A stretch of 64,000 bases of DNA, from positions 3,596,501 to 3,660,500 of the forward strand of contig NC_087385.1 of NCBI RefSeq assembly GCF_963675165.1, in the 5' to 3' direction. Each line of letters opens with the position of its first letter. The stretch's first letter is position 1. Source of the stretch: Halichondria panicea. Its lineage: Eukaryota > Porifera > Demospongiae > Suberitida > Halichondriidae. Below, piece by piece: positions 1 to 64,000 of this stretch. A model generated the notes under the pieces. It had not been told where the DNA came from, searched no databases, and worked only from the letters and a program-made list of their open reading frames with translations. The position numbers and the translations under genes are program-made.

Positions 1-181
1 TCTCTCCAGATATCGTAGAAGAAATGCTATAGTTGGTCTGTGTCTCCTGGGTGGAGTGCTGAGTGTGTATGGCTACTCCATGTTTGCCGTTAGACAGGAG
101 AGCTTAAACCTAGATGACATTGTAGACCCAAATGAAAATGTTTCAAACAATCCAGCACTGTTTGCTAGCAAATCAAAGTAG
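1..181 (+). CDS. COA3: COA3, C-terminal part (5' end outside window)
   Basis: The reading frame opens at base 2 and runs 59 codons to a TAG at 179-181. The peptide contains RRRNAIVGL followed by a hydrophobic stretch and VYGYSMFAVRQE. This matches the single membrane segment of COA3/CCDC56, which reads RNIVTGL...IYGYTFYSISQE in human as I remember it. COA3 is a small inner-mitochondrial-membrane factor that stabilises newly made COX1 during cytochrome c oxidase assembly. The start lies left of the window, so length cannot be checked. The tail after the membrane segment is acidic and Asn/Ser rich. It is convergent with the HNRNPU gene. COX20, a neighbour of HNRNPU in human, was considered and does not match. 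Confidence 0.85.
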   Translation, partial: LSRYRRRNAIVGLCLLGGVLSVYGYSMFAVRQESLNLDDIVDPNENVSNNPALFASKSK

Positions 182-538
182 TTTTGCTTTGTGCTTAATA
201 CATTCACGTTCATAAATAAAAATTGAACACATCGTATTAATTAATAGAGTGTGTTAGCAACTTCAGTATTATAGATCTGGAACATTGAGAGCAATATTTA
301 CATTCTGAAGAAGGTTTCAATTAGGTTGTGAATTGAAGTGGTGCAGTATATATATAATTATGCGTGTATAAAATCATACACACATGACGTACTGCTACTG
401 TGCGAGTGCAGGGGACATTAGAAAGAAAAAGTACAAAAGAGAAGTATACGTACGGACATCATGTGTACCTACATTGCTACAAGTAAAGTATTTCAGTCAA
501 AAAAGAGTACACATACATTTATATATTTTTGTTCAAAG
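182..538. other. Convergent intergenic spacer / 3' UTRs of COA3 and HNRNPU
   Basis: AT-rich sequence between two convergent genes. Apart from the COA3 poly(A) signal I see no coding potential or conserved element. It should hold both 3' UTRs. No clear AATAAA is visible on the minus strand for HNRNPU. Confidence 0.6.
215..220 (+). promoter_or_regulatory. Poly(A) signal of COA3
   Basis: AATAAA lies 34 bases after the COA3 stop codon, a normal place for cleavage and polyadenylation of a short 3' UTR. Confidence 0.6.
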
Positions 539-3500
539 TTAGTAACGGCCATAGTAACCACTACCTCTTCTTGGAGGGGTTTGTCCTCCATAGTTTCCTC
601 GATAATTTCCTGGACTACTATACGGGGATCGATAGTGCTGAGGAGGGCCACCATAAGGACCTCCCCTGGGATTGCCGTACATGGGAGGAGGTGGCGCAGG
701 AGTCCCATATTGATTGTAACGGGGAGTCCGTTGTTGATAGCCGTACGAGTTCCCTCCATAGCCATACTGACCACGAGGGCTGTAAGAGCTTCTATTTGAA
801 CCATATGAGCTGCAGTGTTGAGGGTACAGTAGTCACTGCTACGTAACAATCATATACTTAGTATAATTAATAGTATCGCTAAGAGTGCAATATGGGATTA
901 ATAGTACGAGTAACAAGCAATGGCAAGGATACTAATTGCACGAGGCGTAGCTGAGTGCTATTAATCCCTTATTGCACGAGTAGCGTACTATTGATTGTTA
1001 ATCGTTTGTGATGCAGTTTTAAGGACATTTTTAGCTGCAGTTTCAGTAAAAAAATTAGCCGCGGCCGTTATTCGAACGTGCGGTCGTCAAGGCAGTAATT
1101 GCAAGTCGTTAATGACGACGTGCAATTACTGATACGCGATTAATCACCGTACGAATCACAGTGAATAATAGGACAAGATGCGATTATTCAGAGATTAGCA
1201 TCTATCTATCGTACATTTATACCTGTTTTGGTGAGGAGAGTATCCTGAATATCCCCCACCCCGAGCTCCACTGCTACCTCTGTATTCGTAACGACTACCA
1301 CTGTTACCTCTGTATTCGTAACGACCCCTTTTTGACTGAGGGTAGGATGGAAGGCCCAGGGCATCCTCTCGATACTGCCTCACAATTTTCTCTGCCGCTA
1401 TCCCATATATGTCTGAGTAATTCACATCTTGGAAATGTTCACCTGCCTTAGGGATGTAAAAGTTTGCTGCAGAAACAGAAAGAGGACAATACCCATCAAA
1501 GTAAAGAACACAGTCATGTTAACATTCTTAACTATGCAAAGGGTAGCTAGCTACTAACGTGTAACGGGTATATATATTTGGCTATATAATTATAGCTGGC
1601 GATTCTTAATTTGACGATAACTGCATTGGCATTATCGATGACGTACAAAATTGTATATTATATTGTCGGCGATTTTTAATTTGGCAAATTTCACCTAGAT
1701 TTGCCAAATTGTCAAATTTATTCGGGGCCAAATATATCCGCTATACGGTATGCCATAAAAGTAACTATACCCTAGTAGAACAGAATAAATACATAATGAA
1801 GACCGAATAACTGCAGATCCTCATGCAAACTCATTTGACAAAGCAATGTTCAATGATATCATTTAAAAATCCAAGAAATCATTATTGTTTTGAAAATAGA
1901 GCCAGGAGTTACATGTACATGACAGTGTACAGATAGAAGCCTGAGTAGAAGCGCTATATACACATTATACATGTATACTGAGATGGACAGCACAACAAAT
2001 ATTATATATACAGTAGGCAGAGGCCAGTGCAGTTATTCAATCAACCACGCACAATAGAATGAATAATGGCGTGCGTGTGTGTGTGCATAATTATATACAG
2101 TACTGAGCATGAATCACAGACGATCAGGCAATAGTCCATAAAGCTTTCCCCCAGAATCCCACCATATTCATCAGAACCAGGAAAGTTGCCTACCACACAT
2201 GTCCTGTCGTAATCCTAGAAGACTGAAGCACAGAGTCTGGTCCAGGTTGTCAGTCGTAGATGTTATGCGAAGTTTGATGTGTTAGGTACAGACTATGGAA
2301 TACCAATCTACGAGAAGTTCAAAGCTGTATGTACACGTCCATCTTAATTGTTTGTAAAGATGGCTAAATAAGCTGTAAACATGCAGGCTCTGCTGACCAC
2401 ACTGTTACACGTACACTACAGGTATTTACAGGCCATCACTCTGTAGTAGGCAACTATTTGTGTTTGGGTCGGCATGTAATTCGTTAATAAATAAGCCATA
2501 ACTGTCATAAATGCACACAGTGACGCCCTGAGTCTACTCTAGTGCTGTACATGTATGCACTCGTCATCACAAGATTAAAAAGTAAAGAGAGTCCATCAAT
2601 GTCGGTGTGTTGGTTGCTGTCTTGAAAGAGAGGATCACAAATAACAATGCACAGAAAATACACATAACCGTAACTGTCGAGATAAGCGAGGTTTAGCTTT
2701 AGGCTCAATGCAACCAGATTTTTTGCTTTTATTACATGTACTTTGATGATCGTGTTCTGAGCACAAATGACTATAGATTTGTGTACAATGTAAGGCTTTT
2801 TTAATGCTGGAATTTTCACGTAAAATATAACTCAAAAATGTCACAGGACGATTTTTTTTTTACATGTACAGTATATACATGCTCACCAGAGCAAATGTAC
2901 AATGACAATTAATTTGGGTGATCTTGTTGCATACTAGGCCAAAAATCATGCGGACATGCTTGCACACACAAGAAACTTTGACCAAAAGTTAGACAAAAAA
3001 GTAAATGCATGTGCATGCTCACAAGTGCACAAGTGTATAGGCCATACTAAAGCAGCATAGTCAACTCACCCTTCATGGCATTGATAACGTCATCAGGAAG
3101 GGGACCGCCCATCTCCTCGTTTTTGAGACCAGTCCTCCTGCGTAGTTCATGATGAGGAGGGACCACCACCTCAGCCTTGTGTACGAAACCCTCAAAGTAC
3201 TTTATCTTACGCTCCTGGGCATTCCGATACACATTTGTCTGCAGTTGGAGACAAACATTGCAGTGGCTGTACAGACTTGATTTATAATCTAGGCCTAACA
3301 GTATCACATAGCTATAGAAGAATATAACAAATAAACGTGTAGATCAACCTGATCTATGATGTAGTTCCTGTTGTTCTTTGCAGCTAACAAAAAAAGCTTG
3401 TTGAGCATCTCAGTGGCATTCTTAATGAGAGCCTCGAACCGTGACTTGTAGTTTGCCTTTCTGCTCAGCCCAGACACCTTCATCCGCTCCATGATGAGGT

Positions 3501-6500
3501 TGGTCCCCAGAATTGTGTACCGCTTCTCAGGGTACCTTGTATAGAACAAGATAGCCCATTACAACTAAGCTGTCACAAAGTTTGTGTTACACATTGTACA
3601 GGTTAATGGGGAAAATACAAATATACTACAGAATGAGCACTCAGCAGTGTCCATGTATAGTCAGTGGATTACTTACTTGCTGCAGTGTTTCTCAGCCCAA
3701 GTGGTCTTTCCAGAGGCAGGCAACCCAACCATCATGATCACTTCACACTCAGCTACTGATTTAGGTGCCTGAAGTATTCAACAGTAGTACGTATGAGCAA
3801 CATCACTAGACTTTAGTAAGGGCACATTTAATGTAAAATATGTCTTATTCACAGTGGCCACACGATATTAGGCATCTGCCAACAGCCACAAAAAGATGGT
3901 GGAATTGTCTAGGTAAGGTTACTAACACAGTATACCTGTGGCGCTGAAACCCTGCACTCCTCAGCAGCAGCCTGAATCAAGGCGTATCCTTCTACTCCCT
4001 CAGCCTCACACCACGGATCCCCCCCAAAGTTGATACTGAAGGCAACATTTTTGGTGGAAACACATGGGAAGAATGCTTCACCAGACAAAGACTCCTCTAA
4101 GGTAAAGGCTACACTCAGATCACAGCTGTTCTTGGAGAAGGATATTGTAGCAGGAGAATTCTCAAGGTCCTAGAATAAGAATATAGATGTGTACATACAT
4201 GACTTGTAGTGATACACATCTTCTACGTGTACAGTATGTTATGTTTGTAAAAATCGCACCAGGAAGCAGCCAATGACATCTCCTGGTCCATAAGACTCAG
4301 CATAGCTCTCAAACACGTTATTGACAACCTTCTTCCCAGTACTCCCGAATCCAAACGAGTGGTTGTCCTCTCCTAGCCCTTTGGAGTCATCTAATGTCCA
4401 ACCAACCCTACAGAGAAGTTCAAAAATGTTGACCCATGTCAAATCCAATAATTATTATTTAGTCATACCTTGCAGGGAATGTTTGAGCACTATTTAGTTT
4501 TTTGGCTAGGACAGAGTCTGTCCCGACCAATCAGATCTATTAATTAACAGCAATAAAGAATGACAAGAAGCGTACTGAATTTCATGCATTCTACGTAAAT
4601 AGGATGCATTTATAGTGCGCGTCAGCCTACTGATAGTCTAGTGCAAAGCTCTTCTTGTCCTTTAGCAAAATTCTTACAAGCCACAAAATTTTAGCTGCTA
4701 TGCTCATAAACACTCCATGGACATCACGTTTTAATAGCTATCGATTGACAAGAAGTCTCTGTGCTTTGAAGGTAAGATAAGCTTTGAGGTAACATCGAAA
4801 GAAGAACGAGAGGAAAGGTATTGAGGTATTGCATAAAAGGAACTGTCAATAGACCAAAATCTTTTCTCTAGGATGGTAGCTACATCTACAATATGTATAT
4901 ACAGGGTGTCATACAGGGGGGAAAGGGGGATATCCCCCCCCTAGCTCCAATTTCCCCCCCTTTTCAATTATGACTGAGTGTCCATAGCTGGGTATTGAAA
5001 TCACAGTCGACCTTTTTTTAGCAACATTTTCTCCTCTACTTCAAAATCCTGTATGACACCCTGATATATTTATATTGTACATTTTCGTGGGGCAAAATAT
5101 TCGTGGTGTTCGTGGTTGAAGCTCTGACCACGAATATTTTACCCACGAATGAACGACCTTGCCTACCTTTACCTGCAGTGCAAGCAGCAACCAAGAAAAT
5201 ATTCAACCACGAATGTGTTGCCCCCCCCCCGAAAATTACCTTATACACACATGTGTACTAGAATGAAAGCATACATGTACATGTATACTAGAAAAAACCA
5301 GCCTTAGAGCTGGCGTACTTAAAATAAGGTTTATTATGCTTAAAAACCAGGAAATATATACAGCACTGCACTGCAAGCGAACTATAGCCATATAACAGTA
5401 GATGTACAGCTAGCAGTGCAGTTCTGTGATTCCCTGTTTAATGAGTTACGTGTAATTAAGGTATCTACATTGTAGCTTGATGAGCTATACTATATGACAC
5501 ACAAAGAGTTATTTCGAGCATGCATATACCTGATGCATATACCTGATGGCGTGTGGATGTTCCTCCGTTTCTGGGAGTTCAACACTCACATTCTCTTCTA
5601 TTTTCACTTCATAGTAATAGCGGCCACCTTTGACCCCAGATGAGCCTCGTGTTGTTGCCCATAACCTAGCGAATCCCTGCTCTGAGAGACCACACCCACC
5701 TAAACCATCCTCTCTGATATCGAAGAACAGGTCAGAGGTGTCTGCAATTAACAGGCAACTTACGTACAATTTTTCACATGCATACTGTAATACATACACA
5801 TGCAACAGTACATGTACTCACACTTGTGCAGAGTGACAATACTAGCATCTTCTGGAGGCTGAAACTTGGAATCCATAAGCACTTGGCTGTCATCAAATGA
5901 ATCCGGCTCTTCAGGGTCAGGGGCTCGGGATGGGTCTGACTTGGTCTGTTCAGTTTTCACAGGGTGCTCAACGTCATGAGACCTCTTGGTACCAATTTGG
6001 GCAGACTCAGATTGATCCTGTCCATTCTCAGACTGGATAAAAAGAGAAGCAGCACTATGCACATAAGTAGTAGTACACGTACATGTCACGCACATGTGTA
6101 CAATAAGTACATGTAAAGACTCGTGAGTTACCACTGTTGCATGTTTCAAACACTGAAATATGCACACCATAAGAGCAAACCTTGGCCATAGTATCGGAGC
6201 TATCGGTTTCCATCTTCTGCTCCTCCAGCTCTGTTTTGACTAAACTCTCCTTAACCACAGGTGCATCACACGTTTCTACTGAGGAAAACCCAATCAATTA
6301 CTAACACACATATTAAAAACAATGTAGGTAGAGACAAGCAAGTAAATGCCGTAGAAATGAAACACCACAAGGTGCTGATGCCTTGGTGGAGGCGGCAGTA
6401 TGACACTAGCAGAAAGCTACTAGCTACATGTATTAAATACATGATACATGCACCTTGATCACACATGATGTACAATGGACATTGCAGGAAATGCTGCAAA

Positions 6501-9000
6501 ATAGTGAGAAATGATCGACCATAATTGTTGCTAGAAATAATGCTGATTTCCATAATTAATGGCTGCTGAACAGTAGCTTTGCAGCTTTTTTCTCACTCTT
6601 GAAGCTACCAATAGCTAGCGTTTTAGTGCAGAGCTAACTACTAAGTAGGTCCAGTAACATTCCATGGACAAGTTGTGCTACATGTACGTCACATTCTGAA
6701 AAGGCTGCAATGGCATTTTCAAGTAAGCAAAACTAGGTACAGTAGAACCTCGCTAATCTGAATAGAGCCAGACCAGACCCCATCCGAATACATGAAATTT
6801 CCGGATTAACGGATGTCATTAATTGATTATGAATATCATTAACGAACACACTTTTGTACATGTATTATGATATTACTGTGGCCAGAAGGGAAGCTGCTAG
6901 CTAGAATAGTATTTTATCTCAACTTTCTCTCCAATACAGTGAGTCTTGTGAATCTCTCTTTGTTTTCTTTGCAGTGGTCATTGTCTTGAGTGAGGTATCG
7001 AGCAGTTATTAATAGCTGATTCAGCAAAGCAAGTTAAATTGCGTATGCGCAGAAGTCTATTCTACTGACAGCCCCTCCTCTTTTCAGTTTGCTATTTTGT
7101 CCGGATTTGCGAGGTTTCAGACTAAAGGGGTCCGGATTAGTGAGGTTCTACTGTATAACTCGAAAACGAAGCATTATTTTGCAAATCCACAATATGAAAT
7201 CCAAGAAAACATGACTAGAAGCCTGTACAAGCTTCTACTTGCATTTCATTGATCCCTGCATGAGCAGCCGTAGCAGTCTACAGACAGACACACAAACACA
7301 CTACCGTATACCTCGCTTGTGTGTGCGCACCCGAGGCTGAACAATAGTGTGCATGCTTAATAATGTGGTCAATAGAGCATCACACCTCTGGGTTCACAAT
7401 ACAATATGAAATAAATTATGTGGGGTCATATCAAAATAGAGAGGCAAAGGTACATGTAGTAGCATTAATAAGCTTAGAGGAATTGTAAGTGGCTAAATAA
7501 CCTCTCTATAACCTGTACAAAAAATTAATATTTAAGCCTCAAAATAAGAATACGATTATTAAGAATACGATTATAATCAGGACCGGAACAACGACAGGCT
7601 TACCAGCTGATTTTTCTTCAGCTTTAGGTAGGTTCTCAGCACCTCCATCAGAGAGTGCACTAATATCAGCATCTGGTGCAACAGCAGCATCTCCTTCAAG
7701 ATTAACAGTGGTGTCAGTAGCACTGTCAGGGATAACGTCATTTGCACTACTGGCATCAACCTTTGTGGTGTCGTCCTCTGGCGTAGGCTGGTTCACACCA
7801 GTGTATACTTTAGGAGTGGGCTCAGTAGTGGTTGTATCCATGTCAGCTACCGGCTCGGCTTGCTCTGGTTCTGACGGAACAGGCTCAGAAGGTTCCTGCT
7901 GAGTCTCTGGCTTTATATCTGACTGTGCACCTGAACGAGAGAACCAGATAAGGTCATGACAGATGTGTGATGGTGAATGATTTACCAAAGATGACTCTAT
8001 GAGTAGTCTTACACATGCACGGTTACACGGTCTACAATGAAACGTACATGCATGTTTGTATACTTTTTCACTTATTGCGATATTTCCACACAAACTTTTT
8101 TGGAAAACACTTTTTAGGGCGATCAACCACCACGGAGAAAACAGCATACAACTCAAGATTTACAAAGAGCCGCTACTTTAAGGAATCCCCACCCAGGCAT
8201 AAAGCCTTGACTGTATGCATAGCGCATGGATTATTTATAGCATATCCGGCCTCTCACTCAATTTTGCCTAGTACATTGTGCATAATGATTTGAATGCCCT
8301 CAACTTGGCATATTTTACAAGTGCGCTGCACTGCACTGCATGATAATAAATTATTGTCTTTTAGTCCTATTGTTTTACATATTATACTTCAGTCTTGCAC
8401 AGTTCCATACCTTCTTGCTCTTCTTGCTGCACTGCTTCTACGTTAGGCTCCTCCTCCATCTGGGTCTCAGCATTACCCTCAGGTACTTCAGCCTCAGCCG
8501 CTCTACCCTCACCCTCAGCAGACTGTTCCTCAGTGGGCTGGTCTTCCGCGACACCCTCAATCTCAGCAGATTGTTCCTCAGTGGACTGGTGTTCTGGGAC
8601 ACCCTCACCCTCAGCAGACTGTTCCTCAGTGGGCTGGTCCTCCGGGACACCCTCACTGTCAACAGATTTTTCCTCAGTAGGCTGATCCTCCGGTACACTC
8701 TCATCCTCCTTGCGTCGATTGAAACAATTTGATTAGAACTGCTAATTATGTTAAACATGTTAAAATGTAGTGTGTTTTAAATAGAAAACTTAGGGTTTAC
8801 ATTTCAGTTTTTGAATTACCTAGGCTATACAATTTAAATAGCCAATAACTATAACTCACTTCTATTTCGTTGGACATTGCTTCTTGCAATCTCTGGGCAA
8901 GAACAGACTTTACACCAGCTGTAGTAAGTCCACGTTTTTTGAGCTCTTCTCTGAGTTCAACAACTTTTAACTTGGAAACATACGCTTCTATGTCTTCCAT
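539..9000 (-). CDS. HNRNPU: hnRNP U / SAF-A-like nuclear RNA- and DNA-binding protein (872 aa)
   Basis: Coding exons in transcript order: 9000-8860, 8708-8411, 7930-7604, 6278-6181, 6032-5822, 5741-5543, 4407-4260, 4169-3936, 3768-3677, 3535-3349, 3238-3070, 1466-1223, 809-539. They sum to 873 codons including TAA. Domains in family order: SAP DNA-binding motif (about residues 5-45); long acidic Glu/Pro/Thr-rich region (48-350) with four 16-residue repeats; SPRY (about 358-550, with RVGWTLDD and [10 protein letters not shown]); P-loop kinase-like domain (555-710) with Walker [10 protein letters not shown] at 567-575, YTILGTN and NYIIDQTNVY; then a Gly/Tyr/Arg tail with few RGG boxes, ending GYYGRY. 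The family binds scaffold-attached DNA and nascent RNA and affects chromatin structure and splicing. Human HNRNPU is of similar length (about 825 aa). HNRNPUL paralogues share this order, so the exact orthologue is not fixed. Exon boundaries were read by eye. Confidence 0.93.
1223..1466 (-). other. HNRNPU: HNRNPU exon 12 with tandem RYEYRG repeat
   Basis: This exon joins the kinase-like domain ([15 protein letters not shown], like NFTLPEVAECFDEI in human) to the Gly-rich tail. Near 1270-1326 a 30-base unit is duplicated in tandem, giving [10 protein letters not shown] then [10 protein letters not shown]. It shows growth of the low-complexity tail by unit duplication. Confidence 0.8.
1586..1750. 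mobile_element. MITE-like element with CGCTATACGGTA-type right end
   Basis: Inside the 1.6 kb HNRNPU intron 11. The left part has TATAGCTGGCGATT and TTTGACGAT. The right part has a matching GGCGATTTTTAATTTGGC block and ends in CCGCTATACGGTA. The end motif is shared with several other short elements in the window. Boundaries are approximate. Confidence 0.45.
5060..5240. mobile_element. MITE-like inverted repeat (TTTTCGTGGG...CCCCCGAAAA)
   Basis: In HNRNPU intron 6. It contains internal complementary blocks such as CGTGGGGCAAAATATTCGTG, ACCACGAATATTTTACCCAC and AATATTCAACCACGAAT, and ends in a C-run followed by GAAAATTACC. It resembles other TTTTCG-containing short inverted-repeat elements here. 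Edges are approximate. Confidence 0.45.
6740..7153. mobile_element. 414-bp TA-flanked MITE, pogo/Tigger-like ends
   Basis: It starts CAGTAGAACCTCGCTAATC and ends with the complementary GGATTAGTGAGGTTCTACTG. It is flanked on both sides by TA (6738-6739 and 7154-7155), the target duplication expected of Tc1/mariner-pogo elements. There is no transposase frame, so it is non-autonomous. It lies in HNRNPU intron 3. A longer relative with the same ends is at 16717-17397. Confidence 0.75.
8505..8696 (-). repeat. Four tandem 48-bp coding repeats in HNRNPU acidic domain
   Basis: Exon 2 contains four consecutive 16-codon units with consensus [16 protein letters not shown]. Individual units differ by a few residues (for example [16 protein letters not shown]). 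The units are acidic with regularly spaced Thr/Ser, and sit just after the SAP motif where vertebrate hnRNP U is also acidic but not obviously periodic. Confidence 0.9.
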
Positions 9001-9136
9001 GTTGTACTAGAAATAATAGGTACTAGGTGTAGCTAGAATCCTCCGACAGTTTTAATATTCAGGCAGGTATTTTGCGCTTGCATGTATTTTAATGGTTGAT
9101 AACCTTTCACCTCCTAGTCCACACAAAATTAATGTG

Positions 9137-9148
9137 TGCGCATGCGCA
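9137..9148. promoter_or_regulatory. NRF1-type palindrome
   Basis: TGCGCATGCGCA is a perfect match to the known NRF1 site (YGCGCAYGCGCR). It lies midway between the two divergent start codons. Similar cores occur inside repeats elsewhere in the window, so the motif alone is not proof of function. Confidence 0.6.
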
Positions 9149-9178
9149 TCACTCCATCAGGTTGCCAAGAAACAAGAA

Positions 9179-9190
9179 CAAAATGGCGGC
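9179..9190 (+). promoter_or_regulatory. YY1-type motif / tiny upstream ORF
   Basis: CAAAATGGCGGC is the long YY1 consensus often found just downstream of animal transcription starts. Its ATG opens a three-codon upstream frame (Met-Ala-Ala-stop) about 50 bases before the chosen EFCAB2 start, which could slightly damp translation. Confidence 0.5.
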
Positions 9191-9238
9191 ATAGTAAGTA
9201 AGACAGCCTCATTTCCATTCCATGAGACGCAAAAAATA

Positions 9239-9981
9239 ATGACAGACAAAACTGAAGAAACAGTGGAAGGTACACCCCTTATCGAGAAGGATCCCGTCCT
9301 TGTTGACATCAATAAGAAAATAGTAGAAGCATTTGATATTTTTGATCATGAGAGCAACAAGACAGCCGATGTGAGGTACGTACGTACATACGTAAATCAT
9401 ATATCTATGTGCATATGCGTACATGTAGGAGGTCAACATTGTTAATAATGCATAAAATAACATAGACAAACTGTCATTTTCGGAATAAGAACAAAAACAG
9501 CACTCATTTTTAATACCTTTCCTCCCTGCATGTATAAAATAGAGAAGTTGGCACAATCATACGATCTCTGGGTTGTTACCCTTCAGAAGCTGAGCTCCAG
9601 GATATGATTCAAGAGGTTGAGGAAGAAGAACCCACTGGCTTCATACGTCTTGACAAATTTCAGCCAATGATGGCCAGAGTAATGCTAGAAAAAAGGTTTG
9701 TTTTCCTTTAATTATTTTATTGTTACTCTCATTGACATTGTGCACACAGGTATCAACCTTCTTCAGAAGAAATTATACTAAAAGCGTTTGAGGTCTTAGA
9801 CCAAGATCGAAAGTCATATCTAACTGAAGTAGAGCTAAAGAAGTTCATGACTGAAGAAGGCGAAGCCTTTACGCCTGAAGAGTTGGAAGAGTTTCTCACA
9901 GCTGCTGTAGACCAGGAGAAAGGTGTGGTGCAGTACAGGGAATTTGTAACAACAATGTTACCTGATTCAGAACAAAATTGA
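9239..9981 (+). CDS. EFCAB2: EFCAB2 / DRC8, nexin-dynein regulatory complex EF-hand protein (173 aa)
   Basis: Three coding exons: 9239-9375, 9543-9695, 9750-9981 (522 nt, TGA at 9979). The protein reads AFDIFDHESNKTADVREVGTI, then RSLGCYPSEAELQDMI, VEEEEPTGFIRLDKF and AFEVLDQDRKSYLTEVE. This tracks human EFCAB2 almost residue for residue. It is a small calmodulin-like protein. The last EF-hand loop keeps D at positions 1 and 3 and E at 12, while the first loop is degenerate. EFCAB2 is DRC8, a subunit of the nexin-dynein regulatory complex that links outer doublets in motile cilia. The start was chosen at 9239 because the length then matches the family. An in-frame upstream ATG at 9092 would add 49 unlike residues running through the promoter. 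Confidence 0.93.
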
Positions 9982-10596
9982 AGTATTTTCATTCATTTGT
10001 TTATATGTTCACGCAATTTTCTCATTATTTTATGACTTTTCATTTGTATATTAATTTTACACTGTCGGGTGTACATGACTTTTACATGTACACAGTGAAG
10101 TAAGGTACATTATGTGACATTTTATGTGGAACAATTATTTGTACAACATAATGAGAAATGTTGGTTGTGTATGTAAAGATCTACAAAGTACATGCAGGTT
10201 CTAATTTCTATGGGAGGAGCTCTGGTGCAGTACAATCAGAAGACTGGTACTGTAACCAGGGTCGCTGGAGAAGTCATGCGGCTAGCCTCGACTCCAGCCC
10301 CTTGAATAGTGGCCTTTTTCAGCGGCTTGGAATCGAGGCTATCATGCAGCCGGCTGTGACAAAAATCAATCACCTAGATATTATATATATAGGATCAGAC
10401 ACTGAGTTTAATATGCTAGCTCGTTTTTTGAGGTCCATCCCCTCTAGATCTAGGTGCTGGAGAGCTAGCTCCAGTGATAGTGTCAAGCAGGATCAACTAG
10501 GAATAAAAGGTGCACAGTTTTCACAGTTTTTGTTGTATAATAATACTGTAAAATAAAATAAATTATAATATAAATGTCCATGTTTGATACAATACA
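9982..10596. other. Spacer between EFCAB2 and MOCS1 with a small foldback
   Basis: No convincing exon. At about 10270-10353 an imperfect inverted repeat occurs: GCGGCTAGCCTCGACTCCAG pairs with CTTGGAATCGAGGCTATC. A related sequence appears in the MOCS1 intron near 12290. The rest is AT-rich and should hold the EFCAB2 3' UTR and the MOCS1 promoter. Confidence 0.5.
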
Positions 10597-13500
10597 ATGA
10601 CATGTCTAATAGGTATCCATGATTGTGATACTGATCATGGTATAAGGGGTGAAAGTGATGGCAATCCTGTGGAACCTGATAAACTAGGGAGCAACATTTT
10701 GATGGATAGTTTTGGTCGAAAACACAACTATCTCAGAATATCTCTGACGGAAAGATGCAACCTCAGATGTGAGTTAAAATGCTGTATGGTGCCACATATC
10801 ACATGAGTATGAAGCTTTCCAATACTGGGTATTGCCAGGAAGTTCAGTTAATATTTGTTAACCGTTGTTTCAGGTGAGTACTGTATGCCTGAGGAGGGGG
10901 TGGAACTGTCTCCCTCCAGCGATCTGCTATCAACCAAGGAAATTGAAGTATTGGCTCGTATGTTTGTGTCACAGGGAGTGAACAAAATCAGACTCACGGG
11001 AGGGGAGCCTCTGGTCAGGAAGGATGTAGTGGAGATTGTCCGTAAGTATGTGGTGTGTGTGCTGGGTGTCAGTATATAGCAGAAAACTGAGGAAATATTG
11101 TTTTGGTACTCTTTACTCACTCTTTCATTTTAGGAGTAATGATTCACGTGTTCTTTACTTACAGGAATGCTCAACTCCATCCCTGGTTTAGACTGGATTG
11201 GCATGACAACTAACGGGCTCACCCTCTCCCACAAGGTTCGACAACTGAAGGAGGCTGGGCTCGGAGGACTCAATGTCAGTCTGGACACACTTGTTCCTCA
11301 AAAGTTTGAGTTCATCTCTCGAAGAAGGGGGTGGGAGAAGGTTATGAGGGGAATTGACGATGCACTGAAGCTGGGGTTTTCCTCTCTCAAGGTATGATCT
11401 CTTTTCACCCTTGAGAAGGTCTGCCTGTATGTACATGTATAGTGCTAGCCATTCCTCTGATGGCATGCATGTATATAGAGATACCCTAACACCATACCCT
11501 CGCGAAAGTACGTCTCCTAATAAGCCTACATTTCCCCCAGAAAAGAGTGGCCGTATTTTCGCGAGGGTACGGTACATGCGCTTACCAAAACACAAGGCAT
11601 TCCGAATTCTAATTAAGCAAAATGTTCGATCTGTTTTAGAAACGTGAATGTTGATATTTTGCTACTTACATCTACGTTAAAGCGTATTCTGTAGTCTGCC
11701 TTCTGCCTCAAAGAAATAGTAGTTAGCTGTAGGTTAGCCTCCTTTACAAGGCCTTAGAATACTGACTGCTTGCGTATGCGCAAAATTATTGGATATTTTC
11801 CCTGCATGGAAAGTTTCCCATTAAACTGACATTTTTACCAGAAAAATATCGTCCTGAATAAACAGACAAAGAGTACAAAATATTAATATTAACAGAGCTA
11901 TATAACTAGCTAGCTAGACAGGGTTGTAGGTTTGTTGCAGCAGCTATTTTCTTTCTGATAGAGTCTACATGTAGACTTTCACCAAGGTTAGTATTAGATA
12001 AGCGTGGCCTGTCCATAATATAGGCTAGTTTCATCTTTCACTTCGTTCAGATGATTATCATATCCACACTGTTGCAGGCTGTGAGTCTGTTTGCAGGCTA
12101 AGGGTACTTATTAGAATGCTATCAGCTGGGCTAGAAACCTTCACAATCGAACTTCTATCTACTTCCTTCAATCCACTTCCGTTTGTTTGACGTCATTGTT
12201 TTACTGAGCATATACGATGTTATCCACAAAGTCCTCAGTTTCTGGGAATTATGTGGCGCATGCGCAAACAGTCACTACCAGGAACATCTTCAGTGCGGCC
12301 TGGGATCGAGGCTAGCTGTAGGTATGCTCAGAACGATGATGGAATAATTTTTGTTTATTATGCCTCGGTGCGCTCATATGCACTGAAACCATTATGTTGT
12401 GTGGAACTGGGAACTGTTGTATGCATGTGTTTTTGTCCTGTTATGTAATAGCTTCTATAGGCTTCTAATCACTACTGCAAGTCTTTTTCTCAGATTTTAG
12501 ATGTTTTGATTTTCAAACTATAGCTAAACCATAGCTAATTTTACTTACTTTGAAGACATTTACTATTTAGACTCGTCAGGAGCCCATAAATAAGAGAAGG
12601 AGCGGCTGACTACGGTGATCACGTTTCGTAAGTGGTTATGACCGCATTTCCATATATATGCAGAGTCACTTAAGTGGTTGAATCCCTACATGGGGATTAC
12701 ATTTCGTAATTGCCGGTGAAACCGCACTTCCTTGTATGGAAGCGACTAAGTGCTTGCAAACCGCAGCCCTGTATTGCGTATAACACGTGTTACTGATCCC
12801 CGAGTATACGTTGAAGTTAGCCGCTCTTTCTCTTATTTATGGGCTCCTGGACTCATGTAGCAGAACGCAACTTTGCCATTCTACTTAGTACTTACACTAG
12901 AGCTAGCTATTGGTAGTTGCAATAGCGAGGAAAACTGCGAAGTTCCACTCCCAATACAGGGAGTATTAATTTTTTTCTAGTTGACATTTGTCAGACCGTG
13001 CTGCAAAATGATCGGTCATTGACTTCGTATACTAAGTCAGCATGCTATCTCAAATTCCTTACCACTGGAGCAAACTGTCCTCCAGGAGTCCACTTGACCC
13101 CGGAGCGCATGCGCTAATAATCCAGTTTCTACGGTATAGCACTGCTTTAAACTGCTATTAACTTTTCTTACACGTGGCAGATTAATTTTTATTCTATATA
13201 GTGCTCATGTTCTATGTTATCTAGCCAACTCAGCATATTTGGTCGGTCAATAGTGTCCGCTCAAGCTGACAGTTCAGTATAGTAGATTATGAGCATAGAA
13301 GTGAAGTAACAGGAGTAATACAATTAAAGTAGACTAGCTAGAGGTATGCTGAGATGTAGCCTCCTTCGCAGCCTCTCCTTTTTCTGTTCTTTGTCACACA
13401 GGTCAATAAGATAAAATACGGTAAAAATTGGAGGAACAAAGAAAGAAAGAACGAACCGTCCAAGAAAAAGGAGAGCCTGCCTCGCTAAGTCGCGTGACGT

Positions 13501-16500
13501 GGCACAGTGAAAATGAGCATGGGCTTTCAGCAGATGGGCAGAGCCTGACAGGCAACAAAGCCACAGGATGCCTACGCATTGCAGACTCACTTATAAAAGC
13601 TCTAGCCGACAGACGTAGACGTCGACATGGCTTACCTAGCATATAAAGACTAAAGTTTAAGTCTATCCTTGAGCCTAGCCTCAAGTTGAGGCTTGAGTTA
13701 TTATTATTATTATTATGCCTCGAGGCGTAGCCGCACGAGGGATACGACTGTGTGTGTGTCTGTCTGTGTGTCTGTTCCAGCTGTAACTGCTCAACGGTTG
13801 CAATGCGACGAAAGCTAACAGCTTCTATAGGCTTCTAGCCACGTTCTCTTGGATTTTGATTCGTGGATTAGCAAACTAAAGCTTCTTTCTCGAGTTATGG
13901 CTAGTTTGACTCACATTGAAGGCTGTTGCAGTCTCTTCAGAATCTTTCATAGCATCATCTGTTTGCACAAACTTTCTATTCAACATATGAGTTAGCCTTG
14001 CACTAAAGCGCTAGCTTTTTGTTAGCTACAATACTCAGAAAATATCTGTTAAAACAGCTAGCTAGCAGTAGCCATTTGTGAAATTGATCTCTTTGGACAC
14101 ACCCTTTAATTATTCCTATGGATGTAATGCGCATGCGCGCTCATTCCCCATGTGTGAGAAATAATATCCAAGATCCAGATCCAGATCCTCCTGGCAGAAT
14201 CATCTTTGTCTTGAAGACCTGGTAAGCCACAAAACACTACCATATAACAAAATATGCATGTACACAGGTCTTTTCTTCTTACATATTATATACACTGAAC
14301 TACAGATCCTGGAAGAATCAATTTTCTTCTTTCTTGAGGTCCTAGTAAGCCACATAATACAACAATAGATGCATGTAAATAAGTCTTTTCTTCTCAGTGA
14401 CTTTATATAGATAAGTTAACTTTAATATAAAATTCATTATAGAAACTAATATAACACTCTAATACTTTTCAGCGAAAGCAAAAACATGGCGAGAGGCATT
14501 AGCACAGCGCCAGCTTGAACACTAGTTATTGAGCAGTAGTCTAGTCTAGATACATTTATAGATACAGTGCATTTGTGAGAATGACATGACAATGTTGCAA
14601 GGTTGTGACCTCGTGAGTACTGACAGAGTGAGACTAATTTGTGTGCATGAGACAGTTTCCACAGAGGCACAAGCACTAATGTCGAATGTTCCCTTAGTTC
14701 GATACATGTAATAGATTGTATTGATGATGTTAGATCGATAGGGTCCAGTCAATTCCATAGTCGTGCAATCCTATTGTAGTAGTTTTAGAGGTTCTGCTCC
14801 TTTTGGAAACTTTATGGCAGTAGAACCAGCTCTATAGTGGATGCGGAAATAATACCTGAAAGATAAGCACTCAGGGTCTACATTGTCTGCTGTAATTTGA
14901 GACACTCGAATAGGAGCGTTAATCGAATGTGAGGTCTTGAAGCTCAAACAATAGAGAGAGTGGGAGCATATTGAGTTTGATAAGGCGAGTCTTGTAGTCT
15001 GTAGTTCTGCTGTAATTATCCGAGGATAAAATTGGTTGCCCTTGCCCTTCTAATTTGGATAGTGTGATTTACCAGGGCAATCTATAGCTTCTTCTTTATA
15101 TGACTTGGACTAAAACATTCCTTCTGATGACATGAAGGGATCTGTAGGATTTTTCAATGTTGGCATGTCAGAAGTAGTTGTCTAGGATCTGGGATAGGTT
15201 CCTTCTTTGCCCAGGTCCAAGGGCTATTATCAGATACAGTAGTACTCTAGCCTTTCATGCTTCATCTTGTAGAGCTAACTTAGTAAAAGTCTACATACTG
15301 TTCTGTAGCTAGCTAGCTTCACACACTGCTTTGCCTCTAGTTCCTGGTAAATACGCTCCAAGTACTGTGTCATAGTGTGTGGGAGGACACAGATATTGCG
15401 GTTTACTCTTGCCCACGCTCAATTAAATTTGGCTACGTCAGTAGCAGATCACCAGACTTAGCGGGGCAGGCTCTCCTTTTTCTTGGACGGTTTGTTCTTT
15501 CTTTCTTTGTTCCTCCAATTCTTACCTGTGTGACAAAGAACAGAAAAAGGAGAGGCTGCGAAGGAGGCTAGCTGAGATGCACTGTAAAGAATTAGCCTGG
15601 AGTCTTAGAAATATGGCAAAGAAGCAACAACTCCACAATCATAATTCTAGCTTTCTTGCTTTCTACTCTAGGGATCCTTTTCCATTGTTCCTGGTATGGG
15701 ATCATCACTATCTGGGATCACGATCCTTGAGCAGCTGTAGCAGTCTACACACATGCATACACACACACAAACACACTACCATATACAGAGAGTCCTAATC
15801 CGGTCCTATACTTATTAGACTGCCTCATCTTCCAGAACTCTATCAGTCTCGTAAGCCACGCCCCTTCACTCGAAGAAGGGTCTGGCAACAGTGTGCATGT
15901 GGAGTTGTCCCCTGCGCCAGGATCTTGCCACTGCCAATCAGATACATGTAGTAGATTTGTAAAACGTCATTATCAATCCACTCATATCATAAAACCACAC
16001 CCACATGATGTCATGGATTAGCATATATGGATAATAGGAGTCTGACATGCGTGCATGAATCACTACAAGTTTAGTACATTGATGTCATTGCGGATCCAGG
16101 AATGTTAAGAGGGAGGTTCCAAAACAGTTAATTTTATAAAAAAATAAGGTCATCACTTTTCCTAAGCAATGAGCATGCGCATTAGAGAGCCCTGCCCACA
16201 TATCAATTATGAAATCAGCCTAGTAACTCGGATCACGATCATTCAAGCTGAGTTGCTAGCTTGGTAAGTTGATCTCCAGTGTGTTCTTATGTGAAAGGGG
16301 GGTTCCATGGAACCTGTCTGGATCCGCCATTGCGTCCAGGCCACAATGCACTGAACTTGTAGTGATTCGTGCACGCATGTTGGACCTCCTCTGGGATAGG
16401 CTGAGCAGCTAATCTGTCACGCCCACTGTTGAAGAATGAAATTCACTTCACATGCACACTGTTACCAGAGCCTAGTTAGGCGTGGCTCGACCGTCCCTGA

Positions 16501-19500
16501 CGGGAGGTCAGATTGCAAGCCTATCTGGGATTTGTTCTAGCCCTATCGGATTGCAGCATTTTTCACGTGCAGCCACGCCCAACTAGATCATACTGTTAAA
16601 CAATAGTCCATGTGTGGATAATTATTCTTAAGCTGGTAAAGGGTAGAAATACAGAGGTACTGAAACAAACCTTTGCATTATAATTGTCACACAATTGCGC
16701 TACAATTTACCAAATACAGTAGAACCTCGCTATTCCAGACCCCTTTAGTCCGAAACCAGAGGAGGTCGGACATTACTTGAACTTTCACTAATTATGATCT
16801 TTTAAAGACATTCCAGGTCAAATTGCTTTTCGTTTTTTAGTAGAACATGACTGGATCTAGGCGGATCTAGCTAGTATGGGTATTATGTGCTGATAAGGGT
16901 TAGGTCCAGTAAAATCATAGACACCAAAAACAACTAGCTGTCAACAGATTCAGCGACAGAAGCCGTGCAGAAATATTGTCTCATGAATCAGTCGCCCTCT
17001 ATAACATAGACTCGTGATTAGGCCGCCCAACATTTAGAGGGCTGCTGAAATAGAGACTACAGAGAAGTACAGTAGACGCTACTGCTGAGTCAGCAAAAAC
17101 GAAAAGCAATTTGGCCTGGAATGTCATTAAAAGGTCATGATTAGTGAAAGTTCAAGTGATGTCCGAAACCTCGCAAATCCAAACAAAATGGCAAACTGAA
17201 AAGAGGATGCGCAATCTAGCTGAATCAGCAATAATTATATTAATAAACTGCTCAATACCTCGCCCAAAATAATGGCCACCGCAAAGAAGACGAAGAGAGA
17301 GCTTACAAAACTCACTGTATTGATCCGTTAATCCGGAAATTTCATGTATTCGGATGGGGTCTGTTCCGGCTCTATTCGGATTAGCGAGGTTCTACTGTAG
17401 TCTGGCTCCCCAACTGATCGTAAATTTATGCATTAGACTTAGACATAACAATTATCCTATTGTACGGGTATACCAGCTTGTATATATTTGCGAAGTAGTG
17501 CTGTACCTCACTCAAACTATGCCAATAACTCTAATCCATTTTGTTTTTGTTTTTTTGGCATGCATCCTATACTAATTTTAGCAAGGATTTTCCCTGGGTA
17601 TCCCCCTTTAGTGTGTCTAGGATGTCCCTGGGTTTTTCTACAGTATAATTGTGGCTGTACATATACTATGTTAATTTGTATAGGTTAGGATAACAATACA
17701 CATTGTAGGGTTTCATAATATGAAATAGATCCAAGCTGCTGTGCGAACACTCCTTATATTATATGTTGTCTCCTCTGCAAACATGTCGCCACATCGCACA
17801 CGCTAACATACCTGTAGGTGAACTGTGTGGTCATGAAAGGACTGAATGATGACGAGATTTGTGATTTTGTGGCTTTCACTGAAACCAAGGTATGAATTAG
17901 TTCGTAGGTTGAACGATTGCTACATTTATGTGCTACATGTATATACGTTCATGTTTTGTATGATTTAGTCCGGCCATTAACATCTTGAAACTCTGTATAT
18001 TTACACAGCCAGTAGACGTGAGATTCATAGAGTACATGCCTTTCGACGGTAATCGTTGGAACCTGGCTAAGTTTGTGCCGTACCGTTCCATGCTGACCAG
18101 AGTGCTTGCTCAGTGGCCGAACCTGGAAAGACTAGAAGACAAAAAGAATGACACATCAAAGGTAATAAATGAGGCAGCAGTACAATGAGTTGTACTATAA
18201 TTATTACAGACATCTGTTCAGTCGCATTGATACATTTACAGTACATTATGTACAAGGACTGTTAATTAAATGACATGTAATCCACAAGGATCTGCTTTGT
18301 TCGTTGATGATTTTCAAATTCATTTCAGGCATACAAAGTACCTGCGTTTGCGGGACAGATAGGTTTCATCACCTCAATGAGTCAGCAATTTTGTGGCACT
18401 TGTAATCGGATCAGATTGACCGCTGATGGAAACCTAAAGGTGTGTGTATGGTGTGTGTATTGGGTGCGGGTACATTTACAATAGGTGTGTGTTCATCAGA
18501 AGTACATATACAGTTTTGCGTGTATGGGCACGTTACTATAATTACATAATACATAATTATACATGACATGTTTTTGATTCATATCAGATGATTAGCATTG
18601 CAATATCTATCCCTTGTACTCCGCTAGTGATTTGGTTGACAGAGTCCAAGTTTGGCATCTAACATTTTAGTCTCGGGGAATTAAGCCTGTCCAGTTTTGT
18701 TCTGGCCTCTTGTACTGTTCAAAGATTACATAAACACAAGTATCACGTTCCTCTGTTTTGATGCAGGTATGCTTGTTTGGTCCAGTGGAGGTGTCCCTGA
18801 GAGATGCACTGAGGGGTGGGGCTACTCAGGAGGAGCTGCTGGACATTGTGGGCATGGCAGTCGGTAACAAGAAGAAACATCATGCAGGTGGGTGCCTGCT
18901 GCATGTGTGTGAGATCCAAGTAGCTGGCGAAAGCATTCCATTCCACCAACACATGCAGAATTAGGTGTTCCTTTTGTTGGAGACACTTCAACCATCATTT
19001 CTATTCCTGCAATCATCGGCTATTTTTTATCCTATGCAGGAATGCTGAATCTGCAAAAGATGAAAAACAGGCCAATGATACTCATCGGTGGGTGATACCA
19101 CTTTACTTGTCTTTGTAAGTCGGCATTACACCCATGTCAACATCAACGCCAAAAAGTGTATAAGTCATATCTACAGATTAGTCTTAAATAGTACTGCAAT
19201 AACATCTCCCAAATTTCTTTGTTTCATTGTGCAGGTGTGTTTGCTGTAACTGTAAGTAGAATGTCAAATCAAGTTTCAAATTATTTATTTTCTGCAAATT
19301 TCTGCACAAGCACCAGTAATTATGATAAATTACCTCGAAAGACTACACACACCACCAAAAGCACAAGTAACCGTGACAATGAAAACAATGATACCACAAT
19401 CCATAGATTGACACACGTCGATCACCATGGCAATGCCACGATGGTCAACGTCGGCTCGAAATTTGTTACCCATCGAAAGGCTGTGGCCAGTGGAAAGATC

Positions 19501-19878
19501 ACTTTGTCTTCAGAAGCATTCAAGCTAGTCCTTGACAACCAATTGAGCAAGAAAGGCTCGGTGTTAAATGTTGCTCAAATTGCAGGATTAATGGCTGCCA
19601 AGCAGACTGCCAATCTCATCCCCTTATGCCACAACATTCCACTGAGCAACGTCTCGTTAAAATTTGAACCTTGTGATTCGGACTGTACTGTGACGATATA
19701 CTCGAGCGTAGAGTGTGTGGGTGTGACTGGAGTGGAGATGGAGGCTCTCACAGCTGTTTCTGTGGCATTGCTAACGATATACGATATGACTAAGGCTGTA
19801 GCGAAAGATCATGTGATCTCCGACATTCAATTGGAGGAGAAAGAAGGAGGAGCTTCAGGAAAATTTAGACGTACATGA
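10597..19878 (+). CDS. MOCS1: MOCS1, molybdenum cofactor biosynthesis MoaA-MoaC fusion (571 aa)
   Basis: Exons: 10597-10768, 10874-11041, 11165-11391, 17818-17889, 18009-18161, 18329-18439, 18767-18887, 19040-19087, 19235-19878 (572 codons, TGA). The MoaA half is a radical-SAM GTP 3',8-cyclase. Its first [4Fe-4S] motif CNLRCEYC is rebuilt across the exon 1-2 junction. LTGGEP, TTNG, NVSLDTL and [11 protein letters not shown] are present, as is the second cluster motif FCGTCNRIR...KVC. The MoaC half makes cyclic pyranopterin monophosphate and shows [42 protein letters not shown]. Together they perform the first step of molybdenum cofactor synthesis, mitochondrial in animals. The first exon is the weak point: only [16 protein letters not shown] onward is conserved, and a mitochondrial-targeting exon further upstream may be missing. 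Intron 3 is 6.4 kb of repeats. Confidence 0.94.
11495..11569. repeat. Short hairpin element in MOCS1 intron 3
   Basis: TACCCTCGCGAAAGTACG at the left is complementary to CGTATTTTCGCGAGGGTA at the right, with about 40 bases between. It resembles the TTTTCG-cored short elements found elsewhere in the window. Confidence 0.55.
12575..12852. mobile_element. Foldback MITE in MOCS1 intron 3
   Basis: About 33-base inverted ends: CAGGAGCCCATAAATAAGAG at the left and CTCTTATTTATGGGCTCCTG at the right, extending into AGGAGCGGCTGAC / GTTAGCCGCTCTT. The interior has shorter repeats such as CGTTTCGTAAGTGG and CATTTCGTAATTGC. ACTC occurs just outside both ends and may be a target duplication. No coding capacity. 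Confidence 0.7.
13356..15571. repeat. Inverted repeat pair with about 130-bp arms
   Basis: The left arm (13356-13492) and the right arm (15456-15571) are near-perfect reverse complements. Both carry CTCCTTCGCAGCCTCTCC, CTGTTCTTTGTCACACAGGT and GGAGGAACAAAGAAAGAAAG. The left arm has an extra insert of about 18 bases. The pair could be the ends of one decayed element of about 2.2 kb or two opposite insertions of the same repeat. No transposase frame lies between them. Confidence 0.65.
15848..16500. repeat. Nested palindromic repeats in MOCS1 intron 3
   Basis: Three concentric complementary pairs are visible. The outer pair is AAGCCACGCCCC.. / ..GGCGTGGCT with GCATGTG / CACATGC. The middle pair is CATGAATCACTACAAGTTTAG / ACTTGTAGTGATTCGTGCA. 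The inner pair is TTGCGGATCCAGG / CTGGATCCGCCATTGCG. The inner GCGGATCCAG end recurs at about 37311. This looks like insertion of one foldback element into another. Confidence 0.5.
16717..17397. mobile_element. 681-bp TA-flanked pogo/Tigger-like MITE
   Basis: Starts CAGTAGAACCTCGCTATTCC and ends ATTCGGATTAGCGAGGTTCT followed by ACTG, with TA on both sides. An internal inverted pair, CATTCCAGGTCAAATTGCTT (about 16810) against AAGCAATTTGGCCTGGAATG (about 17105), makes a large hairpin. It shares ends and internal CATGAAATTTCCGGATTAAC-like sequence with the copy at 6740-7153. It sits in the last kilobase of MOCS1 intron 3. Confidence 0.7.
19087..19095 (+). promoter_or_regulatory. MOCS1: MOCS1 5' splice site overlapping Gly-Gly-stop
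   Basis: Exon 8 ends ...ATC G and the donor is GTGGGTGA. If the intron is spliced, translation continues into the MoaC exon (ILIGVFAV). If it is not, the same bases read GGT GGG TGA, giving MILIGG and stop. A C-terminal double glycine is needed for activity of the MoaA-only product MOCS1A in human. The overlap would let one site choose between the two proteins. Confidence 0.8.
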
Positions 19879-20269
19879 CTAACTTTTTGCTGACAAAATA
19901 TCATTGTTTTACACAAATCATGTATAAGCACATAAACAACAAAACTGCATGAAAAGATTAGCTACTAACGTGCATCTATATAAACTTACTATATACACTA
20001 TTGAACCACTTATATACTCACAATAAAAAATGTAAAAAAAGTTTGCCCCTAGATAGGTTATAATTTTATTACATTTATCCACAGAAGCAGAAATGAATAT
20101 TAGAGAGTGCCAATGAATATGCAATCTTTTGGAGAAACAAATTTTTAGTTGTCATAATGACATAATACTTGTCACCTATACATTGTAAATGCATTGAGCC
20201 CACTATAATGCTCAGTTTTGCTTGTGGATGAACGTAACAGTAAAACAGGTCCTAGGGGCGAGGCCTTTT
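19879..20269. other. Convergent spacer / 3' UTRs of MOCS1 and TRAF-a
   Basis: AT-rich. AATAAA at 20022-20027 is a likely MOCS1 poly(A) signal. No open frame or conserved element is seen. Confidence 0.55.
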
Positions 20270-22797
20270 TTAGTAAATAGCTAAACCACTCAGGTCCACC
20301 TGAGCTTTTATGTAGATAGTGTTTCCTTTCGTAAAGTTCTCATCTTGAAGAACTGATTGCTTTGCAAATTTGGGAAATCCACTAGCGATGTTCATTTCGT
20401 TCTCCGGCTGTTGAAACGAAGGTGAATTGAGGTCAGGTGCAAATGCTTCAGTGATGCTAGCACTCGGGTTGTTTTGGTTGATGAGTGTGAACCTCACAGA
20501 TTGCTTGAAGGGCCACTGTAGAAGGTTGTCATGCTCAGACTTCATGAGAACAAAGAACACTGAGATGTGAGTACCTTTTCCAATGCCATCTCCATTCAAG
20601 TACACTCGAGTGCAAATACGATACCCCTGTGGACTCGTGAAGTAAGGCGGGCTGTAAATGCTCACTGTACGACGATCAATTGCCTCTCGGTACCTCCTCC
20701 TGATGTCTGGAATCTTCCAAACAAAGCTGCCATTCGTAGTACGTACATCAAGGATGTCCTGCCTTAGCCTTAGTTCATCAACAACAATAGTCTGCTGGGT
20801 CACACTCTCTTGAAGAATCTGCACATTCTGGCTAAGTTGCCTAATCTGGATTGTGTTGGTCTCACTGCTTTCTACAACATTGGCTAGTTGCCTGGATGAG
20901 ACACTAGATCCACCATCAACCATTACACGCTGACCAAATGACCTTACACTGGGAGATCCCTTGGACTTGATCTTCTTGGAGTCAACTCTACCGTCGGTCT
21001 CTACGCTATCTAGGAGCTCATGGCCATGGCGAACAGTCATTTCCAAGTTTCTGAGCCTGTCATCTAGTTTCGTGATCATATCGTCTTTCTCTGCAATAAG
21101 CTTATCTTTAGCTTTCATCTCCTCGTCCTTTTTCTTTATGACCTCCAACAACTCACTTCTATCGGCACCCAGAGTATCCACTTTCTCCCAAAGGACAGCC
21201 ATTTTCTCGAACATCATCAGTGTGTGCTGTTGTACATGCTGACCCATGGAAACTTTCTTTCCCTACAATAGTGTACAATACCATTTGCAGTCAGTGCATG
21301 CACCATTATATGGATACTTTCTCTCCTTACAATAGTGTACAATACCAGTTGCAGTCAGTGCATGCACAATCCTTGAGCAATAATTAATGCACTACTTGTG
21401 TATTGTGAATTGTGTGATAATGATTTTGCACGTTGTACAATACAGTGACAAACGCATTATTCAGTTTGTCAGATATGAATACTGTGCGACGACTAGGTGT
21501 ACGTTATAGCGAACAATAGAAAGCAAACACAGAACATAAGCGACATCTGAAGCTGTTAGTACCTTGAATCTACAGCCAGTTATCTGTTGAACTGGACAGT
21601 CCATTTCATACTCAGTACAATCATCTTCAACATGCTGTTGAAACTGTGTAGAAAACAAACATAAAACCAATGGCAATGTGAGAATGTATATTATTGTATT
21701 AAAAACCATGAACACAGAAGTAGTCATTTCACAATAGGCGAGTATAAAATAATACATGCACTTTTGACTTACATCACCCCGTCTTGGTAGGTTTGTATAA
21801 CAATAGTCACACACAACAGGATACTCTTGACAAACACTCTTCTGATGTTCTTCTACTTCATCTTTTGTAACCATTGAAGTACAATACGAGCAAGCAATAG
21901 TTTTCTTCTGGCACTCTCCAGAATGCTGATCCTTTAGGGACCTTGGAAATGCTTTACCACAGCCTAGTTCACACGGTGTTGTTGCATTCCGACATTGAAG
22001 CCTCATGTGATCCTGTATAATCAATCAATAGCAACCACTAAAAAGGAAATTCATGCCAAGCCAGGTGCATAATTTGGGGAGATCCCTGGGACTACCCCCA
22101 ATAATTCTTATCCCCAGGTGCTACACCTAAAGTTGCATGAATCTAGTTGCCACACACACCTACATGTATGTCTATAAAAATGCTTTATGTCACAACATAA
22201 TTATGTCAGAACACTGCAAGGACAGACTCAGCCAAAACACACCTCTGCTTCCACTAACAGACCCTTCCAGCCACACATCAGAGGGCAGTCAACTTGCAGA
22301 CGATTGATTTCTTTTATACACCCTTTGTCTTTTCGAACCTATGAAATGATTATGAATCAAACAGAAACAGTAAGAGAATTTGCTGCTCATACAGACATCA
22401 TGTCACTATCACTTACATGCTTCTTGGCAAAAGCTGTTGAATCCACTGGACACTGCAGTGCACTACGGAAATACAAAGTTATAATTATGATTGCTGTAGT
22501 GGTGAGAAAATAGCATAATTTATACCTATACACGTACACATACCTGTCATTAGCTAGCATTGAGTCAATGCACACAGCACAGAATCTACAGCCACAAGTG
22601 ATGAGCTGCACTGGCTCGCGAAGAATCTTCATGCACTTGGGGCACTCGAGGGTAGCAATGTCTGATCTCCTCATCTCGCCTCCGGACGGATGGTAAACAG
22701 TAGTATTTGAAACATCGAATCCTTCACTTGAGTGTATCGATACTTCTCCTGGCTCTGGCTCATGATCACTTGAAACGAATTCTTGATTTGTGGCCAT
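20270..22797 (-). CDS. TRAF-family adaptor / E3 ligase, full domain set (TRAF-a, 569 aa)
   Basis: Exons: 22797-22544, 22462-22417, 22338-22243, 22012-21773, 21643-21563, 21262-20270 (570 codons). Order: RING (C52, C55, C68, C70, C73, C76, then CPVD); TRAF-type zinc fingers (DCPLMCGWKGL, RNATTPCELGCGKAF, CSYCTSMVTKDEVEEHQ, CDYCYTNLPRR, CPVQQITGCRFK); a charged coiled coil (MFEKMAVLWEKVDTL..., KKKDEEMKAKDKLIAEKDDM); and a C-terminal MATH domain (GSFVWKIPD, SPPYFTSPQGYRICTRVYLN, DGIGKGTHISVFFVLMKSE). TRAFs trimerise on receptor tails and build ubiquitin signals for NF-kB and JNK pathways. The RING has Cys where most have His (CGCRFC), and Asp as the last ligand, as in TRAF6. It is not assigned to a single vertebrate orthologue. 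Confidence 0.9.
21252..21366 (-). repeat. 64-bp tandem duplication across the TRAF-a last-exon acceptor
   Basis: The segment ACTTTCTTTCCCTACAATAG..GTCAGTGCATGCAC is repeated 64 bases later as ACTTTCTCTCCTTACAATAG..GTCAGTGCATGCAC. The first copy contains the 3' splice site (read on the minus strand as ACTATTGTAG then GGAAAG). The second lies in the intron and reads ATTGTAAGGAGAG, a decayed second acceptor. Confidence 0.75.
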
Positions 22798-22810
22798 TTA
22801 AAAACTTTGA

Positions 22811-22993
22811 AACTTTACTGTGTATACTGCAGAGTCTTACGTCTGGCATTTAGGGGTTGAAGGGGTGTCAGAGAGTAGAACAGGAGAACCCTGATTCAGT
22901 AACTTTACTGTGTAGATCTATACTGAAGAGTCTTATGCCTGGCATTTAGGGTGTCAGATCAGAGAGTAGAACAGGAGAGCCAGAACCCTGATT
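22811..22993. repeat. About 90-bp tandem duplication just upstream of TRAF-a
   Basis: AACTTTACTGTGTA..GAGTCTTACGTCTGGCATTTAGGG..GAGAGTAGAACAGGAGA..CCCTGATT occurs at 22811 and again at 22901 with small differences. It begins 14 bases from the TRAF-a start codon, so promoter or 5' UTR elements have been doubled. Confidence 0.8.
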
Positions 22994-23954
22994 GCAGCAT
23001 ACATGTACTATACTATAAACAGCTACCGTACCCACAAGAAAATCATCGCAGATTTCACATGCTCGAGAGCGCTCGTGCCGCCATACGCTCGTGGATGTGC
23101 TTTATTATACGACGGAGAAGTCCGGTATTTTCCCAGGGTATTATTTTCCTCGTGTCATGTCGAGTCATCAATAAAATTATGTCAAATCAGTCGATCGAAC
23201 AATAACACAATTACAAGGGAAGAATCCAGTTACACAGGTACAGTACCGGTCCCATGAATGGTATTGCTAGACCTACCATGTGTGTGATGTGACATTTATG
23301 TATTATATATTTTCCCCTTGGGCCTTGGTAATCTAAATAAGGCCCCTAATTATGCGCCACCTCGGACGTACGTTTCTCCTATATGTATAGCACCATATAA
23401 AGTCACTTGCCAGCTATTTATTGTTTATACACTTAGCCTCGTAAACTAAAAGACAGTGCCTTTAATACTTTGTTTCAGATCAACCCCATGCCCATTTAAT
23501 ATAGTCTCGCAAGGCCTGGCTTGCGAGGCTATATACCCATGCCACAATAACTGATTGATGTACTAAATCTAGCAGCCTTCTCAGACCCTTATTGATATTT
23601 TGTTATAGCATGAGTCATGGCAATTCCATGTGTCTGTGTCTTTTTTGATAATAAATATAAATATATAGGCCTACTTATTATACTTTGTCAAACAGTCAGT
23701 TTCGCTAGTAAAATAAATCAAGCACTGCAATCATCAGCCTGTGGTTTACCTATATTATTATACCCGTGCGTGCATTCCCTGTACATCAGTGCCTAGAATG
23801 TGTATATAGAAGCTTCAAGTGCTGTCTTGCTACCTGTTCTTTCTGCCTAAAAACTGCTACATGTACATACGAAAGAGCTTTCAAAGTCTATGTAGATAGT
23901 TTGTTTCGCCTTTTTTTGTGACATAACAGTACCTGATTGCCATTTCTAGAGTCT
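22994..23954. other. Non-coding spacer between the divergent TRAF genes
   Basis: AT-rich, with no credible open frame. Contains the near-palindromic GTCTCGCAAGGCCTGGCTTGCGAGGC at about 23503-23530. No promoter motif was recognised. Confidence 0.4.
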
Positions 23955-25461
23955 AACTAGAGCACTAAAGTGCAAACCCTCGGCTGGTGACATGATTATA
24001 AAGAAACCAGAAATATAATGCAGTGCATATAGTGATGTTGTATCATGTATGACTTGCACAGCAACTCAGGAGCAATAAAACTAAACCAGACTGGAGAACA
24101 TTTGAGAACAGGTAGTGGTACTATAGATATATATTATGCACTGTGGATTAGAATCACAGCAAAGAAGCCTGGAGTCTCAGAGAAGTATGGCTCCAGGTTC
24201 TGCATGGAGTAGGATAGTCAGCTAAAGCAGCAGGAGCTATAATTCAAGCTTTCTACTTTAGTGACCCTGTTCCATTGTTCCTGGTATATACAGCTTTCTA
24301 CTTTAGTGACCCTGTTCCATCGTTCTTGGTACAGGATCACTTCAGTTATAAGTAACGCATGTGCAAGTTCTGTTCAAGCTACATTTTGCTCGCTTTTATT
24401 AGACAACGAAGCTTTAACACCGAAAGCTGCCACTATTAGAAGTACTGACTTGTTGTGTGGAGGCTACCCATGCTGTAAACGCAGTGCTAGAGCATCCAGG
24501 TAAGCAGACCCAGTCACAAGCTTCTTAGCTTTTGCTTGTTTTTATTTGACAACGAAGGTTTAACATGAAATTCTGCCACTATTAAAATTAATAACTTGTT
24601 GTATGAAGGCTATCCATGCTGTAAACGCAGTGCCATGGCATTGCAGGTGAGTAGACTCACACATTACAAACAAACAAACAGACCAACGGACTACTATACC
24701 CGTGGCCGCCCACGCGCGCCTCGGGTAATGATAAAGGTTACAGAGAGACCAGCGTAGGTTTGACATCCGCAAGGAACAGAAAGTGTTAGATGCACCATAT
24801 TCTTTCAAGGCAACCTTCCTGATGCTGAAAAATTCGTCATCAGGATCGTCAGGAAGGAAATTGATCCACATACATTAAACCCTTGGAGCAACAGGTAATA
24901 ACAGTGTTATGGAAGAGGAGCTTAAAGAAACAGAAGTCAAAAGTGCACAATGGCTGCTGCATGCTTCTGGCAATACAGCTAAAAGTGGCAGATTTCGCTG
25001 TTAAAGCTTCGTTGTCGTATAAAAGCGGGCAAAAGCTAAGAAGCTTGAACTTTCACGTTGACAGCTAGCTAGCTAGCTAGCTAACTACATACGGCCTTTA
25101 TTCGAGGTACCCTACGTATTTACAGCTTGAATTGATCCCATACCGGGAATAATGGAAAAGGGTCACTACAATTGAAAGCTAGAATTGTTACTGGTTTGTT
25201 GTCTCTGTTCTGTTAGTAGCTGACTCTGGGATCCTACTCCAGGAACAATACTTTTCTGAGACTCCAGGCTTCTTTGCTGTGATCCTAGGACCTATATGTA
25301 GTCCACAGTGCATATCTCATGTACCACTCCAGTCTAGTTTATTTAGTTTTGATTACTCCTAAGTTCCTGTGCTCAGTCATACATCACTACATGCACGTCT
25401 GCATAAATTCTCTTCTGTAATCATGTCACCAGCCGAGGGTTTGCACTTTAGTGCTCTAGTT
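23955..25461. mobile_element. 1.5-kb foldback / TIR element between TRAF-a and TRAF-b
   Basis: The left end AACTAGAGCACTAAAGTGCA continues AACCCTCGGCTGGTGACATGAT, and is matched in reverse complement at the right end, which closes GCACTTTAGTGCTCTAGTT. Complementarity continues inward: CTCAGGAGCAATAAAACTAA / TTAGTTTTGATTACTCCTAAG, CCAGACTGGAG / CTCCAGTCTAG, and CAACGAAGCTTTAAC / GTTAAAGCTTCGTTG. No transposase frame is visible, so it is a large non-autonomous foldback transposon. Confidence 0.75.
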
Positions 25462-25520
25462 GTTAGTGATTCGTGTAACTAAATCAAATATTACTTTCTT
25501 TATTTTTCAGAGAGTCGTCA

Positions 25521-28500
25521 ATGTCATCTCTGAAGGGCTACAATACTCTTGACTGTCAGATACTCAACAAAGACAACCAGCCACTAGAGCCTGACTATCT
25601 CAAAAGATATTGTTGCGTGTATTGTCATTACATACTGAGGCAAGCCCTGCAGATTGAATGTGGGGACAGAATCTGTAAAGGTTGCATTCCCTTGAGGTAA
25701 GGAGTAATGGAAGATATCTTACGTACTACTACTAGTGTAGCTATGCCTCACACCTGATCAACCATGCATGAGGTACCGGTGTCTTAAGCCCTGTTTACAC
25801 CAGAATCTGGATTAGGTGTCGTGTAAACGGGGCTACCAGTATTATTATTGACTCACCAGTCACTCCTTATACACCAATGTTTTAGTGGCTCCCCAATAAC
25901 GTAAGTAGTATGTAAATTAGAAACTATGTTTCGATGTAACCATAATAAATAGTTGCATATACTCTGACTCAATCCCAGAAAATCATGGCATAGAAAATGT
26001 TGGCAGCATAATTAGGTAGATAAAACAATAAAGATAAAAAAGAACTATAAAAAGAAGAAAAAAGAACAATCCGTAAAAGATTGAGCAAATTTCTTTCAGG
26101 TCCTGCTTGAAGGTAAGCGGATTCAGAATACACGTATAAACACAGTACAAGTAAGAAGCTGCTACAAGAAAGATTAAAGAAGCACCAGAAGCTTCTAAAT
26201 GATGAGCACTAATACCAGAGCCCAAGCTCAGGCAGTGAAACATTCTGATGCTAACTAGTTAAGAAACCTAAGAAGAAGCAACAGTCCAATATAAATTATT
26301 ATGTGATGGTGAGACTGAAGCACAGTCCAGGAACTCTCATTGTGTAAATCAAAGCTCCAATCATTAATTTTGAATTGTGTATCAACAGAAACATGGCTAA
26401 CTGAGATAATTATTACCAATCAAGAGATTACACCAGACGGATCTACAGAAACGACAGAAGGTCACGTTGTGGGAGTAGTGATAATAGTATCAAAACACCT
26501 ACCGTCAAGACAATTATACTCACCTCCCTCTACGGGCTAACTAGTCGAAGTTGCAACGATTATAATTGTCTGTATTTATACCACTCTCACCATCATTATA
26601 TCAATCACACGCTTACCTCTCTTTCCAAATTTCGAACCAATATGGATCTTATTATTTCTTTCGATTCCCTTTTGATTGCCCTAACGATAACTGGTCTTCT
26701 ATCAGGTCCCTGTCTCCCACAGTCCAACTAAGCAGCCTATGCCACAAGCAATTAACTTTAAACTACAATCAAGCTAACTTTTGCAGTATAATTATTCTTC
26801 AAAAATCCACCCATCTCCTCAAGCCTCCCAAAATGTATATACTGCCTGGTCAGAACTGAAAACAGGAAAACAGCCATCACATCAACTATTAACAGATAAC
26901 TACCAATGTCAGGAGTTATCCACAACAGCCACTCTAACTGGTTCAACAAGGAAGTAAGCCGTAACGTGAAACCTTGACTCGCTCTCTGAAAAGGAAACTT
27001 ACTACTGCAAGCAAGCAAGCTATGTAAACTAGAACAACTACAAATTGATTACGACACATCAATTTAAGTTTAAACACGCTGATAACTCGATGGTCTCAAG
27101 GTAATAAACCTAGCACAGAGACTATCAGCCAACCCCAAAAACTGTTTTCTACATTTGACCGACCCCCGACCCCCCCCCCCCTCCCATCACAATCATCATT
27201 CTGGCTCAATTACCATATTTAAAAAGGTTCAGAATTACTAACTGAACCGGTAACTGACATCTTTATTGTGTGTGAGTCATACCTAAGTGGTCGTACCCAC
27301 TTTACAAGTTTTAACAGCTCATCATCCAGGCCTGTGATTTCTGGTGTACCACAGCGAAGTGCACTTAGACCTCTGCTTTTTCTGATCTATGCATGTGAAC
27401 AGTTCATACACTCCTGATGTAAATGAATGACGTACCGACATGTGGAGCCAACTCAAATATATATCTTTTCGTAAGATACAGCGTATGGACTCCTCTGAAA
27501 GCCAACATACCCTACAAACTGCACTTAACAACATCTCAACCTGTTGCTCTCAACAATGACAAATGCCAGTCCTGCACAGATGCCACAAAGTTGGAAACCA
27601 ACTTCAACCAGTGACCGAACAAAGAGATCTGGGAAGTGTTCTGCCAACCGCACTCTCATGGACCAAAAACTACAATGCAGTCTCTCCCAAATTTCTGCTG
27701 CTCAGCCCTGTCCTCACCGAAATACTTCTCTACTTAAGGATGGTTAGATCCCACTTCACGTACTGTTCTGAAGTGTGGCATCCAAACCTACTACAAGACA
27801 TAACTCGCCTCGAAAAACCCAACGTAAAGCCACCAAGTATAATTATACTGCAAAACTAGAATGAACTATGCAAAGATAAGACTTATCGTGCTCAAATTGC
27901 TATACCATTTACGATTGTTCTTTGTGAAACTGGGTTATGTCGGTAAGTTGTCAAACTTACCAACATAATTAACCCAGTATATCAAGTTTGCCAACCAGAA
28001 CGCTTCAGATAAAAAACCCGTTCACAACAAGCTTATCTATCATAATATTAAATTTTTTTAATCATTTTGATCCTCAATTTCCCTGTACTTTTCACTACCT
28101 ATGTCGTTGTAACTTACCAGAACTCACAGTGTTAAGGCAATCTGTCTCTGTTATGTCTTTCGGTTACCGGTATTCTTTCGATTATGTATTTTATCCCACT
28201 CAGAGGCATCATATTAGTGATGCCTGTCTATCAGTTACAACTTGTCAAGCCACACACTTTTTCTTTTTATATCATCACCTCACACAGTTACTGAAAGCTT
28301 GAATATAATATAACCTGCGGCTGCCTACACGCCTCCGGTTAATGAATAAGATTATCAAGTAATTTTCTACAGGTTATTCAACTGTCCTTTGTGTGGGGAT
28401 GAGATTGATCCTGAGAAGCCCAACCAGGTTAAGTGAATGGATGCTTCAGACCCACATCACCACTGTAGTTTAATAATATTCAATACACCCTAAAAATGTT

Positions 28501-31500
28501 GCTGTACGCTCAACTAAATTACTCAACAATGGTGTCCTAGGATAATTATGTATAATTGTATATATTGTTACAGTTTTTTAGTGACAGAAGTTGTCAGAAA
28601 GATGTTCTAGGCTTCACTGTCCTTTGCAAATGTCAAGAAAAGTTCAAGATTGGGGAATGGGAGGTATGTTTAATCCAGACGTTGTGTGAGTTAATTGTGT
28701 GGGGTGACATAATTGTACGTCCAGGGCAATCGCCTCCCTGTAAATTAGGATTCCCAGCAAATCGCATATCATTATTATACTCGAATTATGAAGCTATAAC
28801 ATGAAGGTCATGCAACTCTCATTATATAATTATACACAGTGTACTCAAAATTCATGTAAGAGGCGGGATATATGCTATAAAAGAATTCGGTGTACTCATG
28901 CGTCACTAAAAAATAGCTGCTGTATGAAATCTGAGAATTGTATGTGGCATTACATATAAAACAGGGTTTTTCATCGTTGGTTTTATCTCTCTCTCTCTAT
29001 TTTGTGTATCTGCATGAGTAAAACTACAATAGCGCACTTCTGTTACATTCTACAGTTGCACAGCGAAATTTGTGAGGAGATACAGAAAGTGACACCTAAA
29101 CCTGCAGTAGCAAATGTAAGTTGAATGTAGCAGTAGTTTACAGATGAGTGGACTAGTCGTACCTGTCTTAGGTATACCAAGAGTTCCTTGGTTATACTTG
29201 TGTAGTCTACTAGTTGTTACCATTTTACTTCGATATTTACATATCATTTTATAAAAATTTATTTCCAAGGTCCTGCCTCAAGATGTAGCTCAACTCGAAA
29301 ATGGATTGAAGCAAACACAAACTGAACTGTCGGAGCAAAAGAAACAGGTCTGTGCCAGATTGTTGGACTAGAAAACTTGTGTATAATTATTACAAAGACA
29401 ACATGACCATGCAGTGTTACTGTAACAGTAGTTACCAGTATAGCACAGTGTTACAGTAGTGGCTAGTGCATGGAGCAGGTGTTACATTGGTTAAAGCAGT
29501 GACAGTGTGACCGGCGTTACAGTAGTTACCATAATGCTCGTCAAATATACCCGCTATAAGCTATATGGTACTACTTGTCAATGCTCGTAATTATTACTGG
29601 CTATCGATATCGTGGAGCAGGTAGTTGGTGAAAAAGTTTCTACCCATTCGTATGAAATACCCCATTTAAAGATTTCGTATATTAAAATATTCGTACAGCT
29701 CAGGATAGTGACGTTGAATCTATTGCGGTAGAATAATTTCGTATTTTGCTCTTCAATACAAAATATCCGAAAATTTCCACCGTACGAAATAACCCGCTAT
29801 ATAGTATAAAAAACTGATTGGCTAGTGGAAGTATTTTATCCAACTCAATCTCACTTATTAGTTCACTCAGAAAATTATGTAGCTAGGATGAGTAGTACAG
29901 TGATCAAATTGTTGCTAATGACCTAAAAATAATGCTTATAGACACTGTTCAAAAAGTGTCACGTGATAATTATTATGAGTGAGGGTATTTCTAAACTTCC
30001 TAAACAGTGTCTAACTATACTGTATAGTGCGAAATTTTCGAGGCACTTATAATTATTTCGTGGAGCATTTCGTTGCATAATGATTGCTAACCCACAAAAT
30101 CCGCGAAAATTAAGTCCCTCGAAAAGTTCGCGCTATACGGTATTATTTACATACGACATGCATGAGTGTATATATATTCAGCAGAAATATGGCTTAGTCC
30201 CTGCTAAACACTGAGCTAAAGTCACTTTTGCATGTAACACCTAAATAACCTAGAAAAGCTGTAAAGCTGCATTGTTTCAGCAACAATCACAGTTTATCAT
30301 TTTCCACCGAGGCATCAGCACCTCACAGTACTTTCTGTTATTGGTAATGATAATTGATGGAATACATCCATGATATTAGTGCAGCCTTACCATTATAATT
30401 ATGTCTTGGAATATAGGGTAAAGCTGACAGTGCATGTGTGCATGTTTGTGTCTGTGTGTTCCAGTGCTCAACGATTGCTAAGCCTATAGCCTTGGATTTT
30501 GATTTGTGGATAATTGCTTACATTTGAAGGCTGTTGCAGTTAGTGTTTTCAGAATGGTGCAGAAAAACCTGCTCATACAAAGTTTTTATTCGACTTATTT
30601 ATTAGCCTCGCAGTTTCTAGGTATTTTATGCAATAGTGAAAATATCTGCAAGCTGCACGTACTGCATGCATGCAATGTAAAAGCAGTACTCATTATTGTG
30701 AAATTTGTAGATCTACCCCAGAGGAAGTCGGGACCACTTGACCTTTCACCTAATTACCTCTAATACATTTGAACATTCATCGACGCATTTAGTACCGCGG
30801 TGCTTAAACGTTACTATACATAGGTACAATGTATGTATACATTGTACCTACAAACTCCAGTATACTGGAGTTTGCAGAATCTTTGCAACACACCCATAAA
30901 AGCGTGGAGCGTTAAGCGTTCCTTATATGAAATATGTGTACACTGTGGTCTCAATGTAGAGCATAATTATAAGAAATGCACAATGCTCAAAACTTTTATT
31001 TATGTGTTGCAAAGATTTATGTGTTGCAAAGATTCTGCAAACTTCGGTTATAGTGCTGCAAGTTGATTGGCAATTTTTAAGTGATAATTATGAACTATAT
31101 ATGAATGTAAATTTTGTATAGGTTAATAGGTGCACCAAAAAGCTTGAATCGTTAGAGAAAGAAGTGCGCCAGCTCAGACTGTTGACTGACGAGGTACGAA
31201 GGGGTGTGGCAGCTTATGGGATTGCCCCCAGTCCAGGAAGCTCTTCAAGAACAGCAGCTGATGGAGAGCCTGCCGTGGTGAGCACTGTTGGTGTGTGCAC
31301 AAAAGTGTGTGTCATCTATCTAATCATAATTATATTTGTCTATAGCATATCCATATTTTTATTTTTTATCTAGAGCTATAATTATGCTAGTTGTTCAATG
31401 TCTTTAATAAATTTGTTTGCACATGCACCACTGTTTACAGAACTCCCGAGTACTGGACCAAATTCGAGAGACAGTCACGCAACTTGTGTCAGACATCGAA

Positions 31501-32118
31501 CAACAAAAGGGCACCTTAAGACAGCTAAATACATCAGTTGATCACTTCACACAGACTTTCCCACGAATGGAGACAGTTTTAGAAGAGTTGAATCTTAAAA
31601 TCGAAATCCTTGAAGTTAAGTCAACAAGTGGCGTGTACATATGGAAAGTGAACGACCTGGCAAGAAGAGCGCGAGAGGCAAGGATTGGTCGAACGGTGTC
31701 ACTCTACAGCCCTCCGTTCTATACTAGTCCACATGGATATCGTCTTTGCCTCAGGGCATATCTCTTTGGGGATGGTTCGGGGAAAGGTACCCATATATCA
31801 CTTTTTATCGTTGTGATGAAATCTGAGTACGATGATTTGCTTGCGTGGCCATTTCAACACAAAGTCACACTTACTCTAATCAATCAGGATCATCCGTTGA
31901 CCCCTGAACGATCAACCACACACCGATTTATTCCAAATGCTGATAGCTCAAGTTTCAAGAAGCCTGTCGACACATTTAATGTTGCTTCTGGTTTCCCCGA
32001 ATTTGCTCCTCTCTCTGTTATTACTGATCAAGCATTTTGTCACAACGATACTCTGTACTTTAGAATTAAGCTGGAAACCCCTGAAGCTGTTACTGGTCCA
32101 GATGAGCTGAAAGACTAA
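25521..32118 (+). CDS. TRAF-like adaptor with reduced zinc-finger region (TRAF-b, 430 aa)
   Basis: Exons: 25521-25696, 28373-28427, 28574-28663, 29056-29115, 29270-29347, 31122-31277, 31441-32118 (431 codons). The RING-like region has C32, C35, C47, D49, C52, C55, C63, C66. The usual His is Asp (CGDRIC), so ubiquitin-ligase activity is uncertain. Only about one TRAF-type finger follows (LCKCQEKFKIGEWE..LHSEIC). Then come a coiled coil (QLENGLKQTQTELSEQKKQ, LESLEKEVRQLRLLTDEV, VLDQIRETVTQLVSDIEQQ) and a full MATH domain (GVYIWKVND, SPPFYTSPHGYRLCLRAYL, GSGKGTHISLFIVVMKSEYDDL). The MATH domain is very similar to TRAF-a, so the two genes are paralogues. The start follows an acceptor at 25509-25510, so a non-coding first exon lies upstream. 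Two long introns carry repeats. Confidence 0.87.
26340..27870 (+). mobile_element. Decayed non-LTR retrotransposon (LINE) in TRAF-b intron 1
   Basis: Broken frames on the plus strand show LINE hallmarks in order. An endonuclease-like STETWLTEIIITNQEITPDG and VVGVVIIVSKHLP lie near 26390-26510. Reverse-transcriptase pieces ESYLSGRTHFTSF and VISGVPQRSALRPLLFLIYA lie near 27268-27400. A C-terminal piece EQRDLGSVLPTALSW..LRMVRSHFTYCSEVWHPNLL lies near 27620-27800. Stops and frameshifts interrupt all parts, and large segments including the YADD region are missing or unrecognisable. It resembles the CR1/L2/Jockey class. Confidence 0.75.
30018..30142. mobile_element. 125-bp MITE, CCGTATAGCG family
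   Basis: TACTGTATAGTGCGAAATTT at the left pairs with GTTCGCGCTATACGGTA at the right. Internal TTTTCGAGG / CCTCGAAAAG pairs also occur. It lies in TRAF-b intron 5. A related, more diverged pair (CCCGCTATAAGCTATATGG.. / ..CCCGCTATATAG) brackets about 29558-29812. Confidence 0.65.
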
Positions 32119-32187
32119 TTCTACTATAATTTATATAGCTGCAGTACTGTGCAATAGAACATTTTGGTTTATTTAGTTGCAGGACAT

Positions 32188-32263
32188 ATAATTGTTGTGT
32201 TATTTGCACTCAAGTTTACGATTAGATAATTGTTGTGTTATTTGCACTCAAGTTTACGATTTA
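32188..32263 (+). repeat. 38-bp tandem duplication in TRAF-b 3' UTR
   Basis: ATAATTGTTGTGTTATTTGC followed by ACTCAAGTTTACGATT occurs twice in direct tandem. It is 70 bases after the stop codon and is non-coding. Confidence 0.85.
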
Positions 32264-32344
32264 TAGATTATTAATGTAATTCCCAATGTGCAACCAACAA
32301 GTGAACAGTATAAAATACATAATAACTATACATGTATATAGATC

Positions 32345-32359
32345 AATAAATAATTTATT
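32345..32359. promoter_or_regulatory. Back-to-back poly(A) signals of TRAF-b (+) and the DOK-like gene (-)
   Basis: AATAAATAATTTATT carries AATAAA on the plus strand (32345-32350) and on the minus strand (32359-32354). The minus-strand signal overlaps the DOK-like stop codon (TAATAAA). The convergent genes therefore share a tiny terminator zone, and the DOK-like 3' UTR would be only tens of bases. Confidence 0.6.
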
Positions 32360-35300
32360 ATAAATGTGTCACTCCTACTTCTATTCCACGGTACAACATA
32401 GTAAAAGTGGATTTGCTCAAATGCCGACTGTCTTTCAGCTCCAGAGATCCACCCAGTTCACCATCTGATGTGCTCAGGTGTGACAAACTCGGTAAATTTG
32501 TTTTAGTTGTGAGCATATTCTGCTGCTTGCGAGGTTTTGGGACAGGTGGCTTTCTTGGTAGCGATCGACTCTTCAACTGAGGCGTGGATATGTGGGGTGT
32601 CAATGCGGTAGTTCGTTCTTCTTTGGGTTGAAAGGTTACATGTTTTGGTGAGAGTGGTGTGTTCGGACCCTCTGAGGAGACAATAAAAACATGTGCTGTG
32701 GCATCACTTCTTTTTATTTGTTCTCTTCTCGAAATTCCATTCTCAGGGTTGTTTTCATTGCCCTTAGATGTTTCAGGTACATCAAAGCTTGAGGAAGACA
32801 TTGTATTCCTTCTAGGATGAGGGTGAGGCTTTCTTTGTTGAGGATTGTGTGTCGGATTACACTGTTCACTAGGGGACAAAGCCTTAGCAATGCCACTGTT
32901 GTTGATGTTCATTTCAGACGTGGTGGAGTAGCTTGTATCCAAGTTTCTGTACTTAGAAGTAGTACTATTTGTGGGAACAGAGACGCTTGAATGAAGAGAC
33001 TTTTCCTCACAAATGCTGAAAACGTCGTCATATAAACAATCAACACTAGAGTGTAAACCAGACGACAGCGTGCTCATCATCTGTTTGATAATGATATCGT
33101 TTTCGTAGTGACACTCCCCTTCTTCAGGCAAGAACGCGCTGTCATTGTTGTCTGACAAGGGACTGTCAGTTTTGGAAAAATCTCGAAGAAACTCCGACTC
33201 TGTTACATAGGACGGTGAGATTGGGTTCTCAAATTCTCGAAATGAAGTAGTCGAAGACGGTGGAGTTGGAATGATGTATACATCACTTGTGTCGGATACT
33301 TGACTAGCACGTTTCATTGAGGCAGACTTGATACCAGCTACTGTTTGATTCCCATACATCGAGATCCAATGTTTATACTGAGATTCACCTCTGCCCGTAA
33401 ATGTGGAAAGTTCAGAATCACTACTGGTGCGTTTGATACTCCGTTTATGCAGAGCTGGTCGAGCCTTTGGGAACAGGGTCGTTATGGAGTAGTTGGCAGG
33501 TTTGGCGGCTAGTCCTGTTTCACTGGTACTCTGTGTGAGTCTGGTGGGGGGGATTGTCAGGACTTGAGACGAAATGGGCAGCTGAGGGTGTGTGGCTTCA
33601 GCTGTATGATGTATGCATGTGGTAACAATTTTAGTGGAGAATCAAGCAGCAACTATATGAACTTATCATTACAACTGTACACGCTGATGTACAACTCACC
33701 AACAGTGGCACAGGGAGTTACTGCATGAAGCGGAGGCAATTGATGGACTAGCTGACCACCCAGAGCAGTTGAAATGAATCGTTCCTGCTTGAGATTGTAC
33801 GTTGGATGTGGTGGTACCTCAGGGGGAGGTGTAGGAGCTTTTCTTTTGTTAGCCTCCTCCCTCAAGAATCGTGCCCCGTGTTGAGAAGGTTGTGCTTCTA
33901 CATTGATCACCTTCGAAAAGGTACCTCCCCTTGTAGACGTAGATTCCATAATGAAGTTCGATCGAGACAATACCTTAGGACTGTTGCTAGGAGGCTGTTT
34001 GGGATTGGCTCTGATACCCCTGGGGGGTAATGGTAGTTGTTTTTTGAATAGCAATCCTCCGTTCTCCTGAGGCGGTAAGTTTCCCATAATATTGCGTTCG
34101 AATTGAACTTCCCCCGAGTCTGTGATTATGATGCGGCTGCTAATTTGATATGGTCCTTCATAGTGACTACGACTTTGATGGTACATGTGAGGTTGGTACT
34201 TTAGATATGGCTGGGCACTGGCTGGAATTGAGCTCTCATGATTCAATCGAGGAATTGTTCTTGGGGGTACATACAAGTGGAAATCATTCAAAGTCTTCTT
34301 GCTAACGGGGACATTCAGGGTGCCGTCTGTTTGGGTATGAATTTCAATAGAATCTCTGCTAAAGGACCCAGTTCCAGAGTCAGTTGATTCATCCCAAAAC
34401 TTCACAGGATATGCTGGGTTGATGGTTCCCATCGATGGTGAGTTGAACATACCAAGTGTAGGTTTGGAATCATGGGAGTTTTCTGGAGAGAGGTGTGGAG
34501 GTTGTGTGTCGTCTTCCGTGTAAGGCGGAGGAAGGGGAGGGGCTGGGATGTCCGGTTGCTTGATGTACCCACACTGGTGTGGAACTGTATAAATTTTCAA
34601 TCCATTTTCGAATTGTGGTCTGTCTCGGATTCTAGCCTCTCTCAACAAGAACTGCATGCAATCGTTGATAAACTTCTTCTCCATTATGAATGTGATTCGA
34701 ACACTTTGCCCTTCTCGAATACATGATGGACAAATCTCCATTCTGATTCCGACATCTGATTCCATGAATGCCTTGACACGATTCAAGTCCCATGCGTTGA
34801 GATTAATGTCATTGATAGGAGAGGCTAACACAAGGACACGATCCAACTGACCAACTCGGTGAGCTGGAAGATTAACGCCAATGCTGTACAGGAGGGCGTG
34901 GTCTAGTCCACTAGACGTATGGACTCGGACATGGAAAATGTGACCTGTGTATGTGTGGTTTGGGGGAGCATAATATACTTAGTACCTAAAACCACTGCAA
35001 CGCCCAAGTAGTTTTACTGGGTCGTTATATTAAGTAGCTAGTGATAAAACGAATTGTAACTACTTCTTTTGGATACATTGTAGTGTTAAAAGTCATGAAT
35101 GTGTTAATTCAAGCAGTCATTCTGCAGATGCATGGTCCCACTGTAAACCCTCCCTCCCCCCGGACTATTTACAGAAATAAACGGCCCCAGTGTACATTAA
35201 ATTGTCCCAAGACCCTAAAACTAATCCTAACTGGGTCCAGAAAGACAGTCAATGGGAACTTAAAATTCTGTAGATGATTTCAGAGGTATCAGCTATTGCA

Positions 35301-37836
35301 TGACAGAACCATAGCACGTGCGCATTCAACCAAAAGAAGTTTATCACCATTATCCTATGTCTATACAAAACTTCCCCAGATAATTAATGGACCCACCTTT
35401 GCCCAGACCGACTTTGAGGGCAGCCATCCAGTGAGCCTGACTCTCCATGCTATCAGTCCGGAACTGGAGAATTTTACCATCTGAAATGAAGACCTGGAAA
35501 AAAGAAAGTTAAAGGAATGATAATTAATGCCAGTACTTGTTGTGACTGAGTCAACTACATGACTGTAGTTTTAGTGACGGACTCAACACGCTCACACAAT
35601 CTTGATTACCTGGAATATGCAGTCACGAAAGGAGCGGACAGTAACTAAATCCTCAAACGAGATCCTGTTCTTAGACATATGACGGTGCTGGTCATAAAGA
35701 ACGAGTTGGTGTGAGTAGGTATGACCTAGAGTGTCGGATGAAAGTGTGCATGACGTCAACAAAAATTGTGTAGACAATCATGCATGTAGGCGTAGGAAAG
35801 CTATATACATGATTTATTGTAGACATGCAGCTGTGAACCTACACAAAAGCCATTAGTGGGATATTTTACCTAAAGTTTGCAAACAGGGAAACTACAGTGC
35901 ATCATTGTGATGGGAAAAGCAAGTGTTAATGAATGGCAGTTTAGTGAGAATACAGTCACAGCTGTCTTAACAGGCTTCAGGCTTAATTTAAAACAGGATG
36001 CGCACACTGTCAACACTGAATAATGGTTACTTTGGTAGTCAGATTATTGGCATCCTGCATTACAAGAAAAGGCAGTTTTTGGAAGCTTTCTATATTGACA
36101 GATATCATAATCATTTAGCTAGCTCACATAATTATAGAAACGTCTCGTGCTGTTGAGAAGTGTTTCATACTCATACAATGGGGTATGTATGGATTCAGTT
36201 TGAGGGCACTCAAAGTAAGGGACATTCCTAGCTACATTGTAAATATCTATGCAACAAACAGATCAACAGCTGGCCATGGTTCATTAATTTGGTCAAATGG
36301 GGTGCATGGGAAAATAAAATAAAATATATTCATAGCCTAGTATTTGCACATGCACACACACACAAATCCCAACTCAACTGCACAACAGTTAAACGTCAGC
36401 TAAACATGTACGTGGCACACGAATTGCTTAAGGTACCACAGTATTGAGCACCACTATGCTATCCCGTAAGAGCTACTAGTCAACTTTATGTGTTGTTCAT
36501 AAGACACAAACAACCATTTACAAGGTATACGTGTAGGCGTACAATGGCCACCAAATAATGTACGTACTAGTTACATAATTAATTTTGTCACATACCTCCT
36601 GCTAATGAGCCAGGATCCAGGATCATCTCCACATATCGAGGTCGCCATGACAACTACATGTGCATACGTAAAGGAGGATACTGAATATTTATAAGCTGCG
36701 TGAAATTATTTTAGGAACAATGGTTGCATTAAACAAATGCACGGAGTCAACAAAACATACTCCGGTGGATCAAGAGGATGTATAACGAAGGAACATGCTA
36801 CATGTAGCCAGAGACTTCAATAATTACCGTATATCTTCTAATTTATCGGACAGCAAAAAATCATTATTTTGGAAATTGTCCGGGTATAATAGGAACATAT
36901 TTTTATAAGCATGCGAAGTGTACGGAATAATTAGAACAAGCAAGCAGCTGCATGCAAGCTAGCTAAGTTTAATAGAACAGTGTGCGACTGCACTAGCTAC
37001 ATGTATCTAAAACTAGCTACTCAAAGCTATCTAACTGCAGCACTCAGTCTTACCTGACGTATATGAATGTAACTCAACTTTTCAAGGTATTATTTATCCG
37101 GATATTTAGAACAAATGTAATATTAAAGCACTGGAGTGTCCGTTGTATTAGAACAACAAAAATTGCCCAAAAGAGTGTCCGGGGTAATTAGAAGTGTCCG
37201 ATAAATTAGAAGATATACAGTAATAGGTCCCCAAAATCGCTGGAAGGAACTTGTTGCCTTGGGCTCTTAGTTATTTAATTTTGGTTGTAGCAAGTAATTT
37301 GGACCCAGTGGCGGATCCAGGAAAAAGAAAAAAGGTTTTCCAACAGCGCGCAATTTTTGGAGAACGCCCATGCACTGTCCCAATGAACTAATCTGAACGT
37401 AAAAAAAGGGTACTGACATTCTTCTAGGATGTATTTCAACAAACTTCTTCACTAATAATATTGTTTCTGGCCTAGAGAGCTAGTTCCACAGTAATAGCCA
37501 CTTGTAGTGCTGTACTGTAACCTCAATAAATTGCTCACTCAGCCAAAAAAGCCTAGTCAGCAATAAAAGCAAAAGGGGGGGTTCAATGGAACCCCTCTGG
37601 ATCTTCCGGTAAGGCATACACATGCACACTACAGTGTACATGTACCGTCTTTCATCTAATTACAGTACCGCTCTAATAAAAGAACCACTATCAATTTCAT
37701 GTGGTTGTGCTAGTGATAGTGTGGGCGACCATAGCCAACCACCTATGGTCATTTGTCGTTTCACCTAGCTGACTATACTCACCCTGCATCTTTTGAGTAG
37801 CATTCCTTTGTGAAGGCATCTTTGCAGCTGATCCAT
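32358..37836 (-). CDS. PH + IRS-type PTB adaptor, DOK family, DOK7-like (937 aa)
   Basis: Exons: 37836-37783, 36653-36596, 35725-35610, 35493-35397, 34944-33700, 33601-32358 (938 codons). The short 5' exons rebuild a PH domain (residues about 6-105): HKGMLLKRCR, LSWRPRYVEM, SFEDLVTVRSF, SDGKILQFRTDSMESQAHW. It is followed directly by a PTB domain (about 108-215): HIFHVRVH, DRVLVLASPIN, AWDLNRVKAF, FIMEKKFINDCMQFLL. The close PH-PTB packing and GHIFHVRV / RVLVLA wording recall DOK7 more than DOK1-6. The long tail is disordered, with SH3/WW-type ligands (PAPPLPPPYTEDD, LPLPPRGI, RKPPVPKPRK) and many tyrosines (DVYIIP, CHYENDI, CLYDDVF) suited to SH2 docking. DOK proteins dock to activated receptor tyrosine kinases under the plasma membrane. 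Which DOK it is stays uncertain. Confidence 0.77.
36835..37222. mobile_element. 388-bp TIR element in DOK-like intron 1
   Basis: Begins TACCGTATATCTTCTAATTT then ATCGGACA, and ends TGTCCGATAAATTAGAAGAT then ATACAGTA. The interior repeats GTCCGG..AATTAGAAC blocks. No coding frame. The terminal TACCGTAT links it loosely to the other TACCGTA-ended elements of the window. Confidence 0.7.
37311..37612. repeat. GCGGATCCAG-ended inverted repeat
   Basis: GGCGGATCCAGGAAAAAG at the left and GTTCAATGGAACCCCTCTGG then ATCTTCCG at the right are imperfect inverted ends. They match the inner ends of the nested repeat near 16091-16333, indicating a dispersed family. Confidence 0.45.
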
Positions 37837-38215
37837 TCTATTGAACAAAATAACCCTACATATAGATCTAAATGTGATTATTAAAACAGTAGATAACAGA
37901 ATAGTATACACAGGTACAGGTATAGATATATCTACCTAGCCCCCATAAATAAATGTAGACTATCATCATAATTATTAACTCACTGTTTCGTCCAAGAAAG
38001 TTAATTCATAGATCCAAACTTTACCACTATGGTACGTTGGTTAGGTACTCGCCTATAAATATATAATTACCATCTGATCGTGTGTTTAGCTCATTAGCCA
38101 CACCTTCTCTATTGACACTTTCGAAAAGTCACCGCATGTTAAATCCCATACACTATAATTATACTACATGTACCTGCTTTATAATAATTATAAAAAATTA
38201 TAAACACACAACAGT
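37837..38215. other. Spacer between the DOK-like gene and AOX
   Basis: AT-rich, holding the DOK-like promoter and the AOX 3' UTR. Nothing else is recognised. Confidence 0.5.
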
Positions 38216-41200
38216 TTAGAAAATAAACTGGCTGGAGTTGACCAAACAAGCAGTCTGAATAGCCTCGACTGTAGCAGGTCCCACTGTAGAGAGGAAAGGT
38301 GCAATGTATCCTCATACATACTATGGAGCATACCAAGAGGGAAATAGTCAGTATTCCCAGCATCTTGTCTAGCACTCTCGATGGCCCTCTTGGCAGCAAA
38401 CAGCACAGAGCAGCTCATACACTGAGGCGGCTCTCCAGAGGCTGCAAGTACCTCTCACAACACAAACACATTCGATGTACACACATACCTTTGGAGCTAA
38501 GGATGCCGACAGGATTAGGAGTATTCTCGAGGAGTTTGACTCGAAAATCAATAGGAATGTCTTTAGAGGAGGGAGGCTTGTACTCCTGCAGAAGGTGGGT
38601 ACGTGAGGGTGCTGTGCATGAGTCATACATGCATGTACAGTATGTGGGCTTACCCAGGTATTGTGAGTGAGCAGCTGTCCAGAGTCTTCATCGTAGAGAA
38701 CCCTTTCTGTGAGCCAGTAGCCAAGACCCATCACAAATGCCCCCTCAACTTGGCCAATGTCTATATCTGGATTGATGCTCTGTCCGCAGTCGTAAAGAAT
38801 GTCCACCCTCAGAATCTGTGTTTCTCCAGTCAGAACATCCACCTCAACCTCAGACACTGCCGTCCCCCATGTGTTGTACACATAGTAGCTTGGGATATTT
38901 TCATTCACACTGAAGAAAACATCCCATAACATTGTGTGCATGATTGGTTCGCCAAGCTCACAAGAATCTTGCCGACAAGTCAATCCCCTCAGAGTAGCAC
39001 TTCTTAACGAGGTCCGGCCATGAGAGGTCCGGATTCTTCACACGGATGGGCTGAATCCTACCATTTAGTACACCACAAGCATTTTTTGTACCCTTTCGTG
39101 GGTGTGTGTACAAACAGGTGAAAATAGCCCATTACGGTATACCGGTACCCATATTATGTAATCAAGAAAATATTACTCTTTGGAGCTTACCAAACAGTTG
39201 AGTTCACTTCCAATGCTTCCCCCTGTTCCTGCAGCATTCGAATTGGTGAGAGAGTTGGTTGGTTTGATCTTCACAAAGCCTATGGGCACTCCCAACACTT
39301 TAGCAGCCACCTGAGCCACCTACACAGGTTGATAATACAGTGTAGAGTAACCAAGGTGCACAGTATACAACTTCACAAATTATAATTAGGGCAGACTTGG
39401 TGTGACTGTCTTGATAGCTAGCAATTATTATTCGGATAAGCACTTAATTTCTAGTGAGAGATACGTCACGTATATATAGTAGAAAGTGACTCACAACTTT
39501 TCAAGTGACACAGAATCAACTACGTACATTTAAGCACATGATCTACTCCAGAGACATGTTAAATATGTCACACGTATCTCACCTTAGTGTTGATTCCCTG
39601 CCCAATCTCAACTCCACCGTGAGCTATGGCCACTGTGCCATCATCAGCATATATACTGACCAGGACTGTGTATGGTGAACCATTCCAAGCTATTCCGAAC
39701 CTCAGAGGCATCATCGTCAGTCCACGTTTACGCCAGCGATTGCCCTGCATATACGTACATGTAAGTTTGCCTTTTTGTTTGCAAAGACTCGCCTTGTTGT
39801 AAGCAGCCACTTCAGTCTTCCGACTCTCAACATCAGCAGACTGGTAGAGCTCTGACGCATAATGACATAAATTGTGCATTACTCAAACCTTTGAACTTAC
39901 GATCCCAAACAGCTGAGATGTTGCAGTACTTGAGAGGATAGCCTCGCGGAGTTACCATGCCTTGCTTGTAGAGGTTGGCCCTCTTGACATTCTCCACCAC
40001 TAGACCTTGGGAGCGAGCCACGTGGTCGATCATACTCTCCATGATGAAGATGGCAGGTAAAGTGCCTACAGTATAGGCAATAGAGCAATCCATGTTCAAA
40101 GGATTAATACTCACCTGGCGATCGACAATAAGTGTTCGCGTGAGTGTTTGTCTTGCACGCTCTAGTGGTTATTTCCCAGTTAGGACAGTGGTAGGCTATA
40201 GCAATTTAATACCCAATGAAACAGTGAAGCCATTCAATTTTTCTAATCACCATTGTCAATATGGTCTGCTGCCACCGAGAGGTAGTTGTCATTTGGGTTC
40301 CAGCCACAGTCAGTGTACACAGTCACCTTGACACCATTCAAAATACCATCCTTACTGAAGCCAATCTACCAGTAACATAGCAATTATCTTAAACGTATAA
40401 GGTGTTTGAATGTCTTACCTGGTAGGTAGCGAGGTAAGGAAACCTCTTGCCAACCAGCTTCATGTTGGTTTCTAGGTCCATGTGCATCTTCACAGGTCTG
40501 CAAAATATAGGACACACTGAGTGACATCGGTTTTAAAGTGCTACGTTCCATTATTGTGTGGATGATTGGATGGGCAACCACCTTTAAACTTAGAGCAGCA
40601 CTAAAAATATAAAATCTCCCAAAAACTACAACGTTTTAATAAACTAGCTAGAATGTTGAGACACAAATAAGTCCATAGCCTTTTGTTACATCGATCTTTG
40701 TAGCTCGAGACTAGCCTTGTTTCCGGCCCGACTCCTCTTTAGCGGAATAGAGAAAAGTTAGGCCAGGAACAAGGCTAGCTTGAGACTGACCATCAATCAT
40801 CTGATAACTGATAACTACAGAATAATCACTTACCTACGTGAGGCATGAGCACCAACTGCACACGCAGCTGCAACCATGTTTGCTCTTGTTAGTTTGGATC
40901 CGTATGCTCCACCTACTCTCTTGATGGAGACATCTACGGAGCTGGCACCAACCCCCAAGACCCCGGCTACTGCGGCCTGCACATTATCTATCCACTGGGT
41001 AGCACTGTAAACAGCATAGCCCTCCTCAAGTGGAACAACCACAGCTGTCTGCGTCTCCATGGTGAAGTGGTACTGACTACCACAAGATATCTGACCAGAA
41101 ATCACATGATCCGAGTTCTGAATGGCAGCTGTACAGACATCAAGTACGTATAACAGTTTTTTTACAAGGGAAACGCCAACTTACTGGTGGGGTCTCCGAC

Positions 41201-44200
41201 AGTGGTGGTCTCCTTTGAGGGGGTGGTGAAGAAGGAATTACTGCGAATGGCATCCTCCAAATTAAGGATTGGCTTTCCTTGACTATGATATTGCATCGTC
41301 ACTGCCGCTGCAATCTGATTGGCCTGTTCCTGAGTGTCTGTGGAGACTGGGGTGATACATGTGAATGAGATGGTATGGCTTACCAGCAAGGACCAATCCT
41401 ACTGCTTGACCAGCGTACTGAGACACCCTGTTAATATCAAGAAACAACTGCACAGAAAGCATCAAAGACACAATACAATCACTAGCAGTAATGAGACCAC
41501 TCACTTCTTCTGGCATGATGGTGGAGTTAGGAGAGACAAAAGTGTTCTTGCCCGGAATGTCAGAAGCTTTTAGGACCTGCACAAAACCTGGCATACCTTC
41601 TGCTTTGCTGGTGTCCATGGCTGTTACTGTAGCATTAGCCTGTAGAGCATATTCGGAGATTTTGATAACGTATTTTGTAACTCGATGATCAGGTGTTTTA
41701 AGAAATGCATGACCAAGAAAACGTGGCTAGAAGCATATGGATGCAATAGAAGCTTTTAGTTGTACGTGCATTTCGACTGTTGAGCAGTTACATGGAATGC
41801 ACAGACAGACAAACTTACACACACACATGCGCACGCGCGCGCGCAAATACAATGAGCTTATAACTAGGCGGCTATGCCCTAGGACATAAAAATAAACAAT
41901 CATGCACCTGAGTAGTGAGAATAAAAGCAGCGGCTAACTGGTTGGGTAGAGGGGGGATGTCAGATGTATACTGCGCCTCACCTGAAGCCTGCAATGAGAC
42001 ACAGGTGAGCTATAGCTAGGCCCAGAGAGTGAGAGTGTGTGCTGTACCTGAAGAGACGCTGTGAGTTTAGGCAGGGGTTTACTGATGGGGTACTCAGTAG
42101 GGTTAGACGAGTAGGTCTGGTTGCCCGACGACACAGGTCGCACGTACGGAGCAGCTGCAGACGCCACTACTTGAGAAAGGTGTCCAGGGATAGCCTCCAG
42201 GTAGAACTTTAGGGGATGTAGTCATAGTAAGGTGGGTGTGACGGTCACTTACCTTGTAGAAAAGGTTGATTGCCAGACTCTTTCTGTAGTCTGGTGATGC
42301 TGCTCCTGGGGGTGAGTTGGGGACCAACTCCTTGCTCAGAACCTCCAAAGCACCTTTACACACGTACACAACAATCTTTGTGTACAGCTGCTAATCTGCT
42401 GACCTACCTTTGAGAGTGTTGGGATCCAGAAGGCTCTTGCCATTGAGGAAGACAGAAGTTGAAGCACCTTCCACCTACATGTATTGAGGAAGACAAAAGT
42501 TGAAGCACCCTCCACCTCCACACACACACACACACTCAATAGGGCACAAAGACGAGCGAAATGCTTACAGCATGGGTGTCAATTCCTCCGAACACGAGTG
42601 CGGGAGGTGTTTTGACTGTGAAACTGTTAGAAGAGTCCACTTGGGCAGAGAAAGCTGCATTCACATAGGCGTGGGCATTCTAAAGGAGGGGTATCAATGA
42701 CAATTGAATTCATATATACTCAAAGCTACCTCTGCTCTTGGCATAATTTTGTAGCTCCTGAAAACCATGTCAGACCCACCAACTGGAATGTCCATGAACA
42801 ATATCATCTGCACACAATTTTCAACGTGTGATACACCCAAGGAAACAAAGAATAAAATGTCTAATGCTCATCAGTAATGACACAAATTTGGCAATTTCCA
42901 TCAACAGTGGACTATGCAAGTACTCACATGTTAAATATACCTGTTTGCTCATGTCTTGCTTCAAGAAAGTCCACAAGTCAACAGCAGTGTATTTGTCATT
43001 GGAGAAGCCTTGTGAGGAGAAAGCAAAATATTGTCAGCCTGCCATAGCATTACCACTCACCGAGAGCAATGGAGGCCCCAGCGGCAACCATAATGGTAAA
43101 AACGTCAGAGGGAAAGTTGTCATGGTCATGGGTGAGCATAAGGTTGCCGGCCCAGGAGCCAACGTTCCTTACAGGGACATTGGCAATCTTGAGGAGGTGT
43201 TTTGCCAGATGCTGAAAGACGGGTGACTGGTGGATCGTCAGCTGAGCTAGGAGCACTGCCAGAGGCACTCCTGCTCCCACTCTCATCCCCTCGGCAGTCA
43301 CCTGAGGGGTCCGGTTAGGGGTGGTCTAGGGAGGGGGTATGGCTTACCGTCACTTGGTTGAGCTCAGGAACAGCCTTCACATCAATATACACATCAAAAT
43401 TCTCAGGGACCTTGAATACACCTGCAAGACATACTCACATCTATCACTATACATGTACAAGAAACAGCAACAATAAGTACAAGGAAGTGCTAGCAGATAA
43501 ATTCCAACACCTATACTCACACTCACCTCTTCCAGTGTCTCCACAGAGCAGCTTGATGGTCTTACTACTCTGGGTAGCCTCACTAAAGACACTGGCCAGC
43601 TCAAAGAGAGAAACTGGGCGGTACCACTGACCCTCATCAGACCTCATACCCCCAACCACCTTCTCCTTGCGACACACATTTCCACCATTAAGATCCTGCA
43701 TTGGTACAATGGCTACTGAGCTGAAAGGGTGCATGGGTGTGGATGCTCACCTCTATGTCCACACATGCAACGCCACAATCATTGTGTGCAGCCTTCTCTG
43801 AGGCAAAAGACTTCATGGCATCCAGGATAGATCGGTAGCCAGTGCAGCGACACAGATTACCGTCAAAGTTATCTTCCACCTCTTGTTTGCTGGGGTCTGG
43901 TTTGGCCTTCAACAAACTGCAGCAATTGTGTGTTGGTGACTAATTAAAAATCAAATATTTTGCCTGAAAGGTTTAGACTTTGGAGGCTCATAACTTTATA
44001 TGTATATTGGTAACGTCTTTTTTATTTCCAGCGACCAATTATAGTGGCGCACAAAATTAATGCGTAAACAAGAATTTCAGTTTGGAGAACGTAGAGTAAT
44101 AGTAGCCGTTCCATGAGGCCATAATGATACAATTGACTGGTTATTCCTAAGAGCCAGCAAAAACTAATTCCAGAATTTACAGGCACAAATTGAAATTGTT

Positions 44201-44774
44201 TGTACCTGGTGCTTCTATTTGGGTGGCACTTAATGAAAAAAGACGGTAAGATCTTTGATCTTTCACCATGCGTACCTGTACATGGACATGACAAAGCCAG
44301 GAGTGCAATATCCGCACTGACTAGCGTTTAACTCTGCCACCTTAGACTGAATTGGGTGGAACCCTCGTTTGGAGCTGTGGAATGAAAGTTATATCACATG
44401 CTAAAGTGAGTCTCCCATCTTACTCCCCAATGCCCTCCACAGTCGTTATGGCCCATCCATCCACGGAGTACAATGGACACAGACACTGGGAGGTACGGTA
44501 TGTTGATCATTTAATCTAGTTAATAATGAGAGCTCACTGAGTTGATGGCGACAGTTTTGGTGCTGTTAGAGACAAGATCTGGCATGGTTGCAGTAACAAC
44601 ACAGCAGCCACAGCCACCCTCTGCACACATCCTCTTTGTTCCTGAGAGCCCTGGCTGCAAGCGCAACCACTCGTTCAGAGTTAACCTAGGACTGGCATTG
44701 TCCACGATCACAGCACGCCCATTCAGGGAGAACGACACAGAGGTCTTAGGTAATACACTACTGGCAGCTCCCAT
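38216..44774 (-). CDS. AOX: Aldehyde oxidase / xanthine dehydrogenase family molybdoenzyme (1266 aa)
   Basis: Thirty exons: 44774-44538, 44485-44424, 44374-44276, 43916-43751, 43695-43527, 43421-43348, 43301-43061, 43008-42941, 42807-42730, 42679-42569, 42474-42408, 42353-42253, 42206-42048, 41988-41908, 41639-41505, 41447-41384, 41337-41185, 41128-40834, 40497-40419, 40365-40251, 40195-40115, 40065-39901, 39851-39793, 39744-39583, 39319-39191, 39092-38962, 38909-38654, 38585-38489, 38432-38334, 38283-38216. Order: [2Fe-2S] I (C50, C55, C58, C80), [2Fe-2S] II (C120, C123, C155, C157), FAD region ([20 protein letters not shown]), molybdopterin domains ([29 protein letters not shown]). The catalytic Glu sits in KGEPP. 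XDH's substrate Glu is replaced ([10 protein letters not shown], Leu for Glu) while the Arg remains (TYCRSPG), favouring aldehyde oxidase over xanthine dehydrogenase. These enzymes hydroxylate aldehydes or N-heterocycles in the cytosol. A few splice sites (38.96-39.3 kb) are less certain. Confidence 0.92.
39745..39792 (-). other. AOX: 48-bp GC-AG intron, or in-frame 16-codon insertion, in AOX
   Basis: Exon 23 ends AACAAG and the next bases are GCGAGT; exon 24 begins after ATGCAG. Removing 48 bases with a GC donor gives [12 protein letters not shown], which aligns with the family (FNKENCWKKRGL in human XDH as recalled) without a gap. The 48 bases are a multiple of three and lack stops, so leaving them in would add 16 residues ([16 protein letters not shown]). 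Splicing is preferred because of the clean alignment. Confidence 0.65.
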
Positions 44775-45021
44775 ATCACACTGCTCCTAGATCCTAGATC
44801 CTGTCTTTAGCTAGCTCTACGTGCTACAATGCAATGTAGCTAGCTAGCAGTACAGTCTTTGGACCCAGCACTCTAACTTGGCATTGGTATGAATCGTTAA
44901 AGGGCAATGTTGCAGCACTAAAACCTCATCACGTGCAACCTTGACAGACATCTTGTCCACGTTTTTTCAAGATCATCGCAACATTAACAGTTCACAAGAG
45001 AGTCTACCTAAGGTAGTTACC
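44775..45021. promoter_or_regulatory. Bidirectional promoter region of AOX (-) and FNBP4 (+)
   Basis: Only 247 bases separate the divergent start codons. It contains repeated GCTAGCTAG-type sequence and no TATA box. Both transcripts should start here. Confidence 0.6.
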
Positions 45022-48000
45022 ATGGGCAGGAATAAAGCTACAGCACGTAGGACGCCTAGTAAAAAGCTAAAAGAATCAAGCAACGGTAAGTTATACATCA
45101 TTACAACATAACACTCTGTGAAAGAGTCATAAACCACTGTCCATTTATCAGGTTCGAGTTCGCAAACACCCTTTGTTGACCCATACCGCCAAACTGCTGT
45201 ACAGCTGCCCACTACATGTGAGTGTAAACTGGTGTACGTTTATATATTAAAGCCCTCCCCACCAACACAAATCAATCAGCTCTACAGTATGTGCATAGAT
45301 AGTAATATTTCCGGAGCAAATACAGAGGCTGCTACTACAGAAGTGAGTATTAGTAATGAGCATGTAAAATTTACTCAAACAAAACGAATGCACAGAGTGA
45401 CTTGGTGAACAAGACTGATCCCAAATATACTATCTATGGTATGTGCTTTATATGCATACCATCTCTGAAAGATCTATGTACTTCTGCCAGTATGATGGTA
45501 AGCCTATGGTTGGGTACCTTTACCCTCTATGCTCCGCTCCTCACACTACTTGTACAGTATATCAGAAACCATTTTTTCCGGTGGCAGCCTTTTGGGTACC
45601 GGTAAGTGTTCGTAACACCCTGTGTTGCATATGTCCTCCATCCCTCTGTTGAGTACATGCTGTGTTCTACAGATAAGGAGTCTGAAGGCAGTGAAGAGAG
45701 CACTGAAGCTAAGACAAAGTTAAAGGATCTTTTGGATGTCAGTTGTGTGTGTCAATGTAATGTAATATACAATGTAGGTGTAGATCTACACTTGCCTCAA
45801 CTGAGTCTACACTTGCCTCAACTGAGTTGTAGATTATAATTATACCTCTTATTCCACTGTGCCAGTATCCACTAATCATTACCCTTCCTCGTCGTCAGGG
45901 AATCATCGCTGTGAGCAGCAAGTACTCCATGGATGATGAACCTATGAACACCGAGCAGGAAACAGCCAAGGATTTAACTGCACATGCTGCAATGGTATGT
46001 ACTGTATAACTGTATAACCTTTGTACTCTCAGTGTATTTCGTTTATAATTATTTTCTATTATCCTACAGCTTGAATCGTGTGCGACGGACCCAGAAACGA
46101 AAGAAGCAGTGAAGCCTGAGGAACTAACATTTTGGAAGCAAGTCACCGATCCCAAATCAAACCATACGTACTACTGGAACCCCAGAACGAACCAGGTGTC
46201 ATGGACTCTCCCTGACAACGGAGTCATTGCTGATAACACTCCTGATAACCCCGTTCCAGAAGACACTAGCATGGAACCGGAAGCGGACAATCCATACGCT
46301 GATTACTATGCCTACTACAAGCAGTTTTATGGTAAAACTGATACAGAAGCTTCAAATACAGAAGAGGATGATGAAATTGCTGAAAGCAAAACAGATGATG
46401 AAAGTGCTAAAAGCAAGACTGATATACAAAGTGATTTGGTGAATAAGACCGGGCCAAAACCACTGTCTACAAAGAAGGATGGTGACCCAGCTACGGAGAT
46501 AATTATTGGCCCTCTTCTACCGCCCTCTCACGTACCCAAGGATGCACAGTCACATGTGACTGAGGAGGGTGATGTTACTGCAAGGCCAGGGCTGAAAAGA
46601 AAAGCTTGCTCAGAGGAGGATACTGAAGGCTTAACAAATAACAGCCTTGATCCTGTATCCAAAAAGCAACGCCTCAAGTCTAAGGCTGTTGGTGCTGCCA
46701 AGAAGAACCTTTCTCCCCAAATCAAACTGAGTCCACAGGCAGAGCAAGCATTAAGAGTGGGTTGTCAACTTGTCGTGTATTTAATGTACATGTACATGTG
46801 ATATGCACTGTTATTTGGTATACTTGCAATACATCCACCTTGTTATTGTTTCAGTATGATGATCGTTGTTTTTGCAGTTCCAGGTATCAAACATGGCTGA
46901 TCAGCTCACTCGCAAGCTAGGCTACCTGCATGTGACCAACGAAGGGCTTTCTGATGTACAGCTGCTCAGCATTCAGCTACATGTATGTATTTGTGCACAT
47001 GTGTATCTTATCAGTGCAAACCACAAAAAATGTTCTGTAACAACAAAAGGTCACCTTTATTTGTCCCTACAGACTCGACTCTCAGACTGGAAAGAGGGTG
47101 GTATCAACTCAAAGTTCATGCTCTCAAAGCTCAGATCCTTTGCAGTCTCACTACAGGAGTACGAGCAGTCTGCAGCTCCTGAAGGCTGGAAAGTCGTTTG
47201 GGACAGGTGCCGACAGCCATTATACTGCATTTGTATTGCTGTTTGTAGTATGGCTATAAATTGTACTGTGGTTTATTTTACTAGCTTTTACTTGTTGTAT
47301 ATATATGACCATGCACAGCTCCTCGTGTCGCTACCAGTACCACAATCTATCCACTGGGGAGACCACCTGGGAATATCCCACTCAACTAGCAGGTACACAA
47401 CAACAACCATGCACCAGCCACACTTCTCACAAGTACTGTAATGTGTACTTGTAAACTCAGAGTACTTGCCTTTTTCACCTGCAGACTCACATGAGATTTC
47501 AGGTCAAGAGGACAGCTCTGACAATGAAGAGTTTCCATTGGTCACCCCTGCTGCTCAACCAACCACGTTAAATGTTTCCCTTAGCAACCAACTTCCTACA
47601 AGTGATGAGCCGAACGTCAACCTACCTCCTGCAATGGAACCAACTAGGCTAAGTCAGCTTGTGACCACAGCAGAGGTTAGCAGCACTCCACCAGGACCAC
47701 CCCCAATAGAGCCGACCCCTGACCGTAAAGGAGAGTGTACTCCCAAAGTACAACCCACTGTGAGACATAGCAAGGCATGTCTAGCTTTTAGTACATGTAC
47801 ATGTAAAGTATGTTGTCATTGCTAGTGCAAATTTTACTGTACTTGAGTATGACGTACTGCAGTACTGGTTGTTTACGTGTACCGTTATTGTTCAATTCCC
47901 TGCTCCTACAGCCCCCTTCCCCATCCACCAAAAGTGAGCTCACCTTGCAGAAGGTTCGACAGAAGCTCTATCCCGGTCTACGCCCACAACGTTCTAGAGA

Positions 48001-51000
48001 GTCCACCGATAACATTGAGATACCGCTACTGGCACCAACTGTTATCACTGAAGTTCCCCCTGAAGCAAAAAACTATGCCATAGTGGAACAACAAGTGGTA
48101 CCCATAAACCCTGAAGGAGTAGAGTTTATTTCCGAGTACCCTCCACCCTCTGAAGAGAAAATTGTTTCTGACAGCCCAAAAAGCTCTGGAGTTTTTGACA
48201 TGGGTGTCATCAAATCAGATGAGTCAAGTGCTAAGGCTGCAGCTCCCTCTACACAACAAATAACCGAGAGTGAAGCTCGTATACGAGAAAGGCTGCTCGA
48301 AAGACATCGAATCAAATTCAGTGTGTCATCGAAAGACAAGAAAGAGGAGGTTCCTCCCATAAGTGCTGTCAAACAGCCAATGAACAAACCCCAACCAGAA
48401 ATTCCGGTGAATCGAGTAGAGCAATCCACAGGAGAGGGCGTCCAGGGTGCAGTCGTCATTGCTCCACCTCCCGGTAATACTCAGGGAAGCGGTGTGGATG
48501 ACTCACGAGTTGAACCAGAGACTGGAGAAGTTGAACCTTTACCTGGATCTAAAAGTGACCCTCCTATTGCAATTGAAAAGACTGAAGCAATGCTCGTGAA
48601 GACAAGCAAAGGACAAGGACAAAAGACGTCATCTGGACTGTACCAAAACTGGTCCCCCAGCCCCACGGAGAGCATCGAACGGTTCCCCTCCAGCGATCAG
48701 AAGAGGGTTACAAAGGAGGGAGAGGAATCAAGCGAGAGTAGTGCTGATTCTGGTTCCACTGGTAAAGGAGAGACCGTCGGGAGGTGCTACATGGACAGTG
48801 AGGAAAAAAGGGAAAGGATCACTTCTGAGAGGTCAGTAATGCTACTTAATGTACGTTGTGTATTGTTGATCCTTGTACATGTACATGTGAACAATTTAAT
48901 GCGTATAATTACATTCATTACTGGTGTTTACAAACATGTCCACATGTGTTCAGGTCAAGGTCGCCCAGTAGAAAGTCCAAGTATGAACAGAAACATGATG
49001 ATTACCACAGTGACTCGGATCGTGGGAGGTATGATTGAATGGAAATGTGATCTTTGTATGTTTAGTGCAGTAAATTGTATTTCTTGGTAGGCTATCACAT
49101 CTGTTCAATAGTTCACCCTGCCCCTCTAGGTATTCAGACGTTGAGGTCAGCTCTAGAAAACACAAGAGTTCCAGACGCTCACGAAGGGACTACAGTTCTG
49201 ATGATTCTGAGGAGCGCTCATCCAGGAGAGAAAGGCACCACAGGTGCAAAACCCTTGCTTAACTGTTTGTGTTACACCCCTTTTGCTTCCATGTATAGCT
49301 AAGAGTTGAACTCACTTGTACCTACATGTACATGTACCGTACGTGTGTAATAATATGGTGTTTATCTGCTGATATTTCACAACCCCTTTTTGCAGGTCTC
49401 ACCACTATGACAATTCAGATGATGAACACTCTAAAGATGAACACTCTAAAAGACGATCGTCAAGGAGCTCTCATCGCAGCAGCAAGAAGAATCGATCTCG
49501 TTCCCGTTCGGGGCACAGACGCAAACGATCTCACTCCAAAGATTCCCATTCCCCCCACTCCACTGAACGCAGCCAGAGGAGATCGCCAAAGCACAAGAAG
49601 GTAAAAAAAGAGAAAAGGAAGAAGCATCACAAAACTGATAAAGAAAAGAAAGATGGAAAGAAAGATGAAAATAAGGAAGAAGAGGCGTCTAAGCCACCTC
49701 CTAATGTCATTGTGGGAAAAGTCGGGCGGATTAGCACCCAACGCACTCTTGGGAAAGACAGAAAGCCAGACGATAAACCAGAGACACCTAAAACCCTGGC
49801 AGCTCAACAGCCTCAGGCCATGTCAGCCACGTACTATCAGCACCCAACCACTGGAGAAGTGCCCTACTACTATTATCAGGGTTACTACGATCCCAGTGCG
49901 TATCAGCAGTGGGGACAGGGGCAGGGGCAGTGGTACGGACAGGATGTAACTCAAGCTACTCCTGGAGTCGTGCAGTATCCGTCACAGTACACAACAAACT
50001 CACAGTATGCCACAACAACTGCTGCCATCCAGCCTGAAACAACACAGCCTGTAGTGTCTACGCCAATGACTGGAGAACCTCACACTGAACTAGCTCAAGA
50101 GTCGAGGGAAAATGTTGGCAGGCCTCCTACTGAGACAGAATCGATAAACGTTGAGGCAGACAAAGTAGAGACGGACACCGATAAAACTGAACACGTAGTC
50201 GCACCCAGAATGGAAGTAGCTGAAGCCGAGACTGGAGAAGCAGTTCAAATGTCACAAGATTTACCTCAAGAAGCAGCTGTTGTACAGGTTCCCCAAATTC
50301 CTATACCTGTTAGTTTGTCTGAAACAGTTGAGCCTAGTAAAGTACAGAGAGTTGCCGAGGATGTACTGAGGACTGTAGACTCCAGTGATAAGATTGCAGT
50401 GACCAGTAATGAAGTTAGTGAAGAAGTGACCAGTGATGAAGTTGGTGAAGAAGTGTCCGTATATACATACGATGCTGTGGAGAATCGCTCTAAACAAGGT
50501 ACCTGTGTATGCGATGCAAAGCCTTAGCTTCAGCTACTACTACTCTACATGTGCAGTGATATTTTTATTCACCAACTGTGATCAACAAGATTTTCCCATC
50601 TGTAAATAGCTGATTAGGACGGCCTTGACCTTCTTCTACACATACATGTGGTTCCACTAATTCCACTAGAGCCCACCTTGACAATTGTACCTAATAGATA
50701 TATCCTGAGACCGTGTTGTATACATAAAATTTCTCATAATTGTGTGTTTTGTATCATGGCGACCCTTACCAAATTATGTCCTGAGAATACTTGACCGCGT
50801 TAAAATGTAGGGACTGTATGCCGTTATTACACACTCGTTACCTTGACAATGTGATATACAATCCATGGTTTTGTTTGTTCGTAGATGCCTTTTTCGAATA
50901 GTACCAGTTATGTTTGTTATCTCACACATGTAGGAACAAACACAATTGAGGTGGAAATCGAGGAACCGATCATGGAGTGTGACATGGACATTGATGAAGA

Positions 51001-52146
51001 GAACACTCCAAGTCCACAGCCATTTTCACAGGAACCAAGCAATGAAGCTGGACTTGTTATTGCGAGAGATAACAGTATTGATACAAACATTTCTGAATCT
51101 ATTGCTCCTCCTGCAATTGCTGAGCATATCAACAGCCAAGAGGAGATTTCCCTTGCCATTCCACTTCCTCCCACACTTTTAGAGGACCCGCTACCCCAAC
51201 CACCACCAGAAGCCCCTCCAACACCCCCTGCAGACAGCAATTCACTCTCTGACAAGGACAGCTCCTTGCCCAAGCCTTTTGATGGAGATGCAGTTGTTGT
51301 TAAGAGTTCAGAGGCTCTACCTGCTCCTCCCACGCCCCCCACACCACCAGCTACAAGTACTCTAGCATCTACAACCACTACCACAGACTATTCAGCCTAC
51401 ATGCTAGCAAACCAACAGCAACAAGCTTACAGCTATGCCTATGCTACGAACAACTATGTGCAGGCAGCGTACAATGCTTATGTGCAGCAAGCCAGTGCTG
51501 CTGCATACCAGGCCTATGGTGCAGGATACCCTGGATACAGCGCCTACCCAGCAGCGTCAAGCTATGGCAGTTCTTACGGGGCTGGCTATTATGGGACTAC
51601 TGGGACTACAACTCCAACCACACCAACCAGTGGAGGCGGAGGCTATGGCAAGATGGCTTATCAGCTAGCTCAAGAAGTAAGTTTGTGTATTGTGTGCTAA
51701 AAAGTACCTTAATGTATAAACGCTTGTAATTTTGAAAGTAAGTTTGAACTTCCGTTTTGCACAAGGTAAAACGAAAATTAATGCTTGAGAGTGCGTTAAA
51801 CGTAGTCTAGCTAGTCCTCTTTTTCATCTGTTATCTGACTCCAAATTTCACTAAAAACTCCTAGTTGTACATCATTTGACACTCTTATTCTTGCTGAGAA
51901 TTTTTTTAAATTAGTGCCCTAAAATCTGTAAATTTACGGATTTTAGTACTACTCTCTTGTCAGTACAGTGTGACTGCTCTATTTAATGCCACTTGTGTCC
52001 TTGTGCAGGCTGCCAATACCAGTACTTCAGATAGTTCTGATGCAAAGAAAAGTGAGTTTGCGATTCCTGGGACAAAGTCTAAGCAGATGAAGAATATGAT
52101 GGACAAGTGGTCCTCTTTTAAGGACAAGGAAGACTCTAGCTCTTAG
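45022..52146 (+). CDS. FNBP4: Formin-binding protein 4-like, two WW domains and RS-rich region (1575 aa)
   Basis: Exons: 45022-45085, 45152-45217, 45317-45342, 45396-45438, 45673-45737, 45899-45994, 46070-46756, 46878-46982, 47073-47206, 47319-47392, 47485-47759, 47912-48831, 48954-49028, 49130-49243, 49396-50498, 50934-51676, 52009-52146 (1576 codons). WW1 lies at about residues 142-170 (WKQVTDPKSNHTYYWNPR, VSWTLP) and WW2 at about 422-452 (APEGWKVVWDR, RYQYHNLSTGETTWEYP). The segment before WW2, TRLSDWKEGGINSKFMLSKL, matches FNBP4. The C-terminus KQMKNMMDKWSSFKDKEDSS matches FNBP4's final KMPSLVKKWQSI motif. Between lie Arg-Ser-rich, Lys-rich and Tyr/Ala/Gly-rich stretches and polyproline. 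FNBP4 is a nuclear WW protein that binds proline-rich formin segments. The RS-rich block (RSRSPSRKSK, RSRSRSGHRRKR-like) suggests a splicing-linked role here. Short exons 3 and 4 are the least certain. Confidence 0.85.
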
Positions 52147-52848
52147 ACACTGTAAATTTGTTGGCTGAACACTCTCATTAGTGTTTGAGGTATATTATGC
52201 GGCTGAATACTCTCATTAATGTACATGTTTGAGGTGTAATTATTTTATGCTGTACATGTACAATAATTTGTGCTTTCTTATTTAATTGTGCTGCAATAAT
52301 TGAAGTTGACTACCTTAAGGTGACATATTTTCACAAGTAGATTTGTTTGCGAATTCACTGTTTAGCTCATTTTGCTGGTATTAAATTCTTACTCAAGTTG
52401 TGAAAATTCATAACCTTTCTGATTACTCACAAGTGGTTTTAATGACAGTGTAATTATAAAAGATGTATGTACGTACCGTATAGCGCAACATTTTCGTGGA
52501 TCTCGTGGGTTAGCAATTCCTACACGAAAATTAAGTCCACGAAAATTTTTCAGAATTATCTGCTATAACGTGCAAAGATTTAAAGGCATGGCTTCCGGTA
52601 AGCAGTCATTGTGCAACGAAATGTAAATGCCTCAAAAATTTCGCGCTATACGGGGGACACATGCGAAATTATTATGTGCTTTCTAGTGCTACTGTAATAA
52701 TTGAAGTTGACTATAATTATAAAAGATGTATTCACATAATTATTCAGCAGTCAGCAAGTAAAATTACTACAAAAGTGAAGGGGGGGGGGACACGTGCATG
52801 AAATTATTATTCTCAACTTAGTAATAGCGAGTGTTAACGTTTGTACAG
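52147..52848. other. Convergent spacer / 3' UTRs of FNBP4 and bHLH-PAS
   Basis: It holds a direct duplication (GGCTGAACACTCTCATTAGT and GGCTGAATACTCTCATTAAT, near 52163 and 52201) and a CCGTATAGCG-family element. No coding sequence. Confidence 0.6.
52474..52653. mobile_element. About 180-bp MITE, CCGTATAGCG family
   Basis: TACCGTATAGCGCAACATTT then TCGTGG at the left, and AAAAATTTCGCGCTATACGG at the right. An internal hairpin pairs TTTTCGTGG with CCACGAAAA. It lies between two convergent genes. Confidence 0.7.
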
Positions 52849-55800
52849 CTAGGCATAGCTCCCAATGTCATCTAAGAGTCTTAGGTCCTCCCCTGTCAAC
52901 AGGGGAAGTTGGTCTGGCAAACTTTGCACACCCATTGGCAAGTGTTGATTTGAAACAGTGCAGGAGGCTTGAATGTTTGCTGAAATGGCAGTTATGGGGT
53001 GTTGCGGTTGAAGAGCAGTGTTGAAGGTGGAGGAGTGTTGTTGTGGAAACATAGTTGCTGGTTGAGAAGTGACGATTTGCCCGTTTAGTGTCTGTACCTG
53101 TTGAAACTGCTGGTTATCAGCAACTGATTGTTCGCAGCCATGAAACTCGTTTTTAACTGTCACTCTGCCACCTTGCCAATCAGGGAGAAAATCGTGTTGT
53201 TGGTACGGTACATTCATATGAGGTGCAGCTTGTGTGTTGATCGGAGATGTGAAGTACTGCTTATCTCCCTGAGGCATTGTCTGAGCCCATGTGTGACCAC
53301 GGGACTGGCTAGACGAGTCAATAAAATCTGGGGTGTACATATTCAAGAGAGGGGGTACGTTGGAATATAGATCATTCGATTGGGGAAACTGTTGTTGCAA
53401 GTCAGTCTGGGTATAGCCTCCAGGTTGGTTCAACTGCCCATTACGTACGTATCTTTCTTGCGTCAATGTATCTTCTTGTTTAATGTGCAAACTGCCAGCC
53501 GTACGGTGTTTCCCAAGTAGGTGAGTAGCAGCACCAGGCTGTGGAGTGTCGTTCACTTGATGTGAGTTTGAATGTGAGTATCCTTGATTCGGACCACTTG
53601 TATTGGACAAGAGCAACGATGAGAGGTGGGAATTTTGATGCTGAGGCTGATCAGTATGCGATGATGTTATGGCTTGAGGAGAGCTGTTCATTACAGGGAA
53701 ATGTTGGTGATGACTGCTTGTTGGGTTGCTGGAAATGTTCATTGTTGAAGAGTTGATGTTTGGAATAGTGGCGTTGCTATTCAATACTCCAAAGATCCCA
53801 TGCGTAGCAGCAGGGATGTTCTCTGAGCTACCAACTTCTGATACACACCCCAAGGGAGATGTCATATAACCCGAAGAGGGGTTTTCCCACGATGATTTCC
53901 TTTGTGGCATAGATACATCGCTTAAGGGAGAATTAGAAGAGAAGGAGGACACTTCAGAGGCTCCACTGTTTGGTGAGAACATACCCCGCCCACCAGCACA
54001 GCTGTTGCTTGAGGAGTAGCCAGCATCTGAGGTTCGTGAGGTGGTGCCGGTGTGGGTACGAATCATACCCCCCATACTCGAGTCGGGCTCTGAGCTTGTG
54101 GAGTCGGGAAGCATACTTTCTTCCGGTAGGAAGACAGTAGAGCTTGGATTGGAATCAGGAAAACTAATGTCGGGACTAGACGATGATGTCACTTCGTTTT
54201 TCGTTACTGACTGGTCAGCTTCGTCCAGAGGGTTCACGACCTTTCCGTCTTCGCGGGATACCAGCGGGAAGGGATCATGGGATCTGGAGTCCAGTTCTTT
54301 AATTACCAGGTCGTTATCTTCCTCTATTGCTGTAATGGCACGGTTCTTGAGAACCTGGTCTCCCTTCTCTTTGCTACATAGAGGAAATAGATGCACAGTA
54401 TGACACCAAACCAAGCAAGTAATTTTACAGATCGATAATATATATATATAAAAAAAGGGACTTACTCAATAAGAAAGTTCATACAGACGATGTAGGACGG
54501 CTTTCCGGTACGACTGTCGTACATCACTGTGGCTCTGGTCTGCAACCACACGTAGTAGCCATGCTTGGTAAGGAATCGGAAGTAACCACTGAGACCCTCA
54601 CCTCGAGACATCACTGCGAGCAGAGAGAGCACTTACTAAAAGCCACTATATACACCAGGCAACTTCGAGACAACATTGATTAATATAGGGTCTCTATTAT
54701 GGTCTTATGGCACACTGAGTAATTATTTGTCAGCCCATCCTTTACTAAGCTTCAACTTTGCATCTTAGTTAAAAGTATGTGACGATTCATACCACAAGCC
54801 AAGCATTGAAATCCAGATAAAGCCAGGTACATATACAGACAAAAAGCATTTCCAGACACAACTAACCTCCGCGGCTGCATTCCATAGTGGCTTCAGTGTC
54901 GTCATGGTGATGAAGCGTGAAGACTACATCGCCAAGGAGATCCTTCTTTCTATAACCCATCAGCTGGTTTAATCTATACAAAAGTAAATGGTGTGACACA
55001 TCAGTTGACACTAGCACTTCTATTATATTCTGAGCAAGAAAGACATGCCATAGGCTGTACACCATAAACAATGAGATCCACAGTCATAGATTTATAAAGC
55101 GTAGTGAAGAGTTCTATTTATTGGCACAATTAAACTTGTAGCACTCATAGATACATGTATGATCAAATGTGGTGTCAAAACCACCCCACTTTACCTCCCG
55201 TCAAAGAAGGTGCACTTCATCTCCATGGAGTAGTGAGTAACAAACATGTTCCCCTCGACCTTGAGCTCAAGAATGGAGGGTGGGCTCACCGGCCTAACCA
55301 CCACCACTAGGAACGCTTCACTGCCGGACAGCTTCAGGCTACCAGAGATATACACCAGCTGCATATAGGTGGGTGTGTGTTTATGAGCACACATTCAAGT
55401 AACTAAAGTGTACTGCAATCCGATTTGTTGTCTACAACCATACATACAAATACATCATCATTTTATCGGATCAATCCTTAGGCTATATACCTTCCTATCG
55501 CTATTAAATGTGCGTAGTACCTTGTACCCGGGAGTCTTGGAAATGGTGTTGGTCACTTTGAAACGAGAGCATTTCATTCGACAGAAGAATCCCACCTCTG
55601 CGCTTGCTACATAAAACAATTACGGTAACCATAGCTTAACATTGAGGACATACAAGTACACCATTCTACACAAATGCCTGAGGCGATATACTGCCCAGTA
55701 GTCACGTTTGCATAGTAAACAAACAAGCTATGTGTACAGTGAAAAACCTACATGTAAAAATTTCAAAGGCATTTTTAATCCTAGCTAATACATAGGATTG

Positions 55801-58183
55801 CGACCTTCCCCAGCACTGAAACTTTTACAACTCAGCAAATTTCAAGCCTTAGTAAACAAACATGACATACACACAACTTAACACACATGATTCACAATGT
55901 ATGAACAAACACAAACATACAAGAGCAATGAAAACACAAATCTAATCTTCTTACAAATTACATTATGTGATATCAAGACTATCTTGGTGATATAGACCTT
56001 ATATCTGGTTTCAAATGCATAGTTAATCATGACACTGTTACAAGTCCTATCGCGTTTCTAACTATTATGCAAAGCATGCGAAATTGCGTGCGCATGCTCA
56101 CTCTTCGGGTGTTTTTTGTTTGCAATCTATGCGAAAACTCGCACTTTGCATTCGAAGAAACCTCGCGTTTAAGCTCCTATATACGGTAGTGTGCTGAGTG
56201 TGTACCATTGTGTCCCAGTCTGGCCAGAGATGTGACTTCAGCATCATGGATGGACCTCTTAACACTGTCTTCATCCTCCTCTAGAACAAGGTCATACAGA
56301 CTGATGCCAATGTGCTCCGACTGTAGGTAGGTTTATAGTATTGAGTGTAAGGTTGAGCAGAATGGCACCAATGACATCTGCATCCAGCTAGCTATCATGC
56401 TTATGGATCGGTCCAATGTACAACAGCACCTTGTATAACTTTCCAAGGTAAAAATATTTATGATTTTGTACATATAATTGAAAAGAGACCTACAAAATTA
56501 CAAAATATATGCAAAAAGAGTGGTCAGGCTTGGCTAAAAGCTAACAACCAGGAATAAATTTGATGCTATGAAATTGATCACCTAATGGATGGATGCATGT
56601 AATATTGACATTCTATACATTGAATCGTTTGCACTTTTAAGTGTGAACAACGCTTAAATACTGGTCACACATCCACATTGTTGCACAATCACCTGAAACA
56701 GCCCAAGATGCCTGTGTATGCTCTCAGATAGGTAAGTGATTGTACCATCTGTAAGAGCAACCATGAGAAATCCATCGAGGGCCTGCAAGGGCACATTGAA
56801 GATACGCATGAACTCACAGATTAATTGGATATATGATGCTAATGAGTGCAAAGTTGGGTGCTATGTTTCAAGGTGGGGTTTGTAATTTGACAGGGGAAAT
56901 ACACGCTAATAGCAAAACACTTGGGTATTTCACTGCAATGTACAAGACACAACACCTTACAGTTTCAATGCTTCATTCTCACCTCATTTATCAAGCCTTG
57001 CATAATCCCAGCAGTCTCCTTGCTCAAAAGGCTTTGATCAACCTCCTTTTCTTTTGCTATGGTCTCCTCTGTCACGGCACTGTAATAAATGGAAGAGGTG
57101 TACGTACATCAATTCATTATAATCAAATAAAAAGAGCCAAGTTCAGCAGAAGCCACTGAAACTTTGGCACTCTATCGACACAACTCTATGTACACAACTT
57201 CTTTTGTTGTTAGTTAGCCAATGGCTGATAATGCAAGTAAAACTGATTTTGTTCTACATAATACCTGAATCCCTATGTACGTACTTTCAGACAACACATG
57301 ACTAATGTCAATAGTCTGCTATTGGTAATTGATACTAGTTAATAATGAAGTTCAATATGGCTCAACTTACGGACCTCTGCTCATTAGAGTCCAGCAGTGC
57401 TTTGAGTCTGAAGAAACACAGGGCCAGTCTGAGACGTGAGTTGTAGTCCAGCTGTGAGACTACATCCTTCGGGAATGGAAGTGCCTGTGCATGTGAGGGT
57501 GGGTATAATATGCAGTTGAGGAAAGCACATACACAAATATATGATATCATTGAGTGGTGCACAGAACATCATAGTTGTGTGTGTAAATAAGATTAGTATA
57601 GGTGGGTGCGTAGGAGAGCTATGCATAACAGTGCTTTAAAATTTGACCATTAAGAGGAAACAAAGCACAAGGTAAGGACTGTTTGATGGAGGTGAAGGGG
57701 CAAGCAATAGGTTGAATGTGTCTGCTGTACGAGTATTACATGGTATGTTCAAGGGTGGCGACACATACAGAGCTGAGGTCAGCTATAGGTGTGGGATTGG
57801 ATTAGATGAGGTCATGGGAGAACACATCTATGGTATGCCCACTGAATGCCTAGTAAGGCTATGGAAATGAAATTAAGAGCACCACAGAGTGCCAAACCTA
57901 TTATGTTATTCAATCTGATTTCCTGCACCCAAATAAACATAAATTGAAGGAAATATCAGTTACAAGAACACCCTATAAAGATAACACGTGAAAACCAAAC
58001 ATGTTTTTTACAAACAAATCATACCTCAGTAAGTTTGTCCATTATTGACTTATATGTGGTACGGCGCTTCTGTGCCAGTTCCTTTGATCTCTGCCTTCTA
58101 GCAACAACGGAGCAGGATTGCGAAACCGAGGCTTTAGTTGATCCATTTGTCTCTAGGGTTTGGGTACATCCAGACGCCAGCAT
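52849..58183 (-). CDS. Class I bHLH-PAS transcription factor, HIF/SIM-like (863 aa)
   Basis: Exons: 58183-58025, 57484-57371, 57066-56983, 56782-56693, 56320-56206, 55606-55521, 55358-55195, 54973-54867, 54613-54466, 54373-52849 (864 codons). The exon 2-3 join could instead use a donor at 57376 and acceptor before 57079. bHLH (about 23-90): ARRQRSKELAQKRRTTYKSI, DKLTEALPFP, LRLALCFFRLKALLD. PAS-A: LDGFLMVALTDGTITYLSES, GISLYDLVLEEDEDSVKRSI. PAS-B: RLNQLMGYRKKDLLGD, GYFRFLTKHGYYVWLQTRAT, YIVCMNFLI. The PAS-B wording (KHGYYVWLQT, IVCMNF) is that of HIF-alpha/SIM/Trachealess partners, which dimerise with ARNT. The 500-residue tail is Ser/Gln/Asn rich and ends LLTGEDLRLLDDIGSYA, recalling the HIF-alpha C-terminal activation motif. 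No LxxLAP oxygen-degradation motif is visible. Confidence 0.85.
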
Positions 58184-58731
58184 GATAGTTATTGCCTTTA
58201 TACAAACGTAGGAAGATGGTCAGTTATCGGTGAAATCGACATACACACCAACAATAAAACATCGTATGGAAACACTCAATTTCACCCACCCTGTTATGTT
58301 TGTTCTTTCAAATGCTACAGTGTAGTATTTGAAAGAATAAACATTACTGTAGAACAAGTTATAGGTAGCTTCAGCAACTCGTGTACATAATGCGAATTGA
58401 CTTCCCCCAAAAAGTGACTTAAGAGTGCAACTGCAACTAACGTAACATTAGCGGAAAATGATAAATTCCAGCTAAAAGGTTCAAAGTACCTTGGGCACAG
58501 ACCTTTGATCTTTAACTTAGTAAAGAGAAGATCAGACTTTTGTGCAAAAGAAGGTCAAGTTTCGAGCATGTGTACACTGATAACACCTGACACACACATA
58601 CAGAGATTATTTTGTACAGATGCCATACAGACTATAAGCTGTACAACTTATTATTAGATTGTTAGTCTGTGTATTCTGTACCTCTCATACCTCTCACCTG
58701 GATGCTAGAGTACGTGTTGTATTTATAGCAT

Positions 58732-58914
58732 ACCGTACAGCGGGGTAAATATAGCGACGAATTCATTTTGGCAATTTTGTAGGGCCGGTGCTTAAAATCA
58801 AAAAATAACCAATGTTTTATACTCAGTCCCAGGAGATCAATAATGCCATGCAGCATCAAATTAATAATAGTTCAATTGCCTCATTCGCCAAATATTAGAT
58901 CTACCCGCTATACG
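58732..58914. mobile_element. About 183-bp MITE, CCGTATAGCG family
   Basis: TACCGTACAGCGGGGTAAAT at the left and AGATCTACCCGCTATACG at the right are inverted ends. GCGACGAATTCATTTTGGC and GCCTCATTCGCCAAAT give partial internal pairing. Confidence 0.65.
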
Positions 58915-59676
58915 TTTATGGTTAGCCCCTCGTTATACATGTACATTCTATAGCAACACTGTTCTCAAATACTTATTAAGCTGTGGGTGAGGTTCATATG
59001 AGAAAAACTGAATTACAACACCCTACACTGTTTAGTTATGTACTGCTACGTATGTACACTTCTAGGCTTCATCATTCAATTTCCTCGTGACACTCTGTAC
59101 AAGTTATGAGACATGCTATAGAACCACACCTTAGGCCCACTTCAGTATGAAGTATAAGCTTTTCAGATTGTTGGGAGAAGGGTAATGTATGCTTTTGGAG
59201 CATTTCTACATGCCTGGGATGAAATAATGACAATCAACTGCATCCCATGACTGCACCCATGCATGATTGTACAAACAGGCATGTATCCTATGCTTTACAG
59301 TATAGCAGCTATAGGCTAGCTAATGAGGGACGCAGTCTAATTAGACAGTATATACACACAACATGGCAAATTGGGAGCTCAGAGGTAAAACACGTGCATG
59401 TACAAACATGCATCATGCGCACAAGGTAACAGTAATTTTTGGTTCTACAACAGTCCTTCATGGAGTAGCACATACCCTGTAACTGTTTGTTTCAGCAAAT
59501 CAATAGTTCAGCTGCATGCTAATAAGGTCACAAGTGTCAATGGGCATGAGTACATTTTTGTTGAGTCTGTTATATTTTATATAGGTATACGTAGATAACA
59601 TCATGTTTATACAATGCAAAATTATAGCGGATTAGGTTACCTGGGTTATACAGACACAATTACATGCTCTATCGAC

Positions 59677-59883
59677 TACCGTATAGCGAGTAATTTTTGT
59701 GGGGTAAAAAATTCGTTATTTTTGTGGGCAAGCTGACCTCAACGAACGACAACTTAGGCATGGTGTCCTGGAACACACACAGGCAATGAAGTCAATGAAG
59801 TCAAATGAAATTCGTACTCAAGAAAATGTCCGTATTCAAGGTAAACGAAATTTTTACCCCCACAAAAATTACCAGCTATTATG
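59677..59883. mobile_element. About 207-bp MITE, CCGTATAGCG family
   Basis: TACCGTATAGCGAGTAATTT then TTGTGGGG at the left pairs with CCCCCACAAAAATTACCAGC then TATTATG at the right. Inner blocks AAAAAATTCGT / ACGAAATTTTT also pair. Confidence 0.65.
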
Positions 59884-60044
59884 ATATCGCAGGTATCATA
59901 GACTCTAGCTAGTATCCACTACAGGCCGGATCGGGACAGGCCACACACCAATTAATGGTCCACCACACACCCAGTCACAATAAAATCCTCTTCCTTTGAT
60001 ATGCAGGCTGAATTAACCAGTTGCCATAATCATTATAAGATCAA

Positions 60045-60217
60045 TACCAAAAGTATAGCGAGGCACTAAATTTTCGCAGTTTTTGCGGATTGACCTTGAA
60101 CCTCAAAAATGTTGGTATCACGGTTTACTGAAAGACCTCTCTCTACTGTGGTCATTTGAACCTCTATCCTCGAAAATAAAATCCGCAAATGCGTCGAAAA
60201 TAACCTGCTATTACAGT
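60045..60217. mobile_element. About 170-bp MITE, diverged CCGTATAGCG family
   Basis: AAGTATAGCGAGGCACTAAA then TTTTCGCAG at the left pairs imperfectly with TGCGTCGAAAATAACCTGCT then ATTACAGTA at the right. More decayed than the neighbouring copies. Confidence 0.5.
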
Positions 60218-60858
60218 AATCTTTAATAATTACATATGTTTACATCACTTATACCAAAAGAAAAGTAGCATTACGAGCGTAATAATTATGAACACAAATC
60301 ATTTAGAGCTAGCCTAGTAGACATTGGGGGTACTGGTAGTAACAATGCCAGACATCAGTCTGCTAGCCGATAATTTATATACAGAACCTTGTACAACAGA
60401 ACACAAACGTAAATCTTGTACATCGATATATCAGCATGACAAAAATAATCTAGTACATGTATTAAACCTAGAACCATAGTGCTAGTTTACTCGGTGTACA
60501 AACATACAGGTACAGGTATATGTGGCTATTAAATGCAACACAAGATTATAATGTACAGTCTACTTTAATATTTATAATTATGTACTAGATCTAGACTTTT
60601 GCTTACAGTGAAGTTTTGTTGCTGATATATCGATATGTCGTACACAGTAGAAAAGAAGTTCTCTCTGGCCGGCTGTTACTGGAAATCAATAAAACTGTCA
60701 GTTCACCAAAACTATTGCACTTTATGACGTTTCCCTCTAGCTCTACGAACATTGCGTAATTGCATTCATTAATAAAAATCATGCATCATTATTAATTTTT
60801 ACATGTAGATCTATGTGAGTTCGAACTAATGTAATGAGTTAAAATCATATGGAAGTGT

Positions 60859-63795
60859 TCAGTAGTTGAGTGCACAGAGGAGGGCCACTGCACGCTTTAT
60901 CCAGTGGAACTGCGGCTTGCTTGATGGAATTTCAACTGCAATCACATAGTTGGTGGAGTGACCAGTGGTAGACAATGTGCCTGTGTGGGAGTGAATTAAA
61001 CGGGCCAGATTACGTAACAAATCATAATAGCAATTCAGCAAAATTCTTAAATAGTTTTCTGTCACAAATTCCAATCATAAATCTGAGTAAATTCATCGAC
61101 ATTAGACAGACAAACAGCTACTTCAAATGTTCTGGTATGTCATTACTGGTGAATGATTCTCATTAAAAAATGTAATCAGCTTACTAAGGTCATGGTACAA
61201 AAGATACACAACAATGACTCACCTGCTCGAGTGAGTGTCTTGTAGACAGGACACATGTAGATCCCACACTCTGGCTGCTTCCTGTCTGCAGTCGGGACGA
61301 GCCACATAACAGGCATGTCAGTGTAGAGCTCCTTAGGTCGAGACTCAGCTAATTCGAATGAGCCCATGTCCCATCTTGCACCCTCGACAAACAATCCTCG
61401 GATGTAACAACCATCTTCTGGTCGAGACGTGTAGGATGTGTAGGGATCCTTCATCACCTGTATGTGTGTGGCAGGGAAAGAGTGGCGTTCAAGGACCACT
61501 TAGGAAAAACAATAACCACTTCACCTCCTCCCCCCCCCCACATTGCACTTGAAAGGCCCATTATAACATTAAGCATTGTTTACCCACATTGATATTGAAA
61601 AAGCAAACTAACTTTGAAGTCAAAGCTGATGATGTCAATGGAGATGACTGCTTTTCTAGCAAAATTTTGCAGAGTTCCAGTCAGGAAAGCTTGTGGAAAG
61701 AAAAATCCGGAAATCCAAAAGACAGGGGGAATTCCATCATCAATCCAGCCCTGGATGAATTTCATTCTTTCCTCCAGATCCAGCACCCAGGTAGCCAGTG
61801 GTTTGAGAGAGGGATAAGCCTGTCGTATGTTTGAGTGTAAGCAATAACAGATATTAAAACAGCACCAGAAAATTATGGGGGTGGAACAAGTTCAAATCAT
61901 TAACAGCCTGCTACCTTTCCCACTCCTGGACAAACCCCACACTATACTAGGAATAGTTGTTACAGTATGGTGAGCAGTAGACAATAATTATGTTTATAAA
62001 GCTTACGCGTTGCACATAATTATTAAGGAGATAACGTTGATATTTGCCAAGTGATAGCTTTTGAAATTACTAAACTGGTCGTTTTAACAGACACATACCT
62101 TGGCAGCCCACATTTCAGGGACCTCATTGTTGTAAATACTGTTGAACATAGTCTCCAGAGCTTCAGACATGACCACTAGGCCCTTCAGAGCCTTCTTCAA
62201 GTCTTGCAGTGAGGAGTGGATCACTTTCAAGAGTCGGTTGTAGCGAATGACTTCCTGCACTAACACTGTATTCATGGATTCTGTGTACGTGACTGGGTAT
62301 TTTTCCATGATGTCAGCTATGGGCAGTGGCTTAGGGACACTCTCCATCACTTTCTTCACAACATCCTCAACAACCTGCAAAGAGAGAGAAGTGGGTAAGC
62401 TAATTAGAGTGACTACATTACCCCGCCAAGAGGAATGCCAGGAATTAATTAACTTATGTTTTACTGTAAAACAGAGTTCACCCTTTGCGCCCCTGGGTTT
62501 TAACACCACTACTAGCTTGATCGTCTTTATTGGTTGACAACCAGCTTGAGAGAAGTGATCCAGGATTTAATTGCAACCTTTTATCGCATTCTTCAAAAGG
62601 ACAGTAACCTTCTGTGGCTAAGGGTATAAATTGATGTACTGGTTTGCTGCACTAAGCTTTCCAAGCAGAACAACAAAAGCGCTAGCTGCTATATGCAGCA
62701 AAGGTCAAAAACCCAGGATAAGAATGCTCATTAAAAGTGACCCTATTGACCCTGGCATTCCTACTCTGGAATAATGTTACACTAAGTAAACTATCAAGCG
62801 AGATCAAAGCCCACAAGCCCTGCTGTCACACAAACGGAACAACCTGTAGGCATATCAAAGCATTCCATGGGGTTATATAATTATATGTACCGTATTACTA
62901 GAATGTTTTGCGAGCATCAAACATTTGCGAATTTTGCGAGGGTTGATCAATTCACAACAATAAAATCCGCAAAACCTAAATTATTACTAGTAAATACACA
63001 CGATCCTTGTCAGAACGCAGATCGCAAAGGGTCAAATTTTCTGCTGATTTGGCTCATTTGCAAAGGTTTTTCATCAGCAAAATATTCTAGTAATACGGTA
63101 TATCACTGAACTCTGTGGTACACAGAGAGCTGTTCAATTTTCACCCTAGAAGAACTTGTACAAACAGAGACAGGCTATTTAGTATAGCTGTCGCAACCAC
63201 CACAGCCCTTGTCATGAACGAACTTACTAACACGGTATAATTACATGTATCACCGAGTTCTTGATCTGGTATAATAATTATATTCTACTTTTCCATGAGT
63301 AACCTGCACGACAAAGGATATAGTTACTCACATCTTCCCTAGAAGTTCCAGCGCCTGAAGTTGACTTTGGCTGCAGTTTCAGAATTCCTGAGAGTAGCTG
63401 AGAGGTCTCATTTAACGCAAAGGTGATATTGGCATTGTCGTGAAGTCCAAATATCTCAGGGTTGCTGTTGATAGGCAGGGAACGAATGTAGTTCATATAC
63501 GCCTGTGTGGACAGACGGGAGAAATAAAAATCAATTTGTTTGTTCATACATTTTTGTATGAAAGCTATTTAACTACAGTGTGATGAAAAAAGATATACAA
63601 TACTGAGTCGAGTCTCACTTTATAGTCAGCATCTGGTGGTAGCTGGTGAAAAACACCCGACTCCGAAAATAAGTAGGTCTCACTGAGAGCGTCCTGGCAG
63701 TAGTAATCGTTGAGGATATTCATGATGCAACGCCTGTCCCAGTCATCAGTTACACGACCACCATAGTTGATGTGCCCAGCTGTGTACTTCAAAAC
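60859..63795 (-). CDS. DNAH1: DNAH1, axonemal inner-arm dynein heavy chain, C-terminal 395 aa (5' part outside window)
   Basis: Exons: 63795-63619, 63502-63332, 62374-62099, 61819-61613, 61457-61223, 60980-60859, ending TGA. The peptide shows [112 protein letters not shown], and [20 protein letters not shown] near the end. This is the AAA6 to C-terminal domain of axonemal dyneins. The wording at the end ([31 protein letters not shown]) is closest to DNAH1 among DNAH1/3/7/12. The protein drives microtubule sliding in motile cilia as part of inner arm dynein f. More than 3,500 further residues should lie to the right of the window. One intron holds a TACCGTATTACTAG-ended element. Confidence 0.94.
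62888..63100. mobile_element. 213-bp TIR element in DNAH1 intron
   Basis: TACCGTATTACTAGAATGTT then TTGCG at the left, and CAAAATATTCTAGTAATACG then GTA at the right, are near-perfect inverted ends. Internal CGAATTTTGCG and CCGCAAAACC blocks are present. It shares the TACCGTAT start with other elements here but has a distinct TACTAGAAT continuation. Confidence 0.7.
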
Positions 63796-64000
63796 CTACA
63801 ACAGATTGAGAAAATTTGTTGACACTCAGTCACTGTGAAGATGAGTGCACATACGTAGAAACTGGATTATTAGCGCATGCGCGCAGAGATCTATACGCTT
63901 ATATTTGAGAATGCGCCTATAATGCAGTCATTTCGAGCCCCACCCAGCAACCGGATGTCTCTGTGATGAGTGCTGACTCGCAAACTGGCTAGAAAGTGAG
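63796..64000 (-). other. Right-edge intron of DNAH1
   Basis: No recognisable dynein exon. It includes AGCGCATGCGCGC, an NRF1-like palindrome core, at about 63873. Confidence 0.5.

Follow-up and report, generated by a model that had tools for sequence, protein, structure and literature searches.

A Gly-Gly stop overlapping a splice donor in MOCS1 of the sponge Halichondria panicea suggests a splice switch between MOCS1A and a MoaA–MoaC fusion

MOCS1 combines a MoaA-type and a MoaC-type part in one gene, and alternative splicing at the join between them can yield either a separate MoaA-type protein, MOCS1A, or a fusion, MOCS1AB. The key papers on this gene are reportedly the original comparative study by Gray and Nicholls from 2000 and a study by Mayr et al. 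from 2020; in human MOCS1, three such splice types occur. According to published accounts, splicing of human exon 9 leads to MOCS1A or MOCS1AB, and of the bicistronic human mRNA the first frame alone is said to be translated (PMC9607355). Cattle have splice types I and II, which involve exon 10 and intron 10 and in which the MOCS1A part of the fusion is inactive; the accompanying legend gives splice sites for both types, that is, two splices and not retention, and such splice types are said to occur in vertebrates and invertebrates (PMC3034695). In Drosophila, splicing of Mocs1 (lxd) produces a short Mocs1A and a long Mocs1A–Mocs1B (PMC5817353). The first-pass annotation of the locus described below had invoked human exon 9 splicing, and the human account bears this out, as do those for cattle and fly. 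Furthermore, a comparable system is described in Neurospora crassa, where intron 1 of nit-7 encodes the double glycine: the unspliced mRNA, which goes up under nitrate induction, yields NIT-7A, and the spliced mRNA yields NIT-7AB, whose MoaA-type half is inactive (PMC7232280). A third nit-7 form, with a donor 9 nt downstream (1469 versus 1460), is not essential, and combining A with a separate B failed to support growth; in the authors' view, the mechanisms that free the B part arose after the fungal and animal lineages had separated (PMC7232280).

The window, which is the whole 64,000-nt stretch of H. panicea DNA that was analysed (NC_087385.1, positions 3,596,501–3,660,500), contains a complete MOCS1 gene on its + strand, with a complete MoaA part (radical SAM and Mob_synth_C) followed by a complete MoaC part (Table 1). 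Nine coding exons joined by GT...AG introns encode a 571-aa protein, which matches Radical_SAM (PF04055) with 112.6 bits and Mob_synth_C (PF06463) with 129.4 bits. The last exon matches MoaC (PF01967) over positions 1–136 of 136 with 171.7 bits, in agreement with the earlier claim that the spliced frame runs into a complete MoaC exon. The radical-SAM motif CxxxCxxC starts in the exon that carries ATG 10597 and is split over the following junction (CNLRC/EYC), and the sixth of the nine exons contains what we take to be the second cluster and substrate motif.

Table 1. Features of the H. panicea MOCS1 gene (positions within the window; a slash marks an exon–intron boundary).
Feature	Position	Strand	Basis or remark
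Predicted first coding exon, MLARFLRSIPSRSRCWRASSSDSVKQDQLGIK(G), mitochondrial-signal-like	10413–10509	+	alternative to ATG 10597
MOCS1 coding exon, ATG 10597	10597–10768	+	10613–10768 if joined to upstream exon
MOCS1 exon, MoaA part	10874–11041	+	joined reading
MOCS1 exon, MoaA part	11165–11391	+	joined reading, domain match
MOCS1 exon, MoaA part, after 6426-nt intron	17818–17889	+	joined reading, domain match
MOCS1 exon, MoaA part	18009–18161	+	joined reading; PF06463 match in own genome
MOCS1 exon	18329–18439	+	joined reading; PF06463 match
MOCS1 exon, MoaA part	18767–18887	+	joined reading, domain match
Last MoaA exon, 48 nt, phase 1/1, end ATC/G	19040–19087	+	
Gly-Gly-stop sharing bases with fusion donor	19087–19095	+	GGT 19087–19089, GGG 19090–19092, TGA 19093–19095
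Switch intron, GT...AG, 147 nt; removal would give MOCS1AB fusion	19088–19234	+	joined reading
Candidate second donor TTT/GTAAGT	19115–19120	+	19 nt past stop, 27 nt from donor 19088
Last exon: linker and complete MoaC domain; stop TGA 19876–19878	19235–19878	+	
AATAAA, likely poly(A) signal of MOCS1	20022–20027	+	

Several further features lie within or near the gene. In intron 3, the stretch 16715–17399 is bounded by TA and carries 22-nt terminal inverted repeats (95%) and an inner 72-nt inverted pair; it looks like the remnant of a small DNA transposon. The same intron holds inverted repeat copies about 2 kb apart at 13357–13497 and 15449–15570 (78 nt at 94%, 47 nt at 100%). TRAF/MATH-domain ORFs at 20273–21262 (− strand) and 31411–32115 (+ strand) flank the stretch that follows MOCS1. 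About 18 kb from the gene, an ORF at 38372–39037 (− strand) matches the molybdopterin cofactor-binding domain PF20256 with 107.5 bits and presumably belongs to a gene for a molybdenum enzyme of xanthine dehydrogenase/aldehyde oxidase type.

At its 5′ end, the gene offers two possible starts. The length of 359 aa that the first-pass annotation gave for the MoaA-type product holds for ATG 10597, but a start in the predicted exon 10413–10509 (MLARFLRSIPSRSRCWRASSSDSVKQDQLGIKG) looks better and is likely, in which case MOCS1A would be 386 aa long. With ATG 10597 as the start, the N-terminus is acidic (net −5 over 30 residues). The product of the upstream exon, which joins in phase 1 to 10613 over a 103-nt GT...AG intron, is basic and rich in R/S/T to a degree that 0.09% of 3337 bacterial MoaA windows reach. 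In helical moment it is ordinary, with 18% of background windows as high, and the donor of the exon (AAG/GTGCAC) pairs weakly with U1 (−5.3 kcal/mol). Human exon 1 splicing separates mitochondrial from cytosolic MOCS1A (PMC9607355); by analogy, such a choice may exist here too.

At the end of the MoaA part, a stop codon and a splice donor share bases. The last MoaA exon ends ATC/G, and the intron behind it opens with GTGGGTGATA; if unspliced, the donor GTGGGTGA reads GGT GGG TGA, exactly as first annotated, correct to the base. Read in this way from ATG 10597, the 359-aa chain has a Gly-Gly C-terminus. When 19088–19234 is spliced out, the frame stays open into MoaC, and the resulting 571-aa MoaA–MoaC chain is without a free Gly-Gly. 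The Gly-Gly form aligns to the MoaA model TIGR02666 over columns 1–336 of 336 (379.8 bits), and the fusion form up to column 335 (375.1 bits). Joined reading, domains and this model together uphold the earlier proposal that the gene is MOCS1, that its donor overlaps a Gly-Gly-stop and that splicing would choose between a MoaA-type end and a MoaC fusion. The letters by themselves are moderately unusual for a donor, since a Gly-Gly-stop occurs in the right phase at 4 of the 1604 G/GT sites on both strands of the window and at 2 of its 43 donor-like G/GTRRGT sites, the MOCS1 site included. What makes the overlap convincing is the placement of the Gly-Gly on the last column of TIGR02666. A DNA search of plasmids with the junction sequence gave no match.

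We read the last MoaA exon as a two-way splice switch between MOCS1A and MOCS1AB, whichever route by-passes the donor, and assign this reading a probability of roughly 0.82. Use of donor 19088 would remove the Gly-Gly-stop and fuse MoaA in frame to MoaC; in the resulting MOCS1AB, the MoaA half would lack a free Gly-Gly and be inactive as a cyclase, leaving MoaC as the useful part. When donor 19088 is not used, the Gly-Gly-stop would stay, and MOCS1A would be the active GTP 3′,8-cyclase. From the sequence, we infer that both mRNAs are made. A fused gene would in this manner retain an enzyme whose C-terminus has to be free, through a stop and a splice donor that share bases; if such a gene were annotated with one fused model alone, the active MOCS1A would be missed.

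The C-termini of bacterial MoaA proteins bear on this reading. A search with the MoaA part confirmed at least 592 bacterial relatives, of which the best 80 were kept. A Gly-Gly C-terminus is present in all 80 of these best matches, a count that was obtained with six search peptides, none containing Gly-Gly and one of them, QKMKNRPM, lying near the tail, so that it may favour similar tails. The stop is visible in 79 (71 + 8, with the stop directly after Gly-Gly), and the sequence of L062 ends on Gly-Gly. No extension beyond Gly-Gly was found among these best 80 of the at least 592 relatives and, because nothing stands behind the Gly-Gly in them, the fusion should be dead as a cyclase. Human MOCS1A ends in the same letters as the Gly-Gly form of the sponge, and the human fusion reads ILIGVF. 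Among solved structures, 13 sequences were matched, the best being 1tv7 (211.6 bits); its alignment ends at residue 327, short of the tail, and is therefore silent on Gly-Gly. Literature searches returned only an unrelated match for the letters MILIGG, no match for a MoaA C-terminal GG motif and no title on sponge MOCS1 for MOCS1 combined with sponge.

These data also bear on whether the fusion might be constitutive, with a Gly-Gly-stop that is either vestigial or a chance product of the donor consensus. Taken by itself, the motif is no great rarity, given the 2 of 43 sites, but its Gly-Gly lies exactly on the last MoaA column, at which all of the best 80 of the at least 592 relatives end, and another source of MOCS1A was not seen in the sponge's own genome; we consider this explanation highly improbable. 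Wnt family searches gave 10 matches in this genome and none in 14 prokaryotic control genomes, as befits an animal. The genome searches covered a 131-Mb assembly of 39 contigs, in which the single MoaC match is the MOCS1 gene of the window and the two Mob_synth_C (PF06463) matches both lie inside that gene. No second gene for a separate MOCS1A is thus seen, with the proviso that gaps or weak matches in the assembly could hide another MOCS1A locus. MoaE, which acts in the next step of the pathway, is found in the same genome, so the molybdenum cofactor pathway is in use. At G000:C7:1695055-1707763, three exons match MoaE (MOCS2B-like); one of them contains an in-frame TGA, which suggests two copies or a broken one.

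The first-pass annotation had framed the choice as one of retaining or splicing the intron; both readings work, but the candidate donor at 19115 and the option of skipping 19040–19087 in frame had been overlooked. We scored donors by pairing with a U1 5′ end; one of eight genome copies (L082) has the same ACTTACCTGG core and differs in one upstream base. Donor 19088 pairs with −9.4 kcal/mol, the second best of eight MOCS1 donors scored (−5.5 to −12.5 kcal/mol), and the acceptor of its intron has a pyrimidine share of 0.71, equal to the best in the gene. With so strong a donor and so pyrimidine-rich an acceptor, by-passing may be rare.

Joining 19115 to 19235 would give the same 359-aa product, with the rest of the intron removed. 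Under the 50-nt rule, decay is not expected for a stop so near the last junction, and mRNA spliced at 19115 should accordingly be spared the usual decay because its stop is close to that junction. At −5.4 kcal/mol, this donor pairs with U1 less strongly than all eight other scored MOCS1 donors, and 10% of all GTs on the + strand of the window pair as well as it does; decoys as good as 19115 occur in the first 80 nt of four of the eight other MOCS1 introns. The GT at 19092 pairs better (−6.4 kcal/mol) but would give a 366-aa chain without a Gly-Gly end. GTAAGT or GTGAGT is found in the first 80 nt of none of the eight other MOCS1 introns, and in 5000 shuffles GTAAGT fell within 50 nt after the stop in 2.9% and anywhere in 8.8%. 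Donor 19115 is therefore a weakly supported lead for a MOCS1A made without intron retention. As the by-pass route, we tentatively put this competing donor first, at somewhat below an even chance, slightly favoured over plain intron retention.

Retention of the whole 147-nt intron, as in nit-7, would also produce MOCS1A, and we regard it as a serious if tentative second option. The intron is short, the product would be the same 359 aa, and in Neurospora the non-spliced mRNA encodes NIT-7A and increases with demand (PMC7232280); on the other hand, cattle types I and II are two splices (PMC3034695), a second donor is at hand at 19115, and donor 19088 and its acceptor are strong. A further possibility is that the fusion arises mainly by skipping of 19040–19087, inclusion of this exon going with the late donor or with retention. 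Being 48 nt long with phase 1 on both sides, the exon is symmetric, so its skipping keeps the frame (...HHAG/VFAV) and would give 555 aa, or 571 minus 16 residues. About one third of exons are symmetric by chance, however, and donor 19088 pairs well with U1, which makes skipping improbable as the main source of the fusion. Intronic polyadenylation was not favoured as a route to MOCS1A, as AATAAA and ATTAAA are both absent from 19088–19234; the AATAAA at 20022 is the only copy of either within 19040–20300.

MoaC might also be translated as a second cistron of the Gly-Gly mRNA and not from the fusion. Near its start, the last exon contains an ATG (M367 of the fusion), followed by a stretch that is rich in R/S/T and poor in acidic residues, as are 0.5% of 3337 background windows. 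The helical moment of this stretch is ordinary, however, with 48% as high, the human mRNA is said to yield the first frame only (PMC9607355), and Neurospora did not grow on A together with a separate B (PMC7232280). We give this scenario very little credence.

The MoaA half has close bacterial kin. Among the matches listed, the closest bacterial MoaA proteins (L002–L005; three Rhodothermales and one Bacteroidetes record) are 59–62% identical to MOCS1A, the next being at 48%, and their tails read NRPMILIGG. In two of these four closest loci among the matches listed (L002 and L003), moaA and moaC are same-strand neighbours. A tree built from the animal sequence plus 30 of the 80 loci places the former with the four and with L019, at a fork drawn open with support 86/78. 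This kinship hints at gene transfer between Rhodothermales-like bacteria and eukaryotes, in either direction. Derivation of the whole MOCS1 gene from a Rhodothermales-like operon was considered and dropped, since MoaC does not have the closeness seen for MoaA: matches at 48–53% occur in 12 of 20 other bacterial genomes, as in the four.

In bacteria, the MoaA and MoaC domains are both complete, as they are in H. panicea, but are encoded by separate genes. Mammalian MOCS1 shares with the sponge gene the order of MoaA exons followed by a MoaC exon, and the position of the switch at the last MoaA exon; use of the splice forms is shown in mammals, whereas in H. panicea it is read from the DNA. Drosophila Mocs1 resembles the sponge gene in that splicing sets a short A form against a long A–B fusion. 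Like H. panicea, nit-7 has an intron-encoded double glycine and splicing that gives an AB fusion; it also has a further donor downstream, for which 19115 is a candidate counterpart, and its intron is likewise in phase 1 if nucleotide 1460 counts from the ATG. It differs in that its A form comes from retention and not from a late donor, in having one intron only and in belonging to a fungus. The first-pass annotation had proposed that the switch was already present in the common ancestor with this animal, which may be so. The Neurospora case suggests, by analogy, that it could predate animals or have had several origins. A bolder reading, which we hold to be rather unlikely, is that one phase-1 intron splitting the first Gly codon has served as the switch since before fungi and animals split, and that H. 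panicea operates it with a pair of donors spaced 27 nt apart, adjusted to the demand for molybdenum cofactor as in nit-7. Taken together, the comparison predicts for one more animal genome a switch already established in mammals, flies and a mould, at a junction that is directly testable in RNA. Human, cattle, fly and Neurospora provide published examples of this kind of switch, and H. panicea adds another animal to them.
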